Program-made: the position numbers and the translations under genes | Assembly: GCF_037975245.1 (NCBI RefSeq) | Contig: NC_092572.1 | Coordinates: 4,420,001 to 4,484,000, forward strand | Length of the DNA: 64,000 bases | Direction: 5' to 3' | From: Apostichopus japonicus | Taxonomy: Eukaryota > Echinodermata > Holothuroidea > Aspidochirotida > Stichopodidae | Notes under the pieces: generated by a model | The model's database searches: none | Seen by the model: the letters and a program-made list of their open reading frames with translations, nothing else | Told to the model about the DNA's origin: nothing | Shown: positions 1 to 64,000 of the stretch, one piece after another | Layout: the number at the start of each line of letters is the position of its first letter | Numbering within the stretch: position 1 is the stretch's first letter

Positions 1-690
1 CGGTGCCATTTCGGTTTGAATGCTTTTGAGCAGGCCGAAATGCACTCTTCGTTAGGGATATTTGTGTATAACGAAGACACATGCAAGGTAACTAACAGAG
101 AAGATAAGGGAAGATTTTTTATTTCCCCAATTTTCCGGATGAAATCCGTAGTGTCCTGCACATAGGACGGTAGGGCCGAAACGAGAGGTTGGATGAGGAG
201 ATCCACGAATTTGGAAATTTTTTTCAGTCGCTGTACCATTACCCGATATTATGGGCCTCCCGGGGTTGCCTTCTTTGTGAATTTTAGGCAGAAAATAAAA
301 GCGACCAGGTTTTGGGTCGTTTTCCAGGAGGTTTTGGCCTAACTTGCGGTCAATGGAACCGTTAGAGACTATCTTTTGGATGACTCTTTTCACGTTTTGT
401 GTGATTTCTTGAGTAGGATCAGAATCTAGGAGTTTGTAGGGTTGAGGGTTGCCGAGTAGTCTGTTGGCTTCCTTTCTGTAGAATTGTTTGCCCATAGCGT
501 CAATTGCAGAACCCTTGTCGGCTGGCTTGATGACAATGTCATCGCGCTTCTGGAGTTCATGAATGGCCTGTCTCTCAGTTTTGTTGCGATTGTCGCGGAA
601 GTCTGGGGCGGAGGTGTGTGTTTTAACATCCTCTTCAATGGCTGAAATAAATGATTCAAGAGGCACACAATGGGCCTTGGTTGATTCCAC
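1..690 (-). pseudogene. Penelope-like element reverse transcriptase, N-terminal part (partial, frameshifted)
   Basis: Remnant of the RT of a Penelope-like retroelement. Read on the minus strand from about 690, it shows the conserved N-terminal block: DIVIKPADKGSAI, then YKLLDSDPT, FYFLPKIHK and GNPGRPIISGNGT. The frame shifts in an A-run near 217-225. After the shift the next frame carries the expected palm entry (a YVQDTTDF-like stretch and a SLYTNIP block) down to position 1, where the window cuts it off. A stop lies just upstream of the first readable codon (a GTG), so the true N terminus is lost. The catalytic YxDD box and endonuclease would lie outside the window. Family assignment rests on these motifs; the copy is non-functional as seen. 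Confidence 0.85.
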
Positions 691-1857
691 GAGCTTTTTG
701 GCTTAACATTGGAATGCAAGTCGTTGGTTTGTTGCGTGGTGTTATTGCCATTTTCGTCGGCAAAAAATTCACGGAGACGTAATTTGGGATATTTAAGAAA
801 ATAAGAGTTTCTATTTTAACCCCTAATGCAGGATTGGGTCGATATCGACCCAAATAATCATTGAGTTTAAAAAAAAATAGTACTCAGCCACCTTACATCC
901 TACAACATTCATTAAGGTATTGAAATGTAGCTAAGACCATACGTTTGTGTATAAAACAAATAAAAGGGGGGTAACTGTGATTTTTTTTTTTAGTGGGTGG
1001 GGCTCAAGGTCAAAGTTCAATCTGAAAATGACGTAATTTGGCTAAAAATCGATGTTCGCTTCATAAAAATCGTGACAGAAAATAAGAGTTGAACAACCCC
1101 CCCCCCATTATATTTGGTATAAACCCTAACATGTTTTGAACATATTCTGAGCATTTCAGGAATATATCTATAGAGAGCTCTGAGAAAAATGCAAATGTCC
1201 TTGAAATTTCCTGTAATTTGACACCAAAATCGTCCAAATCCGTTCATTTTTGAGAAAAATCTCATTCCCGAACGCTTCAACCTACGTACGTGTTTTTTTT
1301 TCTTATTTGAGATGTTTAGGCCACTGCAACATTTGTAATTGATAGTTATGGCATAGCGCCCTCGCATTCCTTTGTAAGTCGATAGCAACCGCCATTCTTG
1401 CGCAATATTGTTTCATTGAATGTTTAGTGTACAGTCTCAATGGACTGTTTCGTACGGGTACACTTTCAAATAGGCCGTGGCCCAAATTTACGGCCCAATA
1501 GGCCCTAAAGATGTGGGACGATTGGTCAGATACCATGATGAGGTCCAGGACCTTCTGGTCGAACCAGTTTATCAAGGTTCGGTCCTTTTGAGGACCCAGA
1601 AATCGTAAGTCAATAGCGTTGTTTACAAAAAAAGGCTAGGCTAGGCCTAACGTTATGCCAACGTTAGGCTGTAATTTTCGAAAGTAAACAACTTTTGTAC
1701 TAATTGAAATCAGTCATAACTCTGTCAATCCTCAACAGATTTCAGAAAATAAGGTATCATCTGAAAGAGCAGAACCTTTATCATACAATTTGAAGTCAAT
1801 TTTGAAGTCATTAGTGATTTTATTGTATTTTGGTGTTTTCCAATTAAAACAAAAGTA
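691..1857. other. No gene recognised
   Basis: AT-rich sequence with a C-run near 1096 and short palindromic GGCCTAGG/CTAACGTTA stretches near 1634-1672. I see no coding, RNA or transposon signature. Confidence 0.5.
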
Positions 1858-3543
1858 GGATGGTGACTTCGAAGTTCGCCCACTTAAGACTTAAAACACC
1901 CCAAAACTAAATCTTCTGGTATAAATCATTTGAAAATATACTTCATATGGTGGGAGAATTTTGTTATAGTACGATACACGGCCAAACTTTCTTTCCTGCA
2001 AACTGTTTTCACGTTGTTTTCCAAGAAGATTCTTCGTGATTGTGGAACTGGTATTTCTTGCTAGAGTATTGCGAATTTCGGCCACGCAACCTACAGTGTG
2101 GGGCTGGTAAAAATTGGTGGCGCTGTTGCTCTTTCAGTAATTATAACAGACTTCATAGATCTTCGTCATTTTATTGACAAATATGTAAGTAATTTCTTGC
2201 ACACGGGTCATTTTGGAGAGAAAATAACTGTAGCTTCGTACTTTTTGGTGAAATTTGGCTCTTCCTGTAGGTTTTCATGGTGAAAATCGTGTATTTCTTA
2301 GGGTGCCCGAACTTCGCAGTATGGCGAACTTCGCAATACTGACTATACATCCTAATTTGCATATTATAATTTGCAATTTTTATAAAATTATCAATTCCAA
2401 ATTTTGTTCTCTATTGATCTAAATCAACTTCCTAATAGAGAAGTTGTCCCTAACCTTTATAAGCCAGCCCTAACAAGATAAGTGTTAACTGGCAAATTTA
2501 CACGTAACGAAACAACGCCCCCATATATAAGCAGTTCTTTCTGTGTTCGGTGGCAGGGCAGTCGATCGGATCGTATCATTGCTATCCCAATAGCCTACAT
2601 TCAACGTTATTTTATGTGGGCCTAGCCATGTAGTCTACAAAGTAAAGTGCCGCAGGTTACCGTAAACGTTGCCCATTTGAAGTGGGCTTTTGGAACTTTG
2701 GTGGAGTATATGCATTGTAAGTAAATTCCTTAAAAGTGTTCCGGATATATTAATAAAATTTAGAGTAAATATCTTCATGCTGAACACAAATAAAGTAAGA
2801 CCATGGTTAGAGTTAGAGTAGACTAGGCTAGGCCTAACGTTAGCCCTAAATTGGACCTATCAGTATTACTGGCTATGGTAAATCACAGCTGCCTGCTACT
2901 GCCTTTGCTGATACTCGGAATATAAAATGTGATAAATAAATTTAAGTATATACTTGTAACAGACTGGTCAACCTACACATTTTGCAGCCTGGTGATCTTC
3001 CAGATCTTTTAAAGTAAAGGCTTAATAATTGACGCACCTCCAAATATTACTAGGCCTACTAGTATAGTCAGTATTGCGAAGTTCGGACACCCTAAGAAAT
3101 ACACGATTTCACCATGAAAATCTACAGGAAGAGTCAAATTTCACCAAAAAGTACGAAGCTACAGTTATTTTCTCTCCAAAATGACCCGTGTGCAAGAAAT
3201 TACTATATATATTTGTCAATAAAATGACGAAGATCTACAGTATGAAGTCTGTTATAATTACTGAAAGAGCAACTGCGCCACCAATTTTGTCACCAGCGCC
3301 ACACTGTGGGTTGCGTGTCCGAACTTTGCAATACTCTAGCAAAGAAATACCAGTTCCACAATCACGAAGAATCTTCTTGGAAAACAATGTGAAAACAGTT
3401 TGCAGGAAAGAAAGTTTGGCCGTGTATCGTACTATAACAAAATTCTCCCACCATATGAAGTGTATTTTCAAATGATTTATACCAGAAGATTTAGTTTTGG
3501 GGTGTTTTAAGTCTTAAGTGTCCGAACTTCGAAGTCACCATGC
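1858..3543. mobile_element. Inverted pair of a CGAAGTTCGG-box MITE (possible fold-back element)
   Basis: Two arms of about 485 bp (1858-2345 and 3060-3543) are inverted copies, separated by about 715 bp. Outer ends read G(G/C)ATGGTGACTTCGAAG and are bordered by TA on both sides (1856-1857 and 3544-3545). Each arm contains the box GTGTCCGAACTT(C/T)G at three places, for example about 3077-3092 (inverted), 3316-3336 and 3518-3531, so each arm itself looks like a small TIR element joined to a second block. The spacer has a TATA-like stretch near 2522. No transposase is visible, so it would be non-autonomous. Either one fold-back element or two opposed insertions of one MITE explains it; the comparison with the 22 kb repeat favours the latter. 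Confidence 0.7.
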
Positions 3544-3915
3544 TACTACTATTACTACTATTACTATATTAGCCTACTAATACTGTAGCTACAGTAGTAC
3601 TAGCAACTATACAGCAGGCAACCATAACTTTTTGCAGCCAAGCAGAGTTAAATATTTCATGAGTTTGAATCCATTTCAGGTATATGCTGATCAACTTGTG
3701 TTTGTGCATGTTTTGGGCATTTGGAAATCTTACTCCCTGAAAATAACCAACATTACCTCAATATAATACCACTAATCTCTGGGACCTGACCTTTCTGAGG
3801 TTAGAGGCTCAGAGCATAGCAAACAGCATCCAAAGATAATGGATGTTTACTTAGGCCTTCACTACAGTAAGCTTATCGACAGATGTGTCAATTTAGGGGT
3901 ATGAAAGAACTTGCA
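3028..3915. repeat. Interrupted copy of the TAATTGACGCAC MITE
   Basis: Sequences 3028-3053 and 3598-3915 match 22084-22470 in order and orientation, including 'gggacctgacc' and 'gaggctcagagcatagcaaa'. The block 3054-3597 is absent from the 22 kb copy and is flanked by TACTAG on both sides here (3048-3053 and 3598-3603). The MITE is therefore split by the right arm of the inverted pair described at 1858-3543. Confidence 0.7.
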
Positions 3916-6900
3916 TTCGTGCGATGCAATTTTGAACCATTTCACGAAATATAAATCTTTGGGTATGTCTCAATCTCTCTGCCATAAAATAAGGCAGTCA
4001 GAAAGTCACAACTCCACAAAAACAGATACACAAGCAACGGAACACTACAGTAAAAGAAAGGGCCTGATAGATTCCATAAACGAGTTACAAAAGTAAAAAA
4101 TGTGAAAACGTTTGCCATCTCAGTACAATATTCATCCCCACAATATTCTCTATATGTGTTAGTGTGCATCACTTAGCCCTGTGCATACAGTAGTAGTGGT
4201 GTGTCATTGGTTCTGATTCAGAGAACTAAGTCACACAGGGCCTCAGTGTAGCAGTGTACAACAATTTTTTGTAACATGAGTTTTTTCCCCCTGCACCTAT
4301 GGGATGAATCATGGCTGAAGGTAAACAATTGAGTATTCATTTTAGAATAACAACGAAATCATGGCTAAGTAATTTAGGCATTTTGATATTAACGTTATGA
4401 TGTGAGTGGTGTTAATAGTGCTGAAGTAATAGCTTGATCAAAAGTATTCCTCAAAGTCCCACAATGCCTTCACAGGGTGACCTACTGTACAGTCACTTGA
4501 GCACTTAGGAGTTTTTGCGAAAAGAGCAAATTCCTTGTCCAAAATTGCTAGGTTTGATCCAGTTTTACGGAGTCCCATAACAAAAAAACACAGTCTGTGA
4601 TATATCAATGGAAAAGTGTAAAGATTCAATGTAACATATTTGAAAGGATTAGAGTATGTTGAAAAACCACCAGCTATGCATTTTAAGGAAATAAACAGTA
4701 CCTCATTGAACCTTGCATTGTGTTCACACTAATGAGTTATGAAATTGTTATCAGTGTCTTCATCATTAAAAGCTATTAATTAGGTTGATCAATGGTCTCA
4801 CATATTAGTGCAATCACAGAGGTTAAATTTCAATCAGGTTATAATGCCAAGGGAATCCAGACCTACTTCATAAAAATAAAAAAATTCATGACTCCTATAA
4901 AAATCATTCATGATAAAAACCAGCATACATACAGTATGTGCAACTAAAGTAGTTTCATATTGGGTATCATGTCCAAATAAAAGCTCTTGATTGTATTCAG
5001 TTTTCATACTTTTAAAAATGATCATCTGTGTGCAGTAATTTGGTGTTAGTAAGTAACATGAAAATGCACAAAACTAATGTTCAACAGGCACTAGATAGTT
5101 CTCATGTCCATAGCACAAACCAGGGAATTGTTCCATTACAACTCTCTGCACGAACAGGCTATTATGATCAGAGTTGTTATGGAACAAATAAAACTCCCTT
5201 GTATGATGTTAGCACTGTACTATGTGACAAAACACTTAAATGCATACATGTGGTAACATGTTGCTACTGTATGATCCGATACTAGCTGGTTGGGTGTATA
5301 AATAGATCACCATTATGCCAACTGCATTGCACATGGTTCCATTATGTAATAAGTTTCATTTTATGAATTTGTCAATCTGACATGTATGCTACTGCATATG
5401 TGTAGGCTGCATGTACAACTTATTGTATCTTAATAATATACAGTAAAAACTATTGAGAACAGTGATAAACAACATTTTCAAAGTGACAGTTGGGGATCTA
5501 AAAAGACCACTGAAAGCCTTCTGTAGCGATATAACATGATACTAAACATTATATATCTCTGCAAGCTAGTGTACCCTGCTTTGAGATGTATGGTTTAAAT
5601 AAGGTTTTCACAAGTTTGCCCTGTTGACCCAACCACTGGCCTAGACATACCAATAAATAGATCTATCCATGCTTCAAATTGAGTTTTCACAATTTGACCA
5701 TTTTAACCTAAATTATCTTTGACCTTCACCAAAAACAATAGGCTTCTTGTACTTGTGATGCATCTATACATACATACTGTACCAACTATGAGATCTGTCC
5801 AATAAAGGTTACTGTCATGAGAAACTGTGTTTACAAGCTAGGATCACAAACACAGTACTCCTACCAATGCACACGCACACATATGCCATCGTGAGTGGGA
5901 AGTTTCAACATAATTGAAACCAAACATTAAAAATGAACTCAGTCATAATGCCAAAGTCTGTGTACACGAGTAGTCCTGAGCTTAAACCCCAAATGATGCG
6001 TTGAGGGACTAAATGTACCGGTACACATAGTCTAGGGTGCATGCAATTTTTAAGTAAATGAACTGCATGCGGGATGAGGCATTGAACCATGCATGAATAC
6101 TCAGTCAATCTCTTGAAGTGATTGCATGCTAAATTCCTGGGTACAACTTACATACCAAATAATAGATCAATATTCAAACTTAGTAGTGTGGCATTTTTCT
6201 CAATTGTTGCATATGCGGTTTCCATGAAAAAAGTGATAGATAAATTAACTAAACTGACATGAATATTGGACAACATGTACACTAAGTATTGACATCAAAT
6301 AGGGAACTGCACTGTCAAGACTTCCACTTGCAATTTATGAAACAATTATCTGGACTTATTTATGTTCATTCTCTTGTCAGAAAAGATGGCTTAAATTTGG
6401 CACAATTTGAGGAATGCATGAATGCAGAGTGAGAACACCACAGCAGATATGCTCCACTTAATTGCAAGAAGTACAGGGCTGCAATTTCAAGGTCGACACA
6501 GGATATCAAAATACTGTAACTTTGAGCTGCTGGTTCATGCTGATCATGGGATGCAGCGAGAAATGGCTTATATGGAAATAAGGAGCTCCCACAAGCATAT
6601 ATTGCAAACATCCCCAGTTGTCTTTAATATTCAGTAAGTATTGACTGTGAGATATATTTTAAATCCCTATGACCTGAAGTTAGTTTTCTAAAGTCTTCCC
6701 TTTAATATCCTCTAAGTCTGATCAACACACGCTATACATAATATAAATTTACTGTACTAAGTTTCAACACGAACAAAGATGATGAAAATTTGCTGTTTAT
6801 TTTCAAAAACTGTAAACGATCTAAGGCAACGGCTAACAAAGTAATGTAAGAAAGACTTATCACTTCCCACCAAGTCCACTGCCAAACCTTTTGTTTTACT

Positions 6901-7480
6901 TTGCTACTTCCACCATCATAGAATGTTATCAGAATTGAAATGACTTTATGTGTAGTCTTTGAAAACCAAATGTACTGTAAATCTGCCATCTGGCAGGCTG
7001 GATGAATTGTAGGTAGGATTGTGAAGCAAAGACTTGAGGTGTTAACACACCATCACATTTTAACCTTGATTATGATGTGTTTATTTGTACCTTTTGCAAC
7101 AATGTCAATATCAAAATGTGAGGCTTTAAAAAAAATATTTACATGGAATGTACTTCAGTGAAACTTTGACATATGATTGAAATGTTGTTTTGGTTTGTTG
7201 TAGGTTAACAAGAGCTGGTGGAATTTCTCCACAAGAGAAGGAAGTACTGTCATCAATAAAATCTGCAGACAGAAGAATATTTTTACTGAAGATCAAAATT
7301 TTCAATGAAAGGAAAGGCTTTCGATTAAAATTGGACAAACAACTTCTGTAGATACAATGAGGACTAGATTTATATGTCATTGCTTGGAGCCAGGTACGGT
7401 GCATTCTATGAGTTTGAATTTTTCTTTTTAGTTTCTGGACAGGTATATGACATGCAGCATACAAATTAAAATTTGTTAAT
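3916..7480. other. No gene recognised
   Basis: AT-rich sequence of low coding character. All open frames are short and lack splice context or family motifs. No repeats with clear ends were seen. Confidence 0.5.
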
Positions 7481-7637
7481 GAATTTTCTTCCTTCACAGC
7501 ATCATAAAATTCATTATTAATAATCCATTTATACAAATTCTTATGTTGCTGTATTTCAGAATAATTTTCGTTAGTAAAACAAAGATTTTAATCATATTCA
7601 TTGCATTAACTATTATTCATGTAACTCCCTTACTTCA
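7480..7637. repeat. Diverged partial unit of the 673-bp tandem repeat
   Basis: Resembles 11040-11095 and 11512-11576 (shared 'catcataaaat.attatta' and 'gttagt.aaac.aag' blocks, ending 'actcccttacttca'). The repeat resumes at 10613, so the transposon at 7638-10612 is inserted in it. Confidence 0.65.
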
Positions 7638-10612
7638 GGGCAGGTCCAAGCTATTGTATCCCTACAAGCCAAATTTCAAACTTTACTGAAACACCCTAAA
7701 TGTGGTGTCATGTTAAAGCTGAATTATTGAAGTTTCAGATTTTAATAATTTTTTTGAATTTTTTTGCCTATTCAAACAATTACAGCCAGCTAATTTGCAT
7801 AAATTCAAATTGCAGTGTGACGTACGGGACATTTGGAATCCTATTTCGCTGCCAGCAATATGAACTTATTGAATATAAGTTATGTGGGACATGATACACC
7901 CTTCCTTCCAATAATTTTGACATATTATATGTGGGGGTTCATCAATTAAATATGCTAATTAGCTAGTGTCCAAATACTGATGTCCCGTACGTCACAATTT
8001 TCAGCACTTTTTTCAAGTTTTGATATGGAGGAACAATTTTTTTTTTGGTGATATTCTATAAAGTTCTGATTAAGAACATTGCTCAACAATATCCATCCCC
8101 AGAAAATTGAAATAATATTCACTGCAAATCTAATTATCAAATTTAAAAACGTGACGTACGGGACAAAATGTGACGTACGGGACATAGTGTGATGGAAACC
8201 CTGTATTTATACATAATAAACATGCATGGGCTCCATTGGGGACCTCTACTGGAAACCTTCCAATGCTTACAAGTTTATTTTGTTGAAAGCTGGTAGTTGC
8301 AACTTATAATCCCTGCATGCCTGAAGAGCACATCATGGCACCAAAAAAACTATTGACTGATGACCACCAACAGCCCGGGTGTTGTTTGACTATTGGAAAG
8401 TCAATTGTGCTTGTGGGGGATACAGAATCATCTACAATGCTATTCAACATTGACATTGAATGCATTCAATGTCCTCAAGGACGACTTCAAGAATGTTGAG
8501 TTTGCATTTCAAAATTTCGTAGGCCTATTGTGAAGTGTGACTATGATAATGTGCAACTATGTTCTTGTTCCTGAACTTAGATACTAGTAGACATTGAGAT
8601 TTTTAGTTACAAGTGTAGAGTTCGCTCGCCCAATTTTGCATAGGACAATCACTCATGAGTTTGTTCAATAACCAGTATTAGGTCTATAGAGTTTTCTTTG
8701 TTGTACTATGTAGTTTCATAGATGGACATTACATGGCATTACTGTGGACATTTTGGTATACAGGTACTTTGATTTTTGAATGGGATGAATCATGTTTCAA
8801 CTTCAGGGTCATTAGTGGGGAGTATGATACAGTGTTGTACAGTATATACCAATTTTTAACAGTTTTGCACCAAAACTTTGCATCTTGAATCATTTGTGGT
8901 CTAACAAAGCAAGAATTGATGTTCTGACTATTTGGTCTGGTAACCAGTATTAGGTCTTTAGAGTTTTCTTTGTTGTACTAGTTTCATAGATGGACATTAC
9001 GTGGCATTACTATGGACATTTTGGTATATTTTGAATGGGATGGATCATACTGTATTTCAACTTGAGGGTCAATAGTGGGGAGTATGATACAGTGTTGTAC
9101 AGTATACATACCAAAACAGTTTTGCACCAAAACTTTGCATCTTGAATCATTTGTGGTCTATTAAACAAAGCTAGAATTGATGTTATGAGTATTTGGTCTG
9201 GTAACCAGTATTAGGTCTATAGAGTTTTCTTTGTTGTACTAGTTTCATAGATTGACATTACGTGGCATTACTGTGGACATTTTGATATATTTGAATGGGA
9301 TGGATCATATTTCAACTTCAGGGTCAATAGTGGGGAGTATGATACAGTGTTGTACAGTATACATACCAAAACAGTTTTGCACCAAAACTTTGCATCTTGA
9401 ATCATTTGTGGTCTATTAAACAAAGCTAGAATTGATGTTATGAGTATTTGGTCTGGTAACCAGTATTAGGTCTATAGAGTTTTCTTTGTTGTACTAGTTT
9501 CATAGATGGACATTATGTGGCATTACTGTGGACATTTTGATATATTTGAATGGGATGGATCATATTTCAACTTCAGGGTCAATAGTGGGGAGTATGATAC
9601 AGTGTTGTACAGTATACATACCAAAACAGTTTTGCACCAAAACTTTGCATCTTGAATCATTTGTGGTCTATTAAACAAAGCTAGAATTGATGTTATGAGT
9701 ATTTGGTCTGGTAACCAGTATTAGGTCTATAGAGTTTTCTTTGTTGTACTAGTTTCATAGATGGACATTACGTGGCATTACTGTGGACATTTTGATATAT
9801 TTGAATGGGATGGATCATATTTCAACTTCAGGGTCAATAGCAGGGAGTATGATACAGTGTTGTACAGTATACATACCAAAACAGTTTTGCACCAAAACTT
9901 TGCATCGTGAATCATTTGTGGTCTAAAAAAGCTAGAATTAATGTTATGAGTACTTGATGTATGTGTAGAGTAGATAAATATTTTACGCATTCCATGTTTT
10001 ACGTGGAATGATCTCACAAGTACAGTCACTGCTCTTTTCCGTATCCCAGAAAGAAGGAAATATGGCATAAAATTACCAATGACATTGTTCTGGCATATCC
10101 AAATTAATGTTTTTATGTAGAAATCAGCTTGTTATGGTATATTCAGGAATGAAAATATGAGTTTTCATAGTCAATTTGTATATGGACAAATTGTCCCGTA
10201 CGTCACATGTCCCGTACGTCACAGGACAATTTTCATTTGTGTAACCACTGTACTGGAATGGCTTCATATTTTTTTTCTAATACGTTACAGCTTAGCCCTT
10301 GGAAGGTTAGGCTATTCACTAGTTATAACAGCTTGATCACTGCCCTCCTAATTTCAGAGCGATTTCAGCTTTGCTCTTTAGTAAAAAAAACACAAAATTC
10401 TCTGGTCCCGTACGTCACACTGTACATTAATTAAGATGGGACCTAATTAAAGCAAGTGTAGGAAATCTTCATGAGTTTGTAATAAAGAAGCAGCAATAAC
10501 AAATATGAAAACCTGAAAAAGTTTCTGGAAAATAGATTTTATATAACTTTTAGACAAATTTAAGTCTCTGAAATGTCCCGTACGTCACAGTTCAAATAGC
10601 TTGGACCTGCCC
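7638..10612. mobile_element. Non-autonomous TIR DNA transposon, 2975 bp, TTCA target duplication
   Basis: The ends are inverted repeats GGGCAGGTCCAAGCTATT (7638 on) and its complement (ending 10612), flanked by TTCA at 7634-7637 and 10613-10616. A related repeat unit at 11572-11590 shows the same site with a single TTCA, i.e. an empty-site paralogue. The box GTGACGTACGGGACA occurs at about 7816, 7982 (inverted), 8153 and 8170 on the left. On the right it occurs in opposite orientation at about 10194, 10208, 10404 and 10574. These are typical of subterminal transposase-binding repeats. The middle holds a 255-273 bp satellite. No transposase frame is visible. Superfamily is not certain: a 4-bp TTCA duplication does not match piggyBac or Kolobok (TTAA). 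Confidence 0.8.
8652..9955. repeat. Satellite array, about 255-273 bp unit, 5 copies
   Basis: The phrase TAACCAGTATTAGGTCT recurs at about 8668, 8941, 9202, 9457 and 9712, giving periods of 273, 261, 255 and 255. The last three units are nearly identical and the first is the most diverged, as expected if the array grew at one end. It lies wholly inside the TTCA element 7638-10612. Confidence 0.9.
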
Positions 10613-10662
10613 TTCACTGTATCAAATAAAACATTGTTTCACCAATCCATTATTCCAGTTGT

Positions 10663-12009
10663 TATACTGCTGGGAGGGGAGACACCAAGGTCTTTTAATA
10701 CTTCAGTTACACAATTAATGCTAACTAGATGCTCAATAATGCTTCCCACTATGGGGATGTTGGGTCTAGCAAAATTTAAGTCTAGTGGACCCTCAATGTA
10801 ATGAGCATCCTCCCCCCCCCCCCCCATGTTGGTACTATACTTTTGTTAGTGAAACTAAGAGTTTCATCCTAGTCATTACATTGAGGGATGCTCTTTATTA
10901 AACTCCCTTACTTAACTGCAGCGTATTGGTAATCAACTATTCTAGTTGTAATGTTGCTAGTACTGTATTTGAGAATCCTTTTGTTAGTGAAACGAAGAGT
11001 TTAATGCTATCCATTACATTTAGGAGTACTCTCTAAGTGTCTACCTTCACAACATCATAAAATAAATTATTAACAATCCATTATCTCTTTATATTTATGG
11101 CAGAGCTGTAGTCGAGTCCAATTAGCCAGAGCCCGATCCAAGTCCGAGTCCATCTGGTCTGAGCCAAATACAAGACCCCTCAAGTCCGAGCCGACTCCAG
11201 ATACCAAAGATCACCTTTGGTAAAAATTCTTGAACTGTTATGATAATTATGCACCCAGGAGGAAATTTACCTCATGCTATAATTTTTTCGAACCAGATAA
11301 GTGGCAGCAAGCTCTTCCTGGTTCATAAATGTTATAAAACTACTGGGAGGGGAGTCACCAAGGTCCTTCAATACTTTCAGTTACCCAATAAATGCTAACT
11401 AGACGCTCAATAATGCTTCCCACAATGGGGGTGTTGGGTCTAGCAAACCTTAAGTCTAGTGGACCCTCAATATAATGGGCATCCCTCTTGTTGGTACTGC
11501 ATGTGGTATCCTTTTGTTAGTGAAACTAAGAGTTTTATCCTAGTCATTACATTGAGGGATGCTCTTTATTAAACTCCCTTTCTTCACTGCATCGTATTGG
11601 TGATCCATTATTTCAGCTGTAATGTTGCTAGTACTGTATTTGAGAATCCTTTTGTTAGTGAAACGAAGAGTTTAATGCTATCCATTACATTAAGGAGTTA
11701 ACTTTCTAAGTCTCTACCTTCTCAACATCATATAATAAATTATTAACAATCCATTATCTTTTTATATTTATGGCAGAGCTGTAGTCGCGTCCAATTAGCC
11801 AGAGTCTGAGCCAAGTCCGAGCCCACTTGGTATGAGCCAAATCCAAGACCCTTCAAGTCCGAGCCGACTCCAGATATTCAAATATGATCACCTTTGGTAA
11901 AAATTCTTGAACTGTTATGATAATTATGCACCCAGGAGGAAATTTACCTCATGCTATAATTTTTTCGGACCAGATAAGTGGCAGCAAGCTTTTCCTGGTT
12001 CATAAATGT
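10663..12009. repeat. Tandem duplication, 673-bp unit, two copies
   Basis: 'gggaggggag.caccaag' starts at 10672 and again at 11345, and similarity continues to about 11335 and 12009. Inside each unit a shorter duplication is visible ('ccttttgttagtgaaac.aagagttt' twice, about 145 bp apart), as is a run of 'caagtccgag' phrases near 11130-11195 and 11810-11870. No coding potential was recognised. Confidence 0.85.
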
Positions 12010-12333
12010 TCAGCCCGGGCGCTCAACTTTCAAACCATGCAGGGAGAGGCAAAATCATTTTCAAACCACGACCACCGCCAGGTTAGAACGTGCTTGTGAG
12101 AACCCTGCTCTACTAAAAGTGATATTCTAGTTACATTTAGGATTGCTCATTAAGATTTTCAAATCATCATCATTGTCATGGTTGCTACTTTTTCTGATGT
12201 CATCATCATTTGTGAATTATTGTTATTGTTGCCATGTTACATTTGCCAGTATCAATTTTGCTTATTGTTCCCTCAAAATTGCAGAGTAGAAGGAAGAAAT
12301 GTTAGCTAATAGTTATTATACCATATGTTCTTG
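12010..12333. other. No gene recognised
   Basis: A GCCCGGGCGC stretch near 12013 followed by AT-rich sequence; nothing identifiable. Confidence 0.4.
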
Positions 12334-12694
12334 CAAGGGCGTAGGAACCGGGGGGGCGCCAGCCCCCCAGTGAAAAATATGGGGGGCGGAAGTATCGTTC
12401 CGTCCCCCCCCCCCGCTCCGCAAGTCAGAAAACCCCTTTTTCATTTCCAAATGAGAAAAAAAATCTCATTTGAAGCACCAAATTGCATCTAAGGCCAGGT
12501 GAAAATGCAAAATTCTTTACAAAATGGAGTGGGTGTTGAAGTGTGCTATATTGCACCAAATTGCATCTGAGGCCACCTGGAAATGCAAAAAAAAATCCAA
12601 AGGGGAGGGGGACACCCCCTCCCCTTAGACCCCTCCCCCAGGCCGGCCATCAGTCTTCAGCCCCCCCACTCAAAAGTACCTTCCTACGCCACTG
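12334..12694. mobile_element. hAT-type MITE, GGCGTAGGAA termini
   Basis: The 361-bp element begins CAAGGGCGTAGGAACC and ends in the inverted form TTCCTACGCCACTG. It is flanked by a perfect 8-bp duplication TGTTCTTG (12326-12333 and 12695-12702). The body has long G- and C-runs and a repeated 'caccaaattgcatct.aggcca' phrase. CA..TG ends, short TIRs and 8-bp duplication fit the hAT superfamily; no coding capacity. Confidence 0.85.
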
Positions 12695-12702
12695 TGTTCT
12701 TG

Positions 12703-15261
12703 GTCTCTAAATTGTTTACGCTGAGGTCAGTATGAACGAAAGTGTTTGTAATAGTTTTCCTTTCTGTTAAAGTATTTTCTGAATCATTTCATTAATTTTA
12801 TATTTATACTGGAATTTTCAGTAGGTGTTGGCTTCATTGAGGGTCAAAGGCTACTCAAGGTCAGTAGAGTAACATAGAGCATCTAACTCAACAAGGAAAA
12901 GTTGGTAGTCATATGTAGTGCATATAGGTTTCTGACATTGAGTACTATTCTATAAATTTGTACAGTATAGCAGAAGCCCATGTGAGATAACTAGATATCT
13001 GAAACTGAAAGCCATGTTAACATGATAGTTCAATATTGGAATGATGAATGGAAATTTGTATGCAGGTGTACCATGTGCTGAGTGCTCTTAGCCAAGTCAA
13101 AGGTTATTTGAGGCCAATATAGGTAAAATTTGAAAACCTTCATGATCCCATACTATCTAGTATCTGACTAGTAGCTGCTTTAATAGCTGAGTCTTAGGGC
13201 AATTAATATATTTATCAGAACAAGTAATGTACCTCAAAAGACTTCTTAAGCTCTTTTGAGCCCCATTCAATATTTCAGTGTATTAACTTCATCATTCTTT
13301 TAACAAATTTACTCAAAATTGCTAGTTTCATGTTCTGGCAATGAACCTTTGTCATATCATGTTGCATGAGTGCTGTAACTGGTTTACAAGCTTGCAAAAG
13401 CCTTAAAAGGAGGATAGGGTGTTGGGATAAATAGTTCAAAATAATATTAACAAAATTGTACCATATTTTGCTTTTCTTTTTTCCCATATGTTGCCACTGC
13501 TTGAATAAGACTAGTTGATAGGACTTTTTGTGAGCTCCACCTTTGACAACAAGGTACAGTAGACTTCAACTGCATGTTGTTGGCAACATCCTAGGAAAGT
13601 TTCAATAAACACAGATGTTTCTATAAATGAGGAATCTGATGAACATTCCAATACTTCGAGTCTTTATTGGACATTTCAGCATGAGGCAATAACCAATTCT
13701 GCTATCGTTACATACTGTAGGTCCTTCATAAAATGCCACTTAAAGAACTGTATTACTTCCTTGAGAAGGTGAATTTTATTGTCAAATACAACATCTGTCA
13801 AATATTTAGTTTCCCAACCTGTCCACCCCCCCCCACCCCTCCATTTATCCGGAGTAGTTTACAGAAACTGGGACAGAACATTTTTTGTGGGAAACAAGGT
13901 TAAATAATGTTGTTTGAGGTATTGAGCATTTATCTATATGTCCCTTTCGAATCTAGATAGGAGGAAGTAGCAAACAATGCAAGGAAAACATGAAGTTCAA
14001 GTGGATGCTTTAATTGCTTTTACCCAAAACATTGCTATATTCATTGATAAATATAATCCACTTCAAATTCAGTACCGTTATACAACATGCAAAAGAGTTA
14101 TGATATTGATGTACTTTCTGAATTTAGACCATTGCAGGTGAACAAGTTTAACATTGGTTTTTAATTTGACTGTATGTAGAAAACAGCGGTTACATAATGA
14201 ACCTCAGATACAATGTCGTGTAAATACATTTTACTGCTAGGAGCTGTTTAACAAACAGTGAAAGAAAAATTTATTACTTGACTATCAAGAGATTCGCAGA
14301 ACTCCACTCCTTCAACAATATTTACAGTGGTGCAGACTTCAAAGCAGTGCAAGGGCAACAACTGCCTATCTCTTTAAGAAATTTCCAAGTGCTTTCATTT
14401 CTAGCATTTGCATATGTTCAAAAGCAAAATGACAAATTAAAAGATGTGGTCTTTTCAACATGTTACCACATCTCCCCCCCTCTCTCCCCCATCAAAAAAG
14501 TATTGCATGTACAGCAGTAACCCTTTTTGTACATGTGCAATATATGGGGCAGAGCCTTATTCATGACTTGACCAAGCCCTTTATCCATTTGAATAGCACA
14601 AGTTATGTCAGTGGTATTCACATCAATGCCTCATAGAAAATGTGCCTCATGGTAAATTTTCTAGCTTATAGCATGAATGTGAATGAGCTGAAGTTGTAAA
14701 GGTTGCTTTGTTTATATATTTCTGAAAGTAACATGAAATTTCATATTGATTTTTAATGAAAATATTTGCATTTATCAGTAATAAACAGAAAGAAGACAAT
14801 GATTTCTGCTATAGTGTCTTATCTCTGCCTCTTATGTTAAAATTGTGTTCATTGGTTGGTCCTTGTACTTCGAACATATTGCTCCCTAACTCAGCAAACC
14901 CATATTCGATCTGAAGATGCTAATTCAGACAGCTTACTGTTCTAGCAAGTTCTCGACCAATTATATTGATGAATTTGCATCATTTTGGGTGTCGAAAAAA
15001 TTACATGTGCGAAAAATATATCATTCATTGGTCTGCATGGTATCGAATCTCCATGATGACCACTCATGAACGACCCTTCGACCGCGGACCGGCAGTAGGC
15101 TATAGTTGCTGAAAAACCTGACGTGACATAGCGCATAGGCCGAGATATGTCATGATATTTCAAAGCAACTTACCAGATTGTCTTTTTTCTTCTATTTCCC
15201 TTAACTATTTGATGACCATATCAAGACATGGGGATCTCAAAATAAAGGATGTTGTGAAACT
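12703..15261. other. No gene recognised
   Basis: AT-rich sequence with a C-run near 13830 and no supported gene, RNA or repeat. Short open frames lack any support. Confidence 0.5.
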
Positions 15262-15460
15262 TTAGAGCAGCTTACAAGGCCTGGGAAGTGTTATTTCCAA
15301 CGATCTAGGAGGTCTTTATAGCTGAAAATTTCCCGTACGCTGAGCGCCAACCCATGGTGGCACTCCACTCAGGTAGTAACAAGACGCCCTCCCAGGAATT
15401 GGTCAAGCCCCCCCCAAGCTCCCACCCCCTCCACTGGAACAATCCTGGCTACGTCACTGC
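15262..15460. repeat. Dispersed repeat 'cttacaaggcctgggaagtg'
   Basis: Shares 'acaaggcctgggaagtgt.atttcca.cgatct' and 'gcgccaacccatggtggc' with 27558-27655. It ends in a GC-rich stretch finishing 'ggctacgtcactgcatg', which looks like a hAT-MITE terminus. Partial copy; boundaries approximate. Confidence 0.6.
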
Positions 15461-15916
15461 ATGTACCACAGGTTTATCTGATATCAAAGTGAAAGCGGCT
15501 TTCCACAAGAATAAAGAAAGCATATCTACATTTTTGTGTAACACCTACACAACTCAATCCCCACGCAAACAAGACTACCTACGTATAGTTTTCATTAAGG
15601 ATTCCAATAATTCCTGCAATTTCCTACCAATAACATATGGAAAGTCACTCCTGTTATCGTGGCGGAGCTAGGGGTATTGGTAAGAGGGGGTGAGAATGGT
15701 CTGTATGGGCGCTTTCGACTTTATCTAAGCGGAGCGCCACCACAGGTTGGCGCAGAGCGTACAGAAATCTTTTGAGTAAAGATACTCCCTATATGGCCGG
15801 AAATGACCCTTTCCGGGCCGCGAGTTTTTTTTATGCAGGTAGGTTCGTACTATTGTGTATATTGAATAGCCAATCACAGCCAAGTTCATTTTGACGTCAT
15901 CAAATATGACAAGGAA

Positions 15917-16028
15917 AGCATGAAACACTTAATATTTAAAGTCGATAAGTTCAACCTGATGTGCTAGCCTGAGCATGAAACACTTAATATTTAAAGTCGA
16001 TAAGTTCAACCTGACGTGCTAGCCTGAT
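15917..16028. repeat. Direct tandem duplication, about 56 bp x 2
   Basis: The segment beginning 'gcatgaaacacttaatattt' and ending 'gtgctagcctga' occurs twice in immediate succession with one base difference. Confidence 0.85.
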
Positions 16029-16617
16029 GCAACAACAATGCTGCAGTAATCTCTAGCGAAGCTATTCCTTTAGCTTTAGCCATACACCGACTAAATTTTT
16101 AGTTTTTTAATATGAAATCTGTGTTCGTTCCAAAATTTTGGAAACCTGGTAAGAATTCTTTGCCACAAATTTCCTATCTTAGTGATCTTCTTAACGTATC
16201 TTTGTGCATACGAATTGTTCAGGGTGTAGTTTTGCGAAATTTGCAGTTGACACAAAGTATTATTACTTAGACAGTCATTGAAAATTGAAATAATAACAGA
16301 CCTACAAATTGTATCATTAAAAGGCTGATAGGTTAGGCCTAATAATCATTATTCTAAGTTTTGCCTTCACAGCTTCAGTGACACACATTACAAAAGTCTC
16401 AAAGATCTAGCATTTATCTAAGAAAGAATCAGAGGAACATTTTTTCTTGTTGTATTTGATGTGTTGAAGACAATACTGTATTTGTATTGAGTTCACAGTA
16501 AAGGTTGCACTTAGGAAGTTATAAAAATGCGAAGAAATGAAAAAGATTTCTGAACAAAAAATGCTTGGTTTGGGAGAAAATAAAAGATAAAAACGAGCTA
16601 ATGACAACAACAAAAGT

Positions 16618-16710
16618 TTTCGGCAGATGTGAGATTCGAACTCACGATGCTCATACAGCATCAGATTGACATTGTTTACAAATCTTACTGCTTTAGAGCG
16701 AGTGACACGT
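16618..16710 (-). repeat. tRNA-like (B-box) remnant, probably SINE-derived
   Basis: On the minus strand there is a good T-arm (GTGAG TTCGAAT CTCAC) preceded by a GATGC/GCATC stem. The acceptor stem does not pair and the anticodon loop lacks U33. This is a decayed tRNA-like promoter rather than a tRNA gene. Confidence 0.35.
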
Positions 16711-17100
16711 GCATATCTGATGACGTCAAAATGAACTTGGCTGTGATTGGCTATTCAATATACACAATGGTACGAACCTACCTGCATAAAAAAAACTCGC
16801 TTCCGGGCCTTGCTAATTTGCAGATAAACGAAGAATATATAGGTGTCATCGCCAACAAAATGTGACAAATGTCAATAGGTAGATGAGAGCGCCATAAAAA
16901 AGTCAATAATCGCGAATAAGTAAAAAAAGTGATAAATAGCTGAAAAGGGCGCCAGCAGTCCATATGAGTCCGTTTGGGGGGGGGGTGCATCCGCCCCCTG
17001 ACTGTATTGACGCCCCGCCACTGTTGGGAGCTCAGTGTAGGAAGAGAAGGGGGGAGAGGGACGGTATTTTTTAAGGTTTGGGTGAGCGTCTGCAATGATT

Positions 17101-18440
17101 CGCAGGGGCGTATCCAGGGGGGGGGGCGCAACAGGCGCGCCCCCTATTGGCCGTCACCCAAAAAAAAAAAAGTTTAGCAAAAAAAAAAAAAATTGATGAC
17201 GACCTTTATGTGAGATGTCGGTGATCGCTCAACCCCCCCCCCCCTCCCGTATGCTTTATTTTTTGTTTGCCAAAAAAAAAGTTTCTGGCGAAGTTCGGCG
17301 GCATATTAGTTTTAGAAACATAGATGGTAATTGTGTTTGTATTATCACTATAAACACTAAATGACATGCCAGCCATACTAAATTGTGCATTTTGTGTCCA
17401 TATTTACTGGAAATGTTGCTTATTATTAAGGTCGAAAAATGGATCACATATGGCCATGGGCGGCGATCCTGGGTGGAGGGGGGATATATCCCCCATGAAA
17501 ATGGGTGGAGGGGATGTAATGCACCATATCCCCCCCCCCCCACCAAATGCCAGGGATAAGAATATTTTCATGCCTACATTTATGCATCTTCGTTAATGTA
17601 CGGCTCTTTTTTAGCTTCATTTCTCGCCTACCATAAACGCAGTGCGATCTTTTCAAATAAAGCGTCTTTATAAAGCAAAAATAGTTGACTGTAGGCTTCA
17701 TTGGCCCTATAACAACAAAATGTATTATTGCGCCCACGGTATTGATATAGTACATATATGCACCCTCATAGTATTCATATAGGCCCTATAGTAGGCCTAC
17801 ACACGTACATGTTCCCTCGAACAGCTGAGAATCTGATGTAACCAGGGTAATGCTTAATACACGTTTCACCTGGATGCCCTAGCAATCGGTACCTAGGAAT
17901 GTAACTATGTGTAATTGTGTATTGCATGTGTATAGGCCTATAATAGCCTGCATGAGGCCATTTTCTTCATCGAATAATATAACAGAGCTCTCGAACATTC
18001 TAACGTTGCGCCTGAAACAAGATTGACAGGGGCAATTTTCCCAAAATAACACCCGAAATTAAAAAAAAAAAGTATTTTGGATCCTGATTATGAGATATTT
18101 CGGACATGACATCCCTATTTTAAAGTTGGGTATATGCCGCTTGGAAACCTCGGGAAGTGTCCCTACGGATGCCGTTTAGTGACATTTACATAATTTGTAT
18201 GTAGTAGGTTCCGTAGCTCTTTTGTGGAAAAAATTTGTAATATGCTTAAAGTTGGTAGTTCATCCATGCTTTAGATTAATGAGAGACATAGATCATCACG
18301 TTTATTTTTAAAAATCTGGGTAATAGGTACTGTAACTCTTTTCTTGGAGAAAGCTTGGAATATGCGGATAAGGAAGAAAGTTTCGAGTTCCTCCCACGCA
18401 TTAGATAAATGAGGGACCTAGTTCATCACGCTTTGCGAGG
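17101..18440. other. GC-rich MITE fragments and unassigned sequence
   Basis: 'gcaggggcgtatccagg' at 17101 with G-runs, and a similar block at 17451-17560 ('gggcggcgatcctgg'), look like truncated MITEs of the cgta(g/t)cc type. Positions 18203-18430 contain a diverged direct duplication of about 125 bp ('gtaggt.c.gta.ctctttt.ttgga'). No gene is seen. Confidence 0.5.
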
Positions 18441-18450
18441 ATATCTTCTT

Positions 18451-18688
18451 CCTTCTCTTTTCGAATAGTGCCCTGAAGTAACGAGGCAGGGGTGTGTAGT
18501 CCTGCTCCCGGGACCGCAATTTAACGTCCCCTCCGAAGGACGTGAGTACCGCTTCCCACGTGTAGCCACTTTCCTACCACGAGAAAGGAGCGGGGTGAAA
18601 ATTGGTGTCAGTGTCGACACCGAGGTTTGAACCAGGGACCTCAGGTACTGCAGACGTGCACTCTCCCGTTCTGCCACCTCACCGCTCC
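18451..18688 (-). repeat. tRNA-derived SINE, copy 1
   Basis: Read on the minus strand from 18688: an A-box-like GTGGCAGAACGGGAGAG and a B-box GGTTCAAACC form the Pol III head. A body with 'ggacgttaaattgcggtccc' and 'ctgcctcgttacttcaggg' follows. It is nearly identical to copy 2 at 18822-19043 in the same orientation. No coding capacity. Confidence 0.8.
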
Positions 18689-18821
18689 GAGGTTCATGAT
18701 ATGATATGATACACCTCGTATTACGCTTCCACCCGAAGGTGCTTCAGCAGACTAAGGAAATCCTTAGTCGGAAATTATTGAGGTTCCAAGTTTTTGTCGT
18801 GGAAGGACACCGGCGAAACTC

Positions 18822-19043
18822 GCCTTCTCTTTTCGAATAGTGCCCTGAAGTAACGAGGCAGGGGTGTGTAGTCCTGCTCCCGGGACCGCAATTTAACGTC
18901 CCCTCCGAAGGACGTGAGTACCGCTTTCCACGTGTAGCCACTTTCCTACCACGAGAAAGGAGCGGGGTGAAAATTGGTGTCAGTGTCGACACCGAGGTTT
19001 GAACCAGGGACCTCAGGTACTGCAGACGTGTACTCTCCCGTCA
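18822..19043 (-). repeat. tRNA-derived SINE, copy 2 (head truncated)
   Basis: Same body and B-box as copy 1, with only a few base differences. The A-box end is lost just past 'gagagtacacgtctgcag'. The spacing of 371 bp between equivalent positions suggests either a local duplication or two insertions. Confidence 0.8.
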
Positions 19044-19439
19044 TTCTCAAGTCATTTAATGGACCTGACAGAGAATACCCAAATCTGAGGACACTGATTG
19101 GTCAATTTTTGTGTGCCACAGTGTTGAGGCACAGAAGCTATGCCTTATGTGTGCTAGTTTATATAGTTCTTTTTTCATTTTAAAGGCTTTTAGGTTCTCC
19201 CTAATAATGAAAAAAGAATTAATTGTTGTCTCCTCTCAAATATATCAGGGATTCCATGAAGGAATTCTCTATGTATCTATCCTCTGCTTGTTTTTTTTTT
19301 AGGAAAAGAGATGCATACTATAACATATAAGAATAGCAGTTTGTCTCTCTTCTTTATTCAACTCATATCCACAGGTAATTTATATTGCCAACATTAAGAT
19401 ATGAATAGAACAAAAGGTTTGTCATATCAGTATTGCAAA

Positions 19440-20009
19440 AATCATGGGACAAAATCATGGAAAATTGCTGTAAATGTACCATCATGTTTCATAGTGTGAC
19501 CCATATATGTTCTACTGTGGTAAAATCATGGTACAATTATGGTAAATTTACCATAGTATAATTGCACCATATAGTTTTACCCTATTTTTACTGTGGTTAA
19601 TCATGGCACAATTGTAGGAATTTCACATATGTAGTTTATGTACCATATAAACTTACCCTACTTTTGCTACAGTAATATCATGGTAAAACTATGGTAAATT
19701 TACCGTAGTAAATGTACCACGCTTTTACCCTACTTTTACAGCGGTAATACCATGGTAAAACTGTGGTTAATTTACCGTAGTAAATGTACCGCACTTTTAC
19801 CCTACTTATACCACCGTAATATCATGGTAAAACTGTGGTAAATTTACCATAGTAATGTACCACACTTTTACCGCGGTAATACCATGGTAAAACTGCGGTA
19901 AATGTACCGCGGTTGATTTTCCAACAATTTTACCACACATTTACCCTATTTACCACACATTTACTATAGTTTACCGCGGTAAAATTAGGGTACATTTTTT
20001 GCTGGGTGA
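19440..20009. repeat. GGTAAA/TTTACC palindromic repeat array
   Basis: A degenerate array built from TGGTAAAACT, GGTAAATTTACC and TAGTAAATGTACC. Equivalent phrases fall at about 19681, 19753, 19825 and 19885, so the unit is about 72 bp (last one 60). The end reads 'ttttttgctgggtg'. Nearly every unit can fold on itself. Probably the body of a transposable repeat; ends are not resolved. Confidence 0.75.
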
Positions 20010-20585
20010 AGAAGGGTAGGGCAGGATGGGGGAGGGATGATAAATGACGATGTAACCAGGGGGCTGATAATTCGTTCAATAAGAGATTTGAAAAAATATA
20101 TATATATGTAAGTTTATATCATTACTGCCTGCTCTCACTGATTTCTTTCAACCCTAAGTTACGCTTATCGGAAGACTATACGCCGATAATACAATTCTTT
20201 AACAAGGAGATGCTTCTAATTTATTAAACTGTGTAACTTTCACTAATCTATTTGGAAAAAGTATGCTTTTAAGTTGAAAGACTCAGGAAGGATCAATTAA
20301 GTAGAACAAAGATCGTTGCGTGCTGCGTGTAACGATGAAGTTTCCTACATTGGGATGGAAGAGTATCACTGTGTAAGATTGAGTGGGAAGTTAAATGACG
20401 GTGTAACTGAGAAATTTAAAAAAAAAATCTTAGTGATAAAATCATTATTGCTTGCTCTTTGCTGATTTAACATTAGAATAAGTGTCTCTAATCATTAGAT
20501 ATTCCTTTAACATACGAGGTTCGATTGGGGAAGGGGGGGGGGGAGGGGGATACTAGACGAATTGACGGGGAAGAAGATTGGGAGC

Positions 20586-20811
20586 CAGTGGCGGAGCTAG
20601 GGATATTGGTCAGAGGGGCGAGAAATGACCCTTAAGGTATAGGTGTCATCGCCAACAAAATGTGACAAATGTCAATCGGTAGATGAGAGCGCAATAAAAA
20701 AGTAAATAATCGCGAATAAGTAAAAAGTGGTGAATAGCTGAAAAGGGCGCCAGCTTCCCATTTGAGTCCGCCCCCCCCCCCCCGCCTGACTGTATGGACG
20801 CTCCGCCACTG
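20586..20811. mobile_element. CAGTGGCGGAGC MITE, short copy
   Basis: This 226-bp element begins CAGTGGCGGAGCTAGG and ends GACGCTCCGCCACTG. Its interior matches the 16838-17010 part of the longer copy. Flanking octamers are TTGGGAGC on the left (20578-20585) and CCTGTTAT on the right (20812-20819), the reverse of the arrangement at the longer copy. CAG..CTG ends are hAT-like. Confidence 0.8.
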
Positions 20812-21024
20812 CCTGTTATGACATTAGAAACAAATACTGATATGAGATGAGTGTGGTATATACCTACTGACGACTGATAACAGTATTATAGTGCATGTTC
20901 TAGCCTATTGACATCGTATGAATCTAGCAGACAACGTACAGGTACCGTCTGGTACCATTATCCGTTTTGAGTGCTATTTAGGGGTTCTAGGACAAAATCC
21001 CCCCAGACAATATCCCCCTGACCA

Positions 21025-21180
21025 GGTGCGTATCCAGGGGGGCGTTGGGGGCGCGCGCCCCCCGGGTAAGGAAAAGAGGAGAGAAAAAAAGAGAAGACAA
21101 AAGGGAAAAAGAGGGAGAAAAAAAAGGAGGAGAGGAAGGAAGGGAAAAGAAGAAAGAGAGAAAAAGGAGAAAAGGGGGAA
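21025..21180. repeat. Truncated 'gcgtatccagggggg' MITE followed by polypurine tract
   Basis: A GC-rich head (21025-21064) is followed by about 115 bases that are almost purely purine on the plus strand (21066-21180). An open frame across it is an artefact of composition. Confidence 0.75.
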
Positions 21181-21329
21181 GTAGAAGATAAACGCCAAGA
21201 CCTTGGGAAGAGAAAGAGGAACAGTCATAATTACAGCGCTGATCCCTATTATATACACAGGGTAGCCAGTGACAGATCGAAGATTACAGAGGGGACGTGC
21301 GCCTCACCCTACCCCTTACACCGACAACT

Positions 21330-21679
21330 CCATTTTTAGCTCATACCAGCATGCTGGTGTGAGCTATTGTTACAGTGCGGCGTCTATCACTCTATCCGTC
21401 AACAATTGGTAAAACCGCTCCCACTCACACAGTATTTAATGGAATTTCATGAAACTTGGACACAAGGACCATTGGGTATAGGGCCATTAGAGATGGTCCT
21501 AAATTTGGGGTCAATGGTCACCTGTGGGCCGTAATGGGCCATTTTGTGGAAATACGCAAAATGCTTCTTCTCCTACAGATTCCATGGTACAATGAGGGTT
21601 TGTCACGATAGTACTATGGAAGTTTTACCCTCAGGGTGTTCATGAATTTGAGATCAAAGATCAACTAGGGGTCTTTTGT
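21330..21679. repeat. Dispersed repeat with 'atgaaacttgg.cacaa'
   Basis: Starts with the palindromic 'agctcataccagcatgctgg'. It contains 'atttcatgaaacttggacac', an echo of which recurs at 23085-23105 beyond the element at 21680-23033. It therefore appears to be a dispersed repeat split by that element. No protein product recognised. Confidence 0.45.
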
Positions 21680-23033
21680 GGCCCGGGCGCGATTTTTTTT
21701 TCCCAAACAGGTTTGCAATTACGGAGTTTTCCGCCAATCAGATTGCTCGTGACGTCAGCATCAATAATGGGCATCGCTTCGAAGTTCGAAGACATACACT
21801 GAGTTACACACTGACACTTAATTAAGTCTAGTTACGGGGTTTCCCATCAAACGCCCTACTTTACATTTAATGCTTGAATCACATGTTGACCTTACTTATG
21901 ATACATAGGGCCTACGCTACATTCTATTGGGTTCGTGTTTACGTTATTCAAGATTTGTGAGCCGTTCTACTGCAATCGGAATTCGTCGTGGAATGGGTAG
22001 GCCTTACACTAAAATCAACTTCACGAGTCTTGAATGAATATACGCAAACAGTTTAGTGTATAGTCAAGGCATCATAATTGACGCACCCCGTAATTGACGC
22101 ACCTTCAATTATTACTAGCAACGATACAGCAGGCCACCTAAACTTTTTGCAGTCAAGCAGAATTACATTTTTCATGAGTTTGAATCCATTACAGCTATTT
22201 GCTGACCAAATTGTGATATTTTTAAGCTTTTAACACCCTCCCCCCAGTTTTGCACGTTATTTGGGCATTTGGAAATCTTACATCCTAAAAATAACCAACA
22301 TAACCTCAATATGATAAGACTACTCTCTGGGACCTGACCTGTCTGCGCTAAGAGGCTCAGAGCATAGCAAACAGCATCTAAAGTCAATGGATGTATACTA
22401 AGACCTGGACTACAGTTAACTTATCGACGTGTGTAATGTGTCAATTTAGGGGTATGAAAGAACTTGACACGGCAGACATTTTGTGGTCAAATTCTGCTCA
22501 ATTGTACTGTGCATAAGCACAGAACCTTAAATATTTTGAGATAATAACATTTCTGAGGAACTACACATATGAAAAACACATAGAGTTGGGTGATTTGGAT
22601 TTTTCTTTGATCAAATCCTTAAGTGCGTCAATTATGAGCCCACCATGCTACAGTATGATATTTTCCCGTGACTGCACTGTGTACACAGTTATAATACATA
22701 TAGGCCACCAGCGCATGTGTGATGTACCCTGTGCGAACATTTCACTGTGCGTTGTTATCGACTAATGCCTTCACAGAAAACTTCGATCAAAGTAGATGAT
22801 CATACCATACTAGTGTGCTCAATATGTCTAAACCAATTCCAAAAACATCTACAACGAAAAGCTTCGGGTAATTTTGAACGGGTATATCTTCGTTGCAACG
22901 AATGGATGCAGACACTTTGGTTACCTGGAAGTGAAGGTTTCTATCGTGATGACGTAACTTTTCCGACCAATCATGAGCGCCTATTTACACGCAATTGCAA
23001 ACCTGTTTGGGAAAAAAGTTCGCGGCCCGGGCC
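21680..23033. mobile_element. Long-TIR element with GGCCCGGGC termini
   Basis: Terminal blocks 21680-21760 and about 22945-23033 are inverted copies. They share GGCCCGGGC.GCGA, CCCAAACAGGTTTGCAATT and a 'ccaatca..attg.tc' block. No matching target duplication is evident. Inside lies the smaller MITE at 22071-22637. An open frame at 22747-23118 runs through the right TIR and shows no domain. Confidence 0.7.
22071..22637. mobile_element. MITE with TCATAATTGACGCAC termini
   Basis: Left end TCATAATTGACGCAC (with a second TAATTGACGCACC just inside) and right end GTGCGTCAATTATGA. The interior (about 22116-22470) matches the interrupted copy at 3.0-3.9 kb. Non-coding. Confidence 0.7.
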
Positions 23034-24139
23034 GCCGCCCTATATTTTCAAATTGCTCCTGTTCGTACAGTGTATGGCCAGTTATAATGAAACTTGGTCA
23101 CAACGTTTCTCGGGATGAGGGTTATGAGGGGTGTTCGGAAAATTGAGGTCAAATGTCATTTAGGGGGTCATCAGGGGTCATTCTTTGTAATACTTTCAAA
23201 TATCTCAATCTCCTCAAGATTTTGATGGATCATATTCAAAGTTGAACTGATGATTGTTGAATTGTGAATGAATAAGATGATGCCTAATAATTTTTGGTCA
23301 AAAGTTAATTAATAACAATTAATCCCCATTTTTAAAAAAAATCTGAGCCTTCACCTTTTGCCAAAGCTCCTTTAATTTGTCTCCCAGTCTCTGCAGTGTT
23401 TGTTTACATTTGTGGTTAAGCTCTGCAGAGGATGTTAGTGGAATTAAAGCAGGACTGGGAGCTGTTATTAACTGTTGAACTGTAAGCGTGAGAGCCCTAT
23501 AGCCAATCAGCACTTGCCGATTCTTAGAAGTCTTTGAGCCTGATGTATGTAGGCAGCCAGCCAAAATTTCGGCAAGGAGTGCTTCAGTATGGAACGTGAA
23601 AAGGGCAACCATATTTCGTTGTCTAAACTAAGTTTGTTGCAGTCTAAACTAGAGTTGTTGCTGCTGTTTTACCACGTTGTTGCTCAAACTCAAGTTGTTA
23701 TTTTAACTTCCGTTGTCTAAACATACGTCGTTGTCTAAACTTACGTTGTTGCTATCGGCGCTGTTCAAAATTGCTCAACCGCGTATTGTAAACCAGAATG
23801 CAAAATGCATTGAGGTTTCGATGACTTCAGTACACTAGAAAGGTGTTAGTATAAGCAGAACAAGCTGTTACTATAGAAATGGCCCGAACCACCATTTTGA
23901 TACATTAAATAAACAAAGGTCAGTCTATTGTTCGTGGCTATACACACCTGCACCAAAAACAATAGGGGTCTTGGAGGTCCAAGTCCATTTGGAGTCACCA
24001 AACGCAAACTTGTGGAAACCTTGTTTCATAAGCTACCGTATCTCCCACAGCCAGCCTATCAGATAACATGCGCGTTAGTACAACTGATACGAATAGGAGG
24101 CTGCACGGTAAACAACTTTTAAAATGTTATACTTATCAA

Positions 24140-24400
24140 TGTTATACAAATCAAGTACAACGTCGAGTGTCTAGACAAAGTACCAGCATAATAAAAAATA
24201 CTGCACTTTTAAACTGATTTCATTGAGCCCCTCCAACAGTGTGAAGAGATAATCTGGGAATGTCGGTAATCAAGTAAAACGAGTGTCGAGACAAAATGCC
24301 AGCATAAAATACTGTTCTTAAAATTGAATTATTGAACCATTACATGATGTCTGGATATGTTGTGAATGTCGGCATTCAAGTAAAACGAATGACAGTAATA
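24140..24400. repeat. Satellite of the 108-bp family, about 3 diverged units
   Basis: AAATCAAGTACAACG, TAATCAAGTAAAACGAG and ATTCAAGTAAAACGA occur at about 24148, 24267 and 24373, each followed by 'tctagaca..a..ccagcataa'. The same unit forms the array at 40690-42085. Confidence 0.8.
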
Positions 24401-26231
24401 TTACTAAAGACAAATGTTTTCGTCCCGATCGAACACCAATTGCGTTTATTATATGACCTATACTTTTACTAGTGTTTATAGTTGAGAAGATGCGATCTTA
24501 TCACTGCCTGTACTTTGTGAATGCTCTACACAATATATATATATGGCGGATGCCATCCAGTGCCCTAGCTTCGCTGTTTTACAAGGGCGGCCGTCCGACC
24601 TTCATTTCGCCTGCCCTGCCACTCTTTCCTCTCCAACTCCGTATATAGTACCTCGATGCTTTGACCTGCAGCGATTTCACCAGCTACCCCAACTCTTCAA
24701 ATATCCCCGCAAATGTAGTGTGCATATCTCGCTAAATTCCACGCAATTTGTATTTGGCCTGTTCAAACTTCGGAGTTTCAACTGCACATGCGCATATCCT
24801 GAAAATTTGTGGAGAAATGATCATATCACCTTACCTACAACACATAGCCTTAGTCAAAACTAGAGTGTATCTTGGATGATTCGTTTCTTGCATAACATGT
24901 TAGCGGGTTTTTTGGTCTAAAATTCTTAACAATGCTGAGCGAGGTTTGTGTATATTCCATTTACAACACAATCCCTTTCGCAAATCGAAACTCCGAACTG
25001 GATTGGTGTTACGAATGAACTTGCTTGGCGGGTTTAGTAAACTAGTTCTGTGAGTCATATTGCCTACGTACTTCAATACTGTGCCCCTCTTGTTACTCAC
25101 GAAGCGCAGACTACATCCAACCATAGAGCAACTGATCCAACATTTACCCTGGATGCTTTTCAGTATTTGGAAACAACCAACTCCACGAAAATTATAGTAT
25201 TTAAATAACATTTTTACGCAATGTCGAAACTTCAATGCCTACTTTTGACGATGTATGACTGCAGTAGTTTATGCACACGAATTAGTGTTGCACCAGAATC
25301 ATGACTTGAAGCACGTGGTCAAAGGGACCGCAAAACTTTACGCAAGTTTGCAACGAAGAAATAACTGTGGTATAAATGTACATTTTACATTATCAACTCT
25401 CAAAAGGGAGAGAACATAACATACTGTGAGATTTAAAGTCCTTTTCAGTATCAGAGATGTTGTGGTAGCTTCCCGCAAAATTTATAGATTGTCTCAGCTC
25501 ATAACTTTCTGTGATAAAACAATTACTCAAATATGACATTAACAATATAAATGTAAATAACGTCCTCGGAGTTGTATCAACTATCATGTAAATATCGTTA
25601 ACAACTTGATTTTGTTCTACAAATCAGGTTGTTAAGGATATTTACATGGCTGTTGCTACAAATCCGGCATGACATTAACGATTACCCCCCCCCCCCCGGC
25701 CCCCCTTTTCGCGTTACATAGTTAAACCATCATACTTTGCGTTCATTGAGCACTGAAGATGCAAGCATGTTTGCAGACAATGGGTAAGGGACTATTAACC
25801 AAACAAATCTCGGGAAATTTGAGAAAACATCATTTGGCTGTATTTAGCATGAAAATCTCTGTAATAGATATGTTGTTAGCACTGCACGGAAGCAACTTGC
25901 GGTTGATTGTTATAATTTTTTTGAAAAGAAAGAATGATGTTCGTTCACAATGTGTTCACAACGGAACTTTAGATAGCAACGAAAGTGTAGACATCAAGGT
26001 GAGTTTAGACATCAACCGTAAGTTAACTTAGCAACGAAAGTTTTAGACATGAACGTGAGTTTAGACATCAACCGTAAGGTTTATAAATCAACGTGAGTTT
26101 AGACATTAAGGCGCGTTTAGTCGTCAACGTGACCCTCAGACATCAACGTAAGTTTAGACATCAACGAACAACAGCAACATGGTTAAACTAGCAGCAACAG
26201 CTTTAGTTTAGACAGCAACAAACTTAGTTTA

Positions 26232-26953
26232 CAGGGATGTAAGTCTTCCGTATTTTTACGGAAATCCGTTTTTTTTAATTCCAATAAGTCTTCCGTATTT
26301 TTACGGAAATCCGTTTTTTTTTTAATTCCAATAAAGTTCCACAAAATTGTACAAATATCAAAGACACAACGCGGCAAAAATGCCTGGCCCGTTGCAGCAA
26401 GCTAACTTCAATTTTCACTCATCGATCACTCAAAATACCATTTCCAGTTTCGCATCATCGCATTGCACTGTACAACATTGTGCCATGTGAATATCGTTGC
26501 GTACGTGCGAACTTCAAATCGCTATAGCTCATTTCTGTCGTTGAAAAACGTTGCCTAATTCATGTTGATTGGACTGCTAATTAATATCTTCGTAACTGCT
26601 GGTGCTCGACATAAGTTTTGGAATTAACGCTTGTGATATTTGTGAGCGGCGAAAATCTACGGGATACGCATATGAAAGTCGATATTTGTGATCGCATTCG
26701 AATGTGAGACTGTTTTTTATTCCGTAGTTCGCTGCGACGTATTCGTAACTTTGAACTAGCCTAACATAACGATAGTGTGTAAGTAGTAAGAACTAGGGGT
26801 AGGATGTGTTAGCGCTAATACTTCTGAGCTAGCCTAACATAACGATATTGTGTAAGTAGTCAGAGCTAGGAGTAGGATGTGTTAGGACGGCATTCACCTG
26901 GGGTCTCCGAATATTTTTCCGGTTTTTTTGGGGGGGTTGCACTTACATCCCTG
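26232..26953. mobile_element. hAT-type MITE, CAGGGATGTAAG termini
   Basis: Begins CAGGGATGTAAGTC and ends ACTTACATCCCTG, bordered by AGTTTA on both sides (26226-26231 and 26954-26959). Length 722 bp. Inside are two direct duplications: 'aagtcttccgtatttttacg' twice (26238-26335) and 'ctagcctaacataacgata' twice (26756-26885). It interrupts the right subterminal repeats of the TTCA element. Confidence 0.75.
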
Positions 26954-27023
26954 AGTTTAGGCAACGAAACAAACTTAGTTTAGGCAACGAAATACGGTTG
27001 CCCTTTGTGCGTTCCATACTTCA

Positions 27024-27920
27024 GGTCTGCTCAGGTAGAGGGGAGAAAGTTTAATAGGGTAGGTCAGTGGTAATGTTTGAGTAAAACAGGATTTAAAGGG
27101 GGGAAATAGGAATTATAGCCAGTGGTGTGGCCAGTATTCTGCTAACGGAGGGGGGGGGGTATCCCTCATGGGCCCAAAATTGGTGGAATCTGAAAAATGG
27201 CCTGAAATTTGGTGGGCCGTAAAGTTTTGTGGGCCCTACATTTTTAAGCTCGAAAAGGTATGAGCTTCTGCACCATTTGCTCTAGTGCTCTAGTTGACGT
27301 TTCCATTTTTCCTCTCTCACTAATGTATCTATATATATATACTATATATGGTCTAGCATAACGCGCATGTGTGTGTATGGACGCCTTGAACAATTGTTCA
27401 ATTGTGCAATGGAGCCAAATGTGGCTGGTCTTGAACTCGACCGAGTCGTCGGGGAACATGACGCATTTCGGGAAGGGGCGACCGCCCCCCCCCCCCCCGA
27501 GCAAATTTTCTCTATGATTTCGCTAGTAATTTAAAAATAGACAATGCTTAGATGCAACTTACAAGGCCTGGGAAGTGTCATTTCCAGCGATCTGGGAGGC
27601 TTTTTCGGCCAAAATTTCCTTGTACGCCTCGCGCCAACCCATGGTGGCGCTTCGCTTAGATAGTTTGCCTACAGGCTTCGCCCTTCCGTTGGCAAATTAC
27701 TCGCTACACGCCTGTTCGAATTTGTAAAGCAAAGAGCAGACATCACATAATATCAGTGAGCATGAAAATGCATGTTCAAAAATGAACAGCCTCAAAACTG
27801 TCTATGTGTGTAGTCAAAGGTGTAGGAGCCCAATTGGATTTGGGGGCTGTAACGACTTGCCCGAAAAATATAACCAAAATTTTTCGCGCGCTAAGCGCCC
27901 GTTCAACATGTTAATGTCAA
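27024..27920. other. MITE fragments, no gene
   Basis: G- and C-run blocks at 27145-27165 and 27475-27500. A copy of the 'acaaggcctgggaagtgt' dispersed repeat lies at 27558-27660. No gene is seen. Confidence 0.5.
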
Positions 27921-27922
27921 TA

Positions 27923-28145
27923 GGCGGAGTGTATAGTCTAGTGGTTAACGCCGGCGTCTCCCAGTCATGAGATCCCCGGTTCGATTCCCCGCCGACAGCA
28001 AGGTGTGTCGTCTGGCAAGGGTGTTGTTCAATAACAACTTCCCGACATGGACGTTAAATGGATGTGTGCCGAGAGATTGGCTTCGGTCAGCTTGCAAGTC
28101 TATAAGCCTCCATGGCTTCTTACGCGAGTTCCTGCTTGCGGGAAG
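27923..28145 (+). repeat. tRNA-derived SINE with microsatellite tail
   Basis: The head reads GGCGGAGTGTATAGTCTAGTGG with a good A-box, then B-box GGTTCGATTCC within 27980-27996. A body follows ('aacaacttcccgacatgg', 'ttaaatggatgtgtgccgag') and runs straight into the CATA microsatellite. The T-stem does not pair fully, so this is a SINE head rather than a working tRNA. Confidence 0.75.
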
Positions 28146-28218
28146 ATCACATATACATACATACATACATACATACATACATACATACATACATACATAC
28201 ATACATACATACATACAT

Positions 28219-28279
<61 letters not shown>

Positions 28280-28447
28280 TACATACATACATACATACAT
28301 ACATACATACATACATACATACATACATACATACATACATACATACATACATACATACATACATACATACATACATACATACATACATACATACATACAT
28401 ACATACATACATACATACATACATACATACATACATACATACATACA
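28146..28447. repeat. (CATA)n microsatellite with internal (CA)n
   Basis: About 300 bases of CATA repeats with a pure CA stretch at about 28235-28275. All six-frame open frames across it are artefacts of the repeat. Confidence 0.98.
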
Positions 28448-28515
28448 ATATCATATAAGCAAGCATAGGTCATTACATCGCATGGCATCGTGTACCGTAC
28501 GGTCCGTGAAAGTTG

Positions 28516-29041
28516 CGCAGTCATCTCTCTCAGTATTTCAGTATTTCTCGAGGTGTAAGACAGGGTGGTCCACTCAGTCCTTACCTCTTTATTTTATGTT
28601 CAGAATTTCTCACATTCATGGTTAAAACAAGCTGTCGTATCAAGGGTATATCTATTAATAACTCTGAAATAAGAATTTCACAATATGCCGATGATACTGT
28701 TTTATTTTTAGATGGTTCACGCGCTTCTCTTTTAGAGGTTGTAAACATTCTTAATAATTTCTCTGCCGCTTCGGGTTTAAAAGTTAATTTCAGCAAATCA
28801 TACTTTTTTCCATTGGGTGCTATGGCTTCAAGGGTTCCCTGGTATTTTCATGAGTATGGTTTTAATGTTAATCTTGGTCCCGTGAAATATCTTGGTGTCA
28901 CATTTACTACAAAGAATGAAGATTTCTTTTCGTTGAATTATCTTCCCAAATTATCCAGGCTCAAACAGTTACTTGGGATGTGGTCAAAACGTGACTTAAC
29001 ACCAACTGGTAAAATAACTATAATTAAGAGTTTGGCCATTT
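28516..29041 (+). pseudogene. L1-group LINE reverse transcriptase fragment
   Basis: An open frame without stops carries the RT palm and thumb: RGVRQGGPLSPYLFIL, then SQYADDTVLFLDG (catalytic YADD), ASGLKVNFSKS, a VKYLGV block and GKITIIKSL. This order and wording fit L1/Tx1-group non-LTR elements. Both ends are missing. Upstream is SINE and microsatellite. Downstream the frame runs at about 29041 into the duplicated segment, just past the polyadenylation signal of the peptide gene. About 175 of the usual 900 or more ORF2 residues remain, so it is a dead fragment. Confidence 0.88.
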
Positions 29042-29093
29042 CACATGTATATATCATTCAAAACACACTGTTAGTAGATAGTTTTATCAGCTT

Positions 29094-29099
29094 TTTATT
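29094..29099 (-). promoter_or_regulatory. Polyadenylation signal AATAAA of peptide gene copy 1
   Basis: TTTATT on the plus strand, about 340 bases past the stop codon and conserved at 58875-58880. The similarity between the two duplicated segments ends about 55 bases beyond it. Confidence 0.5.
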
Positions 29100-29435
29100 C
29101 AAATCCAATCATAAACATGATCTGAGGTCGTCAAATCAAATAGTGTGATACAATACGCACTTCCCACTACCATTAACCGTTGGAGTTTAAATTACGGGAA
29201 CATTGTTGACTGCATGCATGGTCTGTGTGATTTTTCGTTCACTTTCAGGTAGCTGGAAGTATGAAGAGATCACCATTTTGCAAGAGAGAAGAAAAAACAG
29301 ACAATTGTAACAGTTAAATATCTAACTCGATTACCAGTACTATAAGATGATAAGAAATAGACATGAAATCAATCATATAAGCCTATACACTGAATACACA
29401 TGGCACTTACTTAATAAGAACTTCCCTTGTATTAT

Positions 29436-31803
29436 TCAATAATAACGCATGTCGTAACCTGTTTAGCAAAATATGCTTGCTTTTATTAATAAGGGGAAGA
29501 CGGGGGTTGGGGATGTTGGAAGGTGGAGGATATTTGTTGAGTGAAGTTTTCATGTCGTTTACAAATATTAATTACTGCTTAAATCTCAATTGGATTCTTT
29601 CATATGTTTAATCGATACTTACCCTTAAGTCCTCCGCTGGTACAGGCAAGGGTCTTATCTCCGACAATAACCCTGTTAGAAAATGGTATGGCCCCTCCAT
29701 TCTCTAAAGCGCACCATAATTGGGCTTCTAATGGTTAAATGACAATAAATAATATATAGGAATCACAAAAGGACATTAAAGTACAAGAATATCATGTAAC
29801 ACAATCATGATAATTCCAACATTTTACTTTTATTTTATATGGTTGAGAGGGTTTGGATGGAGGTGGGAGCACAAATGACCACACTTTTATTTGAGTTGTT
29901 AGAAGTCGAGCCTTAAGATAAGTCGGGTCATGGAGAAATTGAATCTAAATGAATTCTCTTGCAATTTTATGTCGAACTAGGTCTTCCGAAATCGGATCGA
30001 GTCTTTTAGAGAATATATTGTTTAAAGACAAGTTACAAAGCAGTTTCGACAGATAATTTCACAAAACGTGTTTCGTAAGGAACAAGAAGGAGAAAATCCA
30101 CATTTACTGTTTATAATCAGTATAGTACAGTTCCTGTTATGACGGATATTTCGTGAATGCAATCTCCAAATCACTCCAAATACCCTTTAAACTTTCGTCT
30201 CACTTCATAGAAACTAATTTGTACGGACCATTCGAATATTTCGGAATTTTTAATGTACAATTAATAGTAAGGACCTACGTGATCGCTTTTGTTTAACTTA
30301 TGAAGAGCTAGAAAATGTGTTTAAAGTATGGTAGTTCCCATGCAGAGACGGGCTTAAAGTCAGGCATTGACATTCCTTCCGAAATACCATGTTCATTGGC
30401 TTAAACCAGGGTTGTCCAACCTTTTGCAGAGGAGGGTCACATGGAATGGTTATGATGAAGGAGGGGCCACATGAACCCTACGCTCTATCTTTTGCCCGAA
30501 GCCAAGGGCAACAAAATGTGAGCACTGCGCGCGGAGCGCACTGATTTATTTTCCTTCCTGATAAAACAGATGAATAAAGTACAGCCGCCCCGCCTCCCTC
30601 CTCCGCTGAGATTGCCACACAAACTGACCTGTATGCAGTTTTTTGGACCCAGAAGGCTCGAATGATTGATTATATAGCTTCAAATTGTTATCAATAAATC
30701 TGCTCACTAAAATTTCGCACCATCTCTGGCGGGCCGGACGCAACCCTGCGGCGGGCCGGACTGTGGCCCGCGGGCAGTAGGTTGGACAACCCTGGCTTAA
30801 ACTAATGAAATATGTCCCATGACAACAATGTATCACGGAAGCAATATATAAAAAAGGTAGTTATACTTTCAATGTAAACATTTTGTTACAAATGGGTGAA
30901 CAAATATGAGTGATGTTCCACTTTTAAGCCACGAGACCCATCCCCTCCCCAACCACCCCATAAAAACTCCGTACTCTGTTTTCTCACTAACACAAATATG
31001 TAAATACTTTGCGTTTCCGTCATCCGTAAAACTCCACCTTGCGATAACAGCGAACAACATTTGCACCACCTATAGGGTGTTAATCATTTTTTTTTTAGAT
31101 TCTTTTAACTACGATATGATAGGCAGATAAATATCAGTACTTTTCTATGTGCTTTTAACAGTAAACATGTAAGATTAATCGTGTACAATATTGTACAATA
31201 TTCTAATCATATTGATAAATGAGATAAATAATGACATTAGACACATTTGTTTTCGTAAATCCTTCTTTGTTTAACCCTTTCAACATCTGAGCTTAAACAA
31301 TACAATGATAATGACTACATAGTCTAACACTCAAGACCTACAAATCCTCCGATGCAACACAAAATGCAACCACGGGACCACATAAGACTTGGTCTAATAT
31401 GATATGTTTACAATGTAGTTCAAAATTTCAAATAACAAAGGTGCATATTGTCATCCAAACTTGCTCTATTGCATTATGTTAAGTTAAAGAAAACTTTCTA
31501 TTTAATATAATCTAATCAATGGATTAACAGAAACATTTATGTCTTCACTGAGCTGTCGACGTCGTCATTAATTCAGTTTTTGAGGGACATTCCAAAGATC
31601 TCGCATACTTTTAAGGTGAATATCTCAACAGCAACCTTTTCAATTTTATTTAATTTATCTTGCCTTGAATATGACATGTCCCTTTAACATTCTACATGTA
31701 AACGAGAACTGGAAGTTAGGAATGTAATTGTTGTGGCCATCTTACCTGAGAGTAGAGCACACAGTGCTACGATTAATAGGATGAGAAACACATTTGTAGC
31801 CAT
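29436..31803 (-). CDS. Small secreted two-cysteine peptide, three exons (copy 1)
   Basis: Gene model read from splice sites; family unknown. Exon 1 (31746-31803) starts at ATG and encodes a signal peptide, MATNVFLILLIVALCALLS, ending at donor CAG|GTAAG. Exon 2 (29623-29727) has acceptor TTAG and donor GG|GTAAGT. Exon 3 (29436-29458) follows acceptor AACAG and ends in GYDMRYY and a stop. Phases agree (1 and 1), giving 186 nt and 61 residues. The mature part of about 42 residues has two cysteines (in WCALE and ACTSG), so one disulfide is possible. An acceptor (TTTCTAG at about 31832) precedes exon 1, implying a 5' untranslated exon further upstream. WCALE..GGAIP faintly recalls DM9-type repeats, but this is weak. 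The function is not known; the model is supported by the second copy. Confidence 0.65.
29728..31745 (-). other. Intron 1 of peptide gene copy 1
   Basis: Contains the hAT MITE 30407-30794 and two blocks missing from copy 2. An open frame at 30869-31069 is also open in copy 2, but its changes are mostly amino-acid altering and it has no start or splice context, so I read it as intron. Confidence 0.5.
30407..30794. mobile_element. hAT-type MITE, CAGGGTTGTCCAACC termini
   Basis: The 388-bp element begins CAGGGTTGTCCAACC and ends GGTTGGACAACCCTG. It has a perfect 8-bp duplication GCTTAAAC (30399-30406 and 30795-30802). The duplicated segment keeps the empty site, with a single GCTTAAAC at 59932-59939. 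The interior has the 'gcgggccgga.tgtggcccgc' pattern seen in many hAT derivatives. Confidence 0.95.
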
Positions 31804-31831
31804 TTTATCGTTTTTACGTGTCGTTTTTTTT

Positions 31832-34353
31832 CTAGAAATAAGAACAAAAGCAAACAAAATTAACCACAAATCAAATGAAAATTACTAGGCGCTTCCAATC
31901 AAATAAAGCGAATAAACAATCACAAATCGCGTATCATCGGGACACATCCATGCCAAAGCATCACTTTTTGGAGGAATGATTGTTTTCCTAAGACAATTGT
32001 AAAAAGAACAATGTATTATTATATATTAAATTCCCGAGCTTCCTGGTTGACCAGCCACTGGACTGTAACCTCCCACGCACGCACGCACCCATACCCACAC
32101 GAACAACACTGTCCAACTTCCTGGTAAGGCTGATTTGAATAAAAACAAATAAAACTGTACTTACAAATATCTTAAATCCGAGAATCATTACTCTATCCTG
32201 TCAGAACTCTTGAATTACGACAGAAGTTGATTATTGAAAGTACTTAAGACCTAGGAAGGTTTACTCGCCATCGTAAATTGAAGATTACATTCTGTTGGGT
32301 CTCGTATATGTGACAATTACGGAAACATTATAGCCCACCGGTTTGATTTGAATGAAGCGAAATGTGAATGATACAGTGTGGAAAAATGCCATCCTACGCA
32401 TGTATGAGAGAACTGGAGTATCAACTTGTTATTTCAAAGTTTTTGATAGTAGATATATACATTAATTGCATAGAAACATATAAAAGCGAGAATCGTCATC
32501 GAATTGTGATATCATGATGCGATTCTTCATTTAATCTTTGTACAAGTCTCATTTATGTCAGTGAAGTCATAAACACTTTATTGGTAATATTATAGACATT
32601 ATGAAACTTTAGAAAACTTAAGCCGCGTCGCTCAGAAATTTTGACTTATTGGTGACTGCTCACTGTGCTTGATGGCTTGCATATACTTGTGTGACGAGTG
32701 ACGACATTACCGCACATCTAGACATAACAATATTTAAGAATTACTGAATTTGACAAACTATTGATATATCAGCATACATAACCGTTTACTTTACAAAGAG
32801 ACGGAAATTAATTAAGCACTTTAAGAATATTTTGAAGAAGGATGTTCAACGCCTTCGATCCGATATAATTGACATATGATGATACGTTAATGATACCAGA
32901 AAGTTCAATTTCATCATAATGTATGCACTTACTTCATGAAAACGTTACATCAAAATAAATGGACCTAATGGAAATAACTCCTCTACTTTAGTTCACGTTA
33001 ATAGATCGAAACGGGACATCTACTTGTCAACCGACAAAGCTTGGAGCATGTTAATAACACTAAAGAACAACATATTAAGGCGTAACGTGACATAATAAGT
33101 ATCTTTTCGTGAAAAGTTTTCAACTTGAGAAAAACTGACTGTTCGTGACATTTACCGATTTTTTTCAGCTTACTTTTTTTTTTATAGTTTACGTACCTTT
33201 ATGTGTTTATATACGATACTGCAGGCGCAAATGAGACCACATTGTATATGATATGATGAGACCACGTATAGAATTTGATGTATATGCGATGTAAATGTAA
33301 ATTGCAAGAACATTTTAGTGACTTATTTCGCTATTAAGCATCACGGGTTATGATACAATCTGCCCTAAATATGGCACAACGTTTCAGCATAATTTAAATG
33401 TTACATTTAAAAGATGCTAAGGATCATGCAAAGAATGCCAAAACCCAAATGGGTAGTAGAAGTCTCTACAATTTATGTAGAAGTAAACTTTCTTTAAATT
33501 GAAATTAAGATGAAAGACATTGACTGATCATGGTACAGCTGCAGTCTTTGAAATTCTTGCACCAACGGATATGATTTTACCTCCAACTTACCTCTGATCT
33601 GGAAGTCTTCGCACTAGAAGTTTCTGGTAGAGAAATCATTTCAAACAGCTGCTTTTAAGGAATAGAACTACCAATGAGAGCTCTTTGAATTCCCATTGCC
33701 ACCAATCACAAGCTAGCACGCAACAAATTGAAGTATTCATCCACTAATATTTGAGCACATCAGGGTTTCGTGAAGCAGTAGACTAAGTGACGCAAACGCA
33801 AATAACAACAGAGAAATTGCTGGTATTAATTCAACTCTTCACTGGAATGAAAGCTAGAATTACAGATTGACATCTAGGCCTTGAAAAGAAAAGGACACGT
33901 GATGCGGAAAGGTTCACTTGGCAGATTCGTTGCACGTTCCACTGATGACGAAAACAACGTTCTACATAATATGCGGCATTGTGCCAAATCATAATATTTC
34001 TAATAAATCATCTCACCATAATTCTTTCTTCTTACTTCCTAGCCTGGTAAGTCATACCATAGAAACATTCCAATATGTAAACTGCTGAATATCTCATTGC
34101 ATTTGTGTGTTTTCTACAGTATTTTGTGAGTAAGAAAGTGTCCCATCAATTTGGGGGTTCTACTCCTTCTTTCCCGGATCCGCCGCACCTGTTAATGTCC
34201 CTTTCACCTGCTCATGTGAAATATATATAGTGTGAGAATGTAACACATTTTTCCTTTGAAGTCTTGGAAACGTTTAAAGAAGTTTACAACGTAACCGAGT
34301 CAATGCTAATAGAAACAATTAGTAATTTATCAAACACTTTTAGTCTCAAGCAA
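31832..34353. other. Upstream region of peptide gene copy 1
   Basis: No second gene is supported. The region is highly similar to 60686-63276. A candidate 5' exon end ('aagatattt|GTAAGT' on the minus strand, about 32165) has a good donor here but GTAATT in copy 2. A plus-strand CATATAAAAGCG at about 32476 (also about 61377) resembles a TATA box but has no convincing downstream frame. Confidence 0.4.
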
Positions 34354-35085
34354 CAGGGACGTAGCCAAGGGGGGGGGGTAGGGGAAGCAACTTCTCCCCC
34401 CTTTCAGTATCGAAAAAATGTTAACAAATGTTTTTTTTTTCTCTTTAGCATGGTACTTTTTCAGTGCTCTTTTGAACTTGAATACTTGTCAGCTCAGTTT
34501 CTTCGATTATAATCGTAGTAACATTCAGGCCTACTGATTCAGCTACTTAGTTTGGCAGATGTAATCAGCTAAATTTAGACAGTTGGACACTGCGTAATAA
34601 AATACATATTGCCTACCTAACCGCACTCGATGGGGTGTTACAGACCGTTTACACAACGACGTCGACAACGTTCGTTCTCATCCTTTGTATGATTCGTCCT
34701 AAGTTGTTGCACGAACAGTATGTTATGAAGCTAAGCTAGCAATCGTACTTGATACGCACTTCCTATCAATAATTATTACACTGCTAATACACTGCGATAA
34801 CGATATTTGTGTTTAGGCCACTGCACATCTGGCTGTCTTACAAAATATGAAAGTTTATATTGTCCATCAGTTCGCCAAATGTATTTAAGTCCATATATTG
34901 GACAATAAACAAGAATCAACAACTTTAAAAGAGCACTATGTTTGCTTTCTGATATATGTTAAAGAGTTCAAACGGGGAACAAAATCTGCTGATCATATGA
35001 TATCATATGATAATGATGAAACTGGCAAAACATTGCACCAGAGCGCATCTAAGGACCTTCAATTGTTCAAAATATCTCAAAGAGA
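34354..35085. mobile_element. hAT-type MITE, CAGGGACGTAGCC family (right end missing)
   Basis: Starts CAGGGACGTAGCCAAGG and is the same family as 40802-41668 (there inverted), sharing 'cattgcaccag..cgcatcta' and 'actgcgtaataaaatacat'. The right terminus is not present. The same insertion, with the same left flank, is in the second duplicated segment at about 63277, so it predates the duplication. Confidence 0.75.
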
Positions 35086-35377
35086 AGGGCAATTTTCTCA
35101 TGCTGTTCCTGGGAGACCTAAATTGAATGGTTCTAAATTTGGCTTAATTCACTCAATGTTTGCACTACATGTACTTCCATTCATGATCTTTAACATGCAA
35201 GCCACAATAAAAAAAACATGATTGATAGCATATCACAAAAGATGTTCTCAAATTGCTTTATTGTTGTTGGCACTTTTCCTGAAAGAGAACGGATTGATAT
35301 AGACTTTAATAGGAGTGAGCAACCTATATATATATAAATATATATATGTATGTATAAAAAAATAAACCCAAAAGTCG
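35086..35377. other. No gene recognised
   Basis: AT-rich sequence with a short TA tract near 35323-35350. Confidence 0.4.
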
Positions 35378-35557
35378 AAACATCGAATCGACTACACTGG
35401 AATTACGACCTTCCTTACCAGTTTCGAACCTCTATACATATAATCAGTGGTTAGGGTATCCGCATATACTGCGGGAGTCCCGGATCGAATCCAGGTGGAG
35501 ACTGGAAGTTTATTCACTGTTCTGGATTCTACAACTCATTACGATTTCAATTATATA

Positions 35558-35560
<3 letters not shown>
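35378..35560 (+). repeat. tRNA-like SINE with TA-rich tail, copy A
   Basis: Contains 'ggaattacgaccttcctta', a tRNA-like block with 'agtggttagggt.tccgc' (A-box) and 'ggatcgaatcc' (B-box), then 'caactcattacgattt' and a TA tract. Related to copies at 35612-35795 (inverted) and 50440-50681. Confidence 0.7.

Positions 35561-35611
<51 letters not shown>
35561..35611. repeat. (TA)n microsatellite at the centre of an inverted SINE pair
   Basis: About 50 bases of pure TA between SINE copies A and B, which face each other tail to tail. Confidence 0.95.
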
Positions 35612-35614
<3 letters not shown>

Positions 35615-35795
35615 GAAAATCGTAATGAGTTGGAAAATCAAGAACAGTGAAAAAAACTTCCAGCCTCCAACGGGATTCGAACCACGGGCCTTGCGCTCTG
35701 TACGCGGACACCCTAACCATTAGGCTATGGACGCTGATTGTATGTCCAGAGGTTCGAAACCGGTAAGGAAGGTCGTAATTCCACTGTAGGCGTTT
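35612..35795 (-). repeat. tRNA-like SINE, copy B (inverted)
   Basis: On the minus strand: 'atagcctaatggttagggtg' (A-box), GGTTCGAATCCCG (B-box), then 'caactcattacgattttcat' and the TA tail. It can pair with copy A to form a hairpin of roughly 180-bp arms. Confidence 0.75.
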
Positions 35796-35809
35796 GTCAC
35801 TTTATTTTG

Positions 35810-35811
<2 letters not shown>

Positions 35812-35851
<40 letters not shown>

Positions 35852-36306
35852 CATAATCATCACTCAAAAGATCCACCATAATATTCTTCTAAGGGAGTTC
35901 TTTTCCTCTTCTGTGCCAAAGCAGTCTGTCTCTGTTTGGAACCAAGAAAAACAAAACATGCTTGATCATAGAGTAACACACAGTGAAAATGTGGATTGTA
36001 TATTTGGTTTTGCCTTCAATCATTACATGCCATATTTGTAAGGCTTTCTTTATAATATGACATAGTACTTAAGCACTTTTCGTGCAACTGAAACAGAGAA
36101 AGTGGAAACACATTCTCCTGATCATATATGACCTTCGACCTATGCCAAAGAAAAAATGAGTCTATACAACCTTCCTCAATAATTTCTATTTGCTTTTGTT
36201 TCTTTCATTAACCTGTTTATAACTTCATGTAATTAACATCACTACTATCATCGCACTGCCGCCACTGCTTATGTTTGTTCTCCACCTCTATTGGATCAGA
36301 ACATAT
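35812..36306. other. TA microsatellite (35812-35850), otherwise no gene
   Basis: Nothing recognised between the microsatellite and the LTR element. Confidence 0.5.
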
Positions 36307-39300
36307 TGTAGAGTACTTGTTGTTTCAAATAAGGACACAGTTCAAGGCATTCGTTTACAGTTGAATACAGTACGGATAACTCGTTTTATTGATAACTTCT
36401 GGTAACAGACTTCGACGCCATGTTTACTCTGACTCTCTGTCGAACGCCAAGTGTGCAACACATTTTATTACGACACTACAATCCTCCTAACTTGTGGATT
36501 GAACTCAACAATACAAATGTTTGAATTGCTTTAAAGTATCAGAATAGGAACTGCATAAATAGCTTTTGTCGGTTACTGAAACAGTAATACTCTAGTATGT
36601 CAAATCTCAAGTCTAACAATATGGTAAATCTCAAAATGAACAATATGGTTAGTATATTGAACACATTGTGTCACTTGGAATGTCACAAAATGTGTTACAC
36701 AATAGGTTGCTTCAACTATGCAATACCATGAATACTGTCTGCTTATCAATTGTGCATATGTTCATGAAATATTCGCTATTGAAAGGTGGTCCGTTATCAG
36801 TACGGACTACTTCTGGAATACCGAACAATGCAAATATGCGATCCAAATGTGGGATAACCGCTTTACTAGAAGTGGATGTGAGAATTTCAACCACTGGGAA
36901 TCTGCTATAATCGTCGATGATGACAAGAAGATGCTCTCCGGTTGGAAGATCTGAGAAGTCTATGCTGACTTCTTTCCAAGGATGTGTTGGAAGTGCTGAC
37001 ATTTGGATAGGTTCACGTGTAGTTGAACTGCTTGTTGCTTGGCATGGAATACATTGACTGATCTTTTCCTCCACACGCTTGTCTATTCCAGGAAACCAAA
37101 CTTTTTCGCGAATCAGCTGTTTTGTGCGAACGACACCTTGGTGTCCTTGGTGTGCGATGGTGATGATGCGATCGCGAAGGATTGACGGAATCACAATTCT
37201 GTGATCACGGAGTAGCACTTTTCCATCTTTCGCTACGCTGAGCTCATTCTTTACGTTTTTGAAGCACTGCAGCTCTGGTGTAATGAAGTACCAGCTATTC
37301 CTTTCGACAGCTTTGATGCATGCTTGCAAGACAGGATCTGATGTGGTCGCTGCAACTATCTCATCCATGCTGATCGATTTGGGCACTGCGTTTTCAACGA
37401 TGAAGTTGATGTGCTCTTCTGCGTTTGGCTCAACGGTTGATGTGCTAGGTAACGGATGTCGCGACAAATAGTCGGCCGGGTTGGTTGCACCTGGTTGGTA
37501 TTCTAAAGAAAAATCATACTGCTGAAGGTGCAGCATCCATCTTTCTATTCTCGCTGGTGGAGATGAATTGGATCTGTTGAACAATGGCACTAGTGGCTTA
37601 TGGTCTGTGATGACCGTGAACTTGCTGCCATACAAGTACAGGTAGAAGTGTGTGATTCCCCACGTTACTGCCAGGGCTTCACGCTCGGTTTGTGAATACC
37701 GCTTCTCGACAGCTGTAAGTGAACGACTCGCTAATGCTACGATTTTGTTGCTTCGGTCACTGCCTTGTACTAGCATAGCACATAGCCCTACGGGACTAGC
37801 ATCTACAACGACTGTGGAATAAAGACGCGAGTCGAAGTATGCCATATGACAGTGCTGTGCTATTGCATGCTTGATGTCATTGAAGGATTTGGCATGACGC
37901 TCTTCCCATGACCATGGAACGCTCTGTCTGGTCAGATCACGAAGTGGTTCAGATAGTGATGCAAGGTTTGGAATGAATCTTGCACAGTAGTTTGCTAACC
38001 CAAGAAAGCTTCGGACTTCTTCCCGATTGCTAGGAGGTGGTGCCTCGATCAACGATTGGACTTTCGTGGGACTTGGTGATACGCCTGATGAGCTGAAGAT
38101 ATGCCCAAAGAATTCAACCGAAGATTTGTTGAACTCGCATTTATCGCCATTGAGAGTTAGGCTCTTCTCTCTTAGACGTTGCATGCACTTCACTAGCCGC
38201 TCGTTGTGTTCTTGTTGATTCTTGGCATATACCAATATGTCGTCGCTGATGTTAATCACGCCTTGAAGACCTGCCAGGGCTGACTGTATCAGATTTTGGA
38301 ACTGTTCCGCTCCGCTATTCACTCCGAAATTCAATCTCTTATACTGATACAAGCCAACATGGGTGGAGAAAACAGTGAGATAGCGTGATGCCTCGTCTAA
38401 TTCGATTTGGTGATATCCACTGTTTAGATCCAGCTTGGTGAATACTGTTGCCCCATTCAGCTTAGCTAATATGTCGTCAATGGTTGGAGTGACGTGCCGC
38501 TCTCTCGCGATAGCTTTGCTCACAGCTCGCATATCAACACAAATCCTGATTTTACCTGGTTGCTTTGGTTTAGGCACAACTCGAATTGGAGAGACCCATG
38601 GTGTAGGCGTACTATGCACAGGCTCGATGATATCCAATTCTTGTAAGCGTTTCAGTTCAGCTTCGACATGTTGTCTGACGTGGAAAGGTATCCTGCGATG
38701 CGGCTGAGTAACAGGAGTGACGGACTGATCCACGTGTAGTTTGCATGTGACGCCTGCTAGCTTGCCTAGTCCAACGAACCGATCACTGAATTCGTCGATG
38801 ACCGACGGTGCTGCATGAACATTGTATGTAACAGCGATCATGTGGAGCTCTTTCGCAGTGTTCAGACGTAGCAGAGTGGGACCACTGTGCTCCGTAATGA
38901 AGAATATATCTCTTAGCATCTGCGCTTTGTGACGTACAAGCAGAGAGATTTTTCCAAGAACCTCAATGGGACTGTTGGCACCAAATGCATAGACTTGTTT
39001 GCCTGTAGGTTCGAGTAGTGATTGTTCTGTACAGATTGTGTTCAGAGTTTCTCGACTCATTATGTTCACTGACGTACCTGTGTCAATGACAGCTGTAGTC
39101 TTAACATCATTGATAATCACGGATACCTTGAGTAGTTGATTACTCTCATCTGATGGACCTATGGCAAATAGATAGTCCTCGTTATTTGACTCACCTTGCA
39201 TTGCTTGGAGAGATGGTTGTGAGTGTGAGTGTTGTGTTGTCTGTTCTACAAGGTTAACCTCTGCTTGTTGTTTCAGCTTGGTTTTGCACACTTTTGCAAA

Positions 39301-40201
39301 GTGATTTTGCTTTTTGCAGAACAAGCAGGTTTTTCCTTGTGCTGGACATGGATGATCAGTATGAGGGTATTTGTCACCACAGTTACGGCAGATCTGTGAC
39401 TTTGAGTGCTGCTGTTGTTTGAATTTAGCAGGTTTCTGACGGTTTTGACGTTCGTGCTTGACGTAGTGCACGTCAGAAATGTCACTCATAGTGCTCTTTG
39501 CAATCTCACTGGCATGCGCAGTGGCTGCTTCAGCTGCTCGGACAATTGTGATGGCTTGAGTTAGGGTCAAGTGTGCTTCACGAAGGAGGCGTTGACGAAT
39601 GTTAGCATTTTTCATGCCTAGAATTATCCTGTCCCTTATGAGAGATTCTGTCAATGTGTCAAATTCACATGTTTCTGCTAATGACTTGAGAGATGTAACA
39701 AAGCTCTCAAACGATTCACCCTCTCTTTGTACTCTCGTGTTAAATATGTACCGTTCATATGTAGTATTAGCATGTCCCTTACAATGCACTTCAAACTGAT
39801 CGATTACCTTCTGATATGTCTTTGCGTCAGCTTCGTCAGCCCACGTAAACGTGTTGTATAGGTCGACCGCTGGCTTGTCTCGTGTGGCTATCCCCGTTGC
39901 AAGTTCGAAGTTTGTGAATGCCTGTTTAAATTTCTTGAAGCTTGTTGCAAGACTTGACGAATCTATCTCGAACGGTGGAGGCGGTGGAATCGTGAATGTG
40001 GCCATCGCAAATTATCCTCGTCGCCAATGTAGAGTACTTGTTGTTTCAAATAAGGACACAGTTCAAGGCATTCGTTTACAGTTGAATACAATACGGATAA
40101 CTCGTTTTATTGATAACTTCTGGTAACAGACTTCGACGCCATGTTTACTCTGACTCTCTGTCGAACGCCAAGTGTGCAACACATTTTATTACGACACTAC
40201 A
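36307..40201 (-). mobile_element. Ty3/gypsy LTR retrotransposon, full structure, integrase truncated
   Basis: Direct repeats of 174 bp at 36307-36480 and 40028-40201 begin TG and end CA, differing at one base by eye. A 5-bp target duplication CATAT flanks them (36302-36306 and 40202-40206). Read on the minus strand, the 5' LTR is at 40028-40201. It is followed at once by a primer-binding-like TTGGCGACGAGGATAA and then the gag-pol start at 40005. A purine stretch AGGAGGAT abuts the 3' LTR at 36481. The internal region is 3547 bp. The compact layout with a single gag-pol frame fits the Mag/SURL branch. Near-identical LTRs mean recent insertion. Confidence 0.95.
36712..40005 (-). CDS. Gag-Pol polyprotein of Ty3/gypsy element (integrase C terminus lost)
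   Basis: Single frame of 1097 residues. Gag is at about 1-275 with a CCHC zinc knuckle CLFCKKQNHFAKVC (about 227-240). Protease has VIDTGTS (Asp near 308). RT runs about 440-640 with TKLDLNSGYHQIEL and the catalytic ISDD at about 586-589. RNase H is about 710-830 (YSQTEREALAV, ITDHKPL). Integrase has the HHCC finger (HQGHQGVVRTKQL...CIPC) and core aspartates near 1016 (SIDFSD) and 1070 (RTDNGPPF). The usual downstream catalytic glutamate region and C-terminal domain are absent: the frame leaves family sequence after NSE and stops. The integrase therefore lacks part of its catalytic triad, probably through an internal deletion. It would replicate as cDNA but could not integrate unaided. Confidence 0.93.
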   Translation of the reverse strand: MATFTIPPPPPFEIDSSSLATSFKKFKQAFTNFELATGIATRDKPAVDLYNTFTWADEADAKTYQKVIDQFEVHCKGHANTTYERYIFNTRVQREGESFESFVTSLKSLAETCEFDTLTESLIRDRIILGMKNANIRQRLLREAHLTLTQAITIVRAAEAATAHASEIAKSTMSDISDVHYVKHERQNRQKPAKFKQQQHSKSQICRNCGDKYPHTDHPCPAQGKTCLFCKKQNHFAKVCKTKLKQQAEVNLVEQTTQHSHSQPSLQAMQGESNNEDYLFAIGPSDESNQLLKVSVIINDVKTTAVIDTGTSVNIMSRETLNTICTEQSLLEPTGKQVYAFGANSPIEVLGKISLLVRHKAQMLRDIFFITEHSGPTLLRLNTAKELHMIAVTYNVHAAPSVIDEFSDRFVGLGKLAGVTCKLHVDQSVTPVTQPHRRIPFHVRQHVEAELKRLQELDIIEPVHSTPTPWVSPIRVVPKPKQPGKIRICVDMRAVSKAIARERHVTPTIDDILAKLNGATVFTKLDLNSGYHQIELDEASRYLTVFSTHVGLYQYKRLNFGVNSGAEQFQNLIQSALAGLQGVINISDDILVYAKNQQEHNERLVKCMQRLREKSLTLNGDKCEFNKSSVEFFGHIFSSSGVSPSPTKVQSLIEAPPPSNREEVRSFLGLANYCARFIPNLASLSEPLRDLTRQSVPWSWEERHAKSFNDIKHAIAQHCHMAYFDSRLYSTVVVDASPVGLCAMLVQGSDRSNKIVALASRSLTAVEKRYSQTEREALAVTWGITHFYLYLYGSKFTVITDHKPLVPLFNRSNSSPPARIERWMLHLQQYDFSLEYQPGATNPADYLSRHPLPSTSTVEPNAEEHINFIVENAVPKSISMDEIVAATTSDPVLQACIKAVERNSWYFITPELQCFKNVKNELSVAKDGKVLLRDHRIVIPSILRDRIITIAHQGHQGVVRTKQLIREKVWFPGIDKRVEEKISQCIPCQATSSSTTREPIQMSALPTHPWKEVSIDFSDLPTGEHLLVIIDDYSRFPVVEILTSTSSKAVIPHLDRIFALFGIPEVVRTDNGPPFNSEYFMNICTIDKQTVFMVLHS

Positions 40202-40689
40202 CATATAAATATCCAATTTAGCTCTTAAACAGTTTTTACTACTACTAGATCTATTATGCAGGCCCATGGTTCGCATTAGCCACGAAATTGCGCGATTCGC
40301 GCAATTTGATCGCATTTGGAGTAAACATTTAGTTAAAAGCCACTTGCTATTATTATTTTTTAGTTATCCCGTCTATGATCCATTAGTAACATCTCGTAAA
40401 ATTCCTTGACAGTCTTTCCTTCTATGAAATAAACGAATGAATGAATAATAACTGTGAGAATTCTTTCAATTTCTTCCACATGGTAGCCTAACTCCACACT
40501 AAGTCAAATAGGAAAATCTAGCCTAACCGTCTGTTTATTTGTTGAAATTGTGAGGCAATTATGAGATATCAATGGCATACTTTCATTATTGCTGTTATCT
40601 TTGATCGCCTAACATCACACTAAGTCAATGGGTAAATCTCGAGTAACCATCGGTTTGCCAAAAAAAAAATAACACTTTGCGAAGGATTC

Positions 40690-42085
40690 GGGTAATAGAT
40701 TAGGAACCGGGTAGTATCGCGAAATCAAGTAAAACGAGTGTCTAGAAATAATGCCAGCATAAAATTACGGCAATAGTCAACTGATTTAAGTGAACCACTA
40801 ACAGCGACGCAGCCAGGAATTTGAAAGGTGGAGAGGGGGCGCATTTTGCGGTTGATGTGGGGGAGGGTTTAAGGGAGGGGTGTCCCCCTCCCTTTGAGAT
40901 ATTTTTGAACAATTGAAGGTCCTTAGATGCGATCTGGTGCAATGTTTTGCCAGTTTCATCATTATCATATGATATCATACTATCAGCAGATTTTGTTTCC
41001 TGTTTGAATTCTTTTATATGTTCTTTTACATATTATATCAGAAAGACAAACATAGTGCTTTATACATTCTTTTCCAGTAGGATGATTCTTGTTTATTGTC
41101 CAATGTCTGAACTTTAATGCATTTGACGAACTTAACTGGTGGACAATATAAACTTTCATAGTTTGTAAGACAGCCAGATGTGCAGTGGCTAAAAAAACAA
41201 ATATCGTTATCGCAATGTGTTAGCAGTGTAATCATTATTTATAGGAAGCGCGTATCACGTATACGATTGCTATCTTAGCTTCATAACATGCTGTTGCAAC
41301 AACTTAGGACGAATCATAGAAAGGATGAGAACGAACGATGTCGACATCATTCTGCATACGGTTCGTGACACTCCAATCGAGTGCCATTAGGTAGGCAACA
41401 TGTATTTTATTACGCAGTGGCCAACTGTAGGCTTGCAATAGGCTATATGCTAAATTAAGCTAAATGCATCTGCCAAACTAAGTTAGCGGAATCAGTAGGC
41501 CTGAATGTTACTACGATTATAATCAAGTTAAAGGAGCTGACGAGTATTCAAGATCAAAAGAGCAATGACCAAATACCATGCTAAAAAAAAAAACAGTTTT
41601 CAACATTTTGTTGTCACTGAAAGGGGGGCAGTCGCTCCCCTGCTCCAACCCCCCTGGCTACGTTCCTGACCATTGCATGTTGCGTGAATATACCGTGAAT
41701 GTCGAAATCAAGTACAACGAGTGTCTAGACATAATGGGAGCATAAAAACACTGCACTTGTCACTGATTACAGTAACCATTAAATTCTGTGTGCATATGCC
41801 ATGAATGTCGTAAATCAAGTAAAACGAGTGTCTAGAAAAAATGCCAGCATAAAAATACTGCACCTGTCAACTGATTTAAGTGAAGCATTAAATTCTGTGT
41901 GCATATGCCATGAACGTCGGAAATCAAGTAAAACGAGTGCCTAGAAAATATGCCAGCATAAACATACGGCACTAGTCACTGAATTAAGTGAACCGTTAAA
42001 TTCTGCCTGCATATGCCATGAATGTCGTAAATCAAGTAAAACGAGTGTCTAGTAATAATGCCAGCATAAAAATACTGCATAAACA
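40690..42085. repeat. Satellite array, 108-bp unit, about 5 copies, split by a MITE
   Basis: AATCAAGTA(A/C)AACGAG recurs at about 40723, 41706, 41813, 41922 and 42030. Adjacent spacings are 107-109. The 983-bp gap between the first two becomes exactly 108 once the 867-bp MITE and an 8-bp duplication are removed. Units also share 'tctaga.a.aatgccagcat' and 'ttaaattctgtgtgcatatg'. The same family lies inside the transposon at 23587-27019. Confidence 0.9.
40802..41668. mobile_element. hAT-type MITE, complete copy of the CAGGGACGTAGCC family
   Basis: Left end CAGCGACGCAGCCAGG, right end CCTGGCTACGTTCCTG. Length 867 bp. Flanking octamers ACCACTAA and ACCATTGC are decayed copies of the satellite sequence ACCATTAA, and the satellite period confirms an 8-bp duplication. 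The interior is the inverse of 34354-35085. Confidence 0.88.
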
Positions 42086-42099
42086 TACTGTATTTGTGT

Positions 42100-42973
42100 A
42101 CTTTTTAACTGTTCGACCAAACTTTATTGCCATTCCAGGACTCGCCTTTCTATGTTTAGCTATGTTTTGTTGTCTTGTAACTATTTTCTAACAGCTTTAC
42201 GTCTCAAAGTTTGATGAAGTATGAACGAGAAACAAAGAGACCAACAAAAAGGTGTTGTCATTCTTAAAAAAGAAAGTGCTGTGACCAAAAATCCCTCAAA
42301 GCTGACCTCATCGTGGTGTCAGAGTGGCAACCACTGTACTTTCAGTGGTGAACTATAGAGTTGTGCCTGGCCATTTTTTAAGCCAAATGACATCTCAGGT
42401 GTCATTTTTAATTGCCTGTTGTATAACCTGCATGTTTCCACAACACTAGCAATGTTTCAAAATATACCCAGTACAGAGGCTCCTGTCTCGATACCATCAG
42501 AGCTCCATTGGCTGAATACTAGTAACCCCATGTACAATTTCAGGAGGGTGGATTTTAAGAGGCACTGGCAGGGCTTGTAGTCTTTGCAGTCGGTGACAGG
42601 GCTTGTACTTAAAAGAGCACCGGCATCGGTCCATCTTCATGAGAGTTTCTAAATAAAAGTATTGCTGGTGATAAATGCAAAACAGTGTTGAATGTCTGAT
42701 TTCAGCAAGTAGTACTAACAGTAGCGATTGTTACGATATGACTTTGATTGAATTTATTGTTATGTGTGGATGTACCAAATCGATGTATTGGCAGTGAGTA
42801 TTTCATGATCTCCAGGAGTCCTTATGCCCCTATCCACACAGCTAAGAAAGGTCATTTTGCGGCCATGAAAAGTTCCTCTTATGATTCGATATAAGCACGA
42901 AGTTCCATGATACAAGCAATTCAATTCCATTGGTTTCATCACGCTTAGTTATAGCATTTCGCGCAATACGTAC
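42100..42973. repeat. Left arm of a large inverted repeat
   Basis: Matches the complement of 46932-47825 throughout, for example 'gacctcatcgtggtgtcaga' and the inner end 'tttcgcgcaatacgtacca'. The two arms enclose about 4.0 kb with the HYR exon and a LINE. No coding role is seen in the arms. Confidence 0.85.
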
Positions 42974-43378
42974 CATATGGACTATATAACTTTATCTTCT
43001 CTTAACTTCACTTCAAGTTAATTTCGGTCTGAATTCTTGCATAATATGAACCATAAGCAGTTCAAACGGGCCGGTTTAGCGTAGTGGTAGGAGGGGGGGG
43101 GGGGCAGGAATTGTCACGCTAGGAGATTCATTGATCATTTGACATTCAAGGGTACTGTAGTTCAGTTGATCATTTAACTTTGTTTGATGGTATTTTTTGC
43201 TGATGTTGACAAGGTCTCTAAAAGGTGGCAAACAAGCACCTCTCTCAACCTACCACTGGCCAAAATGGAGTACTGAGCACTGTTGAAAACTGAAGAGAAA
43301 TTTTTTTGATGCATTGTGACTGATACAGGAGTGCTTTGTAGCAAAGTATTCAAATCTTGTCCTTTCTTATTGTTGTAG

Positions 43379-43621
43379 GAATAAACAACAGACCATTCTT
43401 TGAGGGTCAGACACACTCATCAATTGCCTTTGAAGAACCTACAGGTGTAATTTATGCATACAGCACACCAAGCTGCAAGGATGTGGAAGATGGTGTCCTT
43501 AGTGTATCCTGTATGCCATTGTCTGGTGTGTTAGTATATCAAGAATGCTAGTATGTTACCTGTTCATGTACTGATTCTGAAGGAGAGATGAGCAACTTAC
43601 AGATGAATGTTACAAAACATG
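43379..43621 (+). pseudogene. HYR (hyalin repeat) domain exon with one in-frame stop
   Basis: A 243-nt exon with acceptor TTATTGTTGTAG|G and donor CATG|GTGAGT; both borders are phase 1, as in shuffled extracellular modules. The translation has the HYR pattern: AFEEPTG, then DVEDGVLSVSCMPLSG, then YVTCSCTDSEG and a final NVTK, with the two family cysteines in VSC and VTC. HYR domains are Ig-like adhesion modules found in hyalin and many echinoderm secreted proteins. A TAG at 43552-43554 interrupts the frame just before YVTC, so the exon is dead unless the base is an error. No neighbouring exon was found in the window. Confidence 0.65.
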
Positions 43622-44142
43622 GTGAGTTATGCTTCTGTTGCTTTCTTGATATTTCTTCATTATTCAATCGTCGGAGGTAATAGGATTCTATGAGATGGTG
43701 ATGGTGTATGTTTGTGTGTGTGTGGACACCTGCTTGTAAACACAGTAATTCAAAAAGTTCATGGTGGATTAACTGTGTTTGTTGATCCATTATATTGAGT
43801 ACAAGAACCATTTCTTGTGAGGTCAACAGAGATAGTTGTGTGAAAACTTTGTTAAAACAAGAACTATGAAAGTATTTCTTTCATACTTGAAATGTAGATC
43901 CAGGTCTGTGAGTACAATAACCCTATTCTCATCTGTGAAAGTTAAAGATCAAAAGGGGTCAAAGTGTTTATACATTTGCAAGCATGCACCTCATAACTGA
44001 ATAGGGTATTTCTTGTAGAAATTTATTCTAGGTTCATATAGGTCTGAATTCTGAAAACCTTGTAGATATGATAAACACAAATGACATTAATTGAATAGAT
44101 GGTTCCAGTAGTAGGAACATCAACATGCTATTTTCCATTCTA
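43622..44142. other. No gene recognised
   Basis: Sequence between the HYR exon and the LINE; no further HYR exon and no strong splice pair seen. Confidence 0.4.
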
Positions 44143-46379
44143 GGGGGATAACATCTTGGATCTTGTTTTGAGTTCTGATCCAAGCAATGTTGTTGATTTG
44201 ACGGGTCTAGGAAAACTAGGAACTAGCGATCATGATAAACTAGCTTTTGATGTTGTTTGCAAAGTCCCAAATTCTGTTAGCAAGGAACAAGTTCCTGGTT
44301 TTTCGAGATCAGATTCAGAGGCAATTAAAACTTTACTAAAGGGTACAGATTGGATTAATTTGTTTAGAGATATGAGTGCTTCTCAATCTTGGATTTTTTT
44401 AGCTGATAAATTAAAGGTCATCATGGAAGATCATGTTCCGTGGAAGAATCGTCGTCGTAAAAGCAGTATGCCTCAATGGATGAATAAGAAAGTTAGATGT
44501 GTATTTAGGGAAAAACGTAGAATGTGAAAGTTGTTTAGGAGGACTAATTCTGAATCTCTTTTGGCCAAGTTTAAAATTCATCAGCTGAAGGTAGAATGCT
44601 TAGTCTCTGATGCAAAATTGAATTTCGAAAATAACATTGCCCTTAATATTAACGATAACACAAAGACGTTCTTTTCTTACGTCAGGTCAAAGCAGAAAGT
44701 TAAAGATGCAATTGTTTCTCTTAGGGTACCACAGGCTGATAACATAGTTACTGAAGGTCAGGATCTTGCAGATCTTTTCAACAACTATTTTGTGTCGTTT
44801 TTAACAAGGGAAGATATGAGTAATATTCCAGATTTTCAGGGGGAAGTGATAGTCCTAAACTGGATACGGTCTTATTTTCGGATGAGGTTGTCTTAAAGGA
44901 GCTGCTTCGTCTAAATGTTTCTAAAGCTTCTGAACCTGATGCAATCCATCCGTATTTGTTGAAGACTTTTGCACACCATTTCTGCGTTCCACTCTCATTG
45001 GTTTTTAGTAAATTTATGAATGTAGGTTATGTTCCTTAGGACTGGAGGTGTGCTTATATTACCCCAAATTTCAAGAAGGGTGATAAGTCTAAGCCCTGTA
45101 ATTATAGGCCCGTTAGTCTCATTAGTGTTGTTTGTAAGGTCATGGAGTATATTGTTAAAAAAGTCTATGGTCAGTCACTTCAGCAGTCAGTCTTTGATCA
45201 GAGATTCTCAACATGGCTTTTGTCAAAAAAGGTCTTGTCTCACTAATATTCTTGAGTTTATGGAAGAAGAAACAAGCACACTAAATAGGCAGAGGTCTGT
45301 AGATGATGTGTTCCTGGATTTCCAGAAAGCCTTTGATAAAGTTCCACCCAGCGTCTTTACTTAGGCTGAAGAGTAGGTGTCGATGGGAATTTACTGTCTT
45401 GGATTGAGAATTGGCTCTGTGATAGAAAAAGAGGGTGGTATTTAAAAGGCTGTGCTACTTCTTGGCAGTACGTTACTAGTAGCCGTGGGGTTCCACAACG
45501 GTCTGTTTGGGTCTCTTGTTGTTTGTTGCCTATATTAATGACATTTACGGATATATTTTGTGTACAGCTAAGAAGTTTGCTTATGACACCAATTTGTATT
45601 CTGAGGTCTCTTCCAAAAGCGATTCTGAGAAATTTTAAACGGATTGGATAATTTGTTTTCCTAGTCTCAGGGATGGCAAATGCTTTATAATATTGATAAA
45701 TGCAAGGTGATGCATATTGGTTGTAGTAACCAAAAGTATAACAACAATCTTAATTATGTGGAGTTACAGATCTGGAGGTCTCTCTTGAAAGAGACCTAGG
45801 TATCTACGTTGACTCATCTCTGCAACCATCTCAACATTGTCTTGAAGCTGCTAAAAGAGGTAATAGGATTTTAGGTATGATCAAGAGGAACTCCAGTTTT
45901 CTGAAAGAGGACATTGTAGTTAGGCTTTATAAGCAGTTGGTTAGGCCTCATCTGGAGTATGCTGTGCCGGCTTGGAACCCATATTTTGCTAAGCATAAGG
46001 AAGTACTCGAAAATGCCAGAGGAAGGCTTCTAGGATGATTAGTTCCTTAAAGAGTGTTCGTTATTATAGGCGGTTACAATTATTGAATCACACCACACTG
46101 GAGCTTAGGAGGTTACGTGGTGACTTGATTCAGGTTTTCAAGATTGTGTATGGTTTTGACATTAATTATCCTTCTCTGACTTTTTCACGTTTTCTAAATT
46201 AGTTGTACCAGAGGTCATTGTCTTAAACTCAAAAAGTCACAAAGTAGGATTAATATTCGGCATAACTTTTTTCTAATAGGGTTGTGAATGAGTGGAACGG
46301 TTTGCATGAGAAAGTTGTACTTGCAAGTACTGTGAATGGGTTTAAGAATGCTTTGGACAAGCATTGTCATCGGGTCTGA
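44143..46379 (+). pseudogene. CR1/L2-type LINE, 5'-truncated and decayed
   Basis: Begins in the end of the AP endonuclease (GDNILDLVLSSD, TSDHDKLAF). It passes through the linker (VPWKNRRRKSS, DNTKTFFSYVRSKQKVKDA) into RT (CNYRPVSLISV in one frame, DFQKAFDKVP in another, a GVPQ.S box near 45485-45510, AYDTNLYSE at the catalytic site) and the C terminus (LVRPHLEYA, VVNEWNGLHE..., stop near 46377). Stops at 44525 and many frameshifts between 44880 and 46250 break it. The YADD box reads AYDT, itself inactivated. The C-terminal VVNEWN...FKN.LDKH signature fits the CR1/L2 group rather than L1. Confidence 0.85.
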
Positions 46380-46931
46380 GTGTTTGTGTCTTCAGTTTTT
46401 TCCTCTTCTATAGGGTCCTTGATTGGGACTTGAGTGTACCTCCTGATCGTTTTTTTTTTTCTACTAAACTATACTAATCGTTGAACGTATTGCTATCAAG
46501 TTCCTAATCCTATGGTATCACAATGCATAGGCTAGGCTACGTCATTTACAATAGCATTTATCTTACTTGGCTAAGCTGCCCTACATCTGCAGTACACTAT
46601 GGTGCGATACTCTCATTTCTCCATTTTCAATCCCGTGAGCAAAGTCTAATGAGGCTCAGAGCGGTTATTAGATGTACAATGATGTATGTGTAGAGCTCGG
46701 ATGTGCTGATAAAACTCTGTTCTTGAGAGCCACAACCGAATATGTTTGTTTGAGTTATTGATTTCCGATCAGTTCCTCTACACAGGGATAACTAACCAGG
46801 AACTGACTATGTTCCACCTCACGGGTTCCAATTTCGTATGCGATATAAATAATGATGACGAAATAACATCGCTATCGTTCAGGACGACTGAGTCACTCAT
46901 TGCCCAGTGAGGACTGCCCCGTTCCACGTTG
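46380..46931. other. LINE 3' region and unassigned sequence
   Basis: A T-run near 46450 may lie close to the LINE 3' end. Nothing else is recognised. Confidence 0.4.
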
Positions 46932-47825
46932 GTACGTATTGCGCGAAATGTTATTAATAAGCGTGATAAAACTAATGGCATTAAATTGCTTATATCATGG
47001 AACTCAATGCATATATCAAATGATAAGAGGACCTATTCATGACAGTGAAATGTCTTTCTGTTTGAATAGGGGCATATATAAGGACGCCTGGAGATCATGA
47101 AATACTCACTGCCAATACATCGATTTGTAACATCCGGTATCTACACATTACAATACATGGAAGCAATGCCATATCGTAACAATCGATAATTTTAGTACTA
47201 CTCGCTGAAAACAGACACTCACTGGTTTGCATTTATCACCAGCAATAATTTTATTTAGAGACTCTCATGAAGATGGACCCATGCTGGGTGCTCTTCCAAG
47301 TACAAGCCCTGCCAATGCAAAAAGTCCAAGCCCTGTCACTGCCCCTTCAAATTCACCTTCCTGAAATTGTACTCGGGGTTGCTAGTAATAGGCTGATGGA
47401 GCCTTGATTGTATCGAGACATGGGCCTTTTCACTAAGTTATTTTCAAGCATTACTAGTTTTGTGGAAACATGCAGGTTATACAACAGGCAATTAAATATG
47501 ATACCTTAGAGGGCATTGTGGCTTAAACATAGCCAGACAAGACAGTGGTTGCCACTCTGACACCACGATGAGGTCAGCGTTGAGGGACGTTTGGTCACAG
47601 AACTTTCTTTTTTAAGAATGACCAAAAGAAATTGTTTTGTCTCTTTATTTCTCGTCCATAATTCATAAAACTTTGAGAAGTAAAACTGTTAGTGAATAGT
47701 AACAAGACAACAAAACATAGCGTTTAAACATTATGAAAAGACTTAAGGTAATTAGGAAGGAATGTTTAAATGAAAGGCAAGTCCAGAAATGGCAAGGAGG
47801 TTTGGTGCAACAATTAAAAAGTACA
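46932..47825. repeat. Right arm of the large inverted repeat
   Basis: Complement of 42100-42973, moderately diverged with small indels. The outer end reads 'aattaaaaagtacatgaata', the inverse of the left outer end. Confidence 0.85.
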
Positions 47826-48323
47826 TGAATACAATAATATATCACCCTGTATAAGATATAAGAAAAAAATATATGTGCTCCAAGCCAAAAATGTACCTTA
47901 GTCTTACAGCGGTAAAATGTGGTTAAATTGGAGTAACACATGGTGAATTTGCCACACTAGCCCAATAGAATAAACTTATGGCACATACTTATTTTACTTG
48001 ACAAAAACTGTACATGCCATAAACTGTAAGACTGTTTAATCTTTATATTGTTGCCATGCATGTATTGAATGCAGCATATAGACCAAATCTGGTGCATATA
48101 AAATAGTATGCTATAATATACATGCGACATCATGACATACAGTATGAGTTGCTTTGTTGCATGTTTCAACTAGCCCAATGATACAATCCACCAATGGGTG
48201 AAATTTAATGTAATTTGTGGTGTACTGATCAGAGTTAAAAACAAGTTGGGAAAACAACAAAAAAACTGGGTTTCACGCACGCATAGAGCGACGATCTTCA
48301 GGCCAGTGGATGGTCAAAACAGA
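47826..48323. other. No gene recognised
   Basis: AT-rich; nothing identified. Confidence 0.4.
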
Positions 48324-49822
48324 CTACTTCTTTTTCAACCGTTTACGGTTCAATGGCTTGGGGTTCCCATGGCGACACAAAGAGATAAGCTCGGATCTCC
48401 TATTGATTGTGTCACCTCTTGTGCGTAGGATTTCCAGTTTTTCTTCTATACAAAGGTTGCAGTTGCCCGATTCTCGCTGGTAAGTGTCGGACTGCCTAAT
48501 TATGCTCCATTTAACCGAATAATCTACCTTTTGTCTCTTCAATCCCCATATGTGTTTAGATAACTCAGACTCCTTCTCGTATTTACTATTTCTGAAAGAC
48601 TTAGTGTGGTTATTGTATCTAGATTTGAAATCCCCCCCGGTAAGCCCAACATATGACCTGGTGGTGCCATCGTCACCGGAAGTAACTGTGGCCTTATACA
48701 CCACGGCACTGACAAGGCACTCACCCTGTAGGGGGCAAGAGGCTCTATCTCTGCAGTTGCAGGTTCTTATGGGGGTTTCTTGGTTGAATTTTTTCATTAC
48801 TTTAGCATTATGGGATTTTATGATTGAATTCATATTTTTCATGCAACTGTAACTCACTTTTAAAGTGTTCCTGTTGAATATTTTCCTCAGCTTTGCCCCG
48901 GGAGGGAAGTGCTTGTCGACCAGTTTGAGAAACTGGGCGCCAACGTTAGATTTCACATTTTTACTGTAAGGTGGGTTGAACCATGTTATCTTCCTGCTCC
49001 GGTTCCTTCTTTTCCTCTTAGGCTGTTCCTTCTCACCCTCCTGGGGTTGGGTGTACGAAATGGTTGCGTCGAACCCGCTACTCTTCAATGCGTCATTATA
49101 CATGCGTGCGTTGTTGTTGAAGGCGTCCTGGTCTGACGAAAGCGATGATATCCGTTTCTCTATTGCAGGGGGATGTGCTTGATTATGGCTGGCGGGTGGT
49201 TTGACTTCACATTTATGTACAGTGGTTCGTCATTGGGTTTTCGGTAGGGCTGGTGCATTCCGGTGTCTAGGTTCAGGTTCACGTCAAGGAAGTTAACTGA
49301 TTTTTTGCCTGTTTCCACCGTGATTTTGAGTCCGCAAGCTTGGAATGCTTTGATGATCTCCTTTCTGGTGCGGTCCTCTTCGCTTCCGGAGTGGCTTTGC
49401 ATCACTGCGAGCCCGTCATCTCAATACAACCCAACGCTGTCCACGTTAAGTTTCGTTCTGAGCTCGTTCAAGATGAAGAGCCCAACGAGCTCACACACTT
49501 CCGCTCCATCGAACGCCCCCATCGAGACATCAAATTCTTTGTACGCCTCCCTTTTTACCCAAGGGGTGCCTTTGTTGTCATACAATAAAGATCTCCTCGC
49601 GTGTTTAATAGCGGCGTACTCAATGTCCCGGATGTTATCGTATGTTTTGGCCCATGTGAGGCATTTACTCAGCAAATCCTCTGAGATGGAAGGGTAAAAG
49701 TCCACTATGTCAAATATTAGAAATGTAAGCTTGCTTTTCTCGTTTAGGCCATTGAACCATTTGAGCACTGAGGCGGTATTTCTCCATTGGTTCACTGATA
49801 TTTTGGCTCTAATGTTATTATT
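48324..49822 (-). pseudogene. Penelope-like element: RT palm to GIY-YIG endonuclease, broken twice
   Basis: Minus-strand frame. RT motifs are NQWRNTASVLKWF, DIVDFYPSISEDLL and GAFDGAEVCELVGL, followed by the catalytic box. There the expected arginine of YRDD is a TGA stop (49421-49423), followed in frame by DDGLAVM. A frameshift near 49172 moves to the frame that ends at 48324. That frame has a basic linker (KRKRRNRSRK), a cysteine cluster (CNCRDRASCPLQGEC) and a GIY-YIG-type nuclease: VVYKATV, SYVGLTGGDFKSRYNNH, SELSKHIW and IEEKLEIL. The C terminus is complete. The N-terminal RT half is replaced by a TA microsatellite at about 49825. Not functional as it stands. Confidence 0.9.
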
Positions 49823-49824
49823 TC

Positions 49825-49891
49825 ACATATTTACATATATATATATATATGTAAATATATAAATATTTATATATATATTTTTATATATATA

Positions 49892-49936
<45 letters not shown>

Positions 49937-50172
49937 ATATTTATATTATTTATATATAAAGTATTTTTGCCAAGGAGAAATAAACAACTGTTCCATAATC
50001 AGAACGTCCAGGGAGCTTGTCAACTCGCTGTCTTCTCGTGTTGCAATTTATTACACAGTCACGAACAGAAATAGATGGCGTTGTTTAAGAACATTTTAAT
50101 ATCTACTGTGAAAATTCAACAAAGTCAGGGTTAGCTTTCAGTAGTTATATATATATATATATATATATATAT
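49825..50172. repeat. TA-rich microsatellites
   Basis: Imperfect TA/TTTA tracts at 49826-49965 and a TA tract at 50146-50172, with about 180 bp of unassigned sequence between them. Confidence 0.9.
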
Positions 50173-50202
50173 AACTATATATAACTATTTTTTATATATA
50201 AC

Positions 50203-50300
50203 TAATTTTTTTTCACTGTTCTTGATTTTCCAACTCATTACGATTTTCATTTATATATATTCATTTGCCTTTGTCGTTTACCTCCATTGCATTTACATAA
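50203..50300 (+). repeat. SINE tail fragment
   Basis: Repeats the 3' part of the SINE at 50440-50681: 'ttcactgttcttgattttcc', 'aactcattacgattttcatt' and 'cctccattgcattt'. The tRNA-like head is absent. Confidence 0.7.
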
Positions 50301-50439
50301 AGTCTGTTCAAAGTATCTCTTGCGAGATCCGGCTTTAGGAATCACAAATGATTTTCGAGTTGGTTAGCATCATGAATTTGATCTCTAGAGTAAGGCAAAA
50401 TATGTCACCAAAAACAGAACTAGTATTGTTCGATACAGG

Positions 50440-50670
50440 TGACAAACGCCTACAGTGGAATTACGACCTTCCTTACCGGTTTCGAACCTCTGGACATACA
50501 ATCAGCGTCCATAGCCTAGTGGTTAGGGTGTCCGCGTACAGAGCGGAAGGCCCTTGGTTCGAATCCCGGTGGAGGCTGAAAGTTTTTTCACTGTTCTTGA
50601 TTTTCCAACTCATTACGATTTTCATTTATATATATTCATTTGCCTTTGTCGTGTACCTCCATTGCATTGC

Positions 50671-50681
<11 letters not shown>
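50440..50681 (+). repeat. tRNA-like SINE with TA tail, copy C
   Basis: Starts 'gacaaacgcctacagtgg'. The tRNA-like block has 'catagcctagtggttagggt' (A-box) and GGTTCGAATCCCGG (B-box), followed by 'aactcattacgattttcatt' and a TA microsatellite at 50682-50720. Best preserved of the three copies. Confidence 0.8.
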
Positions 50682-50720
<39 letters not shown>

Positions 50721-50730
<10 letters not shown>

Positions 50731-51471
50731 GATATGTTTTTCTTTATAATATTTAACTTACTATTCACAGAGGAATAACAAATTGTTACAAAAAAGTTGC
50801 ATTTTGATGAAATTCTTAATACAGAGAACATTGATAGTAAAGCAAACCATCCAAATATTTCCAGGATAAATAAACAAGAAAATTATAATTGAAAAATAAT
50901 GCTTTGAAGAACATATACCGTCATGACATCACATACCATCCACCGTGATCCACTGCAGGGAAGGATCCAAGCCAGAGTGAAATCAGTGAACCAAATATAT
51001 TGAGTTGGGGAAAAGATATCCAAGAAAAGATACGTGATTGCCAATTATATATACAATGAGGAATGTTTGTTTTGTTTGTTTAAGTTTCACATCGTCTGCC
51101 ACTTGTGTATAATTTATCGCCCTTGTATCGAGAGCGGATATGGCAGATTTTCGTTTTGTGTATAAAAATAAACATGGATGTATCAAGTTTTGCTGGAGAT
51201 TGATTGAGCAATGATAATTGTTTTATAATTATTGGTATTATTGCTTCGACTTTAGAATTGTCGTTTCGCAGAAAGGCACTCTCGGTGACGACGTTAAGAA
51301 TGCTCTTGACAATCGGGTCACAGCGTAGGAATTTGTTACCATTTTGTCAATAGTATAGGCTACTTAAATGACATGTAGGCCTTAATAAATTATATGAACT
51401 TTCAGTCTGTCTCCTATGATTTCATTTTTTGTTCTGGCCTACAAATTAATATGTACGGTAGTTACACGCGC
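50721..51471. other. No gene recognised
   Basis: AT-rich flank between the SINE tail and the TTAA element. Confidence 0.4.
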
Positions 51472-51742
51472 TTAAAGGTCAAGTGACACGTAATAGATTT
51501 CCTTCAAACTTACACAAATTGAAAAGCTACATATCAAAACCCTATATTCCAAATTTGGAGTTCCACAATCGTTTCTTTGCTGTTTTAATTAAGTTAATAA
51601 CCAAGCTAATTCCGAAAGATAATGACGTCACGGGGGGAACCGCCAATGTTACCAAAACTAAGTATGCCTAATATGCTAACCGAGATCAAAGCCGTAAACA
51701 ATACGTCACGAACAGTAACAGTAAACAAAATATCAGATGAGA

Positions 51743-52067
51743 ATGGGTGCACAACAGTACAAGAAAGTTTCGTGTTCGTCAAACACTGTAGACAGCGATA
51801 GCTTAGTACCAGTGCACTCAGCCAGCCTAGCTGCCTATAAGTAAAGATTGGCTTGGACCTTCGAGCGAATCTTGTGTGTGCAGTGCGCCCTTCACCAGTT
51901 AAAGTTTCGATTCCTATCGCCTATCCGCGCAACTTGGACTTGGAACACCAACAGCTCGCCGTCTACAAGACAATGCCGTTCCTTCTCTATTTGGAGAAAG
52001 TATCTTCAAATCTCGAGGAGATATAGAAACAAGTAGACCAGTAGTTGCGAAGCTGGATCGGAAAAGA
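51743..52067 (+). pseudogene. THAP-like DNA-binding exon of the TTAA transposon (decayed)
   Basis: Starts at ATG 51743. After a frameshift near 51837 the second frame reads KDWLGPSSESCVCSAPFTS, a TAA, then SFDSYRLSAQLGLGTPTARR and LQDNAVPSLFGES. It ends at a good donor AAAGA|GTAAGT. VCS...F..SF and NAVPSLF are the C-terminal hallmarks of THAP zinc fingers. The zinc-binding histidine after CS is a proline here, and the first cysteine pair is incomplete. Domain identity is moderately sure; function is lost. Confidence 0.55.
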
Positions 52068-53302
52068 GTAAGTGTATTTTCTGGCCTAGGCCTACTACAA
52101 CAATGACTAACTTGGTATTATTACTATCTTACAGTAGGCTAATTCTTATAATTACGTTAGGTTAGTTAGGCCCTAAATTAGGTACGGCGACGATAAAGTT
52201 AGGCGAAGGCTAGGGCTATATTAACTTTTATTTGTGGTACATCATGACAAATCCAGAATAACAAGCATAAGATGTTTACATGTCATTTTGCCCAATATTA
52301 TAATGTGCTCCCACCTATATCTATATACTCAGAGTCATAGCTCATATGTTTCACAGTAAATGACATCCTTATATTTTGCCATTTTTGTTGGTAGGGCTGC
52401 AATTTTTGTTGCAAGAGAAAACGCTTGTGACAGGTACTTTCAAACATATCAAACTGCTTTCTTAAATGAACTTTCATAACTTCCTTGTTATTTTCTTTCC
52501 CAATTTTCAATACTTAGATTAATCTAGAAGCTGTTCCCCAACCAACTGCAGTGAAAATAAAGGCAGGATTCTGCAGAATGTACATCTCCATCTAAAGGTA
52601 GCATGATCTTATAGACATGTGCTTGATATTACCGAAAAACAGTTGGGAAATGGGGGAGGGGAGGGTGGTGACAGGCATTAAAGATTTAAGTAGTCAGTTT
52701 TGAACGGGATACAAGGAATCTCCACCAGTAAAACATTGAGGCATGTATATGGGGGGGGGGGGCAAGCTACCAGACAAAAAGGAGGCAGGGGGGTTGGGGG
52801 GAGAAAATGTGGTAGAGAAGTGTAAGCTAGGGTACTGGAAGAATGGAAAACTTTCATACATCTATATAGTATTCTATAGCAGAAGTGAGTACAGGGGCCA
52901 AAATTTTAGAAACAGTACTCGTTGAAAGCAAAATAGCAATTAAAACTGCACATCGGGCAGGCTGACTAGGGGATAATATACATTGTATTTTATCCATCAT
53001 ATCCGCCTGCCTGACGAGAGTGGTTGAGGAGGCTATACCTGATGGCTTCACAGGAAAATATAAAGGCTACAGCTATAGTTACTGAGAGAAGGGAGATTAC
53101 ATTGTAGTTATACTATATGAAACCAAGCTGAAGTCATTTGCAATGCTCATGGTGTGAGTGGCCCATATTTTTGCAGCCACATAAAGCAGGAGGATATGCT
53201 CTCCTTCAGAAAAGATAAGTGAACCATCTAGGCAGCTGACCCCTGTCCAAGAGCAGCCTACTGTATGTGTGTGGTATAATAAGCGTTTATTATAATTTTC
53301 AG

Positions 53303-53538
53303 TGAATGTAACACATGTAGAAGTCCAGTGTTCACTGGTCCCCCTACCACCATTGAAGTTGCTGACTGGACCAACAGAGACAAGAACACCATCAAAGCAA
53401 CCAGGGCCATCTCACAGTGGCGATGATGGTCCGTCTGCTGCTGTGGCATCCACATCGAGATACACCGAAAAACCGCCAGGTAGTCCGGACTACACTCCAT
53501 CAGTTAACTCATCTGAACATGACAAAGATGACCCTTGA
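53303..53538 (+). pseudogene. Possible second exon of the TTAA transposon gene
   Basis: Acceptor ATTTTCAG at 53302, then about 75 codons rich in Ser, Pro and Thr (TETRTPSKQPGPSH, PPGSPDYTPSVNSSEHD), ending in TGA followed directly by an AAG|GTAATT donor-like site. It looks like the disordered linker that follows a THAP domain. Phase does not match the exon ending at 52067, so another exon or decay must intervene. Confidence 0.35.
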
Positions 53539-56500
53539 AGGTAATTTTCAAGATTGATAGTAGATTAGTCTGGAAAATCAATTGGTGCCATAACTTTCTG
53601 GAAAGAGGATCATTATTAATTTTGACACCAACACTGTGGGGCAGTCTGGAATGTGTGGTGAGGCCATCAGTCTTTACTTCAATTAGCATATACATACTGT
53701 ATCTGGTAGTTGTCACAGCTGTATGTGAACAAGAACTAAAGGCACAAACAAGTAGTTGGATTTAACAGAGTATATTATATCTTCACTTGGCTGGATATCT
53801 GCTACTGAATACAAATGGTGAAAGTTGCATCTTATACACTCTTTTACCATGGATTACAAGGGAATGGGACAGGATGTTACTCTGTCCACATGTTTACTTT
53901 ACTACATAAACAGTGGTTAAGCTACTGAGACAATGACCACACATCCTGCTGAAGATTACATAATCCATAATATTAGGTGCACAAACAGGTGTAGGGTTTT
54001 TGTTGTAATCAGTAAAAAATATATTGGAATTGTTCAGGCACAAGTTGCCATGTATCCACACCAATTGAGGTGTACTCAGCTGTCGCCTTAGTTGGGCATC
54101 CAAAGACTTGACCGACAACTGTGCCATGCCTACTGACTGAAATGGAGTGATTGGAATGCCTCTATCTAAATGGTATGTTTTTATGAACTATTATTATATT
54201 ATTCTTGATATCTTTACTATTCTACAGATTATGTATGGGAACTTCTTGACTGCTTGCAACAACTTCTGCAGAAGTGGAACTCTGGGAGAGGAGTGTCCTG
54301 TTCCTGTCAGAAAAGAGCCCCCACCCCTTGCAAGCTCCTATGTTCATCCGAACAATGAGGATGCCATAAAACAACACCGAAGCAGATTTCAAAAGCTTTG
54401 CTGAAGTACTGTTGTTGATGGCCTCCCAAGTTCTAATTTTGTTTCATTGTAGTGGGGAGCAATCGACTCTGTGAATCGTCTGTTCACATGGTGTATGGCA
54501 CAGCTGCAGAGCAGTGTTAATTAACAGGTCGCTGGAAGTTGCTAAAGTTTTACATTCAAGTTTTACTTACATCTGGTTTCCATTGTAACTAACTATTAGT
54601 AATGATAACATTATATTTAAAAAAAGTTCCAATGACAAGTATTCCTTTTTAGAGAGCTTAGACTTCATAAATATAAATTTCATGCTGACTTACTATTTGT
54701 ATGCAACTTTGGTGTTTCAAACATGTTGCCAATTTTTTTGTTTTTCTCGAAAAGAATTGACAGAAATTTGCTGTTTGTTCCCTGCATGGGATAAAATGTA
54801 ATTTTTTTTATCTCATTTATGATCAAGTAACCTTGATATTCCATGGATTAATGAACAATTTCAGATTGATTCTCATTACACTTTTATTAAAATGAAAGCC
54901 TAAGCTCTCCAGATCCCATTGACATAGTGGTTTAGGGTATTTTATTCAAACTATTCTTCTATTTTATCCTAGTATATTTGAGATTTCAATCATCCAGATT
55001 TTGTTGGCAGGCTACTAGAAGTGACAGCTTTGCTTACAAGAGAGAATACATACAAAAAATTAACTTGAGTTTTTATTATTTATTACTGTTATGTACTTCC
55101 CAAACTTGAAATGTAAACTTTCATCCAAGATTGTAGTTAATACCATGAACCTGAAAAATGTAAGCTGGAATTCCAAAATGTTCACCATTCAGCCACAAAA
55201 CAGACAGGACTGAACCCTGTTTCTATAAAACTTTGCAGAAATGATACTATGACTTGGCATAAACAGTCCACATTCTCACAGTCTTGATAATTTAAATCCT
55301 TCATACTGTTCAGATGGTAAAGCTTCTCTAATCCTCCTTACTGCATAGGATGGAAGAACAACACAAATCTCCTTCCCTAAAAACTGCTAGCTCATCCGTA
55401 CAAGTTGTCTGTATGCTGTGTGTCTGTATTTCCTGTAAAATAATCATATGAAAACCAGCTATAAAAGATGAAGACACACAAAAGCTTGGTAGCCATCTGG
55501 GGACGTCAATTTTAAAATAAATTTCTATATGATTTCCAGAATTTGTTTGGCCCCTAAATCTGCCTCCCCTAAAGTAAGCCTAGCTATGCCATTTATATAA
55601 ACTGATCATTGTATTTTGGGGACTAAAATTTGTAAATGGATCGTGCACAAGCATGGTGGACATTTTTTGTGTGGCATTTGGTTCCATGGCTCAGTGTTAA
55701 TGACTACTATGTCAGTCAGCATGATAAGGGTTAACCTCAAGGGCATTACACCAGTTTTTGGACAAAATGACCTAATCAGAAGCAGGTTTTGAACATGGTG
55801 CACAAATTTTCTTGATCAAATCTATATCTTAATGTTATTCCTTTAACAACGAAACAAAACTAAACTATGAATACACCCTCTGTATTGTTACATCTTTCAA
55901 CAGCAGGTCAGAGCAATGGATCAAGGTATACAACAAAAATAATGTATTCTATACTTACTCTTGGATCCTGTTTTCCTGTGCACGTCCACCATACTGTTGA
56001 CGGTACATGTAGTAGGCTGTCTGAAGAAACAATGGGTTCAGGCACATAGCTTCAAAACCTGGGTGTAAGGTGATGCATGCAGCACCTTCTTCATCCATCA
56101 CAGTCCTTACTTATCTATTTCGCTGCAGCATCTACACTCCCTTGCTGTAGGCATCACAGCACATTGGCCACAATGACACCTGTAAACAATACAAACCAGT
56201 TCAAATAATAAAGAGCCAATTCAATGACTTCATACCAACCTCAATTATTGGGGCATACTGTACTAACATGTCAAAATAGAAAAGGGGCACCTCTGAAGGG
56301 CAATCTACCGTTGAAGCTTCTTACAAGTAACATCACTAGTAAGGAGGGGGTAGCCTCTTCTTAGAAGTCTTGCCTCTGTTGGGACAATGCTGCAAAGGAA
56401 AATAAAACAGGCCGATGTTGCCTCGTTTCCAACTCTTTCCCACTTCTGAATCCATTCCCTAGATTGAGAAAATCTGGTTATGAAATTACAGTAGCTCAAG

Positions 56501-57114
56501 CGGAAATGACAAAAAGCTGGTGTGAGGTGCCACCTCTCCCCCACCCTTTCCCTGATTTGTGGTAATTTCACTAATTTGCCACTAGGAAGAAAATGCAAAG
56601 AATTTATGAAAAAAGAAGTCAATGGATGTTTTGTTCGATGTCTTATGTATCAATTTTTCATTTTTCATCTTAATCCAAATCTTAACTTTCTTGTCACAGA
56701 CTGCTGAAAAAGGTAATATTTTCGAGAAGTTTGAGATTTCTCCATACCCAATGCACTGCGCAGAACATATACAGTTTGCACTCTTCTGCGCTGCCCCCCC
56801 CCGTGACGTCACTGAATCTATTACGTAATAGTACTTTTTACCGATTTCTACCCCTTTGGAGACGGAAAAAAATCGCGGTGTTGGGTTTTTGTTAATGTAA
56901 GAATTGTTAAGTTTAATATTATGTAAAGTCAAGTCTACGTGTCGCTTGACCTTTAAACGTATACCTCCCCCTTACCCTCATAACGACCGAAGAAGACAAA
57001 GGTGTCTTAGACAGGGGAGTGGTCCTTCCCCGGATATCGTCTTTACAAAATTTATATAATGTGGTTTGAGTTTTGTAACGCTGAAGTTTTGTAACGTTGT
57101 GTATATTTGTAACG

Positions 57115-57116
<2 letters not shown>

Positions 57117-57153
<37 letters not shown>
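57117..57153. repeat. (TA)n microsatellite
   Basis: About 37 bases of TA. Confidence 0.95.
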
Positions 57154-57154
<1 letters not shown>

Positions 57155-57439
57155 CTAACAAGCTTCTCCAGCTCATTGTTGACAGGGTGGCCATCACTGA
57201 TTCATGGGATCTATGTTTTCTACAATAAAACAATTTGTCAAACATCTGTTTTGTACTTTGTGGTTGAACCAGAAGGAAGCCGATCACAGCATTCTTTGCA
57301 ACTTTTCCATAGTAATGTGTATTGAGGAATGGAAAGACATAAACACAATGAACAAGTATATATCATTGCACTATCTACCCATTAAACTGTCAGAGCAGTC
57401 ACTACACAGTCACTACATATTGGCACCATCATCAACTAT

Positions 57440-57833
57440 CTATTGTATGATGGTTTGAGTAGCATGGCTGCCTAGTTTTACAAACGATTTACACTACAAG
57501 CGTCCTGGTAACTAGACGCACCTCGGCAACATAACAAATGTACTGTTGAGTTATTTCTCTGACCACTCTTAGATCAAGGTATGCGCCATACTGAGCGCAT
57601 GTCTAGGAGGCAGGGCCCTTGGTACAACACAATTCTATTGTATGATATATAGTTCGAAGAACTCCCACTGAACATTGTTACTAACATAACAAATTTCTAT
57701 TGTATGATGGTTTGAATAGCACGGCTGACCAGTATTACTAACGGTTTTCCCTATAAGCGACCTGGTAATAAGACGCACCTTGGCAACATAACAAATTTAT
57801 AATTGAATTATTTGGCTGACCACTCTTAGATCT
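57440..57833. repeat. Direct repeat, about 136 bp, copies 257 bp apart
   Basis: 57440-57575 and 57697-57833 share 'ctattgtatgatggtttga', 'agacgcacct.ggcaacata' and 'ctgaccactcttagatc'. A TA microsatellite follows at 57843-57900. Confidence 0.8.
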
Positions 57834-57841
57834 CCACTCTT

Positions 57842-57904
<63 letters not shown>

Positions 57905-57905
<1 letters not shown>

Positions 57906-58822
57906 GTATATAGCCTATATGCCTGTGCCGTAACTAAATCTTTCCACAATTCCTGTTGATTTATTAATATTAAGGTTGCTCAAACTTCTTGAATATTAGC
58001 TCTTACTTACCATGCAGTACGCCGATACTTGAAGATATATGAATTCGATATTAACATACGATCTCATTAACCGTTGTTAAATCTCGTTGAGTATTTAATC
58101 CAGCATTCCATTCTTAGGGATCATACACAGTTTCCCTTTACAATAACTTTCACTTTCAATTGGTTTATTTTTTTCACTTTTGTCAGTATTCATTAATGCT
58201 GAGTGTTTATTATTCATTCAACTTATGACGCGCCTGTAAATAACACACTGCAATATATTACTCTCGAACTCCAGCTACCAACAGAGTAGGTTTACTGATC
58301 GCCCAGTTCTTAATCAGAGCTGCAATTTTACTCAAATCAAAGGGTTCCACTATCAGCCCGATACGTCATATTTGAAGCAAACTTCGTCCGTGTCGATGCA
58401 TTTCATTATCCCAACGCTGTGAAGGCTTTTAAAGACGATAGTAGCTTATAATAACTGATTATTAATTATTAATAAAGTAACCTATTTTAGCATTTTGCTG
58501 TTAATCAATAAAATCAATTTTAAGAAGACCAAAACAGTTTTTTTTTTACGAAACACATTTCCCGAAGCATTACACAAATTCGACAAACATCCAAATATGA
58601 TCATGTACCTCAAGATATGTCAAGCACGAGCAATCCCCGTATTTAGCTATGGGCATGTTTGTGGAGGGAGCGGGCCTGGAAGTTGTTTGGAAACCTGTCA
58701 GCAGAATCTATCCGGGCAATGACATTACTTGTTGGTCAGCTAATGTAAGGCCACGTGCAATCACAAAGCCGTGGTGCTAGCTGTCAGACATAAGCATTCC
58801 GTATCTATGATTACATCTGAAT
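57905..58822. other. No gene recognised
   Basis: Single-copy-looking sequence. An open frame at 58495-58722 has no recognisable domain and no splice context. Confidence 0.4.
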
Positions 58823-58874
58823 GTCACGTGTATAGATCATTGAAAACACACTGTTAGTAGATAGTTTTATCAGC

Positions 58875-58880
58875 TTTATT
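58875..58880 (-). promoter_or_regulatory. Polyadenylation signal AATAAA of peptide gene copy 2
   Basis: TTTATT on the plus strand at the position equivalent to 29094-29099; the surrounding T-run is two bases shorter but the signal is kept. Confidence 0.5.
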
Positions 58881-59215
58881 CAAATCCAATCATAAACATG
58901 ATCAGAGGTCGTCAAATCAAATAGTGTGATACAATACGCACTTCCCACTACCATTAACCGTTGGAGTTTAAATAACGAGAACATTGTTCCCTGCATGCAT
59001 GGTCTGTATGATTTTTCGTTCACTTTTAGATAGCTGGAAGTATGAAGAGATCGCCATTTTGCAAGAGAGAAGAAAAACAGACAATTGTAACAGTTAAATA
59101 TCTAACTCGATTACCGGTGCTATCAGATGATAAGAAATAGACATGAAAACAAACATATAAGCCTATACACTGAATACACATGGCACTTACTTAATAAGAA
59201 CTTCTCTTGTATTAT

Positions 59216-60685
59216 TCAGTAATAACGCATGTCGTAACCTGTTTAGCAAAATATGCTTGCTTTTATTAATAAGGGGAAGACGGGGGGGGGGTGGGGATGT
59301 TGGAAGGTGGAGGATATTGGTTGAGTGAAGTTTTCATGTTGTTTACAAATATTAATTACTGCTTAAATCTCAATTGGATTCTTCCATATGTTAATCGATA
59401 CTTACCCGTAAGACCTGTGCTGGAACACGCATAGCGCAGATTTCCGACCAAAACAACGTCATTATTCGGTATGGCCCCTCCAGCCTCTAAAGCGCACCAG
59501 TAGACGGCTTCTAAAGGTTAAATTACAATAAATAATATACATGAATCACAAAAGGAGACAAGTTACAAAGCAATTTTACAGATAATTTCACAAAACGTGT
59601 TTCGTAAGGAACATGAAGGAGAAAATCCACCTTTACTGTTTATCATAAGTATATATATTATAGTACCTGTTATGACGGATATTTCTTGAATGCAATCTCC
59701 AAGTCAATCCAAATACCCTTTAAACTTTCGTCTCACTTCATAGAAACTAATTTGTACGGACCATTCGAATATTTCGGAATTCTTAATGTACAATAAATAG
59801 TATGGCGCTACGTGAACGCTTTTGTATAACTTATGAAGAGCTAGAAAATATGATTAAAGTATTGTAGTTCCCATGCAGAGACGGGCTTAAAGTCAGGCAT
59901 CGACAGTCCTTCCGAAATACCATGTCCATTGGCTTAAACTAATGAAATATGTCCCATGACAATATGTATCACGGAAGTAATATATAAAAAATGAAGTTAT
60001 ACTTTCAATGTAAACATTTTGTTACAAATGGGTGAACAAATATGAATGATGTTCCACTTTTAGGCCACGAGACCCATCCCCTCCCCAACCACCCCATAAA
60101 AACTATGTACTGTGTTTTCTCACTAACACAAATATGTAAACACTTTGCGTTTCCGTGATCCGTGATACTCCATCTTGCGATAACAGCGAACAACATTTGC
60201 AACACCTATAGTGTGTTAATCATTTTTTTTTCAGATTCTTTTAAACTATGATATGATAGGCAAAATGTAATTCTTCAAAATTTCAAATAACAAAGGTGCA
60301 TATTGTCATTCAAACTTGCTCTGTTGCATTATGTTAAGTTAAAGAAAACGTTTTAGTTAATTTTATCTAATCAATGGATTAACAGAAACATTTATGTCTT
60401 CACCGAGCTTCCGACGTCGTCATTAATTCAGTTTTTAAGGGACATTCCAAAGATCTAGCATACTTTTAAGGTGAATATCTCAACAGCAACTTTTTCAATT
60501 TTATTTCATTCATCTTGCATTGAATATGACATGTCCCTTTAACATTCTACATGTTAACGAGAATATACAACTGGAAGTTAGGTATGTAATTGTTGTGGCC
60601 ATCTTACCTGAGAGTAGAGCACACAGTGCTACGATTAATAGGATGAGAAACACATTTGTAGCCGTTTTTACGTGTCGTTTTTTTT
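59216..60685 (-). CDS. Small secreted two-cysteine peptide (copy 2), start codon lost
   Basis: Same three-exon layout as copy 1: exon 1 about 60608-60685, exon 2 59406-59510, exon 3 59216-59238, with every splice site and phase kept. The signal-peptide codons (NVFLILLIVALCALLS) are identical to copy 1. Exon 2 keeps both cysteines (WCALE, YACSS) and GGAIP, but 15 of 35 codons change the residue and only about 3 change silently. Exon 3 again gives GYDMRYY and stop, with one silent change. An 8-base deletion just before the GCT codon removes the ATG used in copy 1. It is therefore either a pseudogene or starts in an upstream exon that I cannot place. No other lesion is seen. Confidence 0.55.
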
Positions 60686-63276
60686 CTAGAAATAAGAACA
60701 AAAGCAAACAAAATTAACCACAAATCAAATGAAAATTACTAGGCGCTTCCAATCAAATAAAGCGAATAAACAATCACAAAATATGACATCGCGTTTCATC
60801 GGGAGACATCCATGCGAAAGCATCACTTTTTGGAGGAATGATTGTTTTCCTAAGACAATTGTAAAAAGAACAATGTATTATTATATATTAAGTTCCCGAG
60901 CTTCCTGGTTGACCAGCCACTGGACTGTAACCTCCCACGCACGCACGCACCCATACCCACACGAACAACACTGTCCAACTTCCTGGTAAGGCTGTTTTGA
61001 ATAAAAACAAATAAAAATGTATCGAATAATGTCATGTAAGACATACTGCCATTTACTAATTACAAATATCTTCAATCCGAGAATCATTACTCTATCCTGC
61101 CAGAACTCTTGAATTACGACAGAAGTTGATTATTGAAAGTACTTAAGCCCTAGGAAGGTTTACTCGCCATCGTAAATTGAAGATTACATTCTGTTGGGTC
61201 TCGTATATGTGACCCTTACGGAAACATTATAGCCCACCGGTTTGATTTGAATGAAGCGAAATGTGAATGATACAGTGTGGAAAAATGCCATCCTACGCAT
61301 GTATGAGAGAACTGGAGTATCAACTTGTTATTTCAAAGTTTTTGATAGTAGATATATACATTAATTGCATAGAAACATATAAAAGCGAGAATCGTCATCG
61401 AATTGTGATATCATGATGCGATTCTTCATTCAATCTTTGTACAAGTCTCACCTATGTCATTGAAGTCATAAACACTTTATTGGTAATATTATAGACATTA
61501 TGAAATTTTAGAAAACTTTAGCCGCGTCGCTCAGAAATTTTGACTTATTGGTGACTGCTCACTGTACTTGATGGCTTGCACATACTTGTTTGACGAGTGA
61601 CGACATTACCGCACATCTAGACATAACACTATTTAAGAATTACTGAATTTGACAAACTATTGATATATCAGCATAAATAACCGTTTACTTTACAAAGACA
61701 CGGAAATTAATTAAGCACTTTAAGAATATTTTGAAGAAGGATGTTCAACGCCTTCGATCCGATATAATTGACATATGATGATACGTTAATGATACCAGAA
61801 AGTTCAATTTCATCATAATGTATGTACTTACTTCATGAAAACGTTACATCAAAATAAATGGACCTAATGGAAATAACTCCTCTACTTTAGTTCACGTTAA
61901 TAGATCGAAACGGGACATCTACTTGTCAACCGACAAAGCTTGGAGCAGGTTAATAACACTAAAGAACAACATATTAAGGCGTAACGTGACATAATAAGTA
62001 TCTTTTCGTGAAAAGTTTTCAACTTGAGAAAAACTGACTGTTCGTGACATTTACCGATTTTTTTCAGCTTACTTTTTTTTTTTATAGTTTACGTACCTTT
62101 ATGTGTTTATATACGATACTGCAGGCGCAAATGAGATCTCCTTGTACTTGATATGATGAGAACACGTATAGAATATGATGTATATGCGATGTAAATGTAA
62201 ATTGCAAGAAAATCAAATTTCAGTGAATTATTCTGCTACTAAGCATCACGGGTTATGATACAATCTGCCCTAAATATGGTACAACGTTTCAGCATAATTT
62301 AAATGTTACACTTAAAAGATGCTAAGGATCATGCAAAGAATGCCAAAACCCAATGGGTAGTAGACGTCTCTACTATTTATGTAGAAATAAACTTTCTTTA
62401 AATTTAAATTAAGATGAAAGACATTGACTGATCACCGGTACAGCTGCAGTCTTTGAAATTCTTGCACCAACGGATATGATTTAACCTCCACCTTACCTCT
62501 GATCTGGAAGTCTTCGCACTGGAAGTTTCTGGTAGAGAAATCATTTCAAACAGCTGCTTTTAAGGAATAGAACCACCAATAAGATCTCTTTGAATTCCCA
62601 TTGCCACCAATCACAAGCTAGCACGCAACAAATTGAAGTAATCATCCTCTAGTATTTGAGCACAGCAGGGTTTCTTGAAGCAGTAGACTAAGTGACGCCA
62701 ACGCAAATAACAACAGAGAAATTTGCTGGTATTAATTCAACTATTCATTGGAATGAAAGCTTGAATTACAGATTGACATCTAGGCCTTGAAAAGAAAAGG
62801 GCACGTGATGCGGAAAGATTCACTTGGCAGATTCTTTGCACTTTCCACTGATGACGAAAACAACGTTCTACTTAATATGTAAACCGCTGAATGTCGCATT
62901 GTGCCAAATCACAATATTTCTAATAAATCATCTCACCATAATTCTTTCTTCTTACTTCCTAGCCTGGTAAGTCATACCACAGAAAAATTCCAATATGTAA
63001 ACTGCTGAATGTCTCATTGCATTTGTGTGTTTTCTATGGTATTTTGTGAGTAAGAAAGTGTCACATCAGTTTGGGGGTTCTACTCCTTCTTTCCCGGATC
63101 CGCCGCACCTGTTAATGTCCCTTTCACCTGCTCATGTGAAATATATATAGTGTAAGAATGTAACACATTTTTCCCTTGATGTCCTGGAAACATTTAAAGA
63201 AGTTTACAACGTAACCAAGTCAATGTTAATAGAAACAATTAGAAATGTATCAAACTCTTTTAGTCTCAAGCAACAG
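60686..63276. other. Upstream region of peptide gene copy 2
   Basis: Near-identical to 31832-34353 apart from small indels, including a block at about 61016-61062 unique to this copy. No additional gene is supported. Confidence 0.45.
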
Positions 63277-64000
63277 GGACGTAGCCAGGTGGGGGGGGGG
63301 GGCAGGGGGAGCAACTTCTCCCCCTTTCAGTATAATAACAATGTTAAAAACTGTTGTTTTTTCAGCATGGTATTTTTGGCAGTGCGCTTTTGATCTTGAA
63401 TACTCGTCAGCTCAGTTTATTCGATCATAATCGTAGTAACATTCAGGCCTACTGATTCAGCTACTAACTTAGTTTGGCAGATGCAATTAGCTAAATTTAT
63501 CCTTTAGCTTATTACAAGCCTACAGTTGGACACTGCGTAATAAAATACATATTGCCTACCTAACCGCACTCGATGGAGTGTCACAAATCGTATGCACAAC
63601 GACGTCGACAACGTTCGTTCTCATCCTTTCTATGTTTCATCCTAAGTTGTTGCACGAACAGCATGTTATGGAGCTAAGCTAGCAATCGTACTTGATACGC
63701 ACTTCCTATAAATAATTATTACACTGCTAGTACACTGCAATAACGATATTTGTGTTTAGACCACTGCACATCTGGCTGTCTTACAAAATATGAAAGTTTA
63801 TATTGTCCATCAGTTATTGGACAATAAACAAGAATCAAAAATGGTAAAAGAGCACTATGTTTGCTTTCTGATATAATATGTAAAAGAATTCAAACGGGGG
63901 AAAAAATCTGCTGACCAAATGATATCATATGATAATGATGAAACTGGCAAAACATTGCACCAGATCGCATCTAAGGACCTTCAATTGTTCAAAATTCTCA

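Follow-up and report, generated by a model that had tools for sequence, protein, structure and literature searches.

Here, we describe a family of genes for putatively secreted peptides in the sea cucumber Apostichopus japonicus, in which the divergence between copies peaks in a single exon that is predicted to encode most of the mature peptide. Diversifying selection on this exon is supported by comparison with the introns as well as by codon site models. The genes probably constitute a small birth-and-death family in which positive selection on the mature-peptide exon would be combined with exchange between copies. Two members, designated copy A and copy B, are located in the window that was analyzed, a stretch of 64,000 nucleotides of chromosome C12 (C12:4420001-4484000), and further members were sought in the complete genome (671.6 Mb, 35 contigs).

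Structure of the two genes in the window

Both genes lie on the minus strand, and each is part of a larger duplicated unit (Table 1). The sequence of copy A reads as a previous inspection without database searches (the sequence-only reading) had proposed, with three exons in the expected places, matching phases, and GT..AG introns that together yield a frame of 61 residues (MATNVFLILLIVALCALLSEAQLWCALENGGAIPFSNRVIVGDKTLACTSGGLKGYDMRYY).

Table 1. Coordinates of copies A and B in the window, and location of the other family members on chromosome C12.
Feature	Position	Strand	Remarks
Copy A, whole gene	31803-29436	-	
Copy A exon 1, ATG and signal peptide MATNVFLILLIVALCALLS	31746..31803	-	58 bases, ends in phase 1; frame, splice sites
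Copy A exon 2, hypervariable mature-peptide exon	29623..29727	-	105 bases; cysteines at codons 6 and 29
Copy A exon 3, short tail GYDMRYY and stop	29436..29458	-	frame, splice sites
Copy A counterpart of upstream exon	33532..33639	-	in-frame stop; tblastn, sequence comparison
Copy A duplicated unit	29038..35079	-	self-comparison; matches 58821-64000
Copy B, whole gene	60665-59216	-	
Copy B exon 1, signal-peptide codons as in A	60608..60665	-	first codon ACG, not ATG; alignment
Copy B exon 2	59406..59510	-	alignment; included in predicted protein P0001
Copy B exon 3	59216..59238	-	alignment
Copy B upstream exon	62437..62544	-	coding start in P0001 (MISLPETSS...); tblastn, sequence comparison
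Copy B duplicated unit	58821..64000	-	truncated by window end; self-comparison
L009	C12 4.31 Mb		exon-2 copy
L010, L011, L012	C12 2.42, 2.47, 2.51 Mb		exon-2 copies
L013, L014, L015	C12 8.59, 8.60, 8.61 Mb		exon-2 copies
L016	C12 18.87 Mb		exon-2 copy
L017	C12 5.76 Mb		exon-2 copy
L018	C12 13.94 Mb		exon 1 only, altered donor, no exon 2 seen

Divergence between copies A and B

In exon 2, 31 of the 105 bases differ between A and B, compared with none of 56 aligned bases in exon 1, 68 of 1085 aligned bases in intron 1 (approximately 6%), 4 of 163 in intron 2, and 1 of 23 in exon 3. Within the first 34 codons of exon 2, 14 residues are changed and three codons differ silently; codon 35, which encodes K in one copy and T in the other, brings the number of residue changes to 15. 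These counts equal those obtained by eye in the sequence-only reading (about 31 differences in 105 nt, about 15 residue changes, and about 3 silent codons), and the one-base difference that it reported in exon 3 was likewise recovered, the tail being the same in A and B. When the duplicated unit was scanned over 5064 aligned columns, the 105 columns of exon 2 contained 31 differences, as opposed to 15 in the next separate window of that size and a mean of 4.9 outside (binomial P = 6e-17, given the rate of 0.046 outside exon 2). The observed pattern is real, and the claim of sharp divergence limited to the mature-peptide exon is thereby confirmed.

Two other claims of the same reading stood in part. 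The signal-peptide codons are identical as stated, but copy B lacks the ATG, owing to a deletion of 8 bases relative to A that had been overlooked. The introns were described as near-identical, which applies to intron 2 but less so to intron 1, where, next to the overall divergence given above, the alignment contains three segments of A, each approximately 250 to 390 bases long, that are absent from copy B, and four differences in the 45 bases immediately 5' of exon 2. When A is compared with L010, windows of intron 1 close to exon 2 contain up to 10 differences in 50 bases.

A gene family on chromosome C12

Genome searches with the peptides of A, L013, and L010 gave 14, 17, and 17 listed matches, respectively, and all listed matches are on C12. 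They represent at least 11 exon-2 copies, i.e., nine in addition to A and B, and one exon-1 relic (L018); the copy number is a lower bound, as the genome search scores the best candidates only. Exon 1 is present in 10 of the 11 copies, nine of which have the ATG, and was not seen in approximately 6 kb upstream of L017. It is free of base differences among A, L009, L010, and L011, and also in B over the 56 aligned bases.

Exon 2 is open as far as codon 34 in all 11 copies. Residues E1, A2, W5, C6, G11, G12, I14, C29, and G33 are invariant in the eight sequences aligned, which extends to the family the conservation of both cysteines noted earlier for A and B, and L011, L014, and L015 agree with their near-copies at C6 and C29. 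The tails are more variable. GYDMRYY is common to A, B, and L009; in L010 and L011, an additional base in exon 2 (106 bases) places exon 3 in another frame with a longer tail that ends in NNTREVLIR; L013 to L015 have a stop codon inside exon 2; and the tail of L012 reads GLV followed by a stop if the nearest AG serves as acceptor, or CYDVDYY if the aligned place is used. Exon 2 is identical in L013, L014, and L015, and nearly identical in L010 and L011, and both sets are recent duplicates.

Protein searches in a collection of approximately 5.8 billion proteins (E <= 1), one of them with the copy A peptide, returned P0001 as the only match. At that sensitivity, therefore, the collection contains no separate protein for 10 of the 11 copies.

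Selection on the mature-peptide exon

The main site models were run on a close group of four sequences (A, B, L009, and L010) and 34 codons. The trees, site models, and rate estimates did not include L011 (a near-copy of L010), L014, or L015 (both with the exon 2 of L013), the latter two of which are also missing from the pair table, and L016 and L017 were used in the subgroup comparison only.

In the six close pairs, dN ranged from 0.21 to 0.51, dS from 0.08 to 0.26, and intron K from 0.02 to 0.07, with values of 0.453, 0.176, and 0.061, respectively, for A versus B. The ratio of dN to intron K was 6.7 to 9.3, with one-sided P values of 1.9e-8 to 6.8e-14 in tests that share branches and are, therefore, not independent. 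The plain pairwise test of dN>dS was marginal (one-sided P 0.045 to 0.18), and dS was above intron K in all six pairs, significantly so in A-L010 only (P = 0.009, with 0.059 to 0.12 in the others). Maximum likelihood estimation with branch lengths fixed by 1154 intron sites of the four close copies placed the replacement rate in exon 2 at 9.1 times the intron rate (LRT 135.6 versus 1x), and the silent rate at 2.5 times the intron rate, which is not significantly different from 1 (p = 0.062). Moreover, parsimony required at least 39 residue changes versus 8.1 expected under neutrality, and in the A-B pair the excess persisted when each changed codon was counted once (P = 0.004).

Codon site models point the same way. 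In self-written scripts, which are not a published package and assume a single tree that exchange between copies breaks, the four copies gave an omega of 3.6 under M0 (p = 0.0011), an LRT of 35.8 for M7/M8 (p = 1.7e-8), and an LRT of 34.6 for M8a/M8, with 45% of the codons in a class with omega 16 under M8. Codons 3, 4, 10, 16, 17, 19, 21, 24-28, 31, and 32 had P>0.8 for selection. With six copies, the whole-exon omega was 1.26, not different from 1, and M7/M8 remained significant (p = 5.5e-8). The alternation of constraint and change is apparent around positions 19-22, where V or I occupies position 20 in every tabulated copy and position 22 in those of the close group, and positions 19 and 21 vary; the strand that these four positions form in both predicted models may have one face buried and the other exposed.

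A second subgroup shows the same pattern. Between L013 and L016, exon 2 has 11 differences in 101 bases versus 4 in 228 of the adjoining intron (P = 6e-4), with seven replacement codons and one silent codon, and between L013 and L017 the counts are 26 in 101 versus 20 in 221 (P = 1e-4). The excess in exon 2 is weak between L012 and L013 (31 in 101 versus 45 in 223, P = 0.028; 13 replacement and 5 silent codons). Diversifying selection on the mature-peptide exon is thus supported by the intron comparison and the site models rather than by pairwise dN>dS, and the evolutionary half of the sequence-only reading, i.e., a fast mature exon, has been strengthened by the added copies, the site models, and the intron-calibrated test.

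Two neutral explanations were weighed against these data. The copies could be decaying duplicates under relaxed constraint, with B a pseudogene and the exon 2 differences due to drift, which would agree with the missing ATG of copy B, the failure to see an exon 1 in some 6 kb at L017, and the solitary exon 1 with altered donor at L018. Nevertheless, this is very improbable, as drift is unable to surpass the intron rate ninefold, and exon 2 has stayed open to codon 34 with both cysteines retained in every copy; drift as the cause of the exon 2 divergence is contradicted by the replacement rate itself. Exon-targeted hypermutation or a hot spot of multi-base mutation, suggested by the two or three base differences in many of the changed codons, is hardly credible either. 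A common rate for silent and replacement changes is rejected in the intron-calibrated analysis of the four close copies (p = 0.0013), which eliminates local hypermutation acting alone, and M2a is still better than M1a when two- and three-base changes are allowed in a single step (p = 1.3e-5). Furthermore, the close copies agree in every base of codons 5-9 and 11-14 but differ in the neighboring codons 3, 4, 10, and 16-19, and hypermutation or a foreign segment should have altered the nine unchanged codons as well.

Exchange between copies

L012 has a mosaic relation to A. The divergence between the two amounts to 11% in the upstream DNA, 13% for intron 1, and 9% in the downstream DNA, whereas it reaches 46% in exon 2 and, over 137 aligned bases of a gapped alignment, 28% in intron 2. 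In trees constructed per segment, L012 groups with L013 throughout, and the branch to the A group measures 0.03 to 0.05 in the flanks and intron 1, 0.32 in intron 2, and 0.62 in exon 2. This looks like an older stretch of exon 2 and intron 2 within younger, exchanged flanks. Selection on residues cannot explain the divergence of intron 2, because it is non-coding, and an older stretch is expected to raise dS, which, when L012 is paired with members of the A group, amounts to 0.8 to 1.2 at an intron K of 0.16 to 0.18 (for A-L012, 0.81 versus 0.16, P = 2.7e-5). As silent divergence of exon 2 exceeds that of the introns in some pairs, point selection is not the whole story. The mosaic and the raised dS of L012 argue for what seem to be two processes, namely point selection among the close copies and exchange of segments from one group to another, and count against a reading in terms of a fast exon alone. 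Conversion from an unrelated sequence, named as an alternative in the sequence-only reading, fits the A-B peak poorly, given the nine base-identical codons amid variable ones, but exchange between copies as such is indicated at L012.

Upstream, L009 matches copy A (window positions 32161-34937) at 98% identity, compared with 89-93% in pieces of the gene body. This contrast is another sign of exchange, in this case between copies approximately 137 kb apart.

The main rival explanation is that the lineages of exon 2 are old and held apart by selection, while flanks and introns have been homogenized by conversion or recombination, so that the exon would be old rather than fast, an argument that has been made for MHC exons. 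The proximity of L012 to A in intron 1, upstream, and downstream and its distance in intron 2 and exon 2, a dS several times the intron K in between-group pairs, and the A-L009 contrast agree with this explanation. We consider it unlikely, although it deserves to be taken seriously, since intron 2 differs by only 2.5-5.5% within A, B, L009, and L010, the nine codons are base-identical in that group, and an old exon ought to bear silent changes, whereas the silent rate is not significantly above that of the introns. The part of intron 1 that adjoins exon 2 is less uniform in this respect (4 of 45 bases differ in A-B, and up to 10 in 50 in A-L010).

Start codon of copy B and the upstream exon

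P0001 is an A. japonicus 'uncharacterized protein' (isoform X2), a prediction that represents the public-annotation model of copy B. The window encodes its whole sequence apart from one or two C-terminal residues, which a different exon supplies. From its start in the upstream exon the frame continues into the old signal peptide, which has become internal to the protein. In B the upstream exon is followed by a GT, which is missing from the corresponding site of A, L009, and L012. An in-frame stop interrupts the equivalent of this exon in A and L009, and L012 has no such stop. Because of these differences, the upstream exon is probably 5' untranslated in the copies other than B, and the same comparison makes the present function of copy B uncertain; after the loss of its usual start, this copy may be dead or altered. 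The end of P0001 (LTAI) is compatible with an acceptor approximately 205 bases downstream of the start of exon 3, so that the tails may be alternative.

Other elements in the window

Several putative mobile elements and repeats accompany the two genes. Intron 1 of copy A contains an insertion of approximately 390 bases (30406-30793) with inverted ends (CAGGGTTGTCCAACC...) and CTTAAAC on both sides, which is missing from B and, by BLAST coordinates, from L009-L012; by eye, it looks like a non-autonomous hAT element. An open frame with a reverse-transcriptase match, LINE-like by eye, is located at 28510-29148 and overlaps the copy A unit at its 3' end. On the minus strand at 36307-40201 lies a Ty3/gypsy-like element with an open frame of 1099 residues (RT, RNase H, and integrase) that stops inside the integrase core match; its 174-base terminal repeats are 99.4% identical, and it is, therefore, probably a recent insertion. 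The sequence at 40885-41668 repeats, in inverted orientation, the part of the duplicated unit that lies farthest upstream (34354-35089, 63274-64000), with 82-91% identity by pieces and no gene exons. Tandem arrays occur at 8669-9956 and 10666-12010, their repeat units measuring approximately 255-270 and 673 bases, and an open frame of 301 residues at 48324-49229 resembles, by eye, the GIY-YIG end of a Penelope-like element, with no Pfam match.

Comparison with known families and folds

Conotoxin genes are described as having conserved introns and signal exons and a mature exon with raised dN and dS, recombination between copies has been proposed for them (PMC3862624), and the cysteines of conotoxin superfamilies are conserved (PMC3823881). 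The A. japonicus family shares the conserved signal exon and introns, the fast mature exon, and the kept cysteines, but has no propeptide exon, only two cysteines, and no sequence relation that could be found, and it belongs to a sea cucumber, an animal not known for a venom tissue. For viperid three-finger toxins, accelerated segment switch in exons (ASSET) is described as switching in exons and not in introns (PMC2474615), and the present family is similar in its exon-not-intron change, its three exons and two introns, and its kept cysteines. Unlike these toxins, to which it is unrelated in sequence, scattered codon changes dominate among close copies, and one exon bears nearly all of them. 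The likeness to both toxin groups is, by analogy, one of mode of evolution and not of kinship.

In A. japonicus itself, a PSP94-like tandem family that is induced during gut regeneration has been reported, with 11 published sequences, and is described as cysteine-containing and without homologues elsewhere (PMC5638244); like the present family, it consists of tandem duplicates. The two families are set apart by Pfam model and cysteine count: a six-frame genome search with PF05825 (PSP94) gave three matches, none of them on C12, the best of which scored 19.4 bits versus a cut-off of 22, and PF05825 did not match any of the family peptides scanned. The PSP94 or beta-microseminoprotein pattern comprises ten cysteines instead of the two in the mature peptide here, and both grounds speak against identity with these proteins.

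Fibronectin type I domains contain four cysteines in two disulphides. Relative to these and von Willebrand C domains, the family has two cysteines and lacks a C-x-C pair, and the best of the Pfam fibronectin type I models (PF23003) scored 16.5 bits versus a cut-off of 27. Structure comparison gave a Z of 3.9, tied with a von Willebrand factor fragment, for models of which one of five was confident and that of copy B was poor; a fibronectin-type-I-like fold is a weak lead. Within reach of the searches the family is new. The evolutionary kind to which it belongs is already known: replacement above the neutral rate, a conserved signal peptide, and conserved cysteines make it a well-supported hypervariable peptide gene family, in terms of kind and not of homology.

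Proposed mechanism and role

In the mechanism that we propose, the gene would begin with an upstream exon that is probably untranslated, followed by a signal-peptide exon that stays frozen and one 105-base exon that codes for nearly the whole mature peptide, and would end in a short, changeable tail. If cleaved after SEA, a guessed site, the mature peptide would be about 33 to 50 residues long, with two conserved cysteines. Following duplication, positive selection would repeatedly alter about 14 of its positions, while W5, C6, G11, G12, I14, C29, G33, and the signal peptide would be retained, and recombination or gene conversion among copies would reshuffle or homogenize the flanks. The peptides are predicted to be secreted and to adopt a small, disulphide-closed beta fold with the variable positions exposed.

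The peptides could well be defense or recognition ligands, a role that we propose tentatively, and in which the binding face would follow a changing partner, e.g., microbes. In its functional half, the sequence-only reading had suggested that the family may be of the defense or venom type. At E <= 1, the search of approximately 5.8 billion proteins gave no homologue that ties the family to defense. A role as gamete recognition or sperm-attractant peptides, with diversity driven by sperm-egg conflict or species recognition, would suit small, taxon-restricted, positively selected peptides with predicted secretion, and starfish sperm-activating peptides are of similar size and have one disulphide. 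It is, however, improbable, as several diverged paralogues in one genome would suit defense better than a single recognition ligand.

A more specific elaboration of the defense or recognition role combines these elements into a holothurian-specific repertoire of recognition peptides, each with one disulphide and built on a reduced scaffold of fibronectin-type-I-like fold, in which selection would rewrite the exposed positions of a single variable exon, and exchange between copies dispersed over 16 Mb of C12 would shuffle this exon between otherwise uniform genes. Such a repertoire would be innate, with a logic comparable to that of other diversified echinoderm immune families. Taken jointly, this is a speculative reading, and rather unlikely to hold in full.

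For ten of the 11 copies the protein collection searched has no separate entry, and the entry of the eleventh is 'uncharacterized'. With one fast exon and near-uniform flanks, the family constitutes a clean natural experiment in an animal that is studied for evisceration and regeneration. The tissue in which the peptides occur and the partner that they meet would reveal the driving pressure, and may uncover a layer of holothurian defense or recognition that is invisible to homology searches.
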